Assembly: GCF_001425165.1 (NCBI RefSeq)
Contig: NZ_LMDU01000011.1
Location: forward strand, 62,058-126,057
Reading direction: 5' to 3'
Length of the DNA: 64,000 bases
Origin: Pelomonas sp. Root405
Lineage (GTDB): Bacteria > Pseudomonadota > Gammaproteobacteria > Burkholderiales > Burkholderiaceae_C
Shown here piece after piece: positions 1 to 64,000 of this stretch (within the stretch, counting starts at the first letter, position 1; every line of letters starts with the position of its first letter). Under the pieces are notes generated by a model, which was given only the letters and a program-made list of their open reading frames with translations, did not search any database and was not told the origin of the DNA. Position numbers and translations under genes: made by a program.

Positions 1-1093
1 TTGCGGCGGCGGGGGCAGCGCCATCGCTGCGCCCAGCCCCGCACCGGCTCCTGCACCCGCGCCGCCGCCGGCGCCGGCAGACATCCCGGCGCTCAAGACG
101 CACTTCGCCGGCCACTTCAAGTTCGGCATGGCCGCCGACCCGAACGGCTACAAGAACGCCGTCGCCAACCCCGTGATCCTCAGGCACGCCAACTCGATCA
201 CCGCGGAGAACTGCTTCAAGCCCGCCAACCTTGGCGCGTCGCCCGGCGTCTACAACTGGGCCGTGGCGGATGAGCTGGTGGCGTTCGCCGCCGCCAACGG
301 CATGGTCGTGCGTGGCCACACGCTGTGCTGGCATTCGCAGACGCCCGACTGGTTCTTCAACGGCACGGCGGCGGAGGTGCGCGCCCGGCTCGAAACCTAC
401 ATCCATGACGTGGTGACCCACTTCAAGGGCAAGGTGGCCTGCTGGGATGTCGTCAACGAATGCACCAGCGACGACGACGGCTCGGCGTACCGCAACTCCC
501 GCTGGCTGCAGATCCTCGGGCCGGGCTATATCGAGGTCGCGCTGCGCGCCGCCCGCGCCGCCGACCTCGACGTGAAGCTCTTCATCAACGACTACAGCAC
601 CGAGGACCCGGCCAAGCTGTCACGCCTGATGACCATCGTGGCCGACGTGCAGGCCCGCGGCGCACCGCTCGACGGCGTGGGCCACCAGCTGCACGTCAGC
701 ACCGCCTCGCCGACGGCCGCGAACGTCGACAACGCGCTGCGCAGCGTGGCGGCCAAGGGGCTCGTCAACCACGTCACCGAGCTGGACGTGTCGCTCTACA
801 ACGACCCCGGCGCCTGCTTCTCCAGCCGCACCGGCTGCGCGGCGGACATCACCGGCGACCCCACGCTGCTGGCCGCTGCGCTCAAGGCGCAGGCCCTGCA
901 GTACCGCACGCTGTTCAACGTCTTCAAGCAGCATCCCAGCCTGCAGAGCGTCACGACCTGGGGCATTGCCGACAACAGCACCTGGTTGTCGAGCTTTCCG
1001 ACCGTGCGCGGCAACCGGCCGCTGTTGTTCGACATGGCGGGCGCGCCGAAGTCAGCCGCCCGCGCGGTCACGGACGACGGCTACCAGCCTTGA
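1..1093 (+). CDS. Endo-1,4-beta-xylanase, GH10 family, lipoprotein (5' end outside window)
   Basis: This GH10 xylanase cuts the beta-1,4 backbone of xylan. The reading frame is already open at the left edge and begins with a Cys codon at bases 2-4 followed by GGGGS and a Pro/Ala-rich linker, as in a lipoprotein just after its lipobox cysteine, so only the signal peptide seems to be missing. The GH10 acid/base motif WDVVNE (Glu codon 458-460) and the nucleophile motif TELDVS (Glu codon 779-781) are both present, and the domain ends properly at about residue 360. Outer-membrane anchoring is inferred from the linker. Its last 26 bases overlap the convergent PEP-CTERM gene. The promoter lies outside the window. 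Confidence 0.93.
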   Translation, partial: CGGGGSAIAAPSPAPAPAPAPPPAPADIPALKTHFAGHFKFGMAADPNGYKNAVANPVILRHANSITAENCFKPANLGASPGVYNWAVADELVAFAAANGMVVRGHTLCWHSQTPDWFFNGTAAEVRARLETYIHDVVTHFKGKVACWDVVNECTSDDDGSAYRNSRWLQILGPGYIEVALRAARAADLDVKLFINDYSTEDPAKLSRLMTIVADVQARGAPLDGVGHQLHVSTASPTAANVDNALRSVAAKGLVNHVTELDVSLYNDPGACFSSRTGCAADITGDPTLLAAALKAQALQYRTLFNVFKQHPSLQSVTTWGIADNSTWLSSFPTVRGNRPLLFDMAGAPKSAARAVTDDGYQP

Positions 1094-1796
1094 GGCGCGC
1101 AGCGCCCAACACCATGCCGAGACCCGCCATCAGCAGGCCCAGGCTGGCCGGCTCGGGCACGGGTGTGGTGCTGAACGTGTCCAGCGCGAAGCCCGAACCG
1201 CCAGGGCCGGAGACCAAGATGCTGATGGCGTCGATGTCGGCCCAGTCCACTGGGCTGCTGTTGCCGGCGTCGTTGACGAAGGCGCTGAAGGGGATCAGCA
1301 CGGACTGCGCCTGCGAGGCGCCCAGCGCGGTGGCGAAGTCGGCCACGCTGCTGAATGTGCCGGGGCCGTGAGCGGTGATGACGGAGACTGTCAGCGACAT
1401 GGGCGCCGAGACGTAGCGGAAGTCGAGCCGGAAGGCGGCCTCGCTGAGCAGGTCGATGGACAAGTCCTGCCCCAGCTGGTTGGCCACGCCGTAGGTCAGG
1501 TTGGTGACCAGCGGCACGGCCGCATCGGCCAGCGTGAAGTAGGCGCCGGCCTGGATGGCCGCGAACGTGAACTTGCCGGCCTGCGCCACGCCGGGCTCGA
1601 TGCTGTTGGCCAGATAGCGCCCGCCGCCGGGCGCCTGCGCCGAGGGCAGATAGGTTTCGACAAACGGCGCAGCATCGGTCTGGATCAGGCCGGTGCCGTC
1701 GCTGAAGGTGTCCAGGATGGAGGCGGCCTGGGCGCTGCCGAGGGCAAGGGCGGCGGCGGCGGTCGCAATGCGGGCAGCAAGTTGCGGAAGGTTCAC
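1068..1796 (-). CDS. PEP-CTERM sorting domain protein
   Basis: This 242-aa secreted protein has an N-terminal signal peptide (residues 1 to about 24, ending AQA) and a C-terminal VPEPASLGLLMAGLGMVLG segment followed by Arg/Lys. That is the exosortase PEP-CTERM sorting signal: a PEP motif, one transmembrane helix and a basic tail. The central part is a beta-rich domain of no family I recognise. Such proteins are cleaved by exosortase and sent to the envelope or exopolysaccharide matrix; no exosortase is in this window. It converges on the xylanase gene and overlaps its end by 26 bases. The start ATG follows a GGAGCAT-type ribosome site. Confidence 0.85.
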   Translation of the reverse strand: MNLPQLAARIATAAAALALGSAQAASILDTFSDGTGLIQTDAAPFVETYLPSAQAPGGGRYLANSIEPGVAQAGKFTFAAIQAGAYFTLADAAVPLVTNLTYGVANQLGQDLSIDLLSEAAFRLDFRYVSAPMSLTVSVITAHGPGTFSSVADFATALGASQAQSVLIPFSAFVNDAGNSSPVDWADIDAISILVSGPGGSGFALDTFSTTPVPEPASLGLLMAGLGMVLGAARLKAGSRRP

Positions 1797-1895
1797 GGGG
1801 ATGCTCCTTGGCGTGGTTGGGATGGACGGCGTGCACTCGACACGCTCGACTCACTCCAACCAACGCAAGCCACAGCCAAGCCCGGACAGCGGGGA

Positions 1896-1913
1896 CCTCC
1901 ACGAACGTGGGGG
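1896..1913 (-). terminator. Possible hairpin terminator after acyl-CoA dehydrogenase
   Basis: CCTCCAC and GTGGGGG can pair around a GAAC loop, giving about 7 pairs including one G-T. The hairpin lies about 20 bases past the stop of the acyl-CoA dehydrogenase gene on the minus strand. There is no T-run, so its role as a terminator is only suggestive. Confidence 0.25.
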
Positions 1914-1932
1914 AGGCCCGCGAAGCGCCGCC

Positions 1933-3069
1933 TCAGCCCGCCGCCAGCGCGCGCCCGATCAGGATCTTCTGCACCTCGCTCGTGCCTTCGTAGATCTGCG
2001 TCACGCGCACGTCGCGGTAGATGCGCTCGACGGGGAAGTCGCTGAGGTAGCCATAGCCGCCGTGAATCTGGATGGCCTCGGAGCAGACCTTCTCGGCCAT
2101 CTCGCTGGCGAACAGCTTGGCCATGGCCGCCTCCTTCAGGCAGGGCCGGCCGGCATCCTTCAGGCTGGCGGCATGCCAGATCAGCTGGCGCGCGGCCTCG
2201 ATCTGGGTGGCCATGTCGGCCAGCTTGAACTGCACCGCCTGGTGGTTGAAGATGGGCTGGCCGAAGGTGACGCGGTCGCGGCTGTAGCGCAGCGCCGCCT
2301 CGAAGGCCGCGCGGGCCATGCCGACCGACTGCGACGCGATGCCGATGCGCCCGCCCTCCAGGCCCGACAGCGCGATCTTCAAGCCCTGGCCTTCTTCGCC
2401 CAGGCGGTTGGCCGCAGGGATGCGGCAGTTCTCGAACAGGATCTGGGCCGTGTCGCTGCTGTGCTGGCCCATCTTTTCTTCGATGCGCGCCACCGTGTAG
2501 CCGGGCGTGTGGGTCGGCACGACGAAGGCGCTGATGCCCTTCTTGCCTGCCGCCTTGTCGGTCACAGCCATGACGATGGCGATGTCGCCGTGCTTGCCGC
2601 TGGTGATGAACTGCTTGACGCCGTTGAGCACGTAGTCGTCGCCGTCCCGGACGGCCGTGGTGCGCAGGCCGCCGGCCTCGGAGCCGACGTGGGGCTCGGT
2701 CAGGCAGAAGGCGCCCAGCATGTCGCCGCGCGCCAGCGGTTTCAGGAAGCGCTCCTTTTGCTCGTCGTTGGCGAAGGCCATCAGGATGGAGCAGACGGGG
2801 CAGTTGTTGACGCTGACCACCGTGCTGGTGCCGCCATCGCCGGCCGCGATCTCTTCGAGGATGACGGCCAGGGCCAGGTAGTCCAGGCCGGCGCCGTCCC
2901 ATTCGGTCGGCACGGCGACGCCATAGCAGCCCAGCGCCGCCAAGCCCTTCAGCTGCTCGGCGGGGAATTGATGCGTCTTGTCCCAGGCCGCGGCATGGGG
3001 GGCGATCTCGGCCTGCACGAAGGCGCGGATGGCGTCTTGCACGGCGAGGTGGTCTTCGGGTAGCAGCAT
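1933..3069 (-). CDS. Acyl-CoA dehydrogenase
   Basis: This FAD-dependent acyl-CoA dehydrogenase (378 aa) introduces the alpha,beta double bond in acyl-CoA during beta-oxidation or a branched-chain/short-chain pathway. The family signature [12 protein letters not shown] lies near residue 128, and the C-terminal YEGTSEVQ carries the usual catalytic Glu. Length and motifs match short-chain enzymes. An upstream ATG at 3126 would add a basic, unconserved stretch; the ATG at 3069 begins [12 protein letters not shown] like the family and has AGAGG upstream, so I chose it. It lies downstream of a MaoC-like hydratase gene on the same strand (76-bp gap), which fits a lipid or acyl-CoA catabolic unit. 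Substrate chain length cannot be read. Confidence 0.9.
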
Positions 3070-3145
3070 GATCAGCTCGACCTCTGGTTTGGGGGTGAGC
3101 CATTGTCCCTGCCGGCGCCCGATCACCGGCCTCTCGGGGCGGCGC

Positions 3146-3619
3146 TCAGGCGTCGGTTGACTTCACCAGCAGCGTGCCGCGCCCGACGACGCAAGGATGG
3201 GCGTTGCGCACCGTCGCGCGGCCATCCAAATGGGCCAGCCAGCCGCCGAGCGAGTTGTTCCACTCCACGCTCGCGACGCGCCAGTGCAGCACCAGCTCCT
3301 GCTCGGCGAACACCGGCGCCTTGAAGGCGAAGTTGAAGTTCAGGCAGAGCAGCTCGCGCTCCAGGCCGTCGTCGCTGCGCGAGAAGTGGCTGGCCACCAG
3401 GCCGATCATCTGTGCCGTGGTCTGCTGGCCGCTGGCGATGATCTCGCCGTGGCGGGCGCGCTGGGCGGCTTGCACATCGTGGTGCAGCGGGTTGGTGTCG
3501 CCCGTCAGCCGGGCAAAGGTGGCGATGTCTTCGCGCGTGAAGCGGACGACGCGCTCGCAGCTGTCCCCCACGCGGATCAGCGCGGTGGTCGTCGGGGCTT
3601 CGGCAACTGAGGTGTCCAT
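3146..3619 (-). CDS. MaoC-like acyl dehydratase (hotdog fold)
   Basis: This 157-aa protein has a single hotdog domain of the MaoC / (R)-specific enoyl-CoA hydratase type. The hydratase region is visible as FARLTGDTNPLHHD (about residues 36-49), carrying the Asp and His of the catalytic dyad. A G-E-I-I-A-S-G segment and a beta-strand-rich C-terminal half follow. It probably hydrates a trans-2-enoyl-CoA. The ATG at 3619 is preceded by AAGGA at good spacing, whereas the in-frame ATG at 3637 is not. It lies just upstream of the acyl-CoA dehydrogenase, in the same direction, which supports a shared acyl-CoA pathway. Confidence 0.8.
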   Translation of the reverse strand: MDTSVAEAPTTTALIRVGDSCERVVRFTREDIATFARLTGDTNPLHHDVQAAQRARHGEIIASGQQTTAQMIGLVASHFSRSDDGLERELLCLNFNFAFKAPVFAEQELVLHWRVASVEWNNSLGGWLAHLDGRATVRNAHPCVVGRGTLLVKSTDA

Positions 3620-3720
3620 GGGTCGATCCTTGCGCACGACGGCGCTCGAGCATGCGCTCAGAAAACAAGCAAGGCGAATGCCAGGACTGTGACGTTAGCG
3701 CAGCTGCATGACCCTTCGTG

Positions 3721-4386
3721 TCACCAATTCAGGCGCTGTCCGTCGTAGTTAAAGAAACTACCTGTGTCAGCCGGCTTGACGCTGGCCAGGACGGTGCGCA
3801 TGCCGGCGATGCTGGTTGCGGCGTCGATGTCGGCGCCCGAACCGCCCATGTCGGTGCGCACCCAGCCGGGGTGGAAGCTGATGACCGTCGCCTTGCCGGC
3901 CAGGGTCAAGGCCGTGTCCTTCATGACCGAGTTGACCGCCGCCTTGGAGGCGCGGTACAGCCAGCCCGCCGTGCCGGCACGCATGCCGATGGAGCCCATC
4001 TTGGACGAGATGATGGCCAGCCGCGCGCCCGGCGCCAGCGCGTCGACGAGCTGCGGCAGCAGGCGCATGGGGCCGAGCACATTGGTGTGCATGACGGCAT
4101 CGAAGTCGGTCTGCGTGGGCGTCTCCAGCCCGCTGGTGCCGGGGCCGTAGACGCCGGCGTTGATGACGACGACGTCAAAGCGTTCGCCGTCGATCTGCCA
4201 GGCCAGGCCAGACACGCTGGCGGCGTCGGCCACGTCGAGCTTCAGCACGCGGGCGCCGTGTTCGCGCAGGCGGTCCAGCGCCGCATCGTCGCGGGCGGTG
4301 GCGGTAATGCAGGCACCGGCCGCGCGGTACTGGCGGACGAATTCGAAACCCAGGCCGCGCGAGGCACCGATGATCAGGACATTCAT
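3721..4386 (-). CDS. SDR-family oxidoreductase (C-factor-like)
   Basis: This is a short-chain dehydrogenase of 221 aa with a Rossmann fold. The N-terminal GASRGLG motif binds NAD(P), DVAD lies near residue 52, NAG appears near residue 76, the catalytic Ser is in the IISSKMGS segment, and YRASK holds the catalytic Tyr and Lys. The closest named group by pattern is the C-factor/CsgA-like cytosolic SDRs; the substrate is unknown. The start ATG overlaps the stop of the upstream LysE gene by four bases, so the two are translationally coupled. Confidence 0.85.
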   Translation of the reverse strand: MNVLIIGASRGLGFEFVRQYRAAGACITATARDDAALDRLREHGARVLKLDVADAASVSGLAWQIDGERFDVVVINAGVYGPGTSGLETPTQTDFDAVMHTNVLGPMRLLPQLVDALAPGARLAIISSKMGSIGMRAGTAGWLYRASKAAVNSVMKDTALTLAGKATVISFHPGWVRTDMGGSGADIDAATSIAGMRTVLASVKPADTGSFFNYDGQRLNW

Positions 4387-5012
4387 GGCTTGGACAGGGC
4401 GAGTTTGGCGGCCAGCAGCGTGAAGAGCCCGGCCCCACCGAGGTTGAGGCTGCGTCCCACCCAGGGCCGCGGCCTGGCACGGCGCAGCGGCGCGACGAGG
4501 GCAATCAGCACCAGCATGAACAGCAAACCCTGCACGATGAACCAGCCGCCCAGGAACAGAAAAGCCAGCGTCTTGTCGGGCGCGGCGGGATCGATGAACT
4601 GCGGCAGCAGCGCCAGGAAGAACAGCGCCACCTTGGGGTTGAGCGCATTCGTGAAGAAGCCCTGGCGCGCGGTGCGCCAGAGCGAAGACGGCGCCGTCAC
4701 CTCGGCCGGCGACGACGCAGGCCGCAGCCCGGCCCGCGCCATGCCCCAGGCGACGTAGATCAGGTAGACGGCGCCCACGAGCTTGACGACCGTGAAGGCC
4801 CCGGCCGACGTCGCCAGCAGCGCCGCCAGGCCGAAAGCGGCGGCAAAAGTGTGCAGGACGCAGCCGGCCATGATGCCCACTGCCGCCGCCACGCCCTGGC
4901 GCCAGCCGCCGCGCAGCGTGCTGGCCACCGCATAGGCCATGTCGACGCCGGGCGTCGCGTTGAGCACCAAGACGGTGGCGGCAAACAGAGCCAGATCGTG
5001 GGTTCCAAGCAC
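4383..5012 (-). CDS. LysE/RhtB-family amino-acid exporter
   Basis: This 209-aa inner-membrane protein has about six hydrophobic helices. It carries the family's N-terminal PGVDMAYAV segment and the conserved NPKVALFFLALLPQF motif near residue 125. LysE/RhtB proteins export amino acids or their derivatives by proton antiport; the substrate here cannot be predicted. It starts three bases downstream of the thiolase stop on the same strand and overlaps the SDR gene by four bases, so thiolase, LysE and SDR probably form one transcript. Confidence 0.88.
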   Translation of the reverse strand: MLGTHDLALFAATVLVLNATPGVDMAYAVASTLRGGWRQGVAAAVGIMAGCVLHTFAAAFGLAALLATSAGAFTVVKLVGAVYLIYVAWGMARAGLRPASSPAEVTAPSSLWRTARQGFFTNALNPKVALFFLALLPQFIDPAAPDKTLAFLFLGGWFIVQGLLFMLVLIALVAPLRRARPRPWVGRSLNLGGAGLFTLLAAKLALSKP

Positions 5013-5015
5013 GGC

Positions 5016-6194
5016 TTAGAGCATTTCAACGGCCAGCGCCGTCGCTTCACCACCGCCGATGCACAGCGCCGCCATGCCCTTCTTCAGGCCACGCGTCTTC
5101 AGCGCGCCCAGCAGCGTGACGACGATGCGCGCGCCGCTGGCGCCGATGGGGTGGCCCAGCGCAACCGCGCCGCCATTCACGTTGACGATGTCGTGCGGCA
5201 GCTTGAACTCGGCCATGGCGGCCATCGTGACGGCGGCAAAGGCTTCGTTGACTTCCCACAGGTCCACATCCGCCGCCTGCCAGCCGGCCTTGGCCAGCGC
5301 CTTCTGGATGGCGCCGACCGGGGCGGTCGTGAACCAGTCGGGCGCCTGCGCATGCACCGAGTGGCTGACGATGCGCGCCACCGGCGTGAGGCCGCGCGCC
5401 TTGGCCGTGCTCTCGCGCATCAGCACCAGGGCCGCGGCGCCGTCAGAGATGCTGGACGACGTGGCCGCCGTGATGGCGCCGTCCTTCTTGAAGGCAGGCT
5501 TGAGCGACGGGATCTTGTCGAGCTTGGCCTTGAAGGGCTGCTCGTCGTACTTGACCACCGTGTCGCCCTTGGGGGAGCTGATCGTCACCGGCGCCATCTC
5601 CCAGTCGAAGGCGCCGCTCTCGTTGGCGGCCTTGGCGCGCTGGGTGGACGTGATGGCGTACTGGTCCATGGCCTCGCGGCTGAAGCTGTACTTGGACACG
5701 CACTGCTCGGCGAACACGCCCATGGCCTTGCCGCGCTCGTAGGCGTCTTCCAGGCCGTCGATGGCCATGTGGTCGTAGACGGCGGAGGCGCCGTACTTGA
5801 TGCCCTTGCGCGCGAACATCAGATGCGGCGCGTTGGTCATGCTCTCCATGCCGCCCGCCACGACGACCTCGGCCGAACCGGCCGCCAGCATGTCGTGGCC
5901 GAACATCATGGCGCGCATGCCGGAGCCGCACATCTTGCTGAGCGTCACGGCGCCGGCCGAGTCGGGCAGGCCGGCCTTGCGCATCGCCTGGCGGGCGGGC
6001 GCCTGGCCCTGCCCGGCCATCAGGCAGTTGCCCATCAGCACTTCATCAACGGCGTCTCCGGGGATGCCGGCGCGCTCGACGGCGGCCTTGATGGCGACGG
6101 CGCCCAGCTCCCAGCCGGCCAGGCCGGCGAAATCACCCAGCAGGCCGCCGATGGGGGTGCGGGCGGCGGAAACGATGACGATTGCATCGGACAT
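5016..6194 (-). CDS. Acetyl-CoA C-acyltransferase (thiolase)
   Basis: This thiolase (392 aa) catalyses condensation or thiolysis of acyl-CoA, as in acetoacetyl-CoA formation or beta-oxidation. The nucleophilic Cys lies in KMCGSGMRAMM (about residue 90), the His is in GHPIGASGARI, and the second Cys is in ALCIGGGEAT near the C terminus. Length and start (MSDAIVIVSAARTPIGG) match degradative/biosynthetic acetyl-CoA acetyltransferases. The ATG at 6194 has GGAG about nine bases upstream; the longer frame to 6314 adds unrelated sequence. It heads a thiolase-LysE-SDR unit. Confidence 0.93.
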   Translation of the reverse strand: MSDAIVIVSAARTPIGGLLGDFAGLAGWELGAVAIKAAVERAGIPGDAVDEVLMGNCLMAGQGQAPARQAMRKAGLPDSAGAVTLSKMCGSGMRAMMFGHDMLAAGSAEVVVAGGMESMTNAPHLMFARKGIKYGASAVYDHMAIDGLEDAYERGKAMGVFAEQCVSKYSFSREAMDQYAITSTQRAKAANESGAFDWEMAPVTISSPKGDTVVKYDEQPFKAKLDKIPSLKPAFKKDGAITAATSSSISDGAAALVLMRESTAKARGLTPVARIVSHSVHAQAPDWFTTAPVGAIQKALAKAGWQAADVDLWEVNEAFAAVTMAAMAEFKLPHDIVNVNGGAVALGHPIGASGARIVVTLLGALKTRGLKKGMAALCIGGGEATALAVEML

Positions 6195-6240
6195 GTCAGG
6201 ACTCCGTTGGTAGACGAAACCGGAATTGTGGCGCGAGGGC

Positions 6241-7041
6241 TCAACGCAGTGTCGAGGGCGGCACGATGCCGCAGTCGACCGGGCGGACATCCGGCTCCAG
6301 GCGTCGCACCGCACGGCAGAACTCGTTCCAGAAGCTGCGTGTCCACGCCGGGTGGCGCTGGGCGAATGCGGGCGCGGCCGGCATGAAATAAGCCATGCGC
6401 GCCACCGGGGGCGACCATTCCTGCAGACCGGCCCGCTGCCCAGGCGTCAGCGATTCGCGCGTGGTCAGCAGCAGGTCGAAGCGCTCGGCCAGCAGCATGG
6501 CGACCTCGCCATCGCGCGCCCCCACCGCCTCGACACGCCAGCCGCGCTCGCGGGCCAGCGCATCCTGCACCGATCCGCCGATGGCGCCGACGCGCCAGCG
6601 CTCGTCCAGGCGCCGCCCGTCCCAGCCGGGGTCCACCCGCGTGCCGGGGCGGCCATACAAGGCCAGGTGCCCGAACACAGGCGCCCAGGCGACGTCAGGC
6701 CGGGCCTGCGCGTCGAGCGGGAAGCTCAGCACCTTCAACCGGGCAGGCGTGACGCCGTAGAGCAGCGCGAAATCAATGCCGCCCTGCGACAGCGAGGCAC
6801 TGAGGCGGCGGCTGGGCAGGCGCAGCAACTCGCCCTTGCAGCCCAGGCGCTTGAGGGCGTCGCGCACGGCGTCGACCTCCCAGCCGGGCGGGTCCGCAAA
6901 GCGCTGACCATGTCCCATCAGGCCCGGCGGCGTGGCGCCGTCGTTGAAGCCGATGCGCAGCGGCTCGGGGCAGGCCGGGTCGGCGGCGGCGATGGCGCAA
7001 GCGCCCGCCAACAACAGTCCTGATCCCAGCCCGCGCCACAT
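6241..7041 (-). CDS. Periplasmic solute-binding protein, family 3-like
   Basis: This 266-aa protein has a signal peptide (residues 1 to about 20) and the two-lobed pattern of family-3 extracellular solute-binding proteins, with LRIGFNDGATPPG at the start of the mature form and a GAIGGSVQDALARERGW segment in lobe two. No permease or ATPase gene is adjacent. It may be an orphan binding protein, or an amino-acid-like sensor rather than part of a transporter. The ligand is unknown. Confidence 0.65.
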   Translation of the reverse strand: MWRGLGSGLLLAGACAIAAADPACPEPLRIGFNDGATPPGLMGHGQRFADPPGWEVDAVRDALKRLGCKGELLRLPSRRLSASLSQGGIDFALLYGVTPARLKVLSFPLDAQARPDVAWAPVFGHLALYGRPGTRVDPGWDGRRLDERWRVGAIGGSVQDALARERGWRVEAVGARDGEVAMLLAERFDLLLTTRESLTPGQRAGLQEWSPPVARMAYFMPAAPAFAQRHPAWTRSFWNEFCRAVRRLEPDVRPVDCGIVPPSTLR

Positions 7042-7078
7042 CGGCGAAGTTTAGGGGCCAGCCGTCATTGATCAGCGC

Positions 7079-7927
7079 TCAACGCCACAAGCGATAGGCC
7101 CAGAACGCCTCCTCGACCAGCATGCGACGGCGCAGCTCCTCCGGGCTGAAGCCGGTCAGCCGGCGCGTCTCGCGGCAAAGGTGGCTCTGGTCGGCGTAGT
7201 CGGTCTCGGCAGCGATGTCGGCCCAGTTGACGCCGGTGCCCGCGTCCGCCGCGGCCACCGCGTAGAAGGCGTTCTCAGCGCGGGATACCGCGCGCAGCTC
7301 GCGCATCGGCAGGCCCGCCCAGGCCTTGATGCGGCGCTCCAGCTGGCGCAGGCTGCGGCCCGCCGCGCTGGTGGCGGCGCGCACGGCAAGCGCCTCGGTC
7401 CAGACGGCGTAGCGGTGGCCCGGCCGCTGGGTGCCCAGCGCCTGCCAGCGCGGCACCAGGAAGTCTTCCAGCAGTTGCAGCCGCGTCGCGTCGTCGACAG
7501 CGGCCGACATTGCCGCCGCCCAGCCCAGCCAGTCGGCCGGCAGCACGTCGCGCGCGTCCACGACCTGGTTGACGAGCCGGTCCAGTGCAACACCGGTCAG
7601 TGCAGTGAAGGCGTCAGGCAGCAGCAGCAGCTTGAAGGCCCACATCTCGCCGGGGTTGCGCGTGTGCGTCGGCAGCGTGAAGGGCCCGCCGAACAGCACC
7701 GGCGCATGGCGGCGCTCGGGCGGCGGTGTCGAAAAGCCGGGCGTGGCCAGCCATTCGCTGTGGCCCTCGGCCCACCAGAACAGCATGACCAGCGGGGTGG
7801 CCGGGAAGTAGTTCTCGCGCTGCATCTCGTCGAGCTGGCGGCCCCGCGTGTCGCGCATCATCACGGCACGCACGCAGCCTGCAAGCACCAGCGGCGGCAG
7901 CCAGAGGCGGGTGCGCTCATCGATCAT
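7079..7927 (-). CDS. AraC-family transcriptional regulator
   Basis: This regulator (282 aa) ends in an AraC/XylS double helix-turn-helix. The second helix-turn-helix is recognisable as DIAAETDYADQSHLCRETRR followed by GFSPEELRRR (about residues 235-265). The N-terminal 180 residues are a poorly conserved sensor region rich in Trp. It is divergent from the cytochrome P450 gene with about 50 bases between the two starts, so it may control that gene; this is inferred from position only. Confidence 0.82.
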   Translation of the reverse strand: MIDERTRLWLPPLVLAGCVRAVMMRDTRGRQLDEMQRENYFPATPLVMLFWWAEGHSEWLATPGFSTPPPERRHAPVLFGGPFTLPTHTRNPGEMWAFKLLLLPDAFTALTGVALDRLVNQVVDARDVLPADWLGWAAAMSAAVDDATRLQLLEDFLVPRWQALGTQRPGHRYAVWTEALAVRAATSAAGRSLRQLERRIKAWAGLPMRELRAVSRAENAFYAVAAADAGTGVNWADIAAETDYADQSHLCRETRRLTGFSPEELRRRMLVEEAFWAYRLWR

Positions 7928-7978
7928 GCAAGCCAGTGTCGCATTCGTTCAAGACCCATCCGGCCACTCGAGCGCAGC

Positions 7979-9343
7979 ATGTCGGACATGACGACACTGA
8001 CCTGGAACGACCTCCCCGGCCACCCCACGCGATGGTGGGGACTGCCCGTGCTGGCCGCGATGCGGCGCGACTATCTGGCTGTCATTTCGGCGCAGCGGCC
8101 GCTGGGCGACCTGGTGCGCCAGCAGATCCTCGGCGAGCGCAGCGTCGATGTCTTCGACCCCGAACTGCTGCGTGCCGCCATGGTGGACCACGCCGACGCG
8201 CTGATCCGCTGGCAGCGCGGGCCCGAGGTGTTTGCGCAGCTGATGGGCCAGTCGGTGCTGGTGACCGAGGGCGCCACCTGGCAACGCCAGCGCCGCATGC
8301 TGATGCAGGCCTTCACGCCCAGGCGCGTGGCGGGCTACGCGGCGCTGATGACCGAGGCGGCGACGGCCGCGCTGGCCGAAGTGCGGGACGGCGAGGTGGC
8401 GATGGACACGCTGTTCAGCCACCTGACGATGGACGTCATCTCGCGCACGCTGTTCAGCACGCCCATCGGCGCTGACACGGCCGCGGCGGCCGACGCCGTG
8501 CAGGTGCTCAGCGAGGCCGCTCTGGCCGAGATGTTCTGGCCCGTCACCCTGCCCGACTGGCTGCCCCTGCCCGGCAAGGCCGCCAAGCGCCGCGCATCAC
8601 GGCTGATGCACGGCCTGCTGCGCGGGCATGTCGACGCGCGCCGGGCATCCGGCGACACCCAGCCCGACCTGCTCGGCATGCTGATCGCCCTGCGCGATGA
8701 AGCCACCGGCGAGGCGCTGTCGCCGGACGAGGTTTATGACCAATGCATGGTCAGCTTCCAGGCCGGCCACGAGACCAGCGCAACCGCCCTGCTGTGGTGG
8801 AGCTGGCTGCTGGCCGCCCACCCGCACGCACAGACGCAGGCGCGCGCCGAGGTCGGCGCGGTGCTGGCCGGCCGCGTGCCGACGGCCGACGACGCCAGCG
8901 CCCTGCCATTTCTCTCCGCCACGCTGAAGGAGGCGATGCGGCTGTATCCACCGGTGGCCGCCGTCATGACGCGGCGGCTGACGCGCGAGATCACGGTGGG
9001 CGGCGTGCGCCTGCCGGCGCGCACTCTCGTGCGCGTGACGCCCTGGCTGCTGCACCGCGACCCGCGCTGGTGGCCCGATGAGCCGCTGGCCTTCAAGCCC
9101 GCGCGCTTCATGGGCGACGCCGCGCATGCCATCCCGCGCGGCGCCTACATCCCCTTCGGCCTTGGCCCGCGCGTGTGCCTGGGCCAGCATTTCGCCGTGC
9201 TGGAGATGACGCTGATCGCGGCGCTGCTGCTGCAGCGCTTCGAGCTGGCGCCGACCGTCAACGCGGCGCCCAAACCGCGCATGGCCGTCACGCTGCGGCC
9301 TGACGGTGGCTTGAAACTCAAGCTGACGCGGAGGTCCGCATGA
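7979..9343 (+). CDS. Cytochrome P450
   Basis: This is a soluble bacterial P450 (454 aa) that would hydroxylate or otherwise oxidise a small hydrophobic substrate using electrons from a separate redox partner. The I-helix oxygen-binding motif is QAGHETSATA, the K-helix ExxR motif is KEAMRLYPP, and the haem loop FGLGPRVCLGQHF places the haem-ligand Cys at residue 400. The ATG at 7979 gives MSDMTTLTW; the longer open frame upstream runs through the divergent regulator and is not coding. The next gene overlaps the stop by four bases. No ferredoxin or ferredoxin reductase gene is nearby. The substrate is unknown. Confidence 0.93.
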   Translation: MSDMTTLTWNDLPGHPTRWWGLPVLAAMRRDYLAVISAQRPLGDLVRQQILGERSVDVFDPELLRAAMVDHADALIRWQRGPEVFAQLMGQSVLVTEGATWQRQRRMLMQAFTPRRVAGYAALMTEAATAALAEVRDGEVAMDTLFSHLTMDVISRTLFSTPIGADTAAAADAVQVLSEAALAEMFWPVTLPDWLPLPGKAAKRRASRLMHGLLRGHVDARRASGDTQPDLLGMLIALRDEATGEALSPDEVYDQCMVSFQAGHETSATALLWWSWLLAAHPHAQTQARAEVGAVLAGRVPTADDASALPFLSATLKEAMRLYPPVAAVMTRRLTREITVGGVRLPARTLVRVTPWLLHRDPRWWPDEPLAFKPARFMGDAAHAIPRGAYIPFGLGPRVCLGQHFAVLEMTLIAALLLQRFELAPTVNAAPKPRMAVTLRPDGGLKLKLTRRSA

Positions 9344-9726
9344 ACGCCTGGCTCGTCGCCGCCGCAGCCCTGGTTTTTCTCACCGGCCTTGTGCATTCCT
9401 GGATGGGCGAGGTGAGGATCTTTCGGCACCTCCGCCGGGGTGGCATCGTGCCGACCTGCGGCGAACCGGCGCTGCGCGACTACCAGACGCGCATCGTTTG
9501 GGCGAGTTGGCACCTTGTGACGATCGGGGGCTGGGCGCAGGCAGCGTTGCTGATGTGGCTTGCACAGCCCGTCAATCGAGCGGCATCAGCCGGGCTGATC
9601 GAGGCGATCCTGGCCGCCGCGCTCGCAGCAGGCGCCGGCCTGGTGCTGTGGAGCAATCGCGGGCGCCACCTCGGCTGGGTCGCGCTGCTCCTGGCAGCAG
9701 CGTTCGTGCTGATGTCATCCCGCTGA
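9340..9726 (+). CDS. Small membrane protein coupled to P450
   Basis: This is a 128-aa hydrophobic protein with about four predicted membrane helices (near residues 1-20, 55-75, 82-103 and 108-125) and no domain I can name. Its ATG overlaps the P450 stop (ATGA), so the two are translated together. A role as partner or transporter for the P450 product is only a guess. Confidence 0.6.
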   Translation: MNAWLVAAAALVFLTGLVHSWMGEVRIFRHLRRGGIVPTCGEPALRDYQTRIVWASWHLVTIGGWAQAALLMWLAQPVNRAASAGLIEAILAAALAAGAGLVLWSNRGRHLGWVALLLAAAFVLMSSR

Positions 9727-9749
9727 GGCGGCAGGGCCGCTGTGCGAGG

Positions 9750-9995
9750 TCAGCGGTAGAAGGCCTCGACCGTGCCCTTGAGCTTGATGCACAACGGCCG
9801 GCCCTTGCGGTCCAGCGTCTTGCCGGCGGGCACCTTGACCCAGCCTTCGCTGATGCAGTATTCCTCGACGTCGTGGCGGTCCTTGCCGTTGAAGCGGATG
9901 CCGATGTCGTGCTCGAAGACGGCGGCGACATGGTGGGGGCTGCGCGGGTCGACGCTGAGGTGGTCGGGCAGTTCGGGGCGGGTAGCTTCGGACAT
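9750..9995 (-). CDS. DUF3297 family protein
   Basis: This 81-aa protein (MSEATRPELPDHLSVDPRSP...) matches the short DUF3297 family found widely in proteobacteria. It has conserved LSVDPRSPHH, IGIRFNG and VEEYCISEGWVKV blocks. Function is unknown. I chose the ATG at 9995 because the conserved family sequence begins there; the frame runs back to 10094 with unrelated residues. It converges on the P450-linked membrane gene and is divergent from the sigma factor gene. Confidence 0.8.
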   Translation of the reverse strand: MSEATRPELPDHLSVDPRSPHHVAAVFEHDIGIRFNGKDRHDVEEYCISEGWVKVPAGKTLDRKGRPLCIKLKGTVEAFYR

Positions 9996-10080
9996 GATGA
10001 TCGAGGGCGGTGAACCGGGGCCGGCATTGTCAGGGAAGCTGGGGGTTCCGCCGTGACGCGCTTGGCGCCAGCATGCACCC

Positions 10081-10615
10081 ATGACCGAGATCACCCAGCT
10101 GCTGACGGCCCTGGCCGGCGGCGACGCCGAGGCCCGCGACCGCCTCTACAGGCTGCTCTACCCCGAGCTCAAGCGCCTGGCGCGCAGCCACCTGGCCGGC
10201 CACGCGCCGATGACGCTGGAGCCGGCGGCGCTGATCCATGAGGTCTGGTTGAAGAGCAACGGGCGTGAAGCCGCGCTGCACCGCGCGCAGTTCTTCGCCC
10301 ACGCGAGCAAGGTGATGCGCAGCGTCATCGTCGACCATGTGCGCGAGCGCCACGCCGACAAGCGCGGCGGCGGCGCGCAGGTGACCTTGTCCACCACCGC
10401 GCTGGAGCAGTTGGCGCCGCCCGATGTGCTCAAGCTCGACGACGTGTTGCAGACGCTGGCGCGCGCCGACGGCCCGCGCCCACCAGGTGGTGGAGATGCG
10501 CTTCTTCGGCGGGCTGGAGCTGGAGGAGATCGCTGAAGTGCTGGGCGTGTCGGTGCCGACGATCAAGCGTGACTGGCGCAAGGCGCGCGCGTTCTTGTTC
10601 GACGCGTTGACATGA
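10081..10615 (+). pseudogene. ECF sigma factor (Ser/Thr-kinase-associated type), apparent 1-base frameshift
   Basis: The N-terminal part (from ATG 10081) is an ECF sigma-70 region 2 with YPELKRLARSHL and the kinase-linked sub-family hallmark MTLEPAALIHEVWLK. At about base 10471 the frame is lost. The region-4 helix-turn-helix ([20 protein letters not shown], then [15 protein letters not shown]) continues in the next frame to a TGA at 10615. Removing one G in the GACGGCC stretch restores a 177-aa protein of normal family length. This is either a sequencing indel, a real null allele or, less likely, programmed +1 shifting. The downstream Ser/Thr kinase is the usual partner of this sigma group. 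Confidence 0.85.
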
Positions 10616-10707
10616 GGCCCCTCGTCCGGTCTCGCCCTGCCGAACGCGGGCAAGCCCAGCCGGTCTTGCAGACCGCGCAGCCGACGGAGCGGCTGCTCTT
10701 CGGCAGG

Positions 10708-10788
10708 CACGACAAGTCCACAGGACTTGCCGTGTCCGGCCTCAGCCCCCAGGGGGACGGCGATGCTCGCGGCGTCGAGCCGCGAGCA
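10708..10788 (+). repeat. Structured spacer with two hairpins between sigma factor and kinase genes
   Basis: The 220-base gap between the sigma factor and kinase genes holds two strong inverted repeats. One is CAAGTCC-ACA-GGACTTG (10713-10729), extendable with a mismatch to 10708-10734. The other is TGCTCGCGGC-GTCGA-GCCGCGAGCA (10764-10788), a perfect 10-bp stem. A C5AG5 stretch lies between them. Neither is followed by a T-run. The segment may be a dispersed structured repeat, or an mRNA element that adjusts kinase expression relative to sigma factor. Confidence 0.5.
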
Positions 10789-10835
10789 CATCGCCCGACG
10801 GGCCGGCTTGGGAGCGGCCCGGCGCTCGGCCCGAA

Positions 10836-13394
10836 ATGAATACCGCCGACCGGGCCGGCGCCCTGGCCGCCTTCGATGACTGGCAGGACGCCACGCCCGC
10901 CGAACGCGAGGCCTTGCTGGCCGAGCTGCCGCCGGCGCAGCGCGAGCGGCTGGAGGCCCTCATCGAAGCCGACCGCGCGGCGGAAGCCGGCGGCTTCATG
11001 GACGCGCCCGCCCAGCTGCCGGACATCCCCGAGTTGGCTGGTCAGGTCCTGGGCGCCTGGACGCTGATCGCACCGCTGGGCAGCGGCGGCATGGGCGAGG
11101 TCTGGCGCGCCCGTCGCAGCGACGGCGCCCACCAGGGCGAGGCGGCCATCAAGCTGCTGCACAGCCCCTGGCGCGGCGAGTCGGCACAGGCACGCTTTCG
11201 CCGCGAGGGCGAGCTGCTGGCGCGGCTGAGCCACCCCAACATCGCGCAGCTGCTGGACATCGGCGAGGCGCTGATCGGCGCCGCGCGCACGCGCTACCTC
11301 GTGCTGGAGCTGGTGGAGGGCGAGCGCATCGACAGCTGGTGCAGCACGCGTCATCTGGTGGCGGCCGCGCGGCTGGCCCTCTTCCTGCAGGTCTGCGACG
11401 CCGTGGCGCATGCGCATGCCAAGCTGGTCGTACACCGAGACCTCAAGCCCGGCAACATCCTCGTGACGGGCACCGGTCAGGTGAAGCTGCTGGACTTCGG
11501 CGTGGCCAAGCTGCTGGCCGACGACACGGGGCCGGAATTGACGATGCAGGCTGCGGCCGGCCTGACGCCCGAGTACGCCGCGCCCGAGCAGCTGCGCGGC
11601 GAGCCGGTCAGCACGGCCACCGACGTGTTTGCGCTGGGCCGCCTGCTCTGCCTGCTGTTGACCGGCCAGCGCGAGCTTGGCCCAGCCTTGCGGGGCGAGC
11701 TGGGGCTGATCGTCGCCCGGGCGCTGAAGGACAGGCCCGATGAGCGCTATGCCGGGGCCAGTGCGCTGGCCGACGACGTGCGCCGCTATCTGGCCCATCA
11801 GCCCATCAGTGCCAGGCCCGACTCGCTGGCCTACCGCGGCGCCAAGTTCGCGCGGCGCTACCGGCTGCAGCTTGCGGCCCTCGGCCTGGTGCTGGCCAGC
11901 CTGCTCGCGGGCATGGCGGCCACCGCCTGGCAATGGCGCGAGGCCGCGCGCGAGGCCGAGCGCACGCGCCGTGTGCAAAGCGTGTTGACGGAGCTGCTCG
12001 GCGGGCTCAGCCCGGATGCATCGGGCAGCGCGACCGTGCCGATGATCGAGTTGCTTCGGCGCAGCTGGGCAGAGGCCAAGCGGCGGCTGGGCGATGACCC
12101 GGCGCTGCTGGCGGAAGTGGCGCGCCCGCTGGGGTTGCTGCTGGTGCAGAACGGCGACGTGGCGCAGGCCGGCGAGGCGCTGCAGATCAGCCGCGCGCAA
12201 GCCTTGCGGCAAGGCCGCAATGACACACCGGAGCAGCGGGAGGTGGCCTTCGAGCTGGCCACCGTGCTGCAACGGCAGGGCAATGCAGCGCAAGCCCAGG
12301 CCTTGCTGCGTGGCCTGGTGGCATCGCAGATCGACGAGGTCGCGCTGTTCGCACGGGCCGGCCTGGGCGAGATGGCGCTGGAAGCGGGCCAGCTTGCGGA
12401 GGCCCGCACGCAGCTCATGCAGGCCGCCAATGCCGCGCTGGCGCGCCATTCCGCGCAGCACCGCAGCTACATCAAGTCCGCCGACCTGTTGGCCGCCGTG
12501 GCGCGTGCCGAAGGCCGGTGGGACGAGGCCCGCCAGTGGTTTGCGGCGGTCGCTGCAGCCACCGGGTCGGCGCGCCCCGTCGACGCGGCGCTGGCCCGGC
12601 TGTCGATGGCGACGCTGGAAGTGGAGCTGGGCTGCTATGCCCAGGCCGTGCCACTGCTGAGCGAAGCGGTGGGCGAACTGGCACGCGTTCTCGGCCCCGG
12701 TCACACGCAGACCCTCTACGCCCGCGCCTGGTGGGCCACCGCCTTGTTCGACCATGGCCAGCCCGAGGCCGCATTGGCCCAAGCCCGGCGGGCCCTGGCG
12801 GACGCGCACGAGGCGGTCGATGCGGACATGCGCCCGCTGCTCGGCCTGACGCTGGCGCGGCTGGAGCTTCGTTCGGGCCGGCTCGCGCAGGCCGAACCCC
12901 GCCTGCGCGACGCTTGGGCGCATTTCTCGCCGTCAGAAGGCTCGACGCTGGCCTGGCGCGCGCAGGTGTTCCTGGGCGAGGTCGAACTGCGCCGCGGCCG
13001 GCCGCAGCCGGCACTGGCCTGGCTCGGCGCGGCCCAGGCCAGCGGTGCCGCCGGCCCGGCAGACCGCTGGCTGGGATTGGCCCTGCTGGGCATCGCGCAT
13101 CTCGACCTGGGCGCGGCAGACCTCGGCCTGAAGGCCTTGGCGGAGGCCGAAGTGGCGGCGGACCAGGGGCTGCCGCCCGGTCACCCGGATGGTGTGCGGA
13201 CACAGGCCCTGGCCGCCGTGGCCGCGTGGGTGGCCGACCCGGCGTCCAAGCCCCGAGCCCAGGCCGCGCTGGCGCGCTACGGGCAGGCGCTGGACACTCG
13301 CGCGGATGCGGCGCAGGTCCGCGCCGAACTGCGTTCGCTGGCTTCTTCTGCGCGCCCGCCCCGGGCGGCTCTTCCTGCGCTGCTGCGCTATTGA
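10836..13394 (+). CDS. Transmembrane Ser/Thr protein kinase with C-terminal TPR-like region
   Basis: This is an 852-aa Hanks-type kinase. After about 70 N-terminal residues comes the kinase domain: glycine loop LGSGGMGEVW (81-90), ATP Lys in AIKLL (Lys106), HRDLKPGN with catalytic Asp202, DFGVAK (Asp220) and PEYAAPEQL. One membrane helix lies at about 345-366. The remaining 480 residues are Ala/Leu-rich helical repeats that look like tetratricopeptides and should be periplasmic if the kinase is cytoplasmic. The gene follows an ECF sigma factor gene of the type usually paired with such kinases. Its ATG lies 220 bases downstream of the sigma stop. Confidence 0.92.
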   Translation: MNTADRAGALAAFDDWQDATPAEREALLAELPPAQRERLEALIEADRAAEAGGFMDAPAQLPDIPELAGQVLGAWTLIAPLGSGGMGEVWRARRSDGAHQGEAAIKLLHSPWRGESAQARFRREGELLARLSHPNIAQLLDIGEALIGAARTRYLVLELVEGERIDSWCSTRHLVAAARLALFLQVCDAVAHAHAKLVVHRDLKPGNILVTGTGQVKLLDFGVAKLLADDTGPELTMQAAAGLTPEYAAPEQLRGEPVSTATDVFALGRLLCLLLTGQRELGPALRGELGLIVARALKDRPDERYAGASALADDVRRYLAHQPISARPDSLAYRGAKFARRYRLQLAALGLVLASLLAGMAATAWQWREAAREAERTRRVQSVLTELLGGLSPDASGSATVPMIELLRRSWAEAKRRLGDDPALLAEVARPLGLLLVQNGDVAQAGEALQISRAQALRQGRNDTPEQREVAFELATVLQRQGNAAQAQALLRGLVASQIDEVALFARAGLGEMALEAGQLAEARTQLMQAANAALARHSAQHRSYIKSADLLAAVARAEGRWDEARQWFAAVAAATGSARPVDAALARLSMATLEVELGCYAQAVPLLSEAVGELARVLGPGHTQTLYARAWWATALFDHGQPEAALAQARRALADAHEAVDADMRPLLGLTLARLELRSGRLAQAEPRLRDAWAHFSPSEGSTLAWRAQVFLGEVELRRGRPQPALAWLGAAQASGAAGPADRWLGLALLGIAHLDLGAADLGLKALAEAEVAADQGLPPGHPDGVRTQALAAVAAWVADPASKPRAQAALARYGQALDTRADAAQVRAELRSLASSARPPRAALPALLRY

Positions 13395-13404
13395 AAGGAC
13401 TCCC

Positions 13405-13710
13405 ATGCGCCGATTCACCGCGTTTCCGCTGAGCTTGCTGCTCTGCGTCGGCACGGCCGCCCTGGCCGCAGACACCACCCCACAATCCGCCGGCACGGGT
13501 GGGAACAAGGTCATCAAGGCGCCCCCCGCCGCGAGCGCCACGAACACGGGCAGCGCCGGCACGGGCGCCGTGCCGAAGGCCGGCGGCAGCGGCGGCGGTG
13601 TCGGCAGCAACAAGGGCACCAGCGGCCAGCAGATCGGCCCGAAGAAGCCGCCCAAGTGCCCGGATCCCAACGAGACCGTCTGCCCGGTCGTCGCCGCGCC
13701 GGTCAAGTAG
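13405..13710 (+). CDS. Small secreted Gly/Ser/Pro-rich protein
   Basis: This 101-aa protein has a clear signal peptide (MRRFTAFPLSLLLCVG... to AALA, about residue 22) and a low-complexity mature part rich in Gly, Ser, Thr and Lys. It ends in a short Cys pair (KCPDPNETVC). An AAGGA ribosome site precedes the ATG, and the gene begins 11 bases after the kinase stop, so it belongs to the sigma-kinase unit. I recognise no family. Confidence 0.7.
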   Translation: MRRFTAFPLSLLLCVGTAALAADTTPQSAGTGGNKVIKAPPAASATNTGSAGTGAVPKAGGSGGGVGSNKGTSGQQIGPKKPPKCPDPNETVCPVVAAPVK

Positions 13711-13732
13711 ACCGTTGCCGCGCAACTAAAAA

Positions 13733-13768
13733 GATGAGGGTCTTCGTCTCGGCGACGAAGCCCTCATC
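13733..13768 (-). terminator. Rho-independent terminator after the first TonB-dependent receptor
   Basis: GATGAGGG-T-CTTCGTC pairs with GACGAAG-CCCTCATC around a TCGGC loop, giving 15 pairs and one bulged base. On the minus strand it is followed directly by TTTTTAG, so it is a textbook terminator for the receptor gene that ends at 13816. On the plus strand it may also stop transcription from the sigma-kinase unit. Confidence 0.88.
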
Positions 13769-13815
13769 GAACCACCCGCGGGCCACACCCGGACCGCCGG
13801 CGGAGACACACGGGG

Positions 13816-16800
13816 TCAGAAGCTGGCGCGCAGGCCGATCTGGTAGGTGCGGCCCGGCTCGTAGATCGCGTACGGCGCGTTGGCGAACTGGAAGTTGGTG
13901 CGCTGCGAGCTGCGGGTGACGTTGAAGACGTCAAAGGTCGCTTGCAGATCCCGCTTGGCGCCGAAGACCGGTCCGAGCAGTTCGCCGAGGTTCAGGCGTG
14001 ACGTGAAGTCCACCTGGTCGTAGTCCTGCCCGAAGAACGCGGCAGCCGTGATGCCGTTCTGGCCGGCGCCGCTCGACTGCGATCCCTTGGTGAAGGTCTT
14101 GGTCACGCGGAAGCCGCCGAACCGGCCCTCGTAGTAGGCGGCGAGGTTGTAGGTGTAGGGCGGCACGCCGGTGGCCACATTGGCACCGGACTGCTTGACC
14201 TTGGTGTAGTTGGCGCTGACGCCGAAGCCCTTCAGATAGGACGTCAGCAAGTCCAGCGGCTGCTGCACGGTCAGCTCCAGGCCCTTGATCTGAAGCTCAT
14301 CGGCCGTGTTCTGCGTCTGCGTCAGCGTGACGCCCAGCGCGTTGATCGCGGCCAGCTGGGCAGCGCCCGGCACTGCCGCCAGGTCGGCGGGCACCGGCAG
14401 GCCGGCGCGCGTGTAGAGACCGGCCTTCTGCGTGTCCGTCAGTCCGCCCTGGGTCCAGTTGACGCCGTAGGTGTTGAGGTCGGCGAAGGACACGTTCAGG
14501 GTGCGGTTGGCCGTGAAGCCCTGAATGCCCTTCTTGAACCAGGCCAGCGCGACATAGCCCTCGCGACCGGTGTACCACTCGATGCCGAGGTCCGTATTCT
14601 TGGACTCGTACGGCTGGAGGTCGGGGTTGGTGAGCTGGCCGTTCTGCGCCGCCGGGTCGGTGAAGCTGAGCGCCAGCGCGCGCAGCTGCGTGGGGTCGGC
14701 ACGCGTGATGGTCTTGGACAACGATGCGCGGGCCAGCACGTTCGGGCGGAGGCTGTAGACCAGGCTGCCCGACGGCAGGAAGTTGCTGTAGGTCGTTGTC
14801 GTCAGGCTCTCCACGACGCGTGCAGGGAATCGGCCGCCGTCGGCCAGGTTCTGCGCGGCGTTGCGCGGATCAGCCGGCTGGGTGAGCGAGGCGAAGGTCT
14901 GCTCGGTCGTCGCGTAGCGTGCGCCGGCGTTGTAGCGCAGCGTGTTGCCGAGCACGGTCGCTTCGCCATTGACCTCGGTGAAGATCGAAGACACCTTCTC
15001 CTGGAAGAAGCCGGGCGCGACGTTGTTGTTGGAATTGGCGGTGCCGAAGGTGGCCGCGTCGCGGGCGGTCTGATAGCCGGAGTCCTTCGCGAAGCGCGCC
15101 CAGTCCAGCGTGACGAAGCCGTTCGATGTCGGCTTCAGGTAGCCCGGAATGGCCGAGTTGGGAATCGTCGAGCCCAGGAACTGCAGCGACGCAGGCGATG
15201 CGCCCGCCGTGAAGCCCGTGCCATAGCCGGGGTAGGTGCCGGCCGCGGGGCCCGCCGCGCCAGCGCCGTTGCAGGGCCCCGGATTGACGGTGTTGGGACC
15301 AGGCAGGAACACGTTGACGTTGCGGCGGCAGGCGATGTTCTCCCAATAGCCGCTGTTGTCGAGCGTGTTGATGCGGCGCGAGACGGTGTCGTGCGCACCG
15401 CCGAACTTGACTTCGAAGAGGTCGGCATCGATGTCGATGCTGCCGCGCAGGCCGGACGTGCGGATGGCGCGGAGTTCGTCCTGCTGGTTCAGGCGGCCAC
15501 CGTTCCAGCCGAAGGCGCTGGGCGTGTTGAGCAGGTTGGCGTTGCCGTCAGGGCTGATGGCCGTGAGCTTGGGCACGCCCCTGGTGTTGTCGTACTCGGT
15601 CGTCAGTCCCGAGCCGAGGACCGTCTGGAGCAGCACCGTGGGCGACTGGCGCTGGAAGTCGCTGCGGGTCTTGTTGGCCTGCACGTCCACGCTGATCGCA
15701 TCGGTGATTTTCAGGTTGATGCCGGGGTTGACGCTGTGGAAGGTGGTCTCTTCCGTGTAGGGCCGGTACTCCAGGAAGTACTGCGCGTTGGCGAACGTAC
15801 CCTTGGTGACGACGCAGCCATTGGCGCAGTCGCTGCGGTCCACGGTCATGTTGACGGGGATGGCCGAGCCGTTGCGGCCCACCCAGTTGATGTCCACGCG
15901 CTCGAACTGGTTCTTCTTCTTGCCGTAGATGGTGTCGACGAACATCTTCACCGAGCTGTTCGGCCGTGCCTCCAGCGACAGGATGGCGTTCTGGCGGTCA
16001 CGGCTGCCCTCGGAGACCATGGCCCGGCCCAGCCGAGGAATGATGGCGTTGTCGAGCTGCTGCGTCGTCAGGCCGGGGTTACGGGCCAGCAGGTAGGCCT
16101 CGTCGATGGTGGCACCGGCGGTCAGCCCGTTGCCGGCGTTGGCCGGCACGGTGCCGGGGATGGTCCAGTTGCCGCCGCCGGTGCTGTTGCGTGCCGAACC
16201 GAGGCTGGCGCCCTGGGTGGCCGACAGGTTGGCATTGGTCCAGCCGATGGACTCGAAGCCGGTGGTCTTGACCTTGTTGGTCGACCAGGCCACGCCGGCC
16301 AGCACGCCGAAGGTGTTGTCCCAGGTGTTGCTGACCAGCAGTGAGCCGCGGTTGCCGTACTTGTCGGCTTGCTCGTTCTTGGTACCGGTCAGCGTGAAGG
16401 CCGTGCGGAAGCCCTTGCGGTCGAACGGGCGGGCGCTGCGCATGTCGACGATGCCGGCCGCGCCGCCTTCCAGCAGCGAGGCCGTCGGGCTCTTGATGAC
16501 GCTGACGCGGCTGAACAGTTCGCCGGGCAGGAAGTCCATGTCGACTTCACGGTTGGCGCTGCCGGTGTCGGTGCGGCCCGTGGAGGCGGAAGCGACGGGC
16601 GCGCCGTTGAGCAGGATGCGGGTGAAATTGGTGCCCAGGCCGCGGATCTGGATCTGCAGGCCTTCACCGGTGATCTCGCGCGTCATCGTCACGCCGGGGA
16701 TGCGCGAGATGGATTCGGCGATGTTGCTGTCGGGGAACTTGCCCATGTCCTCGGCGCTGATCGAGTCGGTGAAGCCGATGGCGTTCTTCTTGGCATTGAC

Positions 16801-16986
16801 CGAGCTTTCCAGCGAGGCGCGGATGCCGGTCACGACGACGGTATCGAGCTTCTGTTGGTCCGCCGTGGGCGCCGTGGGCGCCGCGGTCTGCGCATAGGCC
16901 TGGGCGATCAGGCCCGCCAACAGGGTCGTGCCGACGGCCAGGCGCTGAGAGGCGCGGCGCGTCGGTCGCATGAAGGATTTGCTCAT
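13816..16986 (-). CDS. TonB-dependent outer-membrane receptor (oligosaccharide type)
   Basis: This 1056-aa receptor carries a signal peptide (cleavage near residue 33 after AQA), then LDTVVVTGIRASLESSVNAK, which is the TonB box and start of the plug in receptors of the Caulobacter/Xanthomonas oligosaccharide class. The plug continues with a GLGTNFTRILLNG segment, and the beta-barrel ends in a terminal Phe (YQIGLRASF). It probably imports xylo-oligosaccharides across the outer membrane. A TGGTAGCGC operator lies 68 bases upstream of the ATG and a strong terminator follows the gene, so it forms its own transcription unit. No SusD-like partner is present. The precise ligand is inferred from context. 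Confidence 0.93.
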   Translation of the reverse strand: MSKSFMRPTRRASQRLAVGTTLLAGLIAQAYAQTAAPTAPTADQQKLDTVVVTGIRASLESSVNAKKNAIGFTDSISAEDMGKFPDSNIAESISRIPGVTMTREITGEGLQIQIRGLGTNFTRILLNGAPVASASTGRTDTGSANREVDMDFLPGELFSRVSVIKSPTASLLEGGAAGIVDMRSARPFDRKGFRTAFTLTGTKNEQADKYGNRGSLLVSNTWDNTFGVLAGVAWSTNKVKTTGFESIGWTNANLSATQGASLGSARNSTGGGNWTIPGTVPANAGNGLTAGATIDEAYLLARNPGLTTQQLDNAIIPRLGRAMVSEGSRDRQNAILSLEARPNSSVKMFVDTIYGKKKNQFERVDINWVGRNGSAIPVNMTVDRSDCANGCVVTKGTFANAQYFLEYRPYTEETTFHSVNPGINLKITDAISVDVQANKTRSDFQRQSPTVLLQTVLGSGLTTEYDNTRGVPKLTAISPDGNANLLNTPSAFGWNGGRLNQQDELRAIRTSGLRGSIDIDADLFEVKFGGAHDTVSRRINTLDNSGYWENIACRRNVNVFLPGPNTVNPGPCNGAGAAGPAAGTYPGYGTGFTAGASPASLQFLGSTIPNSAIPGYLKPTSNGFVTLDWARFAKDSGYQTARDAATFGTANSNNNVAPGFFQEKVSSIFTEVNGEATVLGNTLRYNAGARYATTEQTFASLTQPADPRNAAQNLADGGRFPARVVESLTTTTYSNFLPSGSLVYSLRPNVLARASLSKTITRADPTQLRALALSFTDPAAQNGQLTNPDLQPYESKNTDLGIEWYTGREGYVALAWFKKGIQGFTANRTLNVSFADLNTYGVNWTQGGLTDTQKAGLYTRAGLPVPADLAAVPGAAQLAAINALGVTLTQTQNTADELQIKGLELTVQQPLDLLTSYLKGFGVSANYTKVKQSGANVATGVPPYTYNLAAYYEGRFGGFRVTKTFTKGSQSSGAGQNGITAAAFFGQDYDQVDFTSRLNLGELLGPVFGAKRDLQATFDVFNVTRSSQRTNFQFANAPYAIYEPGRTYQIGLRASF

Positions 16987-17053
16987 GGGGTCTCCGTATG
17001 GTTCTGTGATCCGGCGTTGAACCGGTAGGCAAAGCAGTGCACTCCCACAAAAA

Positions 17054-17067
17054 TGGTAGCGCGCACA
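17054..17067 (-). promoter_or_regulatory. LacI-type operator (xyl-box-like) before TonB receptor
   Basis: TGGTAGCGCGCACA matches 12 of 14 bases of the xylan-regulon box TGGTAGCGCTAACA, as I remember it from other proteobacteria. It sits 68 bases upstream of the receptor start codon in the minus-strand promoter region. The same motif recurs in front of most xylan genes here. Confidence 0.75.
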
Positions 17068-17278
17068 TTTTGAATTTACGGCCGGAGCAACCCCTCGTCA
17101 ACGAGGGTGTGTACTAATGTATTAGTGGCTGATCGAAATCAAAGTGAGCTGGGTATTGCCAGTTGCCCGCTGTTTCGATAGCGCTCTCAGACATCACTTG
17201 CCGGCGTTGACACCCATGCCCGTGCCGGGGGCGTTGCGGCCAAGATGACAATGCCGCGGCTACGACCTTCGACCCGAG

Positions 17279-17959
17279 ATGAACTTCACGCTAGATCCCA
17301 CCCGCCATGCGGCGCCGCAGGTTGTCGAAGCGCTGCGTGCCGCCATCATTTCGCTGGAGTTGGCGCCCGGCAGCTCGCTCGACCGTGCTGAGCTGGCGCA
17401 GCGGTTCGGGGTCAGCCAGACGCCCGTGCGTGACGCCCTGATCCGGCTTGCCGAGGAAGGGCTGGTCCTGATCCGGGCGCAGTACACGACGCAGGTCACC
17501 CGGATCGACGTGCCGGCCGCCCGCGAAGCGCATTTCCTGCGCCGCTCCATCGAGATCGAGATCGCCCGCCTGCTCGCCCTGTCGCATGACCGCGTGGTGA
17601 TCGACGAGCTGCGCGGCCAGCTGTCACGCCAGGAGGAGCTGGCTGCGAAGAAGGATTTCCTCGGCTTCATCGCGGCGGACAAGGAATTCCACCGGCTGAT
17701 GTATGTGGCAGCCGGGCTGCCGCGGCTCTGGTCGGTGGTCGTGCGCATGTCGGGCCATGTCGACCGCCTGCGCCTGCTGCACATCCCCACGGTGGGCAAG
17801 ACCGAGTCGATCATGGGTGCGCACCAGGCCATCCTTGACGCCATCGAGGCGCGTGACATCGAGGCCGCGCAGCATGCGGTGCGAGACCACCTGTCAGGCA
17901 CCCTGGCCTCGGTCGACGAGATCCAGCAGCGCTATCCCGAGTACCTGATCATTTCCTGA
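17279..17959 (+). CDS. GntR-family regulator, FadR/FCD subfamily
   Basis: This is a 226-aa regulator with an N-terminal winged helix-turn-helix (AELAQRFGVSQTPVRDALIR, about residues 37-56) and a C-terminal FCD ligand domain of helices with metal-binding-type His residues (EFHRLMY, GAHQAIL, RDHLSG). FCD regulators often sense sugar acids or other small organic acids. It lies directly before the 2-keto-3-deoxy-sugar-acid dehydratase gene in the same direction and is a good candidate for controlling the sugar-acid pair. The ATG at 17279 starts MNFTLDPTRHA. The effector is not known. Confidence 0.88.
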   Translation: MNFTLDPTRHAAPQVVEALRAAIISLELAPGSSLDRAELAQRFGVSQTPVRDALIRLAEEGLVLIRAQYTTQVTRIDVPAAREAHFLRRSIEIEIARLLALSHDRVVIDELRGQLSRQEELAAKKDFLGFIAADKEFHRLMYVAAGLPRLWSVVVRMSGHVDRLRLLHIPTVGKTESIMGAHQAILDAIEARDIEAAQHAVRDHLSGTLASVDEIQQRYPEYLIIS

Positions 17960-18001
17960 GCCGGCGCCCGGACACAGCGGGCTTTGGCTTGGCGGCACCG
18001 C

Positions 18002-18015
18002 AGGTAGCGCTCACA
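18002..18015 (+). promoter_or_regulatory. LacI-type operator before the sugar-acid genes
   Basis: AGGTAGCGCTCACA matches 12 of 14 bases of the shared box and lies 28 bases before the ATG of the FAH-family dehydratase, in the 83-base gap after the GntR gene. Its position would let the LacI regulator control the two sugar-acid genes independently of the GntR gene. Confidence 0.7.
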
Positions 18016-18042
18016 ATTTGGGCTCGCACCTGCCGACCCGCC

Positions 18043-19212
18043 ATGACCCCGACCCTCGACACCCTGCTCCCCGCGGACGCCGACCGCGCCCTTTTGCTTG
18101 GCCGCGTGTGGCGCCACGATATGGGCGGCCCCGCCCTGGTGACCGTGCGCGACGGTGCGCTGGTGGACCTTTCCGCCCATGCGCCCACCATGGCCGAGCT
18201 GCTCGACCACCGTGAACTGCGGCAGCTCGCCCGCCTCGCGCCGGGCGTGACGCTGGGCCCTGTCCAAGCGGTGCTGGCCAACGAGCTGCGGGCGCGGCCC
18301 GACCCCGCGCTGCCCCGGCTGCTGGCCCCCTGCGATCTGCAGGCGGTCAAGGCCTGCGGCGTGACCTTTGCGGTCAGCCTGCTGGAGCGCGTCATCGAGG
18401 CCCAGGCCGGCGGCGACGCGGCGCGCGCCCGCGCGCTGCGCGCGCAGCTGAATGAGACGCTGGGCGGCGACCTGTCCAGCATCCGGCCCGGTTCGGCGGC
18501 GGCGCAGCGCCTGAAAGAAGACTTTGTCGCACGCGGCGCCTGGTCGCCCTATCTGGAAGTCGGCCTCGGCCCGGATGCCGAAGTCTTCACCAAGGCCCAG
18601 CCGATGTCCTCGGTCGGCTTTGGCGCGGCGGTCGGGCTGCACCCGGACTCGCAATGGAACAACCCGGAGCCCGAGGTCGTGCTGGCCGTCAACGGCCGCG
18701 CCGAGGTGGTCGGCGCGACGCTGGGCAACGACGTCAACCTGCGCGACATCGAGGGCCGCAGCGCCCTGCTGCTCGGCAAGGCCAAGGACAACAACGGCGC
18801 CTGCGCCATCGGTCCCTTCATCCGCCTGTTCGACGAACACTTCACGCTCGACACCGTGCGCGTCGCCGAGGTCAGCCTGTGCATCGAAGGCGCTGACGAC
18901 GGCTTCCTGCTGGAGGGCGTCAGCCGCATGCAGGAGATCAGCCGCGACCCGCTCGAACTGGTGGGCCATGCCTGCGGCCCGCATCACCAATACCCGGACG
19001 GCTTCATGCTCTTCCTCGGCACGATGTTCTCGCCCATCCAGGACCGCGGTGCGGCGGGCGCCGGCTTCACACACCGGCTTGGCGACCGCGTGACCATTGC
19101 CAGCCCGTCCCTCGGCACCCTCGTCAACACCGTGCAGCGCAGCGACGCGATACCACCGTGGACCTATGGCGTCGGCGCGTTGATGAAGCACCTGCGGAGC
19201 CGCGCGCGATGA
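18043..19212 (+). CDS. FAH-family 2-keto-3-deoxy-pentonate (xylonate/arabinonate) dehydratase
   Basis: This 389-aa fumarylacetoacetate hydrolase-family enzyme resembles the dehydratases that turn 2-keto-3-deoxy-D-xylonate or -arabinonate into alpha-ketoglutarate semialdehyde in the Weimberg pathway (Caulobacter XylX type). The family metal site is visible as WNNPEPEVVL (two Glu, about residues 205-214), with YLEVGLGPDAEVFTKAQPMS before it and GFMLFLGTMFSP after. The ATG at 18043 (MTPTLDTLL) sits after the operator. It overlaps the IlvD/Edd gene by four bases. No alpha-ketoglutarate semialdehyde dehydrogenase is in the window, so the last pathway step must be encoded elsewhere. The substrate stereochemistry is inferred. 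Confidence 0.85.
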   Translation: MTPTLDTLLPADADRALLLGRVWRHDMGGPALVTVRDGALVDLSAHAPTMAELLDHRELRQLARLAPGVTLGPVQAVLANELRARPDPALPRLLAPCDLQAVKACGVTFAVSLLERVIEAQAGGDAARARALRAQLNETLGGDLSSIRPGSAAAQRLKEDFVARGAWSPYLEVGLGPDAEVFTKAQPMSSVGFGAAVGLHPDSQWNNPEPEVVLAVNGRAEVVGATLGNDVNLRDIEGRSALLLGKAKDNNGACAIGPFIRLFDEHFTLDTVRVAEVSLCIEGADDGFLLEGVSRMQEISRDPLELVGHACGPHHQYPDGFMLFLGTMFSPIQDRGAAGAGFTHRLGDRVTIASPSLGTLVNTVQRSDAIPPWTYGVGALMKHLRSRAR

Positions 19213-20960
19213 AGCGCCTGCGTTCACAGGACTGGTTCGACAACCCGGACCATGTCGACATGACGGCGCTCTATCTGGAGCGCTTCATGAACTATGGCCT
19301 CACCGCGCAGGAGCTGCGCTCGGGCCGGCCCATCATCGGCATCGCGCAGAGCGGCAGCGACCTGAGCCCCTGCAACCGCATCCATCTTGAGCTGGCCCGG
19401 CGTGTGCGCGACGGCATCCGCGACGCCGGTGGCATCGCGATGGAGTTCCCGCTGCATCCCATCTTCGAGAACTGCCGCCGCCCGACTGCGGCGCTGGACC
19501 GCAACCTGGCCTACCTGGGCCTTGTCGAGATCCTGCACGGCTACCCGCTCGATGCCGTGGTGCTGACGACCGGCTGCGACAAGACGACGCCGGCCCAGGT
19601 GATGGCGGCATCCACCGTCGACATCCCGGCCATCGTGCTGTCCGGCGGGCCGATGCTGGACGGCTGGTTCGAGGGCCAGCTCGTCGGCTCGGGCGCCGCC
19701 ATCTGGGCCGGCCGGCGGCGCCTGGCGGCCGGCGAGATCGACGAGCAGACCTTCATCGACATCGCCGCCGCATCGGCGCCGTCCGCCGGTCACTGCAACA
19801 CCATGGGCACGGCCTCGACGATGAATGCGCTGGCCGAGGCGCTCGGCCTGTCGCTGACCGGCTGCTCCGCCATCCCCGCGCCCTACCGCGAGCGCGGGCA
19901 GATGGCTTACGAGACCGGCAAACGCATCGTCGACATGGCGCGCGAGGACCTGCGGCCATCGCACATCCTGAGCCGCGAGGCCTTCCTCGACGCCATCGTC
20001 GTCAACGCGGCCATCGGCGGCTCGACCAATGCCCAGCCGCACCTGATGGCGATGGCCCGGCATGCCGGCGTGGCGCTGACGGCGGCGGACTGGGCCGAGG
20101 TCGGCCAGCGCGTGCCGCTGCTGCTGAACATGCAGCCGGCCGGGCAATTCCTCGGCGAGCGTTTCCACCGCGCCGGCGGCGTGCCGGCCGTCATGTGGGA
20201 GCTGCAGCGCGCCGGCCTGCTGCGCACCGCGCGGCCGACGGTGACGGGGCGGACCATGACCGACAACCTCCAGGGTCGCCAGACGCAGGACCGAGAAATC
20301 GTCTTCACCGTCGATGCGCCGCTGAAGCCCGAGGCCGGCTTTGTCGTGCTGAGCGGCAACCTGTTCGACTTCGCCATCCTGAAGGCCAGCGTCATCTCGC
20401 CGGCCTTTCGCGAGCGCTACTTGAAGGACGGCGCCTTCGAGGCGCGCGCCATCGTCTTCGACGGCGCGGACGACTATCACGCCCGCATCAACGACCCGGC
20501 CCTCAACATCGACGAAGGCTGCATCCTCGTCATGCGCGGCGCCGGCCCGGTGGGCTGGCCCGGCTCGGCCGAGGTGGTCAACATGCAGCCACCCGACGCG
20601 CTGATCCGCCGCGGCGTCATGAGCCTGCCGACGCTGGGCGACGGCCGCCAGTCGGGCACGTCGGACAGCCCGTCCATCGTGCACGCCTCGCCCGAAAGCG
20701 CGGTGGGCGGCGGCCTGGCCTGGCTGCGCACGGGCGATGTCATCCGCATCGACCTTGGCGCCGGGCGCTGCGATGTGCTGCTCAGCGACGAGGCGCTGGC
20801 CGGCCGCCGCGCCGAGTCACCGCCCGCCGTGCCGGCCAGCCAGACACCGTGGCAGGCCATCTACCGCTCGACGGTCGGCCAGTTGTCCACCGGCGCCTGC
20901 CTGGAACTCGCCGTGCCGTATCGCGGTCTCGTGGACACGCCACCCCGTCACAACCATTAG
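19209..20960 (+). CDS. IlvD/Edd-family sugar-acid dehydratase (probable xylonate dehydratase)
   Basis: This 583-aa dehydratase belongs to the IlvD/Edd superfamily that removes water from sugar acids using an iron-sulfur cluster and Mg2+. Cluster-type cysteines appear in SDLSPCN (Cys55), TTGCDKTTP (Cys123) and AGHCNTMGTAS (Cys196). The end is the long C-terminal domain of pentonate dehydratases. The start overlaps the FAH-family gene, so the pair should act in sequence: pentonate to 2-keto-3-deoxypentonate, then to the semialdehyde. Xylonate is my best guess for substrate; gluconate or arabinonate cannot be excluded. Confidence 0.88.
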   Translation: MKRLRSQDWFDNPDHVDMTALYLERFMNYGLTAQELRSGRPIIGIAQSGSDLSPCNRIHLELARRVRDGIRDAGGIAMEFPLHPIFENCRRPTAALDRNLAYLGLVEILHGYPLDAVVLTTGCDKTTPAQVMAASTVDIPAIVLSGGPMLDGWFEGQLVGSGAAIWAGRRRLAAGEIDEQTFIDIAAASAPSAGHCNTMGTASTMNALAEALGLSLTGCSAIPAPYRERGQMAYETGKRIVDMAREDLRPSHILSREAFLDAIVVNAAIGGSTNAQPHLMAMARHAGVALTAADWAEVGQRVPLLLNMQPAGQFLGERFHRAGGVPAVMWELQRAGLLRTARPTVTGRTMTDNLQGRQTQDREIVFTVDAPLKPEAGFVVLSGNLFDFAILKASVISPAFRERYLKDGAFEARAIVFDGADDYHARINDPALNIDEGCILVMRGAGPVGWPGSAEVVNMQPPDALIRRGVMSLPTLGDGRQSGTSDSPSIVHASPESAVGGGLAWLRTGDVIRIDLGAGRCDVLLSDEALAGRRAESPPAVPASQTPWQAIYRSTVGQLSTGACLELAVPYRGLVDTPPRHNH

Positions 20961-20974
20961 CCAGCCGATCTCGT

Positions 20975-20994
20975 CGAGCGCCCGAACGCGCTCG
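20975..20994 (+). terminator. Hairpin after the sugar-acid gene pair
   Basis: CGAGCGC and GCGCTCG form a perfect 7-bp stem with a six-base loop, 15 bases past the IlvD/Edd stop. No T-run follows, so it may be a weak or rho-assisted terminator. Confidence 0.35.
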
Positions 20995-21076
20995 TCGCCA
21001 CCGGGCAGGTTTCGTCGCACGCCACTGACGCTGGCCGCCATAACTCCTAGATTTCACGGCTTTCAACGCACGTGGA

Positions 21077-21826
21077 ATGCTCATGAACAAGATGCATGGC
21101 GACAGGTCGCGACGGTTCATGCTCGGCATGCTGGCTCTCGCCGCGGCAGTACCGCCGCCGGCGCTGGCAGCGGCCCGCAACGAGGTCTTCGTCATCTCGA
21201 CGCTGTACGCCCGGCACAAGCACGTCCCGGCCTATGACCTTGCCGCGTTGCGGCGCGTGATCGACGGCGTCAAGCCCGATGTACTCGTGCTGGATGTGAC
21301 GCCGACCGAGCTGCGCACCCGCAAGGTCTGGCCCGGCAAGGTGGAGTACATCGACGTCATCTTTCCCTACCTCGACGCCACCGGCATCCTCGCCTACGCA
21401 TCCGAGCCGGACGAGGCACTGTTCAAGCAGCTCACCGGGTCGGTGGGCCAGACCTACAAGGACTTCAACGAACGAAACCCGGCGGGCGCCAAGGCGCTGG
21501 AGACCCTGAAGCAGTCCATTTACCAGGCCCTCGCCACGCAGTGGACGTCAGCGGCGGACGTGAACAGCGAGAAGACCGACCGCCTCGTGGCCGCGCTGCG
21601 CGAGATCGAGGAAGGCCTGGTCGGCGAGAACGTCACGCGCGTGCAGCAGCAGTGGGACGAGCACCACGCACAGCGGCTGCGCGAGGCGGTGCGCGCCCAC
21701 CCGGGCAAGCGCGTGCTGATGCTGGTGGGCATAGAAAGCCGCTACCGCGTGCTGCAGCAGCTCAAGGCGGCAGGCGCCATCGAGCCCGTGGAATCGGAGG
21801 CGTGGCTTCGGCGGGTGGGCCTGTGA
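21077..21826 (+). CDS. Secreted protein of unknown function
   Basis: This 249-aa protein has an Arg-containing signal peptide (DRSRRFMLGMLALAAAV, cleavage near AALAA) and a mature domain beginning EVFVISTLYARHKHVPAYDL. The alternation of a start strand, KPDVLVLDVTPTEL and a late GKRVLMLVGIESRYRVLQQL segment faintly recalls TraB/DUF5694-type proteins; I would not name a function from it. Starts at 21077, 21083 or 21092 are all possible, and the last puts the twin-Arg-like pair closest to the N terminus. It lies on the plus strand between the sugar-acid genes and the convergent lactonase gene. Confidence 0.6.
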   Translation: MLMNKMHGDRSRRFMLGMLALAAAVPPPALAAARNEVFVISTLYARHKHVPAYDLAALRRVIDGVKPDVLVLDVTPTELRTRKVWPGKVEYIDVIFPYLDATGILAYASEPDEALFKQLTGSVGQTYKDFNERNPAGAKALETLKQSIYQALATQWTSAADVNSEKTDRLVAALREIEEGLVGENVTRVQQQWDEHHAQRLREAVRAHPGKRVLMLVGIESRYRVLQQLKAAGAIEPVESEAWLRRVGL

Positions 21827-21833
21827 TGGCGCG

Positions 21834-22796
21834 TCAGGCGACCGCGCCGCGCGTGTTCACGTACAGCGCATACAGCGAATGCGTGCTCGCCATGAAAAGC
21901 CGGTTGCCCTTGGCGCCGCCAAAGCACAGGTTGGCGCAGCGCTCGGGCAGGTGGATGTGCGCCAGCGCCTTGCCCGTGGCGTCGTAGACCTTCACGCCAT
22001 CGAGCCGCGCGGCATCGGCCTGCATGCTGCCGTCACTGCCGAAACCGCACCAGAGGTTGCCCTGCACGTCGATGGCCATGCCGTCGAAGGCGCCCGGGCC
22101 GCCGGCGTCGATGAAGAGGCGCTTGTTGCCCAGCGACGCGCCGTCCACGTCATAGGCCCAGATGCAGCGATGCGGCTTGGCGCGGCTCTCGATGACGTAG
22201 AGGGTCTTGCCATCGGGGCTGAAGGCCAGGCCATTGGGGCCGTTCAGGTCGTCGAGCTGCAGGCGCAGTTCGCCCGTCGCGCCGTCGATGCGGTAGACGC
22301 CCTGGGCCAGCTCGGGCTCGGCCTTCTCGCCCTCGAAGTCGCTCAGGATCCCGAACAGCGGGTCCGTGAACCAGAGGCTGCCATCGGCATGGCAGGTGAT
22401 GTCGTTGGGCGAGTTCAGCCGCTTGCCCGCATAACGGTCCGCCAGCACGGTGACGCGGCCGTCGTACTCGGTGCGCGTGATGCGGCGCGTCAGGTGCTCG
22501 CAGCTGACCAGGCGGCCTTGCCGGTCGCGCACATGACCGTTGGCGTTGTTGCTCGGGTTGCGGAACTCGCTGACGGCGCCGGTCGTTTCGTCCCAGCGCA
22601 GGATGCGGTTGTTCGGGATGTCGGAAATCAGCAGGTAGCGGCCGTCGCCGAACCACACCGGCCCCTCGGCCCAGGCCAGGCCGGTGGCAAGCTGCTCGAC
22701 ACCGGCAGGAAAGAGGCGCAGCGGCAGAAAGGCCTCGTCCAGCACCTCGATGGCCGGGTCGGGCCGGCGCGGGTTGGGGGCGAAAGCGATCTTCAT
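21834..22796 (-). CDS. SMP-30/gluconolactonase-family lactonase
   Basis: This 320-aa six-bladed beta-propeller has the SMP-30/LRE pattern: LAWAEGPVWFGDGRYLLISD with the metal-binding Glu, NSPNDITCHADGSLWFTDP with Asn/Asp metal ligands, then NGPNGLAFSPDGKTLYVIES and FDGMAIDVQGNLWCG. It would hydrolyse a sugar-acid lactone. The ATG at 22796 overlaps the stop of the uronate dehydrogenase-like gene by four bases, so the natural reading is dehydrogenase making a lactone and this enzyme opening it (glucarolactone). Xylonolactone is another possible substrate. Confidence 0.88.
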   Translation of the reverse strand: MKIAFAPNPRRPDPAIEVLDEAFLPLRLFPAGVEQLATGLAWAEGPVWFGDGRYLLISDIPNNRILRWDETTGAVSEFRNPSNNANGHVRDRQGRLVSCEHLTRRITRTEYDGRVTVLADRYAGKRLNSPNDITCHADGSLWFTDPLFGILSDFEGEKAEPELAQGVYRIDGATGELRLQLDDLNGPNGLAFSPDGKTLYVIESRAKPHRCIWAYDVDGASLGNKRLFIDAGGPGAFDGMAIDVQGNLWCGFGSDGSMQADAARLDGVKVYDATGKALAHIHLPERCANLCFGGAKGNRLFMASTHSLYALYVNTRGAVA

Positions 22797-23662
22797 TCCT
22801 GGGGCGCCTTCTCGAACGGGCCGAGGATGACGAAGCCGCCGCCCTGGCAGCGCACCTCGGGGCGGCTGGGGTCCACATGGGGCTGGGCCGCCTCGACCTC
22901 GGCGCGCCAGGGTTCGGAGCTGTCCTCGGGCTTGAAGCCGATGTGGTTGGACTTGCTGTTGTCCCACCAGGTCGATCGGTTGTCGCTCATGCCGTAGAGG
23001 ACGCTGTGGCCGACGACCGGCGCGCTGAGCGCAGCGACGATGAGGCGCTCCAGGTCATCGAAGCTCAGCCAGCTTGACAGCATGCGGCGGTCGGTCGGCA
23101 CCGGCCAGCTGGAGCCGATGCGCAGGGAGACCGTCTCCAGGCCGTAGCGGTCGAAGTAGAACTGCGCCAGGTTCTCGCCAAAGGCCTTGGACAGGCCGTA
23201 GTAGCTGTCCGGGCGCGGCGCCGCCTGCGGTGTGATCGTCTCGCCCTGGCTGTAGAAGCCGGTCACGTGGTTGGAGCTGGCGAAGACGATGCGCTTGACG
23301 GCGCGCTGGCGCGCTGCCTCGTAGACGTTGTAGGCGCCCACGATGTTGGCCGGCAGCACGACGTCGAAGGGCTTCTCGATGGACACGCCGCCGAAGTGCA
23401 GCACGGCGTCCACGTTCTTCAACAGCGACTGCATGGCGGCCAGGTCTTCGAGCGGCGCCTGCACGACCTCCTCGCCCTCGCCGGCGGGGTCCATGGCCGC
23501 GAGGTCTGACAGACGCAGCACGTCGCAGTAGTGCTTCATGCGCGGCCGCAGCACGCGGCCCAGGTTGCCGGCGGCGCCGGTCAGCAGCAGGCGCTTGAAG
23601 CGCGGGGCGGAGAGTGGGGTCATGCAAAAGCGGCCCGCACGGGGCCCGGAGTCGGGCGTCAT
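22793..23662 (-). CDS. NAD-dependent uronate dehydrogenase-like SDR
   Basis: This extended SDR has LTGAAGNLG (NAD site), VLHFGGVSIEKPF, ASSNHVTGFYSQGE with the catalytic Ser, and YYGLSK with the catalytic Tyr/Lys. The NHVTGFY and SSWLSFDDL patterns are those of uronate dehydrogenases, which oxidise glucuronate or galacturonate to aldarolactone. It would process glucuronate released by the alpha-glucuronidase at the head of the same gene run. The upstream ATG at 23662 overlaps the LacI stop (ATGA) and so suggests coupling; MTPLSAPRFKR from 23623 fits the family start better. The downstream lactonase overlaps it. Confidence 0.85.
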   Translation of the reverse strand: MTPDSGPRAGRFCMTPLSAPRFKRLLLTGAAGNLGRVLRPRMKHYCDVLRLSDLAAMDPAGEGEEVVQAPLEDLAAMQSLLKNVDAVLHFGGVSIEKPFDVVLPANIVGAYNVYEAARQRAVKRIVFASSNHVTGFYSQGETITPQAAPRPDSYYGLSKAFGENLAQFYFDRYGLETVSLRIGSSWPVPTDRRMLSSWLSFDDLERLIVAALSAPVVGHSVLYGMSDNRSTWWDNSKSNHIGFKPEDSSEPWRAEVEAAQPHVDPSRPEVRCQGGGFVILGPFEKAPQE

Positions 23663-24738
23663 GCCTTGCGCAGAGGGGGACGCAGGCGCGGTGCGGCGTC
23701 GGACTGGCGGCGCACCAGCTCGAAGGCCATCAGCTCATGCTCGCAGGGCAGCGGCTCGCCGCTGCGGCGCGCGCGGATGTGGCGCACCAGCAGGTCGACG
23801 GCGGCGCCGGCCATTTCCATGATGGGCTGGCGCACCGTGGTCAGCTCGGGCCAGATGGTGGTGGCCAGTGGCGCATCGTCGAAACCGACGACGGTCAGGT
23901 CACTGGGCACGTCCAGGCCCATGCGGTGGGCGATGGCAACGGTGGCCGCGGCCATGTCGTCGTTGCTGGCGAAGATGGCCGTCGGCCGCTGCTCCTGCGA
24001 CAGCAGGAACTCGGCCGCATCCAGGCCCGAGCGGTAGGTGAACATGCCCTGGGCGACGACCTCTTCCTCGGCGATGTTCAACCCCGCGTCGGTCATCGCG
24101 GCATGAAAGCCCGCCAGCCGGCGCGAGCTGCTGCTCTGGTAAGGGTCGCCGATGATGAAGCCCAGCCGGTGGTGGCCCAGGTTCAGCAGGTGCCGCGTCA
24201 TCTCGTAGGCGGCCTGGTAGTCGTCGATGCCGACGGCGCAGACATCGGCGGGCGGCTGGCCCGCGGAGACGACGACGGCCGGCGTGTCGGTCTCGGCCAC
24301 CAGCTTCAGCAGCGGCTGAGAGTCGCAGAAGGGCGGCGGCAGGATCAGGCCGTCGATGCCGTTGGCGATCATCTCGGAGACTGGCTTTTCCTCGCCGTCA
24401 CGCGCCGCTTCGCAGCGCTGCACGACCAGCTGCACATGGCGCAGCGTGGCCTTGTTGAGCAGGCCGATGAGGAACTCGTTGAGGTAGCCGGCCGTCGGGT
24501 CGATGTAGAGCATGCCGATGCGGATGGGCTCCGACCCGGCCAGATGACGCGCTGCCTGGTTGGGCAGGTAGTTCAGCTCGGCGACGGCGGCCTGCACCTT
24601 CTCGCGCGTGCCGGGGCGCACGTTCTGCTCGCCATTGATGACCCGCGACACCGTCATCGGCGACACCCCTGCGAGCTGGGCGACATCGGCGATGGTGGCG
24701 ACCTTGGGACTGCGCCCGGAGCGAGCGGTTGGCTTCAA
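23659..24738 (-). CDS. LacI-family regulator, likely controller of the xylan regulon
   Basis: This 359-aa LacI-family repressor has an N-terminal helix-turn-helix TIADVAQLAGVSPMTVSRVI (about residues 16-35) followed by the hinge NQAARHLAGS, then a periplasmic-binding-protein core (IGMLYIDPTAGYLNEFL, then ASNDDMAAATV and GFDDAPLATTIWPELTTV). There is no usable ATG before the helix-turn-helix. A TTG at 24738 with AAGGA just upstream is the best start. It lies between the GH67 gene and the uronate dehydrogenase gene, and an operator of the shared type is 27 bases upstream, so it probably represses itself and the xylan genes. The effector is likely a xylo- or aldobiouronic sugar, which is inference. 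Confidence 0.9.
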   Translation of the reverse strand: MKPTARSGRSPKVATIADVAQLAGVSPMTVSRVINGEQNVRPGTREKVQAAVAELNYLPNQAARHLAGSEPIRIGMLYIDPTAGYLNEFLIGLLNKATLRHVQLVVQRCEAARDGEEKPVSEMIANGIDGLILPPPFCDSQPLLKLVAETDTPAVVVSAGQPPADVCAVGIDDYQAAYEMTRHLLNLGHHRLGFIIGDPYQSSSSRRLAGFHAAMTDAGLNIAEEEVVAQGMFTYRSGLDAAEFLLSQEQRPTAIFASNDDMAAATVAIAHRMGLDVPSDLTVVGFDDAPLATTIWPELTTVRQPIMEMAGAAVDLLVRHIRARRSGEPLPCEHELMAFELVRRQSDAAPRLRPPLRKA

Positions 24739-24764
24739 AGGGGTCCTTCGAACGAGGGTGGGGT

Positions 24765-24778
24765 TGTTTGCGCAATCA
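24765..24778 (-). promoter_or_regulatory. Operator in front of the LacI-family gene (autoregulation)
   Basis: TGTTTGCGCAATCA (minus strand TGATTGCGCAAACA) is a near-perfect palindrome, with six of seven half-site positions paired. It lies in the 58-base gap between the GH67 stop and the TTG start of the regulator. It matches the shared box at 11 of 14 positions in the minus orientation. Confidence 0.65.
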
Positions 24779-24796
24779 TATTTGGGCTCTGCAGTC

Positions 24797-26917
24797 TCAG
24801 CCGCCGCGGCCGGGCGCAAAGTTGAATTGCAGCGCTTTGTACTCCTCGAGCGAGCGCTCCGGCGGCCGCGTGCCGGCCGGCAATGGCAGACCCGAGACCG
24901 ACTGGAAGTAGGCGATGCAGGCATCGCGCCACCAACGCGCTTCGGCCTCCTGCACGGCCAGGTAGGCGGCGACTTCGGCATGCCGCTTCGGGTCGATGTC
25001 GGCCTGCAGCGCAGCCCAGCGCTGGCGCAGGTCACCCACCGTTGTCACGCCGCGGTCGTACCGCGACACCAGCTCGGCCCACAGCGTGCGGCCCGAAGCC
25101 ATGCGGTGTTCCCAGGGCAGACGGTGGAACCACAGCAGAAGGTTCTCGGGCGTCGTCGCCGGGTTGGCAAAGCGCTGCGCCAGCTCGGGCGCGTACTGGG
25201 CCACCGCATTGCTGCCGCGCGGCGAGCGGTCGAAGCCGATGCCGTCACGCGCAGCGCGGTGGAAATAGACCGGGTTCCAGTCGGCGCGCTCCAGGTTGTC
25301 CACCCAGGGCGCGGGGCCGTGGTGGTGGCCGGTGCCCATCAGGTGGTGCAGGCCGAGCGGCGTCATGTAGTCGACCACCGCCTCGCGCGAGGCCAGCATC
25401 ATGGCCACGATGGCGTCGACGGCGTGCGGCCTCGTCGTGAAGGTCTGCTGCACCCACTCGCGCGCCACGGCGCCCGCGGCGAGATCCTGGTCCCAGGCCA
25501 GGCGCCCGAAGGCATACCAATTCGCCTGGTCGAAGTGCGAGCCGCTCCAGTTGCGGTCCGTGCCGATGTTGGCCACGCCGGCCATCGCGGTCACCTGGGC
25601 GGCCACCGTCGCGCCCTGTGGCTTGACGCGGGTGTCGGCCTTCAGCACCTCCTCGAACAGTGGCCCCATGTAGACGAGGTGCGTCGAGAAGCCGAGGTAT
25701 TCCTTGGTGATCTGCAGTTCCAGCGCCAGCGGCGTGGCGGGCATGGCGCCGAACAACGGATGGAAAGGCTCGCGCGGCTGGAAGTCGATGGCGCCGTTCT
25801 TGACCTGCACGATGACGTTGGGCGCGAACTTGCCGTCCAGCGGTTTGAACTCGGCATAGCCCTGGGCCGCGCGGTCGCTCGCGTCGGGCGAGTAGACAAA
25901 GGCGCGCCACAGCACCACGCCGCCGTGCGGCGCCAAGGCCTCGGCCAGCATGTTGGCGCCGTCCGCGTGGTTGCGGCCGTAGTCCTGCGGGCCCGGCTGG
26001 CCTTCGGAGTTGGCCTTGACGAGAAAGCCGCCGAAGTCGGGAATCGCCTTGTAGATCTCGGCCGCCTTGGCCTTCCACCAGGCGCGCACGGCCGGGTCCA
26101 GCGGGTCGGAGGTCTTCAGGCCGCCCAGTTCCGCCGGCGACGAAAAGCGCGCCGACAGATAGACGCGGATGCCATGCGGCCTGAACACGTCAGCCAGCGC
26201 GGCCGCCTTGGCCAGGAAGGGCGCGGTCAGCGAGTCGGCCTTGGCGTTGACGTTGTTCAGCACCGTGCCATTGATGCCCAGCGACGCGTTCGCGCGGGCG
26301 TAGTCGACATAGCGCGCATCGCGGATGTCGGGCAGCTTCCACCAGTCCCAGATCGACGCACCCGCGTAGCCGCGCTCCACCGTGCGATCCAGGTTGTCCC
26401 AGTGGTTGAGCAGGCGCAGGCTCAAGCGGGGCGCGGCGCGCACATCCAGCTTGGCGAGGTTGGCACCAGTCTGCGCTGCCCGCAGCCAGGCATGGCTGCC
26501 ATAAAGCAGGCCGAGGTCGGTGTTCGCCGCGATCAGCGTCACCGGCCGGCCCTGCAGCTTGACGCTGCGCAGCAGATAGCCCTCACGGCCCAGCTCGACC
26601 CAGGGCAGGGTCAGGCCGGCCGGTGCGTTGGCCGGTGTCGCCAACACCAAGGCGCCGTTCGCGGGCTTGCTTGCCGATGGCAGCGGGCGGCCGCCCAAGC
26701 CAGCCACGCCGCGCTTGAGTTCGGCAACGGCGACCTGCAGCGTCGGCGACGCCGGCTGCGCATGCACGACGCTGCGGGGCAGCGCGGCCTGGCTGGCGGC
26801 GGGCAGCGTCCGGTAGCGCAGCCAGAGTTCGTAGCCGTCTTCCACCGTCGCGCTCCAGGCGGGGTGCAGCACCGCGGCCAGCAGCGCGCCGGCGAGGGCT
26901 TGGGCCCATGTCTTCAT
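24797..26917 (-). CDS. aguA: Alpha-glucuronidase, GH67
   Basis: This 706-aa GH67 enzyme removes (4-O-methyl)glucuronic acid from the non-reducing-end xylose of short aldouronic oligosaccharides. A signal peptide (MKTWAQALAGALLAAVLHPAWSA) points to the periplasm. The GH67 catalytic region is present: KANSEGQPGPQDYGR (acid Glu), NGAIDFQPREP (Asp) and LELQITKEYLG (Glu). The ATG at 26917 has AGGAG upstream; the longer frame to 26995 lacks a signal peptide. It heads a minus-strand run GH67-LacI-uronate dehydrogenase-lactonase and is divergent from the hexuronate-type carrier, with one operator between them. Confidence 0.95.
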   Translation of the reverse strand: MKTWAQALAGALLAAVLHPAWSATVEDGYELWLRYRTLPAASQAALPRSVVHAQPASPTLQVAVAELKRGVAGLGGRPLPSASKPANGALVLATPANAPAGLTLPWVELGREGYLLRSVKLQGRPVTLIAANTDLGLLYGSHAWLRAAQTGANLAKLDVRAAPRLSLRLLNHWDNLDRTVERGYAGASIWDWWKLPDIRDARYVDYARANASLGINGTVLNNVNAKADSLTAPFLAKAAALADVFRPHGIRVYLSARFSSPAELGGLKTSDPLDPAVRAWWKAKAAEIYKAIPDFGGFLVKANSEGQPGPQDYGRNHADGANMLAEALAPHGGVVLWRAFVYSPDASDRAAQGYAEFKPLDGKFAPNVIVQVKNGAIDFQPREPFHPLFGAMPATPLALELQITKEYLGFSTHLVYMGPLFEEVLKADTRVKPQGATVAAQVTAMAGVANIGTDRNWSGSHFDQANWYAFGRLAWDQDLAAGAVAREWVQQTFTTRPHAVDAIVAMMLASREAVVDYMTPLGLHHLMGTGHHHGPAPWVDNLERADWNPVYFHRAARDGIGFDRSPRGSNAVAQYAPELAQRFANPATTPENLLLWFHRLPWEHRMASGRTLWAELVSRYDRGVTTVGDLRQRWAALQADIDPKRHAEVAAYLAVQEAEARWWRDACIAYFQSVSGLPLPAGTRPPERSLEEYKALQFNFAPGRGG

Positions 26918-27002
26918 TCGGTCTCCTGAGATGGGTCCCACGGGGTGTCGCCACCCCGGACTCGCGGGAATGTTAGAGATTTCTCGCTTGCGCAAAGCAA
27001 AA

Positions 27003-27016
27003 TGGTAGCGCTACAT
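27003..27016. promoter_or_regulatory. LacI-type operator between GH67 and the MFS carrier operon
   Basis: TGGTAGCGCTACAT, within AATGGTAGCGCTACATTT, keeps the full TGGTAGCGCTA core of the box. It sits 86 bases from the GH67 ATG and about 158 from the MFS start, in the divergent promoter region, so one site could control both xylan operons. Confidence 0.8.
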
Positions 27017-27090
27017 TTGAGCCCATAGCAAGCTTTTCCCAAGCCTTTCCCAAGAGGCGCCGCCGAGCGCCACGTCCCGGAGACCGCACA

Positions 27091-27174
27091 TTGAACGCTG
27101 ACCACGCCGCCCCGGCTCCCGCGACAACCGCCCGCGCCATTGCGCTCATGGCGGCTTCGCTCAGGGTGGCGTGA
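27091..27174 (+). CDS. Possible 27-codon leader peptide before the MFS carrier
   Basis: A TTG codon at 27091 with GGAG eight bases upstream opens a short Ala-rich frame (MNADHAAPAPATTARAIALM...) whose TGA overlaps the carrier's ATG (GTGATG junction). This layout would couple translation of the carrier to the leader. I know no family for it; the open frame could be chance in GC-rich DNA. Confidence 0.3.
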   Translation: MNADHAAPAPATTARAIALMAASLRVA

Positions 27175-28694
27175 TGCCGACTTCCATCGCCATGCCGGTG
27201 GGCCGGCAGCGCTGGGTCATCTGCGCCCTGCTCTTCGTCGCGACGACCATCAACTACATCGACCGCAATGCGCTGTCGGTCCTGAAGACCAGCCTGCAGC
27301 TGCCCCTCGAAGCGGGCGGCCTGGCGCTGACCGATGCCGACTACGGCTGGATCACCTTCGCCTTCACGGCCGCGTATGCCGCCTTCCCGCCGCTGATCGG
27401 CATCGCCATCGACCGCTTCGGCGTCAAGCGCAGCCTGGCCGTGGCCTTGTTGATGTGGTCAGCGGCGGCGGCGGCGCACGGGCTGGTGGCCTCGGTGCTG
27501 GGCCTGATCGTCGTGCGCTTCCTGCTCGGCATGGCCGAAGCCGCCCACTTCCCGGCGGCCATCAAGGCCGTGGCGACGTGGTTCCCGCAGCAGGAGCGCG
27601 CGCTGGCCACAGGCATCTTCAATTCCGGCACGGCGCTGGGCATCATTGCCTCGCCCATCACCGTGTGGCTGGCGCTGAGCTTCGGCTGGCAGTTCGCCTT
27701 CGTCGCCATCGGCGCCGCCGGCCTGGTGTGGCTGATCTTCTGGCAGCGCGGCTACCACGCCCCCGAACGCCACCCGCACGTGTCCGGCGCTGAGCTGGCC
27801 CACATCCAGACGGGCCAGGCGCCGCAGGAGCAAGCCATCAAGCTCCCTTGGACGGCCCTGCTGCGCTTCCGCGCGATCTGGCCTTTCCTCATTGGCAAGC
27901 TGCTGACCGACCCGGTCTGGTGGTTCTTCCTGTTCTGGCTGCCGTCCTACCTGGAGCGCGAGCGCGGCCAGAACCCGCTCAAGAGCGCCGGCCTGGTCGC
28001 GCTGATCTACCTGGGCTCCAGCGTCGGCTCCATCTTCGGCGGCTGGCTGTCCAGCACGCTGCTCAAGCGCGGCTGGCCGGTCGGCCGCGCGCGCATGACG
28101 GCCATGGGGCTGGCTGCGGCCTGCATGCCGGGCGCCATCCTGGCCTACTACAGCGACAGCTTTGCGCTCTGCGTCGGCCTGATCACGCTGGCCACCGCCT
28201 GCCACCAGGCCTGGTCGGCCAACTTGCTGACATCCGCCACCGACCTGTTCCCGACCAAGGTCTCCGGCGCCGTCATCGGCCTGGGCGCCACGGCGGGCGG
28301 CATCGGCGGCATGTTCATCGCGCTGCTGGCCGCGCTGGCCGTGCAGTGGACGGGCACGCAGCAATGGGTGTTCGTGTTCGCCGGGCTGATGCACCTGACC
28401 AGCCTGGGCCTGTTCTGGCTGTGGTTCCGTGGCCGCTTCGAGCGCGTGGACGTGGATGCCGGCATGGACATGCGCCTGGCCCATCGGCCGCTGCTGATCG
28501 CCGGCGGCCTGCTGACGACGGCAGGCGCGCTTCTGGCCTGGGTCATCGCGGCCAACTGGGAAGCCTGCGTCGCCGCGGCCAAGTTCTCGGGCGCGGCGCA
28601 AGCGCTGACGGCCGCCATCGGCGTGGGCTTGATCGGCCTGGCCCTGCTGCACGCCGGCCGACCCCGCGCCGACGCCGTACGACAGGCGGCTTGA
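27174..28694 (+). CDS. MFS transporter, anion:cation symporter (hexuronate/glucarate type)
   Basis: This is a 506-aa inner-membrane carrier with 12 or more helices. The N-terminal TTINYIDRNALSVL and GIAIDRFGVKRSLAVA (the MFS loop 2-3 signature) match the ACS group, which includes ExuT-type hexuronate carriers. It stands divergent from the GH67 alpha-glucuronidase, so glucuronate or an aldouronic fragment is the natural cargo. A GTG at 27171 and ATG at 27174 or 27195 are possible starts. The ROK regulator gene begins two bases after its stop. Confidence 0.85.
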   Translation: MPTSIAMPVGRQRWVICALLFVATTINYIDRNALSVLKTSLQLPLEAGGLALTDADYGWITFAFTAAYAAFPPLIGIAIDRFGVKRSLAVALLMWSAAAAAHGLVASVLGLIVVRFLLGMAEAAHFPAAIKAVATWFPQQERALATGIFNSGTALGIIASPITVWLALSFGWQFAFVAIGAAGLVWLIFWQRGYHAPERHPHVSGAELAHIQTGQAPQEQAIKLPWTALLRFRAIWPFLIGKLLTDPVWWFFLFWLPSYLERERGQNPLKSAGLVALIYLGSSVGSIFGGWLSSTLLKRGWPVGRARMTAMGLAAACMPGAILAYYSDSFALCVGLITLATACHQAWSANLLTSATDLFPTKVSGAVIGLGATAGGIGGMFIALLAALAVQWTGTQQWVFVFAGLMHLTSLGLFWLWFRGRFERVDVDAGMDMRLAHRPLLIAGGLLTTAGALLAWVIAANWEACVAAAKFSGAAQALTAAIGVGLIGLALLHAGRPRADAVRQAA

Positions 28695-28696
28695 CC

Positions 28697-29896
28697 ATGC
28701 AGTTCACCGCCGACCAGCATCTGCTCAAGGACCTCAACCGCATGGCCATCGTGCGGCAGCTGAGTGCCGCGCCCGGGCAGTCGCGCGCGGCGCTGGCCGA
28801 GTCGCTGCAGTTGACGAAATCCACCGTCAGCGCGCTCGTGAAGGAGCTGATTCACGAAGGTTGGCTGCTGGAGCGCGAGGTGGTCGCCACCGGCGAGCTG
28901 GGCCGCCGGCCCACGCCGCTGTTCGTGCACCCGGGGCGGCTGGCGCTGCTGGGCGCCGAGCTGGGCGTGGACGGCGTGCAGGTCGTTGCCACCTCGTTGA
29001 CCGGCGATGTGCTGGCGCGCGCGCGCTCGCCGCTGGACGCCAGCCGCGACCCCCACCTGGCCCTGGTGCGCGCAGCCAAGCTGCTGCAGCAGATGCATGC
29101 GCGCCTGGACACGCCGGCCCAGCAGGTCATCGGCATCGGCATCGGCCTGCCCGGCGGCGTGGATGAGCAAAGCGGCCATCTGCACTTCGCCCACAACCTC
29201 GGCTGGCGTGACCTGCCGGTCGGCCAGCTGCTGGCCGAGCATCTGCGCGGCACGCCGCTGCAAGGCCTGCCGCTGTTCGTGCAGAACGATGCCGACGCGG
29301 CAGCGCTGGGCGAGCTGGAGTTCGGCACCGACAGCCGGTCCGACCCGCTGATCTACCTCAGCCTCGGCCTGGGTGTCGGCGCCGGCCTCGTTGTCGAGGA
29401 CCGGCTGCTGACCGGCGCCCGTGGCCTGGCCGGCGAGGTCGGCCACATGACGCTGGAGATCGACGGCCCGCGCTGCAGCTGCGGCCGCCGCGGCTGTGCC
29501 GAAGCCATGATCGGCTTTCGGGCCATGCTGGGCACCGCCGATGAAGCTGGCGGCCTGGCCGAGGTGCAGCGCCGGCTCCGCGCCAAGCAGGCCGACAGCG
29601 TCGAGGCCGTCGCCAGCGCGGGCCGGCATCTCGGCATGCTGCTCGGCAACCTGTGCGCCGCCTACGACCCCGCGCGCATCGTGCTCGGCGGCGCTGCGGT
29701 CGAAATCGGCGCCCCCTTTCTCGAACACGCCTTCCGCACGCTGGAAAGCAACGCCGCCGCCGCGGGCCTGGCGCCGCCACTGGTCACCCTGTCGCGCTTC
29801 GGCACTGATGCGGTGGCCGTGGGTGCCGCCGCGCTGGCGCGCTACCGACTCACCCGCCCCTTGATCGCCGCCAGCCGCCTGGCCGCGGCTGCCTGA
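28697..29896 (+). CDS. ROK-family transcriptional regulator (XylR type)
   Basis: This 399-aa ROK protein has an N-terminal winged helix (RAALAESLQLTKSTVSALVK, about residues 25-44) and a C-terminal ROK sugar-binding fold with the family signatures GIGIGLPGGVD, LGVGAGLVV, GEVGHMTLE and the zinc cluster CSCGRRGCAE. ROK repressors with this layout regulate xylose genes in many bacteria. It lies in the xylose operon two bases after the carrier and 17 bases before a GH43 gene. It may act locally while the LacI protein acts on the whole regulon. Confidence 0.9.
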   Translation: MQFTADQHLLKDLNRMAIVRQLSAAPGQSRAALAESLQLTKSTVSALVKELIHEGWLLEREVVATGELGRRPTPLFVHPGRLALLGAELGVDGVQVVATSLTGDVLARARSPLDASRDPHLALVRAAKLLQQMHARLDTPAQQVIGIGIGLPGGVDEQSGHLHFAHNLGWRDLPVGQLLAEHLRGTPLQGLPLFVQNDADAAALGELEFGTDSRSDPLIYLSLGLGVGAGLVVEDRLLTGARGLAGEVGHMTLEIDGPRCSCGRRGCAEAMIGFRAMLGTADEAGGLAEVQRRLRAKQADSVEAVASAGRHLGMLLGNLCAAYDPARIVLGGAAVEIGAPFLEHAFRTLESNAAAAGLAPPLVTLSRFGTDAVAVGAAALARYRLTRPLIAASRLAAAA

Positions 29897-29913
29897 TTCC
29901 TGACCCGCCATCC

Positions 29914-31560
29914 ATGATCACCAATCCCATCCTGCCGGGCTTCCACGCCGACCCTTCGATCTGCCGCGTTGGCGACGACTACTACATCGCCACCTCCACC
30001 TTCGAGTGGTGGCCGGGCGTGCGCATCCACCATTCGCGCGATCTGAAGCACTGGCGCCACCACAGCTACGCCTGCACGCGCAAGAGCCAGCTCGACCTGA
30101 CCGGTCACCCCGACTCGGCCGGCGTCTGGGCACCCTGCCTGAGCTACTCGGGTGGCCAGTTCTGGCTGATCTACACCGATGTGCGCTCGACCATCGGCGC
30201 CTTCAAGGACACGCACAACTACCTGATCACCGCGCCCAGCATCGACGGGCCGTGGAGCGAACCCATCTACCTGAACAGCTCGGGCTTCGACCCCAGCCTG
30301 TTCCACGACACGGATGAGAACGGCAGCGTCCGTCACTGGCTGCTCAACCAGCAGTGGACGCATGTGCCAGGCAAGAACCACTTCAACGGCATCCTGCTGC
30401 AGGAATACGACCACGAAGCCAGGCGCCTGGTCGGCCCGGTGAAGAACATCTATGCCGGCACCCAGCTCGGCGTCGTCGAGGGCCCGCACCTCTACCGCCG
30501 CAACGGCTGGTACTACCTGCTGACGGCCGAGGGCGGCACTTTCTACGAACACGCCGTGACACTGGCCCGCTCTCGCAGCATCGACGGACCGTACGAGACC
30601 CTGCCCGGCAACCCGCTGCTGACCGCCTGGCAGCAACCCACCGACGGCCTGCAGCGCAGCGGCCATGCCAGCCTGGTGCAGACGCAGCACGGCGATTGGT
30701 ACCTGGCCCACCTGTGTGGCCGGCCGCTGGAGTGGAGCGGCCCGAATGCCGACAAGCAGAACGGCGTCTACGAGAACCTGCACTGCCCGCTGGGCCGCGA
30801 GACCGGCATCCAGCGCATCCACTGGCGTGACGACGACTGGCCCGAGATCGAAGGCGGCGGCAATGCGCCGCGGCTGCAGGTGGCCGAGCCGGGCCTGCCA
30901 GAGCATGTGTTCCCGGCCGAAGCCGCGCGCGACGACTTCGACGGCACGACGCTCAACCCCCACCTGAATTCGCTGCGCGTACCTTTCGACGAGCGCTGGA
31001 TCTCGCTGACCGAGCGCCCCGGCTTCCTGCGCCTGAAGGGCCGCGAGTCGCTGATGAGCCTGTTCGACCAGAGCCTGGTCGCACGCCGCCAGCAGCACTT
31101 CAACTGCCGCGTCGAGACGCGCCTGGAGTTCGCGCCCGAGCTGTTCCAGCAGATGGCCGGCCTCGTTGCTTACTACAACACCAGCAACCACGCCTACCTG
31201 CACGTCAGCCGTCATATCGACTCAGGCCAGCGCGTGCTGCGCCTGACCGTCAATCGCGACGCAGCGCTGAGCGAGCCGGCCGCCGCCGTCGAGCTGGCCG
31301 ACGGCCCGGTGGACCTGGCCGTCGAGTTCAGCCACGCCACCTACCAGTTCCACTACGCGCAAGATGGCAAGGCCTGGACCGCGTTCGGCCCGGCGCTGGA
31401 TGCGGCCATGCTCAGCGACGAGTTCGCGACGCAATTCGTCAACGGCTTCGCGCGCAGCTTCGGCTTCACCGGCAACTTCATCGGCATCGCCTGCCAGGAT
31501 CTGTCGGGTCAGCGGCTCGTGGCGGACTTCGATCACTTCAGCTACACAGCGAAACCCTGA
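29914..31560 (+). CDS. Beta-xylosidase/arabinofuranosidase, GH43
   Basis: This 548-aa GH43 enzyme trims xylose from the ends of xylo-oligosaccharides. The five-bladed propeller holds the usual catalytic acids: Asp13 (PGFHADPS), Asp126 (SGFDPSLF) and Glu189 (VVEGPHLY). A C-terminal beta-sandwich (about residues 340-548) matches the GH43/XynB two-domain form. No signal peptide is seen, so it should be cytoplasmic. It lies in the operon carrier-ROK-GH43-GPH-xylA. It shares the NP(I/V)LPGF start with the second GH43 gene at 44820, suggesting duplication. Confidence 0.93.
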   Translation: MITNPILPGFHADPSICRVGDDYYIATSTFEWWPGVRIHHSRDLKHWRHHSYACTRKSQLDLTGHPDSAGVWAPCLSYSGGQFWLIYTDVRSTIGAFKDTHNYLITAPSIDGPWSEPIYLNSSGFDPSLFHDTDENGSVRHWLLNQQWTHVPGKNHFNGILLQEYDHEARRLVGPVKNIYAGTQLGVVEGPHLYRRNGWYYLLTAEGGTFYEHAVTLARSRSIDGPYETLPGNPLLTAWQQPTDGLQRSGHASLVQTQHGDWYLAHLCGRPLEWSGPNADKQNGVYENLHCPLGRETGIQRIHWRDDDWPEIEGGGNAPRLQVAEPGLPEHVFPAEAARDDFDGTTLNPHLNSLRVPFDERWISLTERPGFLRLKGRESLMSLFDQSLVARRQQHFNCRVETRLEFAPELFQQMAGLVAYYNTSNHAYLHVSRHIDSGQRVLRLTVNRDAALSEPAAAVELADGPVDLAVEFSHATYQFHYAQDGKAWTAFGPALDAAMLSDEFATQFVNGFARSFGFTGNFIGIACQDLSGQRLVADFDHFSYTAKP

Positions 31561-31601
31561 GCGGCGCCAGACCGCAATCACAAGAAGCTAACGAGACAAG
31601 C

Positions 31602-33158
31602 ATGGCCACCCCTCACCAACCTTTGTCGTTCACGGAGAAGGCCGGTTACAGCTGCGGCGACGCGGCTGCGAACCTGGTCTTCATGTCCATGATCCTGTTC
31701 CAGCTGAACTTCTACACGGACGTGTTCGGCCTGTCCGCCAGCACGGCCGCGGCGATCCTGCTGTGGCCGCGGCTGTGGGATGCCGTGTTCGACCCCGTCA
31801 TGGGCGTGCTGGCCGACCGCACCAACACCCGCTGGGGCAAGTTCCGGCCGTGGGTGTTGTGGACGTCGGTGCCCTGGGCCGTCGTCATGGTGCTGGCCTA
31901 CACGTCGCCGGACCCGAGCTGGGGCTGGAGCACCGGCATGGTGGTGGCCTACGCCGGCATCACCAACACGCTGCTGATGACGCTGTACTCGATGAACAAC
32001 ATGCCGTACTCCGCGCTGGGTGGGGTCATGACGGCGGACCTCAACGAGCGCACCAAGCTCAACTCCTACCGTTTCGTGTCGGTCAACGTCGCGCAGTTCG
32101 CGGTCGGCGGCCTGACGCTGCCGCTGGTGGCCAAGTTCGCGCAAGGCGCCGATCGTGCGCACGGCTGGCAGGTCACGATGACGATCTGGGCCGTGGCTTG
32201 CCTGGTGCTGTTCCTGGTCACTTTCTTCTCCACCAAGGAGCGCATCAAGCCCATTGCCGAGACCCACAGCTCGCCCAAGCAGGACTTCAGTGACCTGCTG
32301 AAGAACGGCCCGTGGATCGCGCTGGTGGCCTACACCCTCTTCCACTTCGCGATGCTGGCCCTTCGCGGCGGCGCCCACTACAACTACTACCACCACTACG
32401 CCGACAAGGCCGCGATGTTCGACTTCCTGGCCGCGGTCGGCCTGACGACGCCCGACCTGCAAAGCACCGGCAGCCTGGCCGACAGCCTCGGCTACATCGT
32501 GCACGGCACGCGCGAGCAGCTGGCCAGTTCCAACGTGGCCGATGTGTTCAACAGCATCATCAACATGGCCGGCACGCTGACGACCATCATCGTGATCATG
32601 CTGTCCATGGGCCTGTCGGCGCGGTTCGGCAAGCGCACGGTGGCCATCACCTGCTTTGCGCTGTCCACGCTGACCGCCTGCGCCCTCTATCTGCTGCCGC
32701 CTTCCGCCGTGTGGGCCATGCTGGGCCTGCAGATCCTCGGCGCCATCGTCTACGCGCCGACCTGCGCCGTCATGTGGGCCATGTATGCCGACGCCGCCGA
32801 CTACTCCGAATGGCAGACCGGCCGCCGCTTCACCGGCATGGTGTTCGCCACCATCGGCTTCTCGCTGAAGACGGGTCTGGCCATCGGCTCTGCGGCCCTG
32901 CTGTGGATCCTGGCCGGCCTGTTCGGCTACGACACGCAGGCGCCCTCGGCGCCCAATGCCATCGAGGGCTACCGCTTCATGTCCAGCATCTTCGTCGGCG
33001 CGCTGTTCGCCGCCTGCGCCGTCTGCATGCTCTTCAACAAGCTGAACAAGCAGACCACGCTGCAGATGGCCGACGAGCTTGCCGAGCGCCGCCGCAAGGC
33101 CGGCGTCAACCCCGATGACGACGCCGGCGCCGCCACCGCGGTGCCTGCCACCGCCTGA
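31602..33158 (+). CDS. GPH-family sugar:cation symporter (pentoside/xyloside)
   Basis: This 518-aa integral membrane protein is of the glycoside-pentoside-hexuronide symporter family. Visible hallmarks are the N-terminal EKAGYSCGDAAANLVF, LWPRLWDAVFDPVMGVLADRT and WGKFRPWVLW in the first third, and YADAADYSEWQTGRRFTGMV later. It probably brings xylobiose or other xylosides into the cytoplasm for the GH43 enzymes. It lies between GH43 and xylA in the same direction. Confidence 0.92.
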   Translation: MATPHQPLSFTEKAGYSCGDAAANLVFMSMILFQLNFYTDVFGLSASTAAAILLWPRLWDAVFDPVMGVLADRTNTRWGKFRPWVLWTSVPWAVVMVLAYTSPDPSWGWSTGMVVAYAGITNTLLMTLYSMNNMPYSALGGVMTADLNERTKLNSYRFVSVNVAQFAVGGLTLPLVAKFAQGADRAHGWQVTMTIWAVACLVLFLVTFFSTKERIKPIAETHSSPKQDFSDLLKNGPWIALVAYTLFHFAMLALRGGAHYNYYHHYADKAAMFDFLAAVGLTTPDLQSTGSLADSLGYIVHGTREQLASSNVADVFNSIINMAGTLTTIIVIMLSMGLSARFGKRTVAITCFALSTLTACALYLLPPSAVWAMLGLQILGAIVYAPTCAVMWAMYADAADYSEWQTGRRFTGMVFATIGFSLKTGLAIGSAALLWILAGLFGYDTQAPSAPNAIEGYRFMSSIFVGALFAACAVCMLFNKLNKQTTLQMADELAERRRKAGVNPDDDAGAATAVPATA

Positions 33159-33200
33159 CTCCCATCCACACCCAACTGATACCGCTGTAAGGACCCCGCC

Positions 33201-34517
33201 ATGAGCACCGCCTATTCCGACCTCCCCAACGTGGCCTACGAAGGCCCCACCTCCACCAACCCGCTGGCCTACCGCTGGTACGACGCCAAGCGCGTCGTGA
33301 TGGGCAAGACGCTGGCCGAACACCTGCGCCCGGCCGTCTGCTACTGGCACAACTTCTGCTGGAAGGGCGAGGACGTCTTCGGCCTCGGCGCCACCGCCCA
33401 CGCACGCAGCTGGTTCTCCGAGACCGACCCGGTCAAGGGCGCCTACGGCAAGCTCGACGCCGCGTTCGACTTCTTCGGCAAGCTCGGCCTGCCGTACTGG
33501 TGCTTCCACGACCGCGATGTGGCCCCTGAAGGCGCCAACCTCGCCGAGTCCAACCGCATCCTCGACGGCCTGCTCGAAGCCGCCGCCAAGAAGATGCAGG
33601 ACCAGAAGATCGGCCTGCTGTGGGGCACGGCCAACCTGTTCTCCAACCCGCGTTTCATGAGCGGTGCGGCCACCAACCCCGACCCCGAGGTCTTCGCCTA
33701 CGCCGCCGCGCAGGTCAAGCACGCGCTGGAGTGGACGAACCGCCTGGACGGCCAGAACTACGTGCTGTGGGGCGGCCGTGAAGGCTACGAGACGCTGCTG
33801 AACACCGACCTCAAGCGCGAGCTGGCCCAGTACGGCCGCTTCCTCTCCGCCGTCGTCGAGCACAAGCACAAGATCGGCTTCAAGGGCACCATCCTCATCG
33901 AGCCCAAGCCGCAGGAACCCACCAAGCACCAGTACGACTACGACAGCGCCACGGTCCACGGCTTCCTGAAGACCTATGGCCTGGAGAACGAGGTCAAGGT
34001 CAACCTCGAGGTCAACCACGCCACGCTGGCCGGCCACAGCTTCGAGCATGAAGTCGCTACCGCCTGCGCCCTGGGCATCTTCGGCTCCATCGACGCCAAC
34101 CGCGGCGACGAGCAGCTGGGCTGGGACACCGACCAGTTCCCCAACAACCACGCAGCCCTGGTGCCGGCCATGCTGGAGATCATCCGCGCCGGCGGCTTCA
34201 CGACCGGCGGCACCAACTTCGACGCCAAGGTGCGCCGCCAATCCATCGACCCGACCGACCAGCTGGAAGGCCACATCGGCGGCATGGACACGATGGCCCG
34301 CGCCTTCCTCAGCGCGGCGGCACTGTTCGAGAGCGGCCAGCTGGAGAAGGCCGTCAGCGAGCGTTATGCCGGCTGGAACGGTGAGCTGGGCCAGAAGATC
34401 CACGGCGGCGCCAGCCTGGACGACCTGGCCACGCTCGTGCACGCGCAAGGCATCTCGCCGCAGCCGCGTTCCGGTCGCCAGGAGCGCCTGGAAAACGTCG
34501 TCAACGCGTTCGTCTGA
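33201..34517 (+). CDS. xylA: Xylose isomerase
   Basis: This enzyme (438 aa, normal length for class II) converts D-xylose to D-xylulose. Recognised metal and catalytic segments include CYWHNFCW with the active-site His, [35 protein letters not shown] and [19 protein letters not shown]. An AAGGA-like site (GTAAGGACC) lies before the ATG. It is followed by a strong intergenic hairpin and then by xylB. Confidence 0.98.
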
Positions 34518-34526
34518 AACTCAAAG

Positions 34527-34600
34527 GCAACCACAGAGCCACAGAGGCACAGAGGAAACACAGAGCACCTGCCTCTGTGTCTCTGTGCCTCTGTGGTTGC
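34527..34600 (+). repeat. Long intercistronic hairpin between xylA and xylB
   Basis: A 29-base left arm (34527-34555) pairs with 34572-34600 around a 16-base loop. I count 27 Watson-Crick pairs, one G-T pair and one mismatch. The arms consist of CACAGAGG-type units, a repeat seen in intergenic regions of many bacterial genomes. It begins 10 bases after the xylA stop and ends 29 bases before the xylB ATG. It could stabilise the 3' end of the xylA part of the mRNA, or reduce read-through into xylB. Confidence 0.85.
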
Positions 34601-34628
34601 ATTTCTGCATTCGTTTTGGGCCACTGAC

Positions 34629-36097
<1,469 letters not shown>

Positions 36098-36101
<4 letters not shown>

Positions 36102-37048
36102 ACAGCCTCGACCAGCTCCGCCAACACAGCACCGTCGTTGCCGACACCGGCGACTTCGACCAGCTCGCGCGCTTCAGCCCGCAGGACGCGACGACCAACC
36201 CATCCCTCGTGCTGAAGGCCGTGCAGCAGCCGCGCTACCGGCCGCTGCTGGAGCAGGCCGTCGCGGCCCACCGGGGCGCGCCCGCATCGACCGTGGCCGA
36301 GCACCTGCTCGTGGCCTTTGGCGTGGAGATCCTCAAGCTCGTGCCCGGCCGGGTGTCGACCGAGATCGATCCGCGCCTGTCGCATGACACGGCCGTGTCG
36401 GTTGCCACCGCCCGGCGCCTCATCGCGCTGTATGCCGCCGCCGGCGTGCCGCGGGCGCGCGTGCTGATCAAGCTGGCGTCCACCTGGCAGGGCATCCAGG
36501 CCGCGCGCGAACTGGAGGCGCAGGGCATCCACACCAACCTGACGCTGCTGTTCTGCCTGGCCCAGGCACGCGCCTGCGCCGACGCGGGCGTGCAGCTGAT
36601 CTCGCCTTTTGTCGGCCGCATCTACGACTGGTTCAAGAAGACCGCCGGCGGCAGCTGGGACGAAGCCGCGATGGCCGGGCCCAACGACCCCGGCGTGCGC
36701 TCGGTGGAGGAAATCTACCGCCACTACAAGCGCCACGGCATCCGCACCGAGGTGATGGCCGCCAGCTTCCGCAACAGCGGCCAGATCGTGGCCCTGGCCG
36801 GCTGCGACCTGATGACCATCAGCCCGGCGCTTCTCGGCGAGCTGGCCCAGGCGACCACGCCGGTTACCTGCCGGCTGACGCCGCCCGCTGGCGAGGTGAC
36901 GCCGCCACCACCGCCGCTGACGCAGGCGGCCTTCGAGGCCGCGCTGGCCGCCGACGCGATGGCGCGCGACAAGCTCGCCGAGGGCATCGCGCAATTCATC
37001 GCCGACACCGAGACACTCGAACAGCTCATCCACGCCTCCCAAGCATGA
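36098..37048 (+). CDS. tal: Transaldolase
   Basis: This 316-aa transaldolase belongs to the class-I Schiff-base family (TalB type) and works in the non-oxidative pentose phosphate pathway. DATTNPSLVLKA is the N-terminal signature, RVLIKLASTWQGIQAA holds the active-site Lys, and TLLFCLAQARACADAGVQLISPFVGRI follows. Its ATG overlaps the xylB stop by four bases and its stop overlaps the next gene by four, so xylulose 5-phosphate from XylB can go straight into sugar-phosphate rearrangement. Confidence 0.96.
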
Positions 37049-38994
37049 AGACCCTGCTCCCCTTGTTGTTGGGCCTGCTGGCCGCTACCGCCCAGGCCGA
37101 GGTGCGTCTGGCGACCGTGTTTGGCGAGCACATGGTGCTGCAGCGCGAGCAACCCATCCGCCTGTGGGGCAGCGCCACCCCGGGCCAGACGCTGGCCGTG
37201 CAACTTGCCGGCCAGAAGGCCAAGGCCAAGGTCGGCGCCGACGGCCGCTGGGCTGTGACGCTGCCGGCGCTGAAGGCCGGCGGCCCGCATGAGCTGACGG
37301 TCGACGGGGACCAGCGCATCGCGCTGAAGGACGTGCTGATTGGCGACGTCTGGCTGCTTGGCGGGCAGTCCAACATGGAATGGCCGCTGTCGCAGACCGA
37401 CACCGGCGCGCAGGAGGTCGCGTCGCCGCAAAACGCGCAACTGCGTCATCTGCGCGTGCCGCTGCGCGCGAGCTTCCAGCCCGAGGTCGACATCGCGCCC
37501 GCGCCCTGGGTCGTCGCCGAGGCCGGCACCGTGGCCGACTTCAGCGCCATCGGCTATCACTTCGCGCGCCAGATGCAGGCCGTGCAGGGCGTGCCGATCG
37601 GCCTGGTCAACACCGCCTGGGGCGGCTCGCACCTGGAGACCTGGATGCGCCGCGAGCTGGCCGAGCGCGACCCCGCCCTGGCCGCCGCGCTGAAGGCGCT
37701 GCCCGCCAGCGCCGAGGACTTCGTGCGCCAGCGCCGCGAGCTGGTCGAAGGCCGCGTCAAGGCCTGGCAGCCCGGCCTGGCCTGGGAGGGGGTGGACACG
37801 CGTGGCTGGAGCGCCGCAGCCGACATCGACTCCGACTGGCCCACGCTGACGACGCCCGGCACCTGGGAAGGCCAGGGCCTGGCGGACGTGGACGGCGTCG
37901 TCTGGCTGCGCCGCAAGGTCGAACTGAGCGCGGCCCAGGCTGCCGGAGGCGCCCAGCTGCACCTGGCGAAGGTCGACGATTGCGACGAGGTCTGGCTCAA
38001 CGGCCAGAAGCTCGGCGGCCAATGCGCCTACGATCAACCGCGCCGTTATGACGTGCCCGCCAACCTGCTGCGCGCTGGCGCCAACTGGATCGCCGTGCGC
38101 GTGACCGACACCGGCGGCGGTGGCGGCTTCCACGGCGATGCGGCCGCGATGCGGCTGGACACCTCGGCCGGCACGGTCAGCCTCGCCGGCCCCTGGCGCG
38201 CCCGCGTCGAGCAGGCCCGCGTGGCCAACAGCCCCACGGCCAATGACGCTCCCACGCTGGCACACAACGGCCTGATCGCACCGCTGAACGGGCTGCGCTT
38301 GCGCGGCGTGCTTTGGTACCAGGGCGAGAGCAACACGGGCCGCGCGGCCGCCTATGCAGGCGACTTCCAGAAGCTGATCACCGATTGGCGCGCCCAGTTC
38401 GGCCAGCCCAAGCTGCCCTTCTTCTTCGTGCAGCTGGCGTCTTACCTGCCGCTGCAGCAAAACCGCCCGGGCCACGGCGGCTGGGCAGAACTGCGCGACG
38501 CTCAGGGCCAGGCGCTGAAGCTGCCGCACACCGGCATGGCGGTGGCCATCGACGTGGGCGACGCCGCTGACATCCACCCGCGCAACAAGCGCGCGCTGGG
38601 TGATCGGCTGTCGCAACTGGCGCTGCACGACCTGGGCCTGCGCGCCCAGCCGGCCACCGGCCCGCAGTTGCTGAAGGCCGAGGTGCGCGGCGACCAGATG
38701 TGGCTGCGCTTCAAGCACACGGCCGGTGGTCTGCGCACGACCAAAGCCGCCGAGGCGCTGCGCGGCTTTGCGCTCGCTGGCGCCGACCGCCGCTTCGTGC
38801 CGGCCACGGCGCGCATCGAAGGCGATGCCGTCGTGCTGAGCAGCCCGGCGGTCAAGGCACCGCAGGCGGCCCGCTATGCATGGGTCGACAACCCGAGCGA
38901 GTCCAACCTCGTCGGGAACGACGGCCTGCCCGCCGCACCGCTGCGCAGCGACGACTGGCCAATGGAGACGGCCGGCAAGCGGTATCCGAACTAG
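37045..38994 (+). CDS. Sialate O-acetylesterase-type esterase (probable xylan deacetylation)
   Basis: This is a 649-aa secreted esterase of the SASA/SGNH-like family with a signal peptide (MKTLLPLLLGLLAATAQA). The nucleophile is in GGQSNMEWPL, and the Asp-His pair is in AIDVGDAADIHPRNKRALG. A beta-galactosidase-like jelly-roll insert spans about residues 250-370 (with the WLNGQKLGG strand), typical of this family's long members. In this xylan operon it most likely removes acetyl groups from xylose. It is coupled to the transaldolase gene by a four-base overlap. Confidence 0.87.
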   Translation: MKTLLPLLLGLLAATAQAEVRLATVFGEHMVLQREQPIRLWGSATPGQTLAVQLAGQKAKAKVGADGRWAVTLPALKAGGPHELTVDGDQRIALKDVLIGDVWLLGGQSNMEWPLSQTDTGAQEVASPQNAQLRHLRVPLRASFQPEVDIAPAPWVVAEAGTVADFSAIGYHFARQMQAVQGVPIGLVNTAWGGSHLETWMRRELAERDPALAAALKALPASAEDFVRQRRELVEGRVKAWQPGLAWEGVDTRGWSAAADIDSDWPTLTTPGTWEGQGLADVDGVVWLRRKVELSAAQAAGGAQLHLAKVDDCDEVWLNGQKLGGQCAYDQPRRYDVPANLLRAGANWIAVRVTDTGGGGGFHGDAAAMRLDTSAGTVSLAGPWRARVEQARVANSPTANDAPTLAHNGLIAPLNGLRLRGVLWYQGESNTGRAAAYAGDFQKLITDWRAQFGQPKLPFFFVQLASYLPLQQNRPGHGGWAELRDAQGQALKLPHTGMAVAIDVGDAADIHPRNKRALGDRLSQLALHDLGLRAQPATGPQLLKAEVRGDQMWLRFKHTAGGLRTTKAAEALRGFALAGADRRFVPATARIEGDAVVLSSPAVKAPQAARYAWVDNPSESNLVGNDGLPAAPLRSDDWPMETAGKRYPN

Positions 38995-39132
38995 GGGGCG
39001 GTCAACGCCACGACCGTAGGCATCAACCCCCCCGCAGATCGGTGGACGACGGCCACCTGGGGATGGACTCGGTCCGCGCCCTCTCCTAGCGTGCACGCCA
39101 GTTTGACCCAGCACCCACACCAGGAGACCGCC

Positions 39133-39783
39133 ATGCGTTCCATTCCCAGCATCCGTGCAGCGGCGCTGCTCAGCACGGTGGCAGTTTGCGTCTCGGCGCA
39201 CGCCGACATCAGCAGCAGCTTCGCCGCCGGCCTTGAGGGTTGGACAGGCCAGGGCGGTACGGTCACGCACATCGCCGGCGGCTACCTGAGGCAGCAGGAC
39301 ACCCAGGCCACGTGGATGAGCGTCACGGCCCCGGCAGGCTACCTTGGCGACCTGTCCGCCTACCTCGGTGGCACGGTGTCGTTCGATGCGATCAACCTCA
39401 ACGGCGTTGCGGCCGACCTGATCTCCGGGCCGGTGTTCGGCACCGTCACCATCAGCGGCGCTGGCGGCAGCGCGTCGCGGGTCTTGACTGGCGCTGGCAC
39501 GGGCCAGCCGGCGCCCGGCGCGGGCTGGACGCACTTTGAGGCGCCGCTGGATGCTGCCGACTGGAACGGCAATCTCGCGGGCGCGCTGGCCGGCGTGACG
39601 TCGCTGACGGTGACGCTGGAGTCCAACAACGACATCGTCGAGATCAACGGCTTCGACAACTTCAGCCTCATCGCCGTGGTGCCCGAACCCTCGACCTGGG
39701 CGCTCAGCGGCGCTGGCCTGGCGCTGCTGGGTGCATTGGCGCGGCGCCGCGCGTCACGGGCGTCAACGCCGGCCATTCAGTGA
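39133..39783 (+). CDS. PEP-CTERM protein with laminin-B-like domain
   Basis: This 216-aa protein has a signal peptide (ending SAHA, about residue 24) and a C-terminal VPEPSTWALSGAGLALLGAL helix plus Arg tail, the exosortase sorting signal. The middle is a beta-sandwich pattern (SFDAINLNG, WTHFEAPLD, TVTLESNNDIVEINGFDNFSL) resembling laminin-B/carbohydrate-binding folds. An AGGAG site precedes the ATG at 39133. It follows the esterase with a 138-base gap and probably has its own promoter. Confidence 0.83.
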   Translation: MRSIPSIRAAALLSTVAVCVSAHADISSSFAAGLEGWTGQGGTVTHIAGGYLRQQDTQATWMSVTAPAGYLGDLSAYLGGTVSFDAINLNGVAADLISGPVFGTVTISGAGGSASRVLTGAGTGQPAPGAGWTHFEAPLDAADWNGNLAGALAGVTSLTVTLESNNDIVEINGFDNFSLIAVVPEPSTWALSGAGLALLGALARRRASRASTPAIQ

Positions 39784-40100
39784 TGCGTGCGAGCGCGGGC
39801 GGCCGCGTTGCGCTTGCGCGTCTCGGCGCCCTTCTTCGCCGATGCCGAACGCTCTGCCGCCGTGCGGCTGGCCGCGGCCTTGCCGCCGAGGTGGCCGCCC
39901 TTGCGCGACGGCTCATGGTTCTCGGCCTTGCCGCGCCCCGCGCCTGACTTCTTGCCGCCGCCGGTCTCCTTGTTGACGGTGGCCCAGGCGCGGGCTTCGG
40001 CTTCTTTCTCGGGCACGCCGCGCTCTTCATAGCCGGCTTCGATGTGCGCCGCCTGGCGCTTCTGCTTGTCGGTGTACGACGACTTGTCACCTCGTGGCAT
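39777..40100 (-). CDS. Small basic KGG-like protein (often annotated as plasmid stabilization protein)
   Basis: This 107-aa, strongly basic protein starts MPRGDKSSYTDKQKRQAAHI and then reads GVPEKEAEARAWATVNKETGGGKKSG. Similar short proteins are common in Burkholderiales and Rhizobiales and are annotated loosely as plasmid-stabilization or stress proteins. The C-terminal third is Ala/Lys/Arg-rich with SRKGGHLGGKAAA, a KGG-type motif of stress proteins. Its stop overlaps the convergent PEP-CTERM gene by seven bases. No toxin or partition gene is nearby. Confidence 0.72.
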   Translation of the reverse strand: MPRGDKSSYTDKQKRQAAHIEAGYEERGVPEKEAEARAWATVNKETGGGKKSGAGRGKAENHEPSRKGGHLGGKAAASRTAAERSASAKKGAETRKRNAAARARTHH

Positions 40101-40238
40101 GGTGGTCTCCACAAGTTGGAAAGCCTCAACCATGCGACGGACGGTTTTGCAGCGCTGTAGGACTAGGCGCTGCTTACCTGCTGTTCGCGTGCCAGCGCCA
40201 CGCCGCGCACGACGCGCGTGCTGGCGCCAGCGCGCAGG

Positions 40239-40808
40239 TCAGCGTTGGCGGCGCCGCGTGGCGCCTGCTGCGACAAGGGCCAGTGCGGCCAGCGCGATGG
40301 AGGCCGGCTCAGGCACGGTGGCATTCGGCAGCAATGCATTGAGGTTGGTGCTGCGGAAGCCCGCCTCGCCGTTGAAGCCCGAGTACGAAAAGTCGTTGAC
40401 CGAATTGCCCACTTGGCCGACTCGAATCCACCATTGGGACGCACCGCCGCTGATGGTGCAGCTGCCGGCATTGCAGTTGTTGCCGAAATGCGCATCCAGC
40501 AGGACGCCAGCGGGATCAAACCTGAGCCATCCGCTGTTCGCCGTGGTTTCGTCGAAGCTGAAGCCGCCGAAGGAGACATCCAGGTTCGCGAACAAGCCCA
40601 GTGCGCTGACATAGCCGCCGCCGACTGGCGCCACGGCGTCGTCATAGGTAAATGAACCGATCTGCGGCCCGAACTGCAAGGCACCGGCCGTCGAGCTGAA
40701 CTCGAACTGGCGCGTCACCGGACCGGCTTCCGCGGCGAGGGGCAGCAGCGAAGCGGCTGTGGCTGCGACCACGGTCAAGGCAGTGGCAAGACGGCGAGCA
40801 TGAGTCAT
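40239..40808 (-). CDS. PEP-CTERM protein
   Basis: This 189-aa protein has a signal peptide (MTHARRLATALTVVAATAASLLPLAAEA) and a C-terminal VPEPASIALAALALVAAGA helix followed by TRRRQR, the exosortase signal. The mature part has a CNAGSC pair and a beta-strand-rich layout with no family I can name. It follows the GH115-GH8 gene on the minus strand after a 110-base gap. Confidence 0.82.
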   Translation of the reverse strand: MTHARRLATALTVVAATAASLLPLAAEAGPVTRQFEFSSTAGALQFGPQIGSFTYDDAVAPVGGGYVSALGLFANLDVSFGGFSFDETTANSGWLRFDPAGVLLDAHFGNNCNAGSCTISGGASQWWIRVGQVGNSVNDFSYSGFNGEAGFRSTNLNALLPNATVPEPASIALAALALVAAGATRRRQR

Positions 40809-40918
40809 CGGAATCCTCCTGTGGAATGACTCGCGTCATAAAGCAATACCTACGCCACCCTTTGCAAGCAAGCACTTGCGAGGCAGCCGCGGCAAGGATG
40901 TAAAGCTCACCGACAAGT

Positions 40919-43900
40919 TCACCAGGCCTTGAAGCGCCCGGTGATGTGCAGCATGTTCATGAACTGCAGCAGGCCGTCGTAGTAGCGCCATTTGCCGCTG
41001 GGCGGGTCCAGCGCCCAGAACGCGTTGACGAAGGGCGCGGCCTGCGCCTCATCCACCAGCAGCGCAGCCACGGCATTGCAGGAGATCAGTCCCTTGGACG
41101 GTTCGTCGTTCAGTGGCTTGCCGTCGACGGTGTAGAGGTGGGTGTAAGGCTGCTTCTGCGACGAGAAGAAGTTCAGCAGCTTGTGGCTGAGGCCGGTGGC
41201 TGCCGGGTTCTTGCCCCACCAGGCCTGGTCGACGCTCCAGTTCACCGCCGTGCGGAAGGCGTCGTAGCGAAAGTCCTCGTGCCCTTCCAGCACCTTGGGG
41301 CGGCCGTCGAAATGGGCGTAATCGGGCGTCAGGCCGGTCTTCGGGTGGGCGGCCTTGCTGAAGTAGGCGCGGCTGATGTCGGCGATCTCGCTCCAGCGTT
41401 TGCGGTCCTCGGGCTTGGCGGCGCGGCGGGCCCAGATCTCGTAGAAGGCCGGCAGGTGATAGGACGGGTCGCTGAAGTCGGCCGCGTCGCCCACCGGCAC
41501 GAAGACCACTTGGCCGTGCTGGGGCGAGAACATGGAACGCGCACCGTCCTTGACGCCGCCGTTCATCGTCTCCTTGTGCAGCATGGCGGTCAGGATTTCC
41601 TGCGCCTGGGCGTTGTAGTCGTAAATGCCCTGGCCGTTGCCCCAGCGCGCGGCCGCCATCAGCAGCGCGGTGGCCATGTACTCCTCGCCGTCGGAGGCGG
41701 GCACGGCGTCCTTGTCGCATCCTTTCGGCTGGCACTGCCAGCGGAAATAACTCTGGCGTGGGCCCGAGCGGTAGCGCATGTGCGTCCAGGTCCAGTTCCA
41801 CATGGCGTCGAACTCGGCCTTGCGGCCCATCTGCACGGCAATCATCATCCCGTAAGACATGCCCTCGCTGCGCACGTCGGCGTTGCCCACGTCCAGCACA
41901 TAGGACGCCGGTCCGTCCGGCGTGGCGGCGGCGGGAAAGACGATGCGCTGCTCGGGGCTGCCCTCGAAAAGCGATTGCCAGTACGTGTCCAGCTTGGCGG
42001 TGATGTCGGCCTCGGTGATGTCGGGCCGCAGCTCGCGCAGCAGGTTGCGGTACTTGCCGCTTTGGGCCGAACCCTTCACCAACGGCGTCGTCGCCAGGAC
42101 GACGGGCTCCAGTTCCAGGCGCTGCAGCACGGCGTTGTCGTCCAGGCGCCAGACGCGGATGGTGTGCTTGCCGGCCGGCAGCGAGACAGCTTCGGTGCGG
42201 AGCACGAAATTGTTGTTGATGACGGCGCGGGACCAGTCCTTTTGAGGCTGCGTGTCGGCCGCGCCTGCGGTGGGGATGAGGTTCAGCGTCAGGGTCTGCG
42301 GCTTGGCGTCATTGATGGCCACGGCGATACGGATGCCGCCGGCCTTGCGCACGTCGATGGTGGGCGCCATGTGCAGCAGCAATGCCCAATTGCCGCGCTG
42401 GGGCATGTCCACGTCGTATTCCAGCCGCACATCGTCGGCCAGCGTGGTGGCCGCGCGGCCCTGCGGCAGCGCCATGACGGCACCCTGGTGCTGGCCGAGG
42501 TTGGGAATGGCGGTCCACGCCAGGCCCTTGGCGCTGTGGGAATGGGAGAACTGCGTCGCCTCGATGACGAGCGACTCGAACGGCCCGGTTTGCGCGGACG
42601 GCTTCAGCTGCTGCAGCACGGCAGCGGCGTCCGCCGTGCCGGCCACGCGCTTGACCGCCGGCATGATGTTCTTCTCCGGCTGCTGCCAGTTCGAGTAGCC
42701 GATGTGGACCTGCAGCATCATGCCGGCCCACTTGCCGCCCGCGATGGCGTGGTACTGGTCGCTGATGGCCTGGTCACGCGCGAAGGCGGCCTCCGCCTGG
42801 TCGGCGAAGACGTTGGCGCGCGGGTCGTTCTTCGCGGCCAGCGTGCGGTTCCAGGCCACCGCGTAATAAAGGCGGTAGAGGTTGGCCAGCGCCTGCACCG
42901 GATGCTCGACGAGCTGGAAGTACGCATCCAGCTGGTCGGGCCGCAACGCGGCCTTGACCTTGGCGACGCGCGCCTCCAGCGCATCCCACTCGGCGATGCG
43001 GCGGCCGAAGTCGCCGCCATCCAGCGCGTCGGGCCCGACGATGCCGAGGCGGAAGCTGTTCGCATCGACCAGCTCTGGCTTGCGGCGCGCCGCGTACTGG
43101 CTGTAGCGCGTCACCAACTCGCCGATCTCGGCGGCATGCGCAGCGCCGAAAGTGGCTGCCGCCCAGTCCTTCGGGTAGGCCTTCAGCGCGTCCGCCGTCA
43201 TGCGCTGGGGCGCCCAGGCCATGTTGAGGAAGAAGTGGATGGGGAACTCGACCGGCTTGATGTCGCCCACGTTGACGATCCACAACGCGTCGGCGCCGTG
43301 CTCGCGTGCCAGGTCCATCTGCTGCCAGGTCTTCTCGATCTGGTTGGTGTTGAGCCACTTGTAGTTGCGCGGCCCGCCGACGTAGTCGAAGTGGTAGTAC
43401 ACGCCGTAGCCGCCCACACGCTTTGCGCCTGGCTCGGGCAACCGGCGGATCTGCCCCCAGTTGTCATCGGCAAACAGCAGCAGCACGTCGTCGGGCACCT
43501 TGAGCCCGGCGTCGTAGTAGTCCTGCACCTCCTTATAGAGCGCCCACATCTGCGGCGTCTTCTCGGCAGGCTGCTTCGTCACGTCGGCAATGATCTTGCG
43601 CTGGTCCTTGACGACGGTTTCCAGCAGCGTCGTCGCCGTCTCCTCGCTCATCGGCTCGTCGCCGTCGCCGCGCATGCCCACCGTCACGAGCGTGTCGAAG
43701 GGCTTGCCGTCGGGCCGGCCCATCATCCGCTCGATGCCGCCGCGCCAGAACTGGCGCAGCTGCGACGCGTTCTTGGCGTAGTCCCAGTGGCCGCCCTTGA
43801 AGCGCTGCCACTCGTCGTGCGCCCGCGTCATCGGCTCGTGGTGGGACGTGCCCATGACGATGCCCATCTCGTCGGCCAACACCATGTTCCGTGGGTCGTC

Positions 43901-44656
43901 CGCGTTGAAGGCGCGCGGCGGCCACATCGCCGGCCAAAGGTAGTTGCCCTTCAGGCGCAGCAGCAGCTCGAAGACATGCGCGTACATCTTCGAATTCGCA
44001 CCGCCGAACTTCTTCTCCGCCCAGGTGCTCAGCGCAGGGGCTTCGTCGTTGATGAAGATGCCGCGGTACTTGACGTGGGGCTGGTCGCGGCGAGCGCCAG
44101 CCGTCAGGTAGACATCGTGCTGCCTGTCGACCGGCACATCGGCCCACCACACCCAGGGGCTCACGCCCATGCGGGCCGACAGGTCGTAGGTGCCGAAGAC
44201 CGCGCCGCGCCGGTCCGAGCCTGCGATGACCAGGGCGCGGGCGACGCCCGGCCAGGGCTGGTCGATGACGACCTGGGCGTACGCCTCCCACTGGCCCTTG
44301 AGGTCGTCCAGTTTGAGCTTGCGCCGGGCGACCAGGTCGTCGATGACGGCGCTCTGGCCTGCCACGCCAATCACGACGACATCGGCCCTGGCGTCGCCGA
44401 TGCGGCTCAACAGCACAGCCGGACGACCGGACACGCGTTCCAGGTCGGCGGCGAAATTGCGACTGGCGTGCTTGAGCGCCGCGTCGGCGCCGGCGTCGAT
44501 GAACACCGCCGCCGGTTGGCCGGCCTTCACCAGTGCCAGCCCCCGGCCCGGATCGCGAGCGCAGGTTGAAACGGGCGCTTCGCAAGCGGCCGCCGGCATG
44601 GCGCCGAGCGCCGCAAACAGCACCGCGGCCAGCCAAGCCATGCATCGGAAGTTCAT
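40919..44656 (-). CDS. GH115 alpha-glucuronidase fused to GH8 exo-oligoxylanase
   Basis: This 1245-aa periplasmic or secreted protein (signal peptide MNFRCMAWLAAVLFAALGA...) has two catalytic parts. Residues about 30-700 are GH115 (SPWVWWADVPVDRQHDVYL, then KYRGIFINDEAPALSTWA, GTSHHEPMTRAHDEW, MRGDGDEPMSEET), which removes glucuronic acid from internal or terminal xylose. A beta-sandwich domain follows (about 700-860). Residues about 866-1245 (bases 40922-42061) are GH8: VRSEGMSYGM with the acid Glu, ASDGEEYMATAL and YDAFRTAVNW, as in reducing-end xylose-releasing exo-oligoxylanases. The start at 44656 is set by the signal peptide and by GGAG upstream. An operator lies 50 bases before it. Confidence 0.92.
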   Translation of the reverse strand: MNFRCMAWLAAVLFAALGAMPAAACEAPVSTCARDPGRGLALVKAGQPAAVFIDAGADAALKHASRNFAADLERVSGRPAVLLSRIGDARADVVVIGVAGQSAVIDDLVARRKLKLDDLKGQWEAYAQVVIDQPWPGVARALVIAGSDRRGAVFGTYDLSARMGVSPWVWWADVPVDRQHDVYLTAGARRDQPHVKYRGIFINDEAPALSTWAEKKFGGANSKMYAHVFELLLRLKGNYLWPAMWPPRAFNADDPRNMVLADEMGIVMGTSHHEPMTRAHDEWQRFKGGHWDYAKNASQLRQFWRGGIERMMGRPDGKPFDTLVTVGMRGDGDEPMSEETATTLLETVVKDQRKIIADVTKQPAEKTPQMWALYKEVQDYYDAGLKVPDDVLLLFADDNWGQIRRLPEPGAKRVGGYGVYYHFDYVGGPRNYKWLNTNQIEKTWQQMDLAREHGADALWIVNVGDIKPVEFPIHFFLNMAWAPQRMTADALKAYPKDWAAATFGAAHAAEIGELVTRYSQYAARRKPELVDANSFRLGIVGPDALDGGDFGRRIAEWDALEARVAKVKAALRPDQLDAYFQLVEHPVQALANLYRLYYAVAWNRTLAAKNDPRANVFADQAEAAFARDQAISDQYHAIAGGKWAGMMLQVHIGYSNWQQPEKNIMPAVKRVAGTADAAAVLQQLKPSAQTGPFESLVIEATQFSHSHSAKGLAWTAIPNLGQHQGAVMALPQGRAATTLADDVRLEYDVDMPQRGNWALLLHMAPTIDVRKAGGIRIAVAINDAKPQTLTLNLIPTAGAADTQPQKDWSRAVINNNFVLRTEAVSLPAGKHTIRVWRLDDNAVLQRLELEPVVLATTPLVKGSAQSGKYRNLLRELRPDITEADITAKLDTYWQSLFEGSPEQRIVFPAAATPDGPASYVLDVGNADVRSEGMSYGMMIAVQMGRKAEFDAMWNWTWTHMRYRSGPRQSYFRWQCQPKGCDKDAVPASDGEEYMATALLMAAARWGNGQGIYDYNAQAQEILTAMLHKETMNGGVKDGARSMFSPQHGQVVFVPVGDAADFSDPSYHLPAFYEIWARRAAKPEDRKRWSEIADISRAYFSKAAHPKTGLTPDYAHFDGRPKVLEGHEDFRYDAFRTAVNWSVDQAWWGKNPAATGLSHKLLNFFSSQKQPYTHLYTVDGKPLNDEPSKGLISCNAVAALLVDEAQAAPFVNAFWALDPPSGKWRYYDGLLQFMNMLHITGRFKAW

Positions 44657-44705
44657 GTCCGAATGTCTCCGGTCCGGCGCCGACGGCGCCTTCTTGTCGA
44701 TTGAA

Positions 44706-44719
44706 TGGTTACGCAATCA
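44706..44719 (-). promoter_or_regulatory. LacI-type operator near GH115-GH8
   Basis: TGGTTACGCAATCA lies 50 bases upstream of the GH115-GH8 ATG. The right half-site GCAATCA is identical to that of the site at 24765. The central AGCGC has become TACGC, so it may bind more weakly. Confidence 0.6.
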
Positions 44720-44760
44720 GGAAGGTTTGCCCTGAGTGCGAAACGTCTTGTTTTGCTTTA

Positions 44761-44774
44761 TGGTAGCGCAATCT
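44761..44774 (+). promoter_or_regulatory. LacI-type operator before the second GH43 operon
   Basis: TGGTAGCGCAATCT keeps TGGTAGCGC of the box and lies 46 bases before the GH43 ATG at 44820. Its start is 55 bases from the start of the site at 44706, about five helical turns, so two bound dimers could face the same side of the DNA. Confidence 0.75.
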
Positions 44775-44819
44775 TTTTGTCTGGCTGCAGGGGTTGACCC
44801 GCTCCTCAGCGCCGCGTCC

Positions 44820-46427
44820 ATGATCCGCAACCCCGTGCTGCCCGGCTTCAACCCGGACCCCTCGTTCTGCCGCGTTGGCGACGATTTCTACATCGCGACC
44901 TCGACCTTTGAGTGGTACCCGGGCGTGCAGATCCACCACTCGCGCGACCTCGTCAACTGGACGCTGGTGACGCGGCCGCTCAGCCGCGCCAGCCAGCTCG
45001 ACCTGCGCGGCAACCCCGACTCCTGCGGTGTCTGGGCGCCCTGCCTGTCGCATGCCGACGGCCTGTTCTGGCTGGTCTACACCGACGTCAAGCGCTTCGA
45101 AGGCAACTTCAAGGACGCACACAACTACATCGTGACGGCGCCGTCCATCGAAGGGCCATGGAGCGACCCGGTCTACGTCAACTCGTCCGGCTTCGACCCC
45201 TCGCTTTTCCATGATGACGACGGCCGCAAGTGGTTCCTCAACATGCTTTGGAACCACCGCACCGGTTCCATCGGCGGCCAGCCGAAGGCGCCGGCCTTCG
45301 ACGGCATCCTGCTGCAGGAGTGGGATGCGGAGCGCCGCCAGCTCGTCGGACCGGTGACCAACATCTACCGCGGCACCGCGCTGGGCTTGGTCGAAGGCCC
45401 GCACCTGTTCAAGCGCAACGGCTGGTACTACTTGATGACGGCCGAGGGCGGCACCGGCTACAGCCATGCCGTGACGCTGGCGCGCTCGCGCGCGCTGCTC
45501 GGGCCGTATGAGACGCATCCCCAGCAACATGTCGTCAGCAGCAAGGACGCGCCCGACGCGCCGCTGCAGCGAGCCGGCCATGGCCAGCTGATCGAACTGG
45601 CGAATGGCAGCACCTACCTGGCCCACCTCTGCGGCCGGCCCCTGCCCGGCACGCGCCGCTCACCGCGCGGTCGCGAGACCGCCATCCAGCGCTGCGTCTG
45701 GGGCGACGACGACTGGCCCTACCTTGCGCACGGCGGCATGGTGCCGGCGCTGGATGTGCAGGCGCCGTTCGCTGGCACAGAACTCAAGGCGCGCGGGGCT
45801 GTCCAGCGCAGCTTCATCGACTGCCCGGCCCTGCCGCCGGAGTTCCAGTGGCTGCGCACACCCCAGCCTGACCGCCTGTTCACGCTGACCGGCAGCGCGC
45901 TTCGGCTGACCGGCCGTGAGTCGGTCGGCAGCTGGTTCGAGCAGAGCCTGGTGGCGCGGCGGCAGGAGGACGCGAGCTTCCGGGCCGAGACGGCGATCAC
46001 GCACTTCTCGCCCGACAGCTACCAGCAGGCCGCCGGCCTGACGCACTACTACAACCGCCACAAGTTCCACGCCCTGGTCGTCACCTGGCAGGACGGCGTG
46101 GGTCGCGTGTTGAGCCTGCTGTCCTGCCCGGGCGACTGGCCGGACAACCGGCTGCAGTTCCCGCTGACGGAGCCCATCGCGCTGCCTGCAGACGGCCCGG
46201 TGCAGCTCGCCGCCGATGTCGACGGTGCAGCGCTGCAGTTCCTTGCCGACTGCGGCCAGGGCTGGCAGCGGGTCGGTCCGGTGCTGGACGCCAGCGTCAT
46301 CTCCGACGAGGGCGGTCGCGGCGAGCATGGCTCCTTCACGGGCGCCTTCATCGGCATGCTGGCCTTCGACACCAGCGGCGCGGCGCGCACGGCCGACTTC
46401 GACCACTTCGACTACACGCCGCGATGA
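44820..46427 (+). CDS. Beta-xylosidase/arabinofuranosidase, GH43 (second copy)
   Basis: This 535-aa GH43 enzyme has the same plan as the one at 29914: Asp13 (PGFNPDPS), Asp126 (SGFDPSLF), Glu192 (LVEGPHLF) and a C-terminal beta-sandwich. It lacks a signal peptide. The ATG at 44820 fits the shared N terminus; the longer frame from 44736 would cross the operator. Its stop overlaps the aldose epimerase ATG. The neighbourhood of arabonate-type dehydratase suggests it may release arabinose rather than xylose, but the sequence does not settle this. Confidence 0.93.
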   Translation: MIRNPVLPGFNPDPSFCRVGDDFYIATSTFEWYPGVQIHHSRDLVNWTLVTRPLSRASQLDLRGNPDSCGVWAPCLSHADGLFWLVYTDVKRFEGNFKDAHNYIVTAPSIEGPWSDPVYVNSSGFDPSLFHDDDGRKWFLNMLWNHRTGSIGGQPKAPAFDGILLQEWDAERRQLVGPVTNIYRGTALGLVEGPHLFKRNGWYYLMTAEGGTGYSHAVTLARSRALLGPYETHPQQHVVSSKDAPDAPLQRAGHGQLIELANGSTYLAHLCGRPLPGTRRSPRGRETAIQRCVWGDDDWPYLAHGGMVPALDVQAPFAGTELKARGAVQRSFIDCPALPPEFQWLRTPQPDRLFTLTGSALRLTGRESVGSWFEQSLVARRQEDASFRAETAITHFSPDSYQQAAGLTHYYNRHKFHALVVTWQDGVGRVLSLLSCPGDWPDNRLQFPLTEPIALPADGPVQLAADVDGAALQFLADCGQGWQRVGPVLDASVISDEGGRGEHGSFTGAFIGMLAFDTSGAARTADFDHFDYTPR

Positions 46428-47452
46428 CACCACAGGTCTTCACGCTGGGCGCGGCCGAGGGGCTGCAGATCCAGGTCAGCGACTTCGGTGCCCGCTGGCT
46501 GTCCTGTCGGGTGCCGATGCCCGACGGTAGCCGGCGCGAAGTGGTGCTCGGCCACGCGACGCCAGCCGATCACCAGCTCGAACCGGGCTTCTTCGGCGCC
46601 ATCGTCGGGCGTTTCGCCAACCGCATCGGCGGCGCCGCCTTCACGCTGGATGGGCGCGAGCATCGGCTGATTGCCAACGAGGGCGTCAATCAGCTGCACG
46701 GCGGGCCCGACGGCTTCGACCGCCGCAGCTGGACCGTCGTCGACCACGGCCCGCTGCACCTGCGCCTGGCCCTGCATTCGCCGGATGGCGACCAGGGCTA
46801 CCCAGGTGAGGTGGGCGTCGAGGTCGAGTACCGCGTTGACCCCGTGCGGGCCACGGTCACGTTGCATTTCGGAGCGCGCAGTTCGGCGCCCTGCCCCGTC
46901 AGCCTGACCAGCCATCCGTACTTCAATCTCGACGGCGGCACGCAGCCCGTCGTCGACCATCGCCTGCAGGTCACCGCCAGCCACATGCTGCCGGTGCGGC
47001 CCGACATGATCCCGACCGGCGATGTGCTGCCCGTGGACGGCACGCCGTTCGACCTGCGCCAGGCCCGCCGCATCGGCGACGGTCTGGGCCAGGGCGAACA
47101 GCAGCGCCTGGGCAGCGGCTACGACCATTGCCTGGTCCTGGACGACGCGGCCGCGCGCGGCGAGCAGCCCGCCGCCGAGTTGACGTCGACCGACGGCCGC
47201 CTGGCCATGCGCCTATTCACCGACTACCCCGGCCTGCAGATCTGCAGCGGCAACTACGTGCAGAACTCGCGCGGCCGCGACGGGCTGCCCTTCGCCCGCC
47301 ATGCCGGCATTGCGTTGGAGCCGCAGTTCTTCCCCGACGCGCCGAATCACCCGGCATGGCGCGAGCAGGGCTGCATCGTGCGCCCGGGCGAGCCGCTTAG
47401 CCGCATGATGCGGCTGGAGTTCACGAGCGGGAGCGGCGATGAAGAGGGTTGA
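46424..47452 (+). CDS. galM: Aldose 1-epimerase
   Basis: This 342-aa mutarotase interconverts the alpha and beta forms of aldoses released by the glycosidases. Recognised positions are GRFANRIGG, NQLHGGPDGFD with the catalytic-type His, SHPYFNLDG with the second His, and the late GIALEPQFFPDAPNHP with the Glu. It overlaps the GH43 gene by four bases at its start and the IlvD/Edd gene by 14 bases at its end. Confidence 0.93.
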   Translation: MTPQVFTLGAAEGLQIQVSDFGARWLSCRVPMPDGSRREVVLGHATPADHQLEPGFFGAIVGRFANRIGGAAFTLDGREHRLIANEGVNQLHGGPDGFDRRSWTVVDHGPLHLRLALHSPDGDQGYPGEVGVEVEYRVDPVRATVTLHFGARSSAPCPVSLTSHPYFNLDGGTQPVVDHRLQVTASHMLPVRPDMIPTGDVLPVDGTPFDLRQARRIGDGLGQGEQQRLGSGYDHCLVLDDAAARGEQPAAELTSTDGRLAMRLFTDYPGLQICSGNYVQNSRGRDGLPFARHAGIALEPQFFPDAPNHPAWREQGCIVRPGEPLSRMMRLEFTSGSGDEEG

Positions 47453-49163
47453 AGACCTGCGCAGTGCGCGCTGGTTCGCCAAGGACGATTTCCGCAGCTT
47501 TGGCCACCGCAGCCGCGTGCTGCAGATGGGCTACGGGCCCGAGGACTTCATCAACAAGCCCGTTATTGCCATCGTCAACACCTGGAGCGATGCCAACCAG
47601 TGCCACACCCACTTCAAGCAGCGGGTGGAGGACGTCAAGCGCGGCATCTTGCAGGCCGGCGGCTGGCCGCTGGAACTGCCGGCCATCTCGTTAAGCGAAA
47701 GCATGGTCAAGCCGACCTCCATGCTCTATCGCAACTTCCTGGCGATGGAGACCGAGGAGCTGCTGCGCAGCCACCCGGTCGACGGCGCCGTCCTGATGGG
47801 CGGCTGCGACAAGACGACACCCGGCCTGCTGATGGGCGCGCTCAGCATGGGCCTGCCCTGCATCTACCTGCCCGCCGGCCCGATGCTGCGCGGCAACTGG
47901 CGCGGCCAGGTGCTGGGTTCGGGGTCGGACGCCTTCAAGTACTGGGACGAGCGCCGCGCCGGGCGCCTGAGTGACCAGGCCTGGGCCGAGATGGAAGCCG
48001 GCATCGCGCGCAGCCATGGCACCTGCATGACGATGGGCACGGCGGCCACGATGATGGGCATTGCCGAAGCGATCGGCTTCACGCTGCCCGGCGCCAGCAG
48101 CATCCCGGCGCCAGATGCTAACCACACGCGCATGTCGGCCGAATGCGGGCGCCGCATCGTGCAGATGGTGTGGGACGACCGGACACCCGCCAAGATGCTC
48201 AGCGCCGGCAGCTTCGCCAACGGCATCGCGGTGGCGATGGCCATGGGCTGCAGCACCAACGCCATCATCCACCTCGTCGCCATCAGCCGCCGCGCCGGGC
48301 TGCCCGTCACGCTGGACGACTTCGACGCGGCCAGCCGCCATGTCGGCGTCATCGCCAACATCCGGCCCAGCGGTGATGCCTACCTGATGGAGGACTTTTT
48401 CTACGCCGGTGGCCTGCCCGCGTTGATGAAGGTCATGGCGGCGAAGCTCGACCTGAGCGCGCTGACCGTCAACGGCCGCAGCGTGGGCGAGAACATCGCC
48501 GGCGCCGAGGTCTTCAACGCCGACGTCATCCGCCCGCTCGACAACCCGATCTACGCCGAGGGCGCGCTGGCCGTGCTGCGCGGCAACCTCGCACCCGACG
48601 GCGTCGTCATCAAGCCCAGCGCCGTGGCGCCGCACCTGCTGCAGCACACCGGCCGCGCGCTCGTCTTCGACGACTACCCGAGCCTGAAGGCCGCCGTCGA
48701 CGACCCCGACCTGGACGTGACGGGCGACGACATCCTGGTGCTGCGCAACGCCGGCCCCAAAGGCGCGGGCATGCCCGAGTGGGGCATGCTGCCCATCCCG
48801 ACCAAGCTGCTGAAGGCCGGCGTGACCGACATGCTGCGCCTGTCAGACGCGCGCATGAGCGGCACCAGCTACGGCGGTTGCCTGCTGCACTGCAGCCCCG
48901 AGGCTTATGTCGGCGGGCCGCTGGCGCTGGTGAAAACGGGCGACCGGATCACCGTCGACGTGCCGGCCCGCAGCATCCGCCTCGAAGTCAGCGACGAGGA
49001 ACTCGCCGCTCGAAGCAAAGCCTGGACGCCGCCGCCCGCCCGCTACGAGCGCGGCTATGGCTGGATGTTCGGCCGCCACATCCTGCAGGCCCACGAGGGC
49101 TGCGACTTCGACTTCCTCGAAACCCAGTTCGGCGCGCCTGTGCCCGAACCCGTCATCTACTAG
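47439..49163 (+). CDS. IlvD/Edd-family dehydratase, L-arabonate dehydratase type
   Basis: This 574-aa enzyme resembles pentonate dehydratases such as L-arabonate dehydratase. Iron-sulfur and metal ligands appear in SDANQCHTHF, MGGCDKTTPG (Cys near 127) and GTCMTMGTAATM. It lies in a GH43-epimerase-dehydratase-RraA run, fitting oxidation of a pentose released by GH43, followed by dehydration to a 2-keto-3-deoxypentonate. No arabinose dehydrogenase or arabonolactonase sits beside it. Substrate is inferred; D-xylonate remains possible. It is a distant paralogue of the IlvD/Edd enzyme at 19209. Confidence 0.9.
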   Translation: MKRVEDLRSARWFAKDDFRSFGHRSRVLQMGYGPEDFINKPVIAIVNTWSDANQCHTHFKQRVEDVKRGILQAGGWPLELPAISLSESMVKPTSMLYRNFLAMETEELLRSHPVDGAVLMGGCDKTTPGLLMGALSMGLPCIYLPAGPMLRGNWRGQVLGSGSDAFKYWDERRAGRLSDQAWAEMEAGIARSHGTCMTMGTAATMMGIAEAIGFTLPGASSIPAPDANHTRMSAECGRRIVQMVWDDRTPAKMLSAGSFANGIAVAMAMGCSTNAIIHLVAISRRAGLPVTLDDFDAASRHVGVIANIRPSGDAYLMEDFFYAGGLPALMKVMAAKLDLSALTVNGRSVGENIAGAEVFNADVIRPLDNPIYAEGALAVLRGNLAPDGVVIKPSAVAPHLLQHTGRALVFDDYPSLKAAVDDPDLDVTGDDILVLRNAGPKGAGMPEWGMLPIPTKLLKAGVTDMLRLSDARMSGTSYGGCLLHCSPEAYVGGPLALVKTGDRITVDVPARSIRLEVSDEELAARSKAWTPPPARYERGYGWMFGRHILQAHEGCDFDFLETQFGAPVPEPVIY

Positions 49164-49165
49164 CC

Positions 49166-49876
49166 ATGAGCCCCGATACCCGCAAGAAGCTGATGGGCGT
49201 CAGCACCGCCACACTGTGCACCGCCCTGTTCAAGCGTGGCCTGCGCGGACAGTTCATTCAGGACGTCAGGCCGCTGAATGCCGGCCTGCCCAACATGGTG
49301 GGTCCGGCCTACACGCTGCGCTACATGCCGGCGCGCGAGGACCTGAACGGCATCGAGGTTTTCAAGAACCGCGAGCACCCGCAGCGCAAGGCCGTCGAGG
49401 AGATTCCCGCAGGCGCCGTGCTCGTCATCGACAGCCGCAAGGACGCGCGCGCCGCTTCGGCCGGCGGCATCCTGGTGGCGAGGCTGATGGTGCGCGGCGC
49501 GGCGGGCGTCGTCACCGACGGCGGCTTCCGCGACAGCCCGGACATCGCCAAATACCCCTTCCCCGCCTACCACTCGCGCCCGAGTGCACCGACCAACCTG
49601 ACGCTGCACCAGGCCATCGCGATCAACGAGCCCATCGGCTGCGGCGACGCCCCGGTGTTCCCCGGCGACATCGTCGTCGGCGATGCCGAGGGTGTCATCG
49701 TCATCCCGGCGCATATCGCCGATGACATCGCCAACGAGGCGGTCGAGATGACCGTCTTCGAGGACTACGTGCAGGAAAAGGTGCTGGGCGGCCGCAGCGT
49801 GCTGGGTCTCTACCCGCCGACCGACGCCGACGTGGCCGCGGACTTTGCGGCCTGGCGCCAGCTCAAGGGCCGCTGA
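49166..49876 (+). CDS. RraA-fold protein with class II aldolase metal motif
   Basis: This 236-aa RraA/HMG-aldolase superfamily protein is often named ribonuclease-activity regulator. It keeps the G-X20-R-D-X2-D pattern (GILVARLMVRG... to DGGFRDSPD) that binds the divalent metal in 4-hydroxy-4-methyl-2-oxoglutarate and related pyruvate aldolases, so it is likely an enzyme rather than an RNase E inhibitor. Its ATG lies two bases after the dehydratase stop, so cleavage of a 2-keto-3-deoxypentonate to pyruvate and glycolaldehyde is an attractive role, by inference. The last 14 bases overlap the convergent esterase gene. Confidence 0.85.
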   Translation: MSPDTRKKLMGVSTATLCTALFKRGLRGQFIQDVRPLNAGLPNMVGPAYTLRYMPAREDLNGIEVFKNREHPQRKAVEEIPAGAVLVIDSRKDARAASAGGILVARLMVRGAAGVVTDGGFRDSPDIAKYPFPAYHSRPSAPTNLTLHQAIAINEPIGCGDAPVFPGDIVVGDAEGVIVIPAHIADDIANEAVEMTVFEDYVQEKVLGGRSVLGLYPPTDADVAADFAAWRQLKGR

Positions 49877-51158
49877 CCTTCGCGCAGCGCTTGTCGAGCA
49901 GGTCGACCGGGAAGGCCTCGGCCATCACGCGGTAGCCGGCCAGCGACGGATGCAGGCCGTCGTTGTCGACGTCGGCGCGCAGATGCGTCGGCCTGGCCGG
50001 GTCGCGCATCAATGCGTCGAAGTCCAGCAGCGCGTCGAAGCGGCCGGGCTCGCGCAGCCAGGCGTTCAGCGCCTGGCGGTCGGCCTCGTTCTCGGCCTTG
50101 GGCGCGTAGTAGCCGCTGCCGGAATAGGGCATCACCGTCGAGCCGATCAGGCAGACGCCTTGTGCACGTGCACGCTGCGCCAGGTCGGCAAAGCCCGCCT
50201 TCATTTCGCCCAGCAGCTTGGCGCGTGACGCCGGCGTCGTCTCACGGCCGCGGTGGCTGACGCCAAGATCGTTGACGCCGATCATCACGACGGCATGCGT
50301 GGCGCCGCTGCGCGCCAGCACGTCGCGGTCGAAGCGCGACACCAGGCTGGGACCCGCACCTTCGCGCAGCAAGCGCCCGCCGCCGATGCCGGTGTTGACA
50401 ACGGCGGCCTCCCGCTTGACTGCGGCCAGGCGGCCCGCCAGCACATCGGTCCAACGCTGATAGCTGCCCGACGGCACGCCATAGCCATCGGTGATGGAGT
50501 CGCCCGTCGCGACAAGCACCGGCAGCGCCTTGGGGGCGCGCACGTCAACGGCCGCGAGATGCCACCAGCCCTCCTGCGCCACCGCGTCGGGCCAGGCCAG
50601 AGCGCGGGCACGGTTGCCCGGCATGGCCCAGCTGCGAATGCGCGAGCCCGGGTGCACGCTCGCCTGCCGCGGGCCGGCCTGGACATGCAATTGCACGGCA
50701 AGGTCGGCCAGCGCGGGCAAGGCCAGCTCGACCGGGTCGCTCCAGACCTCGCCGCCGGCGGGCACGGTCAGGTCACGCCGGCCGCCAAAGCTCAAGAGGC
50801 GCACGGAGGCCGCGTCCAGCACGGGCTGCGGGTCCAGGGCCTGCACCCGCGCCACGCTGGCGGCGCCGATGGCCAGCGGTTCATCGCCGAAGAGATTGCT
50901 CACCCTCACCCGCAGCACCGAGCCGGGGGCAGTCACCCGCACGATCTGGCGCAGGCTGACGTCGCGCATCGGCTGGCGCCACGGCGCCGGCACCGGCTTG
51001 GCGCCCGCTTGAGGCACCGGCTGCGCCAGCATGGCCGTGCCCCAGGCAGCCGACCAGACCTCCCGGGCCGCAGGCGGCGGTGCGGCGCAACCGGCCAGCG
51101 CAGCAGCCAGCACCAGCCCCAGAAAGGAGCGCCGAAAAACGTTCTGGCATGCGTTCAT
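49863..51158 (-). CDS. SGNH/GDSL-family lipoprotein esterase
   Basis: This 431-aa protein has a lipoprotein signal (LAAALAGCAA, Cys near residue 24). The C-terminal half is an SGNH hydrolase with VATGDSITDGYG (nucleophile Ser), MIGVNDLG (Asn block) and DGLHPSLAGYRVMAE (Asp/His pair). The N-terminal half is a beta-sandwich (SLRQIVRVTAPGSVLRVRVSN) found in carbohydrate esterases of this type. Deacetylation of xylan or pectin-like polymers is likely. A palindromic operator lies 30 bases upstream of the ATG at 51158, linking it to the xylan regulon. Confidence 0.88.
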   Translation of the reverse strand: MNACQNVFRRSFLGLVLAAALAGCAAPPPAAREVWSAAWGTAMLAQPVPQAGAKPVPAPWRQPMRDVSLRQIVRVTAPGSVLRVRVSNLFGDEPLAIGAASVARVQALDPQPVLDAASVRLLSFGGRRDLTVPAGGEVWSDPVELALPALADLAVQLHVQAGPRQASVHPGSRIRSWAMPGNRARALAWPDAVAQEGWWHLAAVDVRAPKALPVLVATGDSITDGYGVPSGSYQRWTDVLAGRLAAVKREAAVVNTGIGGGRLLREGAGPSLVSRFDRDVLARSGATHAVVMIGVNDLGVSHRGRETTPASRAKLLGEMKAGFADLAQRARAQGVCLIGSTVMPYSGSGYYAPKAENEADRQALNAWLREPGRFDALLDFDALMRDPARPTHLRADVDNDGLHPSLAGYRVMAEAFPVDLLDKRCAKVSGP

Positions 51159-51187
51159 GGGGCTTCTGGGCTGGCGGAGGCGCGAAA

Positions 51188-51201
51188 TGATAGCGCGATC
51201 A
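51188..51201 (-). promoter_or_regulatory. LacI-type operator before the SGNH esterase
   Basis: TGATAGCGCGATCA, within the 22-base palindrome GAAATGAT-AGCGCG-ATCATTTC, has six of seven paired half-site positions. It lies 30 bases before the esterase start and overlaps the stop codon of the upstream small gene (51199-51201). Confidence 0.72.
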
Positions 51202-51507
51202 TTTCCTTGCATTTGCGCTGGCGGCCTGGCGCAACACGCCCTCGTCCAACAGTTGTCGCAGCATGGACGGCGCGATGTCCCGGGCCAGCGCCGCGCCGTC
51301 GGCGCTGCGCCAGGCCAGGGCCACCTCGCGCGCAGACTGCTTGACCCAGCAAACGCCCATTGGCACGCGCTTGCCGTCCAGCACGAGCGTGCCGCAAAGC
51401 TCGAACTCTCGGCCGCCCAGCGGCGGTCGCGTGCGCCGGCGCCGGTAGCTCGACGATCCGTTTGCAGGTGGGGGGCAATGTTGGGCGATGTCGTCGGCGT
51501 TGCTCAT
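51199..51507 (-). CDS. Small protein of unknown function
   Basis: This 102-aa protein (MSNADDIAQHC...) has a short beta-rich central part (FELCGTLVLDGKRVPMGVCWV) and an Ala-rich helical C terminus. I recognise no family. Its stop codon lies inside the esterase operator. A GAAG-type ribosome site lies before the ATG. No signal peptide is seen. Confidence 0.5.
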   Translation of the reverse strand: MSNADDIAQHCPPPANGSSSYRRRRTRPPLGGREFELCGTLVLDGKRVPMGVCWVKQSAREVALAWRSADGAALARDIAPSMLRQLLDEGVLRQAASANARK

Positions 51508-51627
51508 GGTCTTCCTCGCTTCAGGCCGCCCAAGCCGGGCGGGCGCCCCGGGGCAGTGAGCGCCCTGCCTGCCAGCAAGCCGGGTTCCCAGACCGCCGGC
51601 AGGGATCGCGCGGGCCGCCGATGGCGC

Positions 51628-52461
51628 CTAGGGCAGGAATGCAGCAAAGGTCGCGGCGGTTCCCGACCTCGCCTTGAACGTTGCCCCTGCCTGAGCGCGA
51701 TGGAAGTTCACACGGCGTAGCGACACCACCGGCTCGCCTTTGCCGACGGCATGCGCCGTGCGGCAATCGATCAGCGTCACGGAGCCGCCGCCGACGACCG
51801 TGAGCGACTCGCCCAACCGAATGACGGCGGCCGTGTCCTCGTCGACGCCCAAGCCGATAAGCCCGCCGTGTCGACTGGCGAGATCCATCAGCCGGGCAAG
51901 CCGCCGGCGCTGCGTGAAGTGCTGGTCGATGATGACCCCTGGCAAGAATCCCAAGCCCCTCGGGACGGGATCGTCGGACAGGTCGAGTGCGGTGGCGCTG
52001 TCTTCGCTGACATCGCCGCCCGGCATCCACGCGCCAAGAATGGATGCACCGGCACTGGTGCCGGCGAGCACGAGCCCGTCGTGGCGCTGCCGACGGACAA
52101 GGATGCGATGCGTGGCCGTGCCATGCAGCAGCCGCGCCAGGCGCTCTTGGTCGCCGCCGGTCATGAACAAGAGGTTCAGCTTCGCGAACTGCTCCAGCCG
52201 CCGCGGGCATTCGGCATCGGCGCGGGCACGGATGTCCACCCAATGCGCGTCCGCGCCCAGATCTTCAAAAGCTTTGCGATACGCCTGCCACTGGCGTTCG
52301 GGCTCGCGACTGGCCGCGGTCAATACACCGATGGACGGCGGCTGCGCCCCCGCCACGGCTGCGAGCGTGGCCTTCAGTACCGCCTTGTCGTGAGCCTTGT
52401 CTTCGTTGCCACCGATGGCGATGAGCGCGCCGCTGCGGCGCGTTTCGTTGGCTGTCTGCAT
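51628..52461 (-). CDS. Cyanophycinase-like peptidase, family S51
   Basis: This 277-aa serine peptidase resembles cyanophycinase: IAIGGNEDK at the start, FMTGGDQERL, the nucleophile elbow VLAGTSAGASILG, PGVIIDQHFTQRRRLARLM and GLGVDEDTAAVI. Cyanophycinases release beta-Asp-Arg dipeptides from the storage polymer cyanophycin; other S51 peptidases cleave Asp dipeptides. The ATG at 52461 (MQTANETRRSGALIAIGG) fits the family start better than the longer frame. No cyanophycin synthetase is in the window. It is divergent from an M14-type deacylase gene with a 140-base spacer. Confidence 0.88.
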   Translation of the reverse strand: MQTANETRRSGALIAIGGNEDKAHDKAVLKATLAAVAGAQPPSIGVLTAASREPERQWQAYRKAFEDLGADAHWVDIRARADAECPRRLEQFAKLNLLFMTGGDQERLARLLHGTATHRILVRRQRHDGLVLAGTSAGASILGAWMPGGDVSEDSATALDLSDDPVPRGLGFLPGVIIDQHFTQRRRLARLMDLASRHGGLIGLGVDEDTAAVIRLGESLTVVGGGSVTLIDCRTAHAVGKGEPVVSLRRVNFHRAQAGATFKARSGTAATFAAFLP

Positions 52462-52601
52462 GTCATGTGGCGAGTTGTCGATACGCAGCCGAAGGCAATC
52501 AAGGTGCCAGCAAGGGACCATGCAGCAGCCGTGCCCGGTGAGCTGCAGCAGATGGCAGGTGGATTGCCAGGAGCGATCCAGCCTGGCCATTCACCACGCA
52601 C

Positions 52602-53762
52602 ATGAAAATTCAATCTCATGAGCTGCCGACTGGCAGCGTTGGCACCCAGCGTCGTTTGCGCAGCCGCCATTTCGGACGCGTGCAGAGCGGCCGAAAAGCC
52701 TACATCCAAGCCTCGCTTCATGCCGATGAGGTGCCGCCCATGCTGGTGGCGCAGGCCCTGGCCGCAAAGCTGGAACAGTTGGAGCAAGGCGGACACATCG
52801 CAGGTGAGGTCGTGCTGGTTCCCATGGCCAACCCGATCGGGCTTTCGCAAGAGATCCAAGGTTCGGCGTTCGGCCGCTTTGCGCTGGCAAGCGGCAAGAA
52901 TTTCAACCGAGACTTCCGCAGCCTGGCGGACGACCTCGTCCCGCGCATCGAGCACCGCCTGGGCATGGACCCTGCCGCGAACACCCGTGTCGTCCGCGAC
53001 GCCAGCCGTCAGTTGCTGCAAGAGTGGGAGCCCGCCGACGAGGCGGAGGCCCTGAAGCGCCTGCTGCAGACGCTGGCAGTGGACGCCGACCTGGTGCTCG
53101 ACATGCACTGCGATCTGGAAGCCGCGGTTCATCTCTACACCGGCACGCCGCAGGTGGAAGCGTTCAGGCCGCTGGCCGGCTATCTGGGCGTCCAGGCGTT
53201 CCTGACCAGCGACTCGTCCACTGGGACGCCCTTTGAAGAAGCGGCTTCGCGCTTCTGGGCCAAGCTGGCCGACCACTTTGATGGACGCTTTCCGATCAAC
53301 AAGCTCGCCTGTCTAGCCGCCACGCTTGAACTGCGCGGCCAGGGTGAGGTGTCGCGCGAGTTGGCTGAACGCGATGCGACGGCCATCGTCGACTTTCTTC
53401 GGGTCACCGGCCATGTCGACGGCGAGCCGGCGCCGGCGCCGGTACCCTGCAAGGACACACCGCTCGAAGGCGTGCAGCCAGTCACTGCAAGGGCCAGCGG
53501 CATCGTCGTGTTCGACAAGGCGCCTGGCGACTGGGTGGTCACCGGAGAGCGCGTTGCCGAGATCGTCGACCCATTGACCGACGAACGCACGCCCATTGAG
53601 GCCGAAGTCACCGGCCGCTGTTTCGCCCGAACCAATCGCCGCTTCGCCTCCAAGGGCCGCGGCGCTGGAATAGCGTCCGCCGGTGCACGGTCACGCTCTC
53701 GACAGGAGGCCTGTTCGCGACCGCCGACGTGCTCGCCAGCAAGTCGGTGTGTGCCGCGGTAG
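52602..53762 (+). CDS. Succinylglutamate desuccinylase/aspartoacylase-family deacylase (M14)
   Basis: This 386-aa zinc hydrolase keeps the M14 metal ligands HADE (about residues 41-44) and DMHCD (His about 168), and the catalytic Glu in LELRGQGEV. The family removes acyl groups from amino acids or peptides such as N-acetylaspartate. After about residue 350 (NRRFASKGRG) the expected C-terminal motif is absent and an Arg/Ser-rich tail follows, so a small frameshift at the end is possible. It is divergent from the cyanophycinase-like gene, which may supply peptides for it. Confidence 0.82.
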   Translation: MKIQSHELPTGSVGTQRRLRSRHFGRVQSGRKAYIQASLHADEVPPMLVAQALAAKLEQLEQGGHIAGEVVLVPMANPIGLSQEIQGSAFGRFALASGKNFNRDFRSLADDLVPRIEHRLGMDPAANTRVVRDASRQLLQEWEPADEAEALKRLLQTLAVDADLVLDMHCDLEAAVHLYTGTPQVEAFRPLAGYLGVQAFLTSDSSTGTPFEEAASRFWAKLADHFDGRFPINKLACLAATLELRGQGEVSRELAERDATAIVDFLRVTGHVDGEPAPAPVPCKDTPLEGVQPVTARASGIVVFDKAPGDWVVTGERVAEIVDPLTDERTPIEAEVTGRCFARTNRRFASKGRGAGIASAGARSRSRQEACSRPPTCSPASRCVPR

Positions 53763-53784
53763 GGGATGCTGACTGTGTCGACGG

Positions 53785-54399
53785 TCATCCGCCCAGCGTG
53801 CGATCCTGAGCGCGGAACCAGTTCAAGGCTGCGTCGAAGTGGCCAGGATGGAAGTCCGGCCACAGCGAGTCCACGACGTAGATGTCGGCATAGACGCACT
53901 GAATGGGAAGGAAGCCGCTCAGACGCCGGCCGCCGCCCCAACGCACGACGAGGTCGATGCGCGAGACGTCGGACGACCGGCACTCGCCCTCACGCAGCCC
54001 TTGGAGGTCCCATTCCCATCCGTAGTTGACGAGGAAGTTCACCTTGATGCCGCGACCTTGACGCTGCCTGAAGCGCGCGAGCTCGGGCGGAAACTGCGGC
54101 GAGCGCTCGTCACCGACAACGAGCAGCGCACCGCCGCGCTCGGCGATCTCCAGCGCAAATCGAACGCAGGCCATGCGGAACTGCGCCGTCTGAGCGCTGG
54201 GACGCCTCGTGTTGTCCTGTGTGAAGCCGTACACCGACACCTCCTCGATGCCCAGGCGCTGGCAGCGCTCGAACAACGCCAAGCCCGGTGCGATGCCATG
54301 CGCGTAGCCGGCCTCCTTCGGTTGATTGCGCAGCGTTGCCCAGCGGCGGTTGCCGTCGGGGATGAAGCACACATGGCGGGGCAGGTGCTGTCGGCTCAT
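53785..54399 (-). CDS. Cis-prenyltransferase (undecaprenyl-diphosphate-synthase family), atypical
   Basis: This 204-aa UppS-family protein has HVCFIPDGNRRWA (catalytic Asp and diphosphate residues), EVSVYGFTQDNTRRP and DSLWPDFHP. The motif that normally reads RTSGExRLSNF appears as VVRWGGGRRLSGFLP, so the Mg-binding Glu of typical enzymes is not present. It is also shorter than housekeeping UppS and lacks the cdsA/dxr neighbours of the essential gene. It probably makes or moves a shorter or special cis-prenyl chain. Starts at 54399 or 54435 are possible. It is divergent from the unknown gene at 54578. Confidence 0.78.
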   Translation of the reverse strand: MSRQHLPRHVCFIPDGNRRWATLRNQPKEAGYAHGIAPGLALFERCQRLGIEEVSVYGFTQDNTRRPSAQTAQFRMACVRFALEIAERGGALLVVGDERSPQFPPELARFRQRQGRGIKVNFLVNYGWEWDLQGLREGECRSSDVSRIDLVVRWGGGRRLSGFLPIQCVYADIYVVDSLWPDFHPGHFDAALNWFRAQDRTLGG

Positions 54400-54577
54400 G
54401 GGGTCCAGCGGGTGCGCATTGGCGGTCGATGGCAATCGGCTTTCCTGCCTGAGCAGCTTGTGCGCGATGACGCTGGGCCAGGCCGTCTGGCGTTGCGTCA
54501 GGGAACGGCGCTTGCCGCCCCAAGGTCACAACAGACGGAGGATTCGATGTCGTCATTTGTTCGAGGGATGTCGTGCG

Positions 54578-55173
54578 ATGCCGGCGGCGCTTGAAGGACC
54601 GACCGGCCGCATGCCGCCGCGGTCCAATCTCATCAGCCAGGACGGGCCCCGCGATTTCTGGGTCTGGGCCGACATGCACGAGCCCTTGGTCCGCGAGGGG
54701 CTGCAGCGCTCGGGCGAGTTCGTGTCGGCGGCGCGGGTCGAGGAAAAGGTGGCGGCTTTGCCGTTCGTCGAGAACCCGGGCTTCCTGGGGCAGCTGTCGC
54801 CGTTCGGCCTGAATGTCGTGCGCGACTACGCCGTCGAGTACCGGCTGGAGCTGCACCGTCTGCGCCAGTTCCTGAGCCATCCCAGCCGGATGAGCGCGAT
54901 CTTCCTGTTCGGGTTCGAAGGCGACGCCTGGCGCTATGCCAGCACCCCTGCGGCAGGGCCCGGTGGTCTTGGCACGACTCCGGGTGGATCGAGGTGCTGC
55001 GCTCGGCACCCCCCGGCATCAAGCGGCTGGACGACATGGTTTGCGCCTATTGGCGCGGCGAAGAAGCCCCCCGCGACTTGCCGTTTTGTCCGGCTCCCGA
55101 GTGCATCTTCGAAGTCCTCTTCCTCGGCCGCATCGTCGTCCGTCACGACCATGGTCCTTTCGCGAACGACTGA
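54578..55173 (+). pseudogene. Unknown protein, interrupted by an apparent 1-base frameshift
   Basis: From ATG 54578 (or 54611) the frame encodes DFWVWADMHEPLVREGLQ, then VVRDYAVEYRLELHRLRQFL and SAIFLFGFEGDAWRYAS. At about 54950-54962 (GCAGGGCCCGG) the natural continuation WSWHDSGWIEVL...RLDDMVCAYWRG moves to the next-lower frame and ends at TGA 55171-55173. Adding one base there gives a 198-aa protein. The shifted frame's stop overlaps the next gene's ATG (TGATG), supporting it as the true end. I recognise no family. Base-run miscalling or a real mutation are both possible. Confidence 0.65.
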
Positions 55174-56147
55174 TGACATGGGATCAAGCGTCCACACCGC
55201 CTGCGGAAACTTGCATGGCCGCCTCTGACGCTGACCACGAAGGCGCGCCAGCAGCGCGCAAGGATGTGCTGGACTGCGTCATCGTCGGCGCCGGTCCGGC
55301 CGGTCTGGTCGCCGCCCTCTATCTGCGGCGATTTCATCGGCAGGTGCGCGTCGTCGATGCGGGCGCGGGCCGGGCCCGACGCATCTCGCGCTCGAACAAC
55401 GTCGCCGGGTTTCCAGACGGGATTTCGGGGCCCGACTTGCTGAGCCGCATGGAGCGGCATCTGAACCAGGTCGGGGGCCAGGTGTCACGGGGCAATGTCT
55501 GCGGCCTTCAGCTGACCGACGAAGGCCTGTTTGATGTCCAGCTGGCGCACGAGGACTTGAAGGCGCGGACGGTGTTGCTGTGCACAGGCGTCAGAGACCG
55601 GCTGCCAGCTGTAGCTGGAGCCGCCGCCATCGAGGCCGCCGGCTTGCTGCGCTACTGCCCCGTGTGCGATGGCTATGAACACACGGGCAAGCGCATTGGC
55701 GTGCTGGGCAACTCGCCCCATGGTGTCCGGGAGGCGGCTTTCCTCAGGCACTTCAGCTCGCAGGTCCGCTTCATCGCGGTAGACGGCCGTGGCGACGAAC
55801 TTGGCCCCCAGCTACAACGGGCAAGCGTCGCGGCCTTGCCCGGCAAGCCGGTGCGGCTCAACACGCGGCCGCAGGGCGGTGTTGCCATGACGATGGAGAA
55901 CGGCGACGAACACCGCTTCGATGTGCTGTACGCCGCACTGGGCATCGATCCCGGCGTTGAACTGACGGCAGGCCTCGGTGTGCGGCTGGACGAGCTCGGC
56001 AACATCGTGGTCGACGACCACGGGCGCACCAGTGTCGACGGGCTCTATGCGGCAGGCGATGTCGTGCGGGCGCTGGACCAGATCAGCGTGGCGGCAGGCC
56101 AGGCAGCCATCGCCGCCTCGGCCATCCACAGACAACTATGGCGCTGA
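55173..56147 (+). CDS. Thioredoxin-reductase-like flavoprotein
   Basis: This 324-aa protein has an FAD-binding VIVGAGPAGLVAALYLRRF start, a redox-type CPVC pair in YCPVCDGYEHTG (about residues 167-170), an NAD(P) segment KRIGVLGNSPHGVREAAF and a closing GLYAAGDVVRALDQISVAAG. This matches thioredoxin reductase-like pyridine-nucleotide disulfide oxidoreductases. The ATG at 55173 overlaps the preceding gene's stop; MAASDADHEG at 55215 is an alternative. Partner thioredoxin or target is not nearby. Confidence 0.87.
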   Translation: MTWDQASTPPAETCMAASDADHEGAPAARKDVLDCVIVGAGPAGLVAALYLRRFHRQVRVVDAGAGRARRISRSNNVAGFPDGISGPDLLSRMERHLNQVGGQVSRGNVCGLQLTDEGLFDVQLAHEDLKARTVLLCTGVRDRLPAVAGAAAIEAAGLLRYCPVCDGYEHTGKRIGVLGNSPHGVREAAFLRHFSSQVRFIAVDGRGDELGPQLQRASVAALPGKPVRLNTRPQGGVAMTMENGDEHRFDVLYAALGIDPGVELTAGLGVRLDELGNIVVDDHGRTSVDGLYAAGDVVRALDQISVAAGQAAIAASAIHRQLWR

Positions 56148-56158
56148 GCTGGCCGAGC

Positions 56159-56175
56159 GGGAGCGCGGGGCTCCC
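56159..56175. terminator. Hairpin between convergent flavoprotein and OmpA genes
   Basis: GGGAGC-GCGGG-GCTCCC forms a 6-bp stem followed by TTT on the plus strand, in the 35-base gap between the flavoprotein and OmpA lipoprotein stops. It is a plausible terminator for the plus-strand unit. Confidence 0.5.
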
Positions 56176-56182
56176 TTTCAAC

Positions 56183-56797
56183 TCAGCGCATCACGATGAT
56201 CTGAACTCGCCGGTTGGTGCTGCGGCCTTCGCGGCTGTTGTTGTCGGTCAGGGGCGCAGTCTCGCCGTAGCTGATCGTGGCCATCCGCGCGAGCGGCAAG
56301 CCGGCGCGGGCCAGGTGCGTGCGCACCGCTTCGGCACGCTTCAGGCCCAGTTGCTCGTTGACCGTGTCGGGGCCGGTCGAGTCGGTGTGACCCTGGATTT
56401 CGACGAACACCGGCTGGTTGTCGGCTTTCAGCTTGGCGACGAGCTGATTGAGTTCCTGGCCGGCCTGCTCGGTGAGCTGGGCGCGGCCCGAGCTGAACTT
56501 GATCTTGTCATCGGTCAGCACGGTGCTCATCAGCAAGCCGGGCGGCTTGGGCAAGTTGTTGAAGGCCTGGGTTCGCGCCGCGGCTTCCTGCTGCAGCAGG
56601 CCCAGCATGCGCGTCTCGCTGCTCTGCAAGCGGCCGTCCAGCGCCTTGATGCCGTCATCATTCGCCTGCACGCGGGTGCCAAGGCTGTCGACGCTGGTTT
56701 GCACCGGCGCGACGGTCTCCTTGACGAACTCCTTGGTGGCGCAACCGCTCAGCAACAGGGCGCCGGCGGCGAGGATCAGGGGCGAAATTTTCGACAT
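56183..56797 (-). CDS. OmpA-family lipoprotein
   Basis: This 204-aa lipoprotein has the lipobox LLLSGCATK (Cys19), a helical region of coiled-coil type (about residues 30-75: VQTSVDSLGTRVQANDDGIK), and a C-terminal OmpA peptidoglycan-binding domain with VFVEIQGHTDSTGPDTVNEQLGLKRAEAVRTHL and GRSTNRRVQIIV. It should anchor the outer membrane to peptidoglycan. The length and layout suggest an envelope-stress or housekeeping protein, unrelated to xylan use. Confidence 0.92.
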   Translation of the reverse strand: MSKISPLILAAGALLLSGCATKEFVKETVAPVQTSVDSLGTRVQANDDGIKALDGRLQSSETRMLGLLQQEAAARTQAFNNLPKPPGLLMSTVLTDDKIKFSSGRAQLTEQAGQELNQLVAKLKADNQPVFVEIQGHTDSTGPDTVNEQLGLKRAEAVRTHLARAGLPLARMATISYGETAPLTDNNSREGRSTNRRVQIIVMR

Positions 56798-56937
56798 TGT
56801 TCGGCTCGTAAGGTGGGGACGGCGCGACTTTTAGGCATTCCTTCACGGAAAACGTACCGAGCTGTGAGGAACCCATGCGCCGTTAACCGGGGCCAACAAT
56901 CCCTTACCGGCGTTTCACTCCAAGTTCACGCATCGGA

Positions 56938-57855
56938 TCAGGGCTTGGCTTTGAGCAAGCCGTTCACGTCCAGCCAGTGGTGGAACACGGGGAACCAGCC
57001 GTTGGCCGTGTTGCCCGGGTAGCCCAGGCCGAAGCCGTGGCCGCCGTTCTGGTACAGATGGAACTCCACGGGCTTGCCCGCGTCGAACCAGGACTTCACG
57101 ACGCCGAACTGGCCCTTGAACAGGAAATCGTCGGCCGCGATGGCCGTGAACATCGGCGGCGCGTCCTTGGGCACGTCGACCGGGCCCATGCCGCCATAGA
57201 TCGGGGCGATGAAGGCGAGCTTCATGGTCTTGGAGTTCAGCGTGCTGTGCATCGTCAGGCCGGCGCCGGCCGAGAAGCCCATCATGCCCAGGCGCTTCGT
57301 GTCGACGCCCCACTCCTTGGCGCGCGCCACGATGAGCGCATAGGCAGCCTCGGCGTCGGCGAGCTGGTTGTCGAGGCTGGGCATGGCCGGACGGGGAGCG
57401 CCGGGGGCGTCGTTCAACGAGGAGAACATGCGGTCCATGGACTGCTTGAATGCGTCCACCGAATCCGGCGTCGGGTGCAACCGGTACTTGAGCACGAACG
57501 CCGCGATGCCCTTGTCGGCCAGGGCCTGGGCGACCTTCCAGCCCTCGTTGTTGATGGACAGCCAGCGGAAGCCGCCGCCCGGCGCGACGAGCACCGCCGT
57601 GCCGTTGCCCTTGCCGGGTGCCGGCAGATAGGGCGTCAGCGTGGCCGTGGTGACGTTGCGCACCATGGGCTCGCCCCACTGCTTGAACCAGCTCTCGGAA
57701 GCCGGCTGGTTGTTGACGCCGCCGGTGCCCAGCTTGATCGCGTTGGGCTCAGCAATCGGCGCCAGCGGGTAGATGGTGCCGTCCTGGGCGAAGGCGCCCG
57801 CTGTGGTGGCGAGCAGGACGGCAAACAGGGAAGCACGCATTGATTTCATGGTCAT
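56938..57855 (-). CDS. Secreted alpha/beta-hydrolase esterase (acetylxylan/xylan esterase-like)
   Basis: This 305-aa protein has a signal peptide (MRASLFAVLLATTAGAFAQ) and an alpha/beta-hydrolase fold: VLVAPGGGFRWL (oxyanion region), GMMGFSAGAGLT (nucleophile Ser), AADDFLF (Asp) and GGHGFGLG (His). This resembles the BD-FAE/acetyl-xylan esterase group of hydrolases in polysaccharide loci. It begins 25 bases after the GH3 stop on the same strand, so removal of acetyl or feruloyl groups beside GH3 action is likely. The start may be the first, third or sixth Met. Confidence 0.85.
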   Translation of the reverse strand: MTMKSMRASLFAVLLATTAGAFAQDGTIYPLAPIAEPNAIKLGTGGVNNQPASESWFKQWGEPMVRNVTTATLTPYLPAPGKGNGTAVLVAPGGGFRWLSINNEGWKVAQALADKGIAAFVLKYRLHPTPDSVDAFKQSMDRMFSSLNDAPGAPRPAMPSLDNQLADAEAAYALIVARAKEWGVDTKRLGMMGFSAGAGLTMHSTLNSKTMKLAFIAPIYGGMGPVDVPKDAPPMFTAIAADDFLFKGQFGVVKSWFDAGKPVEFHLYQNGGHGFGLGYPGNTANGWFPVFHHWLDVNGLLKAKP

Positions 57856-57880
57856 TGAACGATGGGTTTGCAGAAGGTGA

Positions 57881-60505
57881 TCAGCGCGGCAGCGTCAGCG
57901 GCTGGGCCAGCGAAAAAGTGGCGCTTTCAGTCGGCGCGCCGGTGCCAGGCTGGCCCCCACCGACGCTGACGCGGTAGCTGCCGGGCATGACCTGGCGCAC
58001 GCCGTCACGGTCGACGAAGCTGAGCTCGCGGGCGTCGAGGCGCCAGCTCACTTCGCGCCGTTCGCCGGCCTTCAGGTGCAGGCGCTGGAAGCCGCGTAGC
58101 GCCAGCTTAGGGCCGCCCTCGAAGCGCGGCGGCGTGAGATAGAGCTGGGCCACTTCGTCGCCGTCGCGCGTGCTGGTGTTGGTGATGGCGGTGCGCACGA
58201 CGAGGCTCGGGGCCGCCTTGCCGTCATCCAGCACCTCCACCTTCACCGGCTCGTAGCGGAAGGTCGAGTAGCTCAGGCCGTGGCCGAAGGGGTAGACCAC
58301 CGGCTTGTCGAAGAAGCGGTAGGTGCGGCCGGCCATGCGGTAGTCGTCGAAGGGCGGCAGGTCGTCCGCGCTCTTGTAGAACGTGACCGGCAGGCGCCCG
58401 GCGGGGTTGGCCGCGCCGGCCAGCACCTGCGCAATCGCCTGGCCACCGCCCTCGCCCGGGTACCACGCCTGCATGACGGCCGCCGCGTTGCCGTGCGCCC
58501 AGGACAGGTCGATGGCGCTGCCGCTGAGGTTCACCACCACCACCGGCTTGCCGAGCTTGGCCACTTCCTGCAGGTAGGCGCGCTGATCGGCCGGCAGGTC
58601 GAGCTTGGTGCGGTCGCCGCCGCTGAAGCCGTCGATCTTGACGGGCATCTCCTCGCCTTCGAGGTCGGAGGTGAGGCCGACAACGGCGACCAGCACGTCG
58701 GCATTCGCCGCAGCGGCGCGCAGGTCCGGCACCGGCTGGCGCGACACGCGCTTCCAGATCATGCCCGGCGGGGCGCTGACGCCGGACTCCGTCTCAAACT
58801 GCAGCGCATAGCGCTCGCCCTTCTTCAGGTCCACCTGCGTCAGCGCGACGGGCTCGGCCCAGCGGGTCGGCTTCCTGGCCAGCACGACGTCGCGGCCGGC
58901 GACGCGCACATGGCCCTTCATCCCTGCCAACCCGAGGCGGTAGCTGCCGGTCTCGGGCGCGACGAAGGCGCCCGTCCAGACGGTGCGAACCACCGTGCCG
59001 ACCTCGGTGAACTCCTGCGGGCGCGATTCGATCTGCGCGACGGCATGGCTCCCGACCGGCTTGGCCTCGAAGCGGCGCTTGCCCATGTCGTTCGGCGAGC
59101 CGGCCTGCAGCTTGAAGTAGCTGGCCTTCAGGCCGGCGCTGCCGTCAGGCCCGACGAAGACCTCGCGCGGCACCGGATCGCCGTCGGTGATGGACGGGCT
59201 GAAGGGCACCAGCTGCACCTGCGCGGGCGTGAACTGCTGGCGCAGGCCCTCGAAGACGGTCAGCGTGGGCCCGGTGTTGCCCGACGAATAGTTGCCGCGC
59301 ATCACACGGCGCGCGTCCGCCAGCGGGCCGACGACGGCAATGCGCGCCGAGGCCTTCAGCGGCAAGGCACCGTCGTTCTTCAGCAGCACCAGGCTTTCGA
59401 CGGCCGAGCGCAGCGCGAGCGCACGGTGTTCTGACGAGTTGATGGCGCTACCGGCGGGGAACTGGCGCTCGGCCAGCCCAGGCAGGTCGCCAGCGCGGAT
59501 GCGGGCGGAGAACAGGCGCACGAGGGCCGTGTCGATGTCGGCCTGGCGGATGTAGCCGCGCTTCAGCGCTTCCTTGTAGGGCTCGCCGAGGCCGGGCTTG
59601 TGCGCCAGCGTCGCGCCGTTGCACTCGTTGTCCACGCCGGCCTTGAGCGCCGCAGCGGCCCCGGCGGCGGCATCGACCGCGTACTTGTGGTTGACGCTGA
59701 TGTCGACGACCGCGTCGCAGTCCGACACCACATAGCCCTTGAACTTCCAGTCCTCGCGCAGCGTCTTCACCAGGAGTGTGTTGCTGGCGCAGGCGGGCTC
59801 GCCGTTGACACGGTTGTAGGCACACATGATGGAACCGGCCTGCGCGTCGACCATCGTGGCGCGGAAGGCGGGCAGGTAGGTGTCTTCCAGGTCCTGCGCC
59901 GACACCCACACGTCCACCGAATGCCGCGTGGACTCCGGCCCGCTGTGCACGGCAAAGTGCTTCGGCGCGGCGGTGACGAGGGGCCGCGCGGGGTCAGGCC
60001 CCTGCATGCCGCGCACGTAGGCCTTGCCGAGCTCGGCGGTGAGGAACGGGTCCTCGCCGTAGGTCTCCTGGCCGCGGCCCCAGCGCGGGTCGCGGAAGAT
60101 GTTGATGTTGGGCGACCAGGTGTTCAGCGCGCCGCCGATGCGGTTCGGGTTGGGCTTGTGGCGGCCCAGCGCGTAGACGGCCTGCACCTCGGTGCTGATG
60201 CTGGCGGCCACGTCGAGCATGAGCTTGTCGTTGAAGCTCGCGGCCAGGCCGACGGGCTGCGGGAAGTTGGTGGTGGCGCCCGGGCCGAAGGCGCCGTGCA
60301 GCGACTCGGTCCACCAGTTGTAGGCGGGGATGTTCAGGCGCGGGATGGGCGGGGCGCCGTTGAGGAGTTGCTCGACCTTCTCGTCGAGGGTGAGCTTTGA
60401 AACGAGCTGGCGGGCCTGGGCGTCAGCATCAGCGGCATCGGCGGCATGCACCATGCCGCTGAACGCCATGGCGAGCGCCAGGTAGGCGGTGGGGAGGGAC
60501 TTCAA
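57881..60505 (-). CDS. GH3 beta-glycosidase with PA14 domain (probable beta-xylosidase)
   Basis: This 874-aa secreted enzyme has a signal peptide MKSLPTAYLALAMAFSGMVHA if translation starts at the TTG at 60505, which has GGAG six bases upstream; no ATG gives such a leader. The GH3 core shows NTWSPNINIFRDPRWGRGQETYGEDP, PKHFAVHSGPE and YVVSDCDAVVDI with the nucleophile Asp. A PA14 domain (about residues 450-595) sits in the second GH3 domain, and a fibronectin-III-like domain ends the protein. In context it cleaves xylo-oligosaccharides. It is followed by the esterase gene and preceded by the second receptor gene. Confidence 0.93.
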   Translation of the reverse strand: MKSLPTAYLALAMAFSGMVHAADAADADAQARQLVSKLTLDEKVEQLLNGAPPIPRLNIPAYNWWTESLHGAFGPGATTNFPQPVGLAASFNDKLMLDVAASISTEVQAVYALGRHKPNPNRIGGALNTWSPNINIFRDPRWGRGQETYGEDPFLTAELGKAYVRGMQGPDPARPLVTAAPKHFAVHSGPESTRHSVDVWVSAQDLEDTYLPAFRATMVDAQAGSIMCAYNRVNGEPACASNTLLVKTLREDWKFKGYVVSDCDAVVDISVNHKYAVDAAAGAAAALKAGVDNECNGATLAHKPGLGEPYKEALKRGYIRQADIDTALVRLFSARIRAGDLPGLAERQFPAGSAINSSEHRALALRSAVESLVLLKNDGALPLKASARIAVVGPLADARRVMRGNYSSGNTGPTLTVFEGLRQQFTPAQVQLVPFSPSITDGDPVPREVFVGPDGSAGLKASYFKLQAGSPNDMGKRRFEAKPVGSHAVAQIESRPQEFTEVGTVVRTVWTGAFVAPETGSYRLGLAGMKGHVRVAGRDVVLARKPTRWAEPVALTQVDLKKGERYALQFETESGVSAPPGMIWKRVSRQPVPDLRAAAANADVLVAVVGLTSDLEGEEMPVKIDGFSGGDRTKLDLPADQRAYLQEVAKLGKPVVVVNLSGSAIDLSWAHGNAAAVMQAWYPGEGGGQAIAQVLAGAANPAGRLPVTFYKSADDLPPFDDYRMAGRTYRFFDKPVVYPFGHGLSYSTFRYEPVKVEVLDDGKAAPSLVVRTAITNTSTRDGDEVAQLYLTPPRFEGGPKLALRGFQRLHLKAGERREVSWRLDARELSFVDRDGVRQVMPGSYRVSVGGGQPGTGAPTESATFSLAQPLTLPR

Positions 60506-60540
60506 AAACGTCTCCGGAAATATCGTTCGCACATCGAGGT

Positions 60541-60584
60541 GTCTGCCGGCCCCCGAAGCCCTTCCCGGGCGGGAGCCGGCAGAC
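60541..60584 (-). repeat. Inverted repeat upstream of GH3
   Basis: GTCTGCCGGC (60541-60550) and GCCGGCAGAC (60575-60584) are perfectly complementary 10-mers separated by 24 bases. It lies about 40 bases upstream of the GH3 TTG and could fold in the 5' part of the GH3 mRNA. Confidence 0.5.
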
Positions 60585-60593
60585 AAGGGTTCA

Positions 60594-60755
60594 AGGCAAC
60601 GCTGAACAAGTCCCTCGCGCGCAGCGCATCCCTGCTTTGGGCGGCCTGCGGCGTTGCAAATCCTCGCCATAGCGAGCTATGGCTGCGGTTTGCGCCTTGC
60701 AGTCCATCCCAAACCAGGGCGCGCTGCATCGCGGGGACTTATTCAACGTCGCCCT
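60594..60755. repeat. MITE-like 162-bp palindromic element between TonB receptor and GH3
   Basis: The whole element is an imperfect palindrome centred at 60674/60675. The inner arm GCCATAGC-GA-GCTATGGC is perfect. The outer arms start AGGCAACGCTGAACAAGTCCC and end with its near-complement GGGACTTATTCAACGTCGCCCT. It encodes nothing and begins five bases from the receptor stop. Terminal inverted repeats and absence of coding are typical of a MITE or an IS-derived repeat. I see no clear target-site duplication. No other copy appears in this window. Confidence 0.75.
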
Positions 60756-60760
60756 AACGC

Positions 60761-63700
60761 TCAGAAGCGATAGCGGGCACCGATCAGGTAACGACGGCCC
60801 GTCTGGATGGCGGAGATGTGCTGGGTCTTGGTACGGCCGTAGCTGCGGATGTAGCCATCGTTCAAGTTCAGCAAGTCGGCCTGCAGGGTGAGGTTCTTGC
60901 CAATCTTGTAGCCAATGGAGGCATCCACCTGACCATAGGCATCGGTGTACCGCGGGTTGTTGCCGTTGTCGTTGGTCGCCGCGAGGAACGCATCACGCCA
61001 GTTGTAGGCGGCGCGAATCGACCACACATCGTTCTCGAAGAAGCCCACGAGGTTGGCGGAATCGCTGACACCCACCAGCGGGGCCTGCACATCGGTGGAG
61101 GCGGCGTTGTTGATGTATTTCAGGCCACTCCGGACCAGGGTGTAGTTGCCCGAGATGCCGAAGCCACTGGTGCCGAACATGTGCTGGAAATTGAACTCCA
61201 AGCCCTTGATGGTGTCGCCGCCGGCATTGGACGGGGTCGAGATGTTGAACACCAGCGGCTGGGCGCCGGGGACGGTGCCCAGGATGTCGCCCTTCAGGAA
61301 GGTCGGGTCGCTCGCGTCGGTGACCGTGACACCCGGCTGGCCGTTGTAGTTCTGGAAGATGTAGTTGCGCAGCAGCTTGGGGCTGTCGGCGGGAATACCG
61401 GCGGCGCGCGCGGCGTTGAAATACGTGCCGCTGGCGGGCTGGTTCAGGCCCGGGAAAGTCTGCTGAACCACCTTCGTACTGAAGAAGTCGGTCACCTTCT
61501 TGTAGAACACGCCCGCTGCCACATACGACGACTTGGCGTAGTAGTACTCGGCAGAGAAGTCGAGGTTCTTGGACTTCAGCGGCTTCAGGGCCGGGTCGCC
61601 CGTCGAACCTGCACCGTTGATGTTGTAGCGTCCCGAGTTCGGGTTCAAAGCGATCCCGCCCAGCATGTCCCCGAAGTTGGGGCGACCGATGTTGACACCG
61701 TAGCTGGCACGCACCTTGAGGTCGGACGTCAGATCGGCATCCCAGTCGATGCTCGGCAGCCAATAGCTGTACTTGCCCGTCTTGGTACCAAAGGTGCTGG
61801 TGGCGCCTGTCAGTGACACTTCGTTCTCCGCATACCAAGAGGAGCCGGTGTAGGAAGTGACCTGCGAAGACGACGTGATCTTGGTTTGCTCATAGCGCAG
61901 ACCGACCGACAGATTCATCGGGATGGTCGTGTCGAACGAGTGGTCCCACTGGCCATACGCCGAAGAGGACTTTTCCGTGGTGCGCCAATCGTTGCCGTTG
62001 GTGAAGTCCTTGTAAGGCGAGAAGTAGGCCTCGGCCTCGGCCGCGCTCAGCGGCGCACCGGCACCGAGCGAGGTCGGCCGGTACTGTTGGGCGTTCTTGA
62101 TGGCCTGCGTACGCAGTTCCTCGAAGCTCGGCACGAAGAACGTCGAGAACTGGCGCGGGTCGCCGCTGCCGGGGATGCGGTTGAAGAAGCTGGACAGGCC
62201 GTACTGCCCCACGGTCATGTTCTTGAACGTGCCTTGGGGACCGATGCCGCCCCAGTCGCCGTGGAAGTTGTTGGCGCCTGCCGAACGGTTCTTCAGCTTG
62301 GTGAAGCCCAGGCCAACGAGCAGCTTGTCGTCGGCGCTCAGGCGGTAGGTGCCAGTCAACTGCGCCTGGTCGACATCCTGGTCGGAAATGTTGTTCTCGA
62401 ACTGGGAACCGGTGACGGTCGTCTTGTTCGCGTCGTACGCGAGGCCCTTCGACTCCATGACCGGGAACTTCTGGTCGTAGTACATCGTCGTGTTGCCCTG
62501 GTTGAACAGCGCCAGGTCAATGACGTTGCCCGAGCCATAGGGGCTGTCCGGGCGCGTGCGCGACTTCGACGAGTGAGCGTCGAGATCGATGGCCAGGTTC
62601 TCGCTGACCTTCCATGCGGCGTTGAACCCGGTGGAGTTCAGCTTGGTCTTGTTCGCGAACAGGGCCGCGTACATCGCGTAGTCGTGCGTGCCGTCCCAGG
62701 TGGCCGTCTGGATCACCGGGTCGGAGACGTCACCCGCCCTGACAAACGTCGTGGGGGGGCTGCCGTTCAAGTTGCCGGAGAAGGACGGGCCGAACCACGA
62801 GGAGTTCTCGATGGCCCGGTTCGTGGTGGCGTTGATGGCCAGCGTGTGGTCCAGCGTGAACTTCAGATCCTTGGACGGGGCGAACTGCAGGACGGCCTGG
62901 CCGTTGAGGCGCTCCCGCTCCAGGCCGCTCGTGCGGTAGCGCACGTCATTGGTGTGCGAGATAAAGCCGCTGGTGGGAAAGTTGACCAGGTTGGAGGCCG
63001 GAGCGCCCGCATACGCAGTGCCGTCGGTACCAGTCGTGATGCGCCGGGTTTCCCAGCCGTTGCCGGTGAACGCGTTGTTGGAGCCCGAGCTGCGCTTGGA
63101 GTAGCTGCCGCTGATCGCGATGCCGATCGTGCGGTTGCCAAAGCTTTCGCTGTAGAGGCCGGAGAGTTCGGGCGTGACCTTGTCGCCTGAGATCTCATCC
63201 GGCAGGCGGGAGACCGACTGGTCATAGTTGGCCTTGACGCCGATGCTGGCGATGCGCTCTCGCACGTCCAGCGGGCGGGCCGTCTTGACGTTGATGGTGG
63301 CGCCGATGCCGCCCGTTGGCGACGAGGCGCGGGCGGTCTTGTACACCTCGAGCGCGGAAATCGCGTCGGACGCCAGGTTGGCGAAGTCGAAGGCGCGCCC
63401 AGCGCCGTCGGAGGTCGGCATCTGCCGGCCATTCAGCAGCACCATGTTGAAGCCGGGGCCGACGCCGCGAACGGTGACTCGCGAACCTTCGCCGCTCATG
63501 TTGCGGTCGATGGACACGCCGGCGATGCGCTGCATCGACTCGGCGAGGTTGGTGTCAGGGAACTTGCCGATGTCCTCGGCCACGATCCCGTCGACCAAGC
63601 CGGTGGCCTGGCGCTTCAGGTTGGTTGACGACTCCAGAGAGCTGCGGATACCCGTCACGACCACGGTTTCCAGAGCTTGCTTCGCCTCCTGGCCCTGCGC

Positions 63701-63802
63701 GGCCGAAGCGGCAAACAGCGCTGCCGTCAGATGGCAGGCAATCGCGACCGGCGTAGGACGGCGTCCGTTTTTGCTTACTCCTCGAGATCTATCAGCATGC
63801 AT
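60761..63802 (-). CDS. TonB-dependent outer-membrane receptor (second copy, oligosaccharide type)
   Basis: This 1013-aa receptor has a signal peptide (cleaved near AAQG), TonB box ETVVVTGIRSSLESS, a plug with IGKFPDTNLAESMQRIAGVSIDR and GVGPGFNMVLLNGRQMP, and a barrel ending in Phe (RYLIGARYRF). AGGAG seven bases before the ATG at 63802 fixes the start. It probably imports a different xylan fragment from the receptor at 13816. Operator-like sites lie 78-110 bases upstream. The gene order receptor, palindromic element, GH3, esterase on one strand fits an uptake-and-trim unit. Confidence 0.93.
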   Translation of the reverse strand: MHADRSRGVSKNGRRPTPVAIACHLTAALFAASAAQGQEAKQALETVVVTGIRSSLESSTNLKRQATGLVDGIVAEDIGKFPDTNLAESMQRIAGVSIDRNMSGEGSRVTVRGVGPGFNMVLLNGRQMPTSDGAGRAFDFANLASDAISALEVYKTARASSPTGGIGATINVKTARPLDVRERIASIGVKANYDQSVSRLPDEISGDKVTPELSGLYSESFGNRTIGIAISGSYSKRSSGSNNAFTGNGWETRRITTGTDGTAYAGAPASNLVNFPTSGFISHTNDVRYRTSGLERERLNGQAVLQFAPSKDLKFTLDHTLAINATTNRAIENSSWFGPSFSGNLNGSPPTTFVRAGDVSDPVIQTATWDGTHDYAMYAALFANKTKLNSTGFNAAWKVSENLAIDLDAHSSKSRTRPDSPYGSGNVIDLALFNQGNTTMYYDQKFPVMESKGLAYDANKTTVTGSQFENNISDQDVDQAQLTGTYRLSADDKLLVGLGFTKLKNRSAGANNFHGDWGGIGPQGTFKNMTVGQYGLSSFFNRIPGSGDPRQFSTFFVPSFEELRTQAIKNAQQYRPTSLGAGAPLSAAEAEAYFSPYKDFTNGNDWRTTEKSSSAYGQWDHSFDTTIPMNLSVGLRYEQTKITSSSQVTSYTGSSWYAENEVSLTGATSTFGTKTGKYSYWLPSIDWDADLTSDLKVRASYGVNIGRPNFGDMLGGIALNPNSGRYNINGAGSTGDPALKPLKSKNLDFSAEYYYAKSSYVAAGVFYKKVTDFFSTKVVQQTFPGLNQPASGTYFNAARAAGIPADSPKLLRNYIFQNYNGQPGVTVTDASDPTFLKGDILGTVPGAQPLVFNISTPSNAGGDTIKGLEFNFQHMFGTSGFGISGNYTLVRSGLKYINNAASTDVQAPLVGVSDSANLVGFFENDVWSIRAAYNWRDAFLAATNDNGNNPRYTDAYGQVDASIGYKIGKNLTLQADLLNLNDGYIRSYGRTKTQHISAIQTGRRYLIGARYRF

Positions 63803-63879
63803 TTTTGTCTCCTAGTTATCTGTGGATTTGGCGGCGTTTCGATATCCGCGATGCTTCTGGCCACCACGAATGCCAAAAA

Positions 63880-63893
63880 TGATTGCGCTCTCT
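63880..63893 (-). promoter_or_regulatory. LacI-type operator (weak) before second receptor
   Basis: TGATTGCGCTCTCT has the TGATTGCGC half also found in front of the LacI gene (minus-strand reading of 24765). It lies 78 bases upstream of the receptor ATG and matches 9 of 14 box positions, so it is weaker. Confidence 0.5.
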
Positions 63894-63898
63894 TTTTG

Positions 63899-63912
63899 TT
63901 GTAGCGCACAAC
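63899..63912 (-). promoter_or_regulatory. Second operator-like palindrome before receptor
   Basis: TTGTAGCGCACAAC lies within GTTGTAGCGCACAAC, whose outer five bases are perfectly complementary. Its centre is 19 bases from the previous site. It matches 9 of 14 box positions. Confidence 0.45.
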
Positions 63913-63981
63913 CATCGCGGCGAATCTAATGGAGCATGGCGGCCGTCCGCATGGGGTAAGCCCGTGCCAGTCCCTCATTTT

Positions 63982-63995
63982 TGGTATCGCTAACT
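63982..63995. promoter_or_regulatory. LacI-type operator at right edge
   Basis: TGGTATCGCTAACT matches 12 of 14 positions of the box. It lies 180 bases from the receptor start and may serve a divergent gene beyond the right edge of the window. Confidence 0.65.
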
Positions 63996-64000
63996 GAGTG

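Follow-up and report, generated by a model that had tools for sequence, protein, structure and literature searches.

A probable FlDet-like lyase of the RraA fold, named a ribonuclease regulator in annotated records, encoded directly after a sugar-acid dehydratase gene

Described enzymes of the RraA fold and of 2-keto-3-deoxy acid breakdown

The RraA fold is found in RNase E regulators, such as E. coli RraA and S. coelicolor RraAS2, and in enzymes, among which oxaloacetate decarboxylases have been reported. We know of no link between the RraA regulators and sugar-acid genes. In a literature search in which subscription journals are thinly covered, FlDet and the HMG/CHA aldolase were the only RraA-fold enzymes among the matches listed. 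FlDet, purified from cells of Flavobacterium sp. UMI-01, is a 237-residue member of the RraA family that converts 2-keto-3-deoxy-D-glucarate to alpha-ketoglutaric semialdehyde (aKGSA). It is inactive on KDG, KDPG, DEHU and 4-hydroxy-2-oxoglutarate, it is stimulated by Mg2+, Co2+ and Ni2+, and EDTA has no effect on it (PMC8563752). Its substrate is a six-carbon diacid derived from alginate, and its gene, unlike the one presented here, adjoins an alginate lyase gene and not an IlvD gene. The HMG/CHA aldolase of P. putida F1 (3NOJ) works in aromatic-ring catabolism. Its description assigns Arg-123 to the enolate and Asp-124 and Glu-199 to the metal, and it regards the majority of the fold's homologues as probable pyruvate aldolases (PMC5065237).

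Dehydration of a 2-keto-3-deoxypentonate to aKGSA, the reaction proposed below for an RraA-fold protein, is performed by enzymes of unrelated folds. The L-2-keto-3-deoxyarabonate (L-KDA) dehydratase (3FKK, 7C0C) belongs to the DHDPS fold and employs Schiff-base class I chemistry. FAH-superfamily 2-keto-3-deoxypentonate dehydratases (KdaD/XylX-like) carry out the same class of reaction, and the KdgD family also forms aKGSA. The IlvD/EDD enzymes known to us, which catalyse the preceding dehydration, act mostly on aldonates. Aldol cleavage, dehydration, and dehydrogenation followed by hydrolysis are the three known fates of 2-keto-3-deoxypentonate described in PMC6336799.

Gene, fold and conserved residues

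The stretch of DNA analysed, called the window, is 64,000 nt long, and all coordinates are positions within it. Four co-directional genes, joined by overlaps or a 2-nt gap, encode a GH43 glycosidase, an aldose 1-epimerase, an IlvD/EDD dehydratase and the RraA-like protein, downstream of which lies a convergent GDSL esterase gene. The features are as follows.

40919..44656, minus strand: GH115 alpha-glucuronidase fused to GH8, a single protein of 1245 aa; divergent neighbour
44820..46427, plus strand: GH43 glycosidase with a GH43_C2 domain; alternative upstream start at 44736; 4-nt overlap with the epimerase gene
46424..47452, plus strand: aldose 1-epimerase; 14-nt overlap with the dehydratase gene
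47439..49163, plus strand: IlvD/EDD sugar-acid dehydratase, 574 aa; NCBIfam NF009559 'L-arabinonate dehydratase' (a label doubted below)
49166..49876, plus strand: RraA-fold protein, 236 aa; NCBIfam NF006093 (PRK08245) subfamily, from profiles and an AlphaFold model
49466..49468, plus strand: codon of G101, first motif residue; G, S, A or Q in 44 near homologues
49529..49534, plus strand: codons of R122 and D123, aligned with Arg-123 and Asp-124 of the HMG/CHA aldolase
49541..49543, plus strand: codon of D126, last motif residue, from the alignment
49760..49762, plus strand: codon of E199, aligned in sequence with metal ligand Glu-199 of the HMG/CHA aldolase

A sequence-only reading of this DNA had described an RraA-fold protein with an intact G-X20-R-D-X2-D motif, starting two bases past the stop of a dehydratase gene. 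All three observations are borne out. The dehydratase gene ends with TAG and the RraA ATG lies 2 nt downstream; seven of 12 loci of the genus share this 2-nt spacing, and the other five have 1, 5, 8, 70 and 126 nt. Membership of the RraA fold does not rely on the motif because profiles and the model fold carry the assignment. The protein scores 108.2 bits against PF03737 (RraA-like superfamily; cut-off 24.5) in a Pfam scan and 336.7 bits against NF006093 (curated cut-off 208) in an NCBIfam scan, and structure comparison assigns its AlphaFold model (mean pLDDT 91.8) to the RraA fold. Among solved structures, S. coelicolor RraAS2 (5x15_A; Z 26.1, rmsd 1.7 over 196 residues) comes nearest, tied with 3k4i (Z 25.3), and the HMG/CHA aldolase 3NOJ gives Z 22.1 with rmsd 2.7 over 199 residues. 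The C-terminal domains of IlvD/EDD enzymes also match the model, at Z values of 6.6–7.8 that are possibly background.

RraAS2 is described as an RNase ES inhibitor, the NCBI name of the protein is 'ribonuclease activity regulator RraA', and the annotated plasmid records, among the matches listed, are all named ribonuclease activity regulator. A function as RNase E regulator is nonetheless highly improbable. The score against the corresponding family NF006875 is 36.4 bits against a cut-off of 136, the residues expected of an enzyme are conserved, and the gene is coupled in operons to catabolic enzymes across Beta- and Alphaproteobacteria. E. coli RraA shares the fold but is shorter than the window protein, and it is not known to carry the motif.

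The pattern G-X20-R-D-X2-[DE], which we take to be the type of RraA-fold metal lyases, occurs once in the protein (G101-X20-R122-D123-X2-D126). It is not strictly conserved among homologues: the full motif is present in 23 of 58 aligned homologues and R-D-X2-[DE] in 47. Position 101 is G in 21, S in 17, A in 4 and Q in 2 of the 44 nearest alignment rows, and position 126 is E in 33, D in 9 and Q in 2. R122 and D123, in contrast, are invariant (58/58), and E199 is E in 57 homologues and D in one. As a pattern on its own the motif is weak, since 18 of 1641 non-RraA proteins called in the retrieved loci match it as well. Residues D102, R123, D124 and E199 of the HMG/CHA aldolase fall on G101, R122, D123 and E199 in the sequence alignment; the D-X20-R-D of that enzyme, presumably the motif of HMG/CHA aldolases, is absent from the window protein, in which G101 stands in place of D102 and R122-D123 are kept. 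With its G and final D/E varying and R122, D123 and E199 retained, the motif is best read from the alignment as a general sign of a metal-dependent lyase of the RraA fold, and not specifically of an aldolase.

A class II aldolase would split a 2-keto-3-deoxy acid into pyruvate and an aldehyde, glycolaldehyde in the case of a pentonate, with the metal and R122/D123 acting as in the HMG/CHA aldolase. The fold shared with 3NOJ, the conserved R122, D123 and E199 and the prevailing view of homologues of this fold favour such a reaction, which we consider rather unlikely. The window protein stays below the cut-offs of the HMG/CHA aldolase families (TIGR02798, 67 vs 304.5 bits; NF006731, 75.6 vs 179 bits), the aldolase pocket residues Lys-147 and Arg-195 fall on L147 and M195, and no RraA-fold 2-keto-3-deoxypentonate aldolase appeared in the literature among the matches listed. 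The sequence does not separate an aldolase from a dehydratase because both would use the same metal enolate.

FlDet resembles the window protein in its RraA family membership and its similar length, and its N-terminus may be of the window protein's subfamily type. The N-terminal comparison covers the 19 printed residues of FlDet, and the match is strong for part of the subfamily only. The best of 58 homologues (locus L136) has 12 of 19 residues identical and scores 61, with a median of 33 and a score of 36 for the window protein. The highest score among 1641 unrelated proteins is 31 if one sets aside an RraA fragment in L047, a locus of genome G035 in which RraA is split. Scores above 31 are reached by 35 of the 45 nearer homologues, the window protein included, and by none of the 13 distant ones.

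Neighbours of the gene across relatives

A search of genome contigs for RraA relatives yielded at least 578 stretches, of which the best 80 were used (70–91% identity; Beta- and Alphaproteobacteria); these 80 loci therefore favour close relatives. Neighbours were counted by tblastn, and gene calls within the loci were made with a simple codon score that missed some genes. In 67 of these best 80, RraA has a PRK13016-type IlvD gene no more than 2.5 kb away on its own strand. An enolase-superfamily sugar-acid dehydratase replaces IlvD in 6 of 80 (L088, L091, L094, L098, L123, L139), and in one (L106) a DHDPS-type protein, 54% identical to L-KDA dehydratase, directly precedes RraA. No dehydratase was detected by tblastn in another six (L081, L116, L117, L120, L121, L135), some of them on short contigs. 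The gene is thus coupled to two unrelated dehydratase families. Because IlvD can be exchanged for a non-homologous enzyme with the same kind of function, RraA likely serves the step that immediately follows a sugar-acid dehydratase; the window protein is therefore probably the enzyme acting at that point and not an RNase E regulator.

The RraA query also matches 480 plasmid records, eight of which were examined (H3, H4, H6, H7, H8, H9, H15, H19), picked mostly because they are annotated. A second RraA-like gene, 41–45% identical, occurs close by on a Microvirga plasmid (L148 13264-13977) and a Terrarubrum plasmid (L190 80-865), near genes for a lactonase, a glucuronate isomerase or a mannonate dehydratase, which suggests diversification of the subfamily in the context of sugar-acid breakdown. 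Broken frames were seen in a S. meliloti record, where IlvD lies in two frames (L146 10171-11959), and on a Neorhizobium plasmid, where the aldehyde dehydrogenase is in pieces (L192 5324-6748). One family member (G030; L185 9097-10863) has a window-type IlvD, 78% identical, that is not followed by an RraA gene, and a close RraA is absent from its genome.

Other recurrent neighbours, counted on the RraA strand up to 6 kb away across the 80 loci, are TctC receptors (36), SMP-30 lactonases (11), aKGSA-type aldehyde dehydrogenases (6), 2-hydroxyacid dehydrogenases (5), other aldehyde dehydrogenases (ALDHs; 4), Ldh_2 proteins (3) and HpcH/HpaI aldolases (2). The six aKGSA-type cases are L066, L070, L128, L131, L139 and L141. 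Four further ones (L032, L035, L044, L051) are found among 33 loci (L032-L064), and three among the eight plasmid loci: the dehydrogenase gene is adjacent in Microvirga L148, which has an enolase-type dehydratase, and in Neorhizobium L192, where its frame is broken, and it is one gene away in Pararhizobium L191. In L051 and L044 it adjoins RraA or stands one gene apart. In Bradyrhizobium (L128, L131, L141) it starts about 50 bp past RraA, and L128 and L131 have an SMP-30 lactonase gene between IlvD and RraA. With lactonase, dehydratase and dehydrogenase present, these two loci would hold all steps from a lactone to alpha-ketoglutarate, if RraA makes aKGSA.

The dehydrogenases fall into two types. 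The main type shares 64–74% identity with the dehydrogenase encoded after KdgD in this genome. For five members scanned (L044, L051, one in L032, L148 and the home copy), the best NCBIfam matches are two aKGSA/2,5-dioxovalerate dehydrogenase families, below their cut-offs; the same library separates the ALDH of another kind in L103. In relatives of Roseateles and in a Rubrivivax MAG (L032, L035, L066, L070), a dehydrogenase of the second type (c29) is encoded ahead of IlvD-RraA. The NCBIfam match of c29 is weak (109.5 bits), which leaves its function less sure than that of the main type, and its relative in this genome, 44% identical, lies beside an arabonate dehydratase paralogue in an arabinan locus.

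The spread of this linkage was followed on a quick tree built from 108 RraA sequences, which excludes plasmid loci, proteins outside 190–275 aa or below 38% identity, and L037, L038 and L040 (from the same genomes as L067, L068 and L066). Linkage to aKGSA dehydrogenases requires 8–9 label changes, at least five of them forced by well-supported branches. Shuffled labels need 8.8 changes on average, and 91 of 500 shuffles are as low, an equally wide scatter. The linkage has therefore arisen or been lost repeatedly and does not represent one inherited cluster.

Neighbouring aKGSA-type dehydrogenases in several lineages imply dehydration. We tentatively prefer a function as an RraA-fold 2-keto-3-deoxy-sugar-acid dehydratase forming aKGSA, at a probability slightly short of even. 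The conserved coupling to sugar-acid dehydratases, the linkage to aKGSA dehydrogenases and the FlDet precedent support it. Several observations run against it: the linked dehydrogenase is found in a minority of loci; 4 of 80 loci carry another ALDH (L096, L103, L124, L127, with those of L124 and L127 33–35% identical to the aKGSA type); shuffled labels scatter as widely; 2-hydroxyacid and Ldh_2-type dehydrogenases would be superfluous to the route; some operons contain HpcH/HpaI aldolases; L106 has its DHDPS-type protein before RraA; the scanned dehydrogenases fall below the NCBIfam cut-offs; and FlDet is insensitive to EDTA.

The same neighbours bear on aldol cleavage to pyruvate and glycolaldehyde, which the sequence-only reading had proposed and which is not upheld: the motif is general to the fold, the aKGSA dehydrogenases point to dehydration, and separate HpcH/HpaI aldolases lie on the same strand in L112, L136, L045 and the Skermanella plasmid L149. 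ALDHs of other kinds recur less beside RraA than the aKGSA type, a further point against an aldolase. The recurrence of 2-hydroxyacid dehydrogenases near RraA would fit an aldolase. These dehydrogenases, whose genes immediately follow RraA in S. meliloti and Pararhizobium and lie beside or near it in L139 and Cupriavidus, would also suit another lyase step, either decarboxylation of a 2-keto acid, a reaction with oxaloacetate decarboxylases as precedent in the fold, or a split of pentarate-derived 4-hydroxy-2-oxoglutarate into pyruvate and glyoxylate, with a glyoxylate reductase acting next. Such a step is distinctly unlikely, and it leaves the aKGSA dehydrogenases and the SMP-30 lactonases of 11 loci unexplained.

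Partner dehydratase, substrate and proposed reaction

The window IlvD scores 1045.9 bits against NF009559 'L-arabinonate dehydratase' (cut-off 882), and a paralogue on another contig (L183:8412-10166) scores 839.1 bits, below that cut-off. The order is reversed against the crystallised L-arabinonate dehydratase (9evv), at 562.8 bits for the window IlvD and 825.7–828.1 bits for the paralogue. The window IlvD is not the closest relative of the crystallised enzyme in this genome. On these scores the family label is doubtful for the window IlvD, and the name of NF009559 may sit on the wrong clade. Arabinose specificity taken from the NCBI label of the partner was rejected, since the paralogue fits the crystallised enzyme better. 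From the coupling to an arabonate-type dehydratase put forward by the sequence-only reading, a sugar-acid dehydratase partner is retained (67/80 loci) and the link to arabinose is dropped.

That reading had also expected RraA to complete a non-phosphorylative route, an expectation at odds with the genome, in which enzymes for converting L-arabinose to alpha-ketoglutarate are already encoded elsewhere. The paralogue IlvD and an accompanying aldehyde dehydrogenase are surrounded by GH51-, GH43- and GH127-type enzymes (L183). A DHDPS-type protein (L169:9807-10745) scores 480 bits to solved L-KDA dehydratases and is flanked by a xylose-dehydrogenase-type SDR (336.5 bits vs cut-off 400), with lactonase-like and epimerase-like genes, both assigned by eye, and GH51-type and GH43 genes in the same locus. 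An aKGSA dehydrogenase gene adjoins KdgD, with a glucarate-dehydratase-like gene, again assigned by eye, alongside. With L-KDA dehydratase, paralogue IlvD and aKGSA dehydrogenase all present, the route is not missing a step.

Occurrence across 80 relatives, this genome included, separates the two gene sets. A close RraA (E <=1e-100) is present in 18, a window-type IlvD (at least 75% identity) in 17, both in 16, and an L-KDA dehydratase in 23. Of the 18 genomes with a close RraA, 14 have an L-KDA dehydratase and four do not (G014, G019, G023, G064); in G064 the IlvD is 68% identical and lies near RraA on the opposite strand. Nine genomes have an L-KDA dehydratase without a close RraA, and six of these (G003, G006, G007, G013, G017, G037) have a paralogue-type IlvD only, which in G017 adjoins the L-KDA dehydratase. 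We therefore regard the two sets as separate modules, and the window IlvD and RraA probably serve another acid or stereoisomer. RraA as a simple replacement of the DHDPS-type L-KDA dehydratase was considered and rejected, as the two co-occur in 27 of 30 named genomes and in 14 of the 18 relatives.

A second sugar-acid module lies in the window at 17279-20960, with a GntR-type regulator (by eye), an FAH-superfamily protein and a PRK13017-subfamily IlvD, and is probably a xylonate/arabonate-type route. The FAH protein (18043-19212) has 425 bits to 9kkt and 70 bits to the 2-keto-3-deoxy-D-arabinonate dehydratase 2q18, and its Pfam FAA_hydrolase score is just below the cut-off. It is probably a 2-keto-3-deoxypentonate dehydratase, KdaD/XylX-like, that shares a reaction class with the proposal made here but differs in fold and in having its own module with a different IlvD. 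The FAH-RraA fusion family NF009399 had no match in 250 genomes or in controls, which is not proof of absence.

The DHDPS-type and the probable FAH-type enzyme would make a third enzyme for such a step redundant unless its substrate differs, and this redundancy favours a different reaction or a different substrate. Since the genome already has a KDP-to-aKGSA dehydratase, a parallel aldolase branch would be less redundant, which counts towards the aldolase. The four relatives that combine a close RraA and an IlvD without the standard L-KDA dehydratase add to the case for the dehydratase that we tentatively prefer.

In the proposed reaction, the preceding dehydratase would supply a 2-keto-3-deoxy acid, derived from a pentonate or a hexarate and not necessarily from L-arabonate. 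A metal held by D123 and E199 would chelate the 2-keto acid, and R122 would stabilise the C2-C3 enolate. The enolate would then expel the C4 substituent, so that water is removed from C4 and aKGSA is formed; a six-carbon diacid would also lose CO2, as with FlDet. An aKGSA dehydrogenase would oxidise the product to alpha-ketoglutarate.

In the six-carbon version of this dehydratase, IlvD would act on a uronate-derived diacid, and RraA would strip both water and CO2 from the resulting 2-keto-3-deoxyhexarate to give aKGSA. This version makes up somewhat less than half of the preferred reading and is by itself unlikely. FlDet provides the precedent. In each of 13 loci of the genus, the IlvD-RraA pair has a GH115-type homologue upstream; these homologues vary in length, and the window's member alone was profile-scanned. 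The TctC receptors of 36 loci are of the carboxylate type. The window also contains, in a row at 21834-26917, SMP-30 lactonase-like, NAD-dependent uronate dehydrogenase-like, LacI-type regulator and GH67-like genes, assigned by eye and probably forming an oxidative glucuronate unit; an NCBIfam scan of these genes gave no firm family. Against a hexarate stand the preference of IlvD/EDD enzymes for aldonates, the restriction of the GH115 linkage to one genus, where it is possibly ancestral synteny, and KdgD with its adjoining glucarate-dehydratase-like gene, which already serve ordinary glucarate.

The GH115-type neighbour in all 13 loci of the genus, the chemistry of FlDet and the aKGSA-dehydrogenase linkage together suggest a more specific, very unlikely variant. 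Within the genus, IlvD and RraA would together break down the 4-O-methyl-D-glucuronate that the GH115 enzyme encoded next to them would release from xylan. The product of IlvD would be a 2-keto-3-deoxy-4-methoxy diacid, from which the RraA-fold enzyme would expel methanol at C4, leading to aKGSA, by the same enolate elimination through which FlDet would expel water. A literature search on 4-O-methylglucuronate catabolism gave nothing usable among the matches listed.

The window protein, on our analysis probably an FlDet-like RraA-fold lyase, belongs to a subfamily common in soil Beta- and Alphaproteobacteria, with at least 578 genome stretches and 480 plasmid records. If its members act after sugar-acid dehydratases, many 'regulator' annotations would be corrected, and the database label 'L-arabinonate dehydratase' of the partner enzyme would come into question. 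Formation of aKGSA by the window protein would add a third unrelated fold to those known to us as forming this compound. Farther downstream in the window, at 51628-54399, translations read by eye suggest cyanophycinase-like, aspartoacylase-like and isoprenyl-transferase-like genes.
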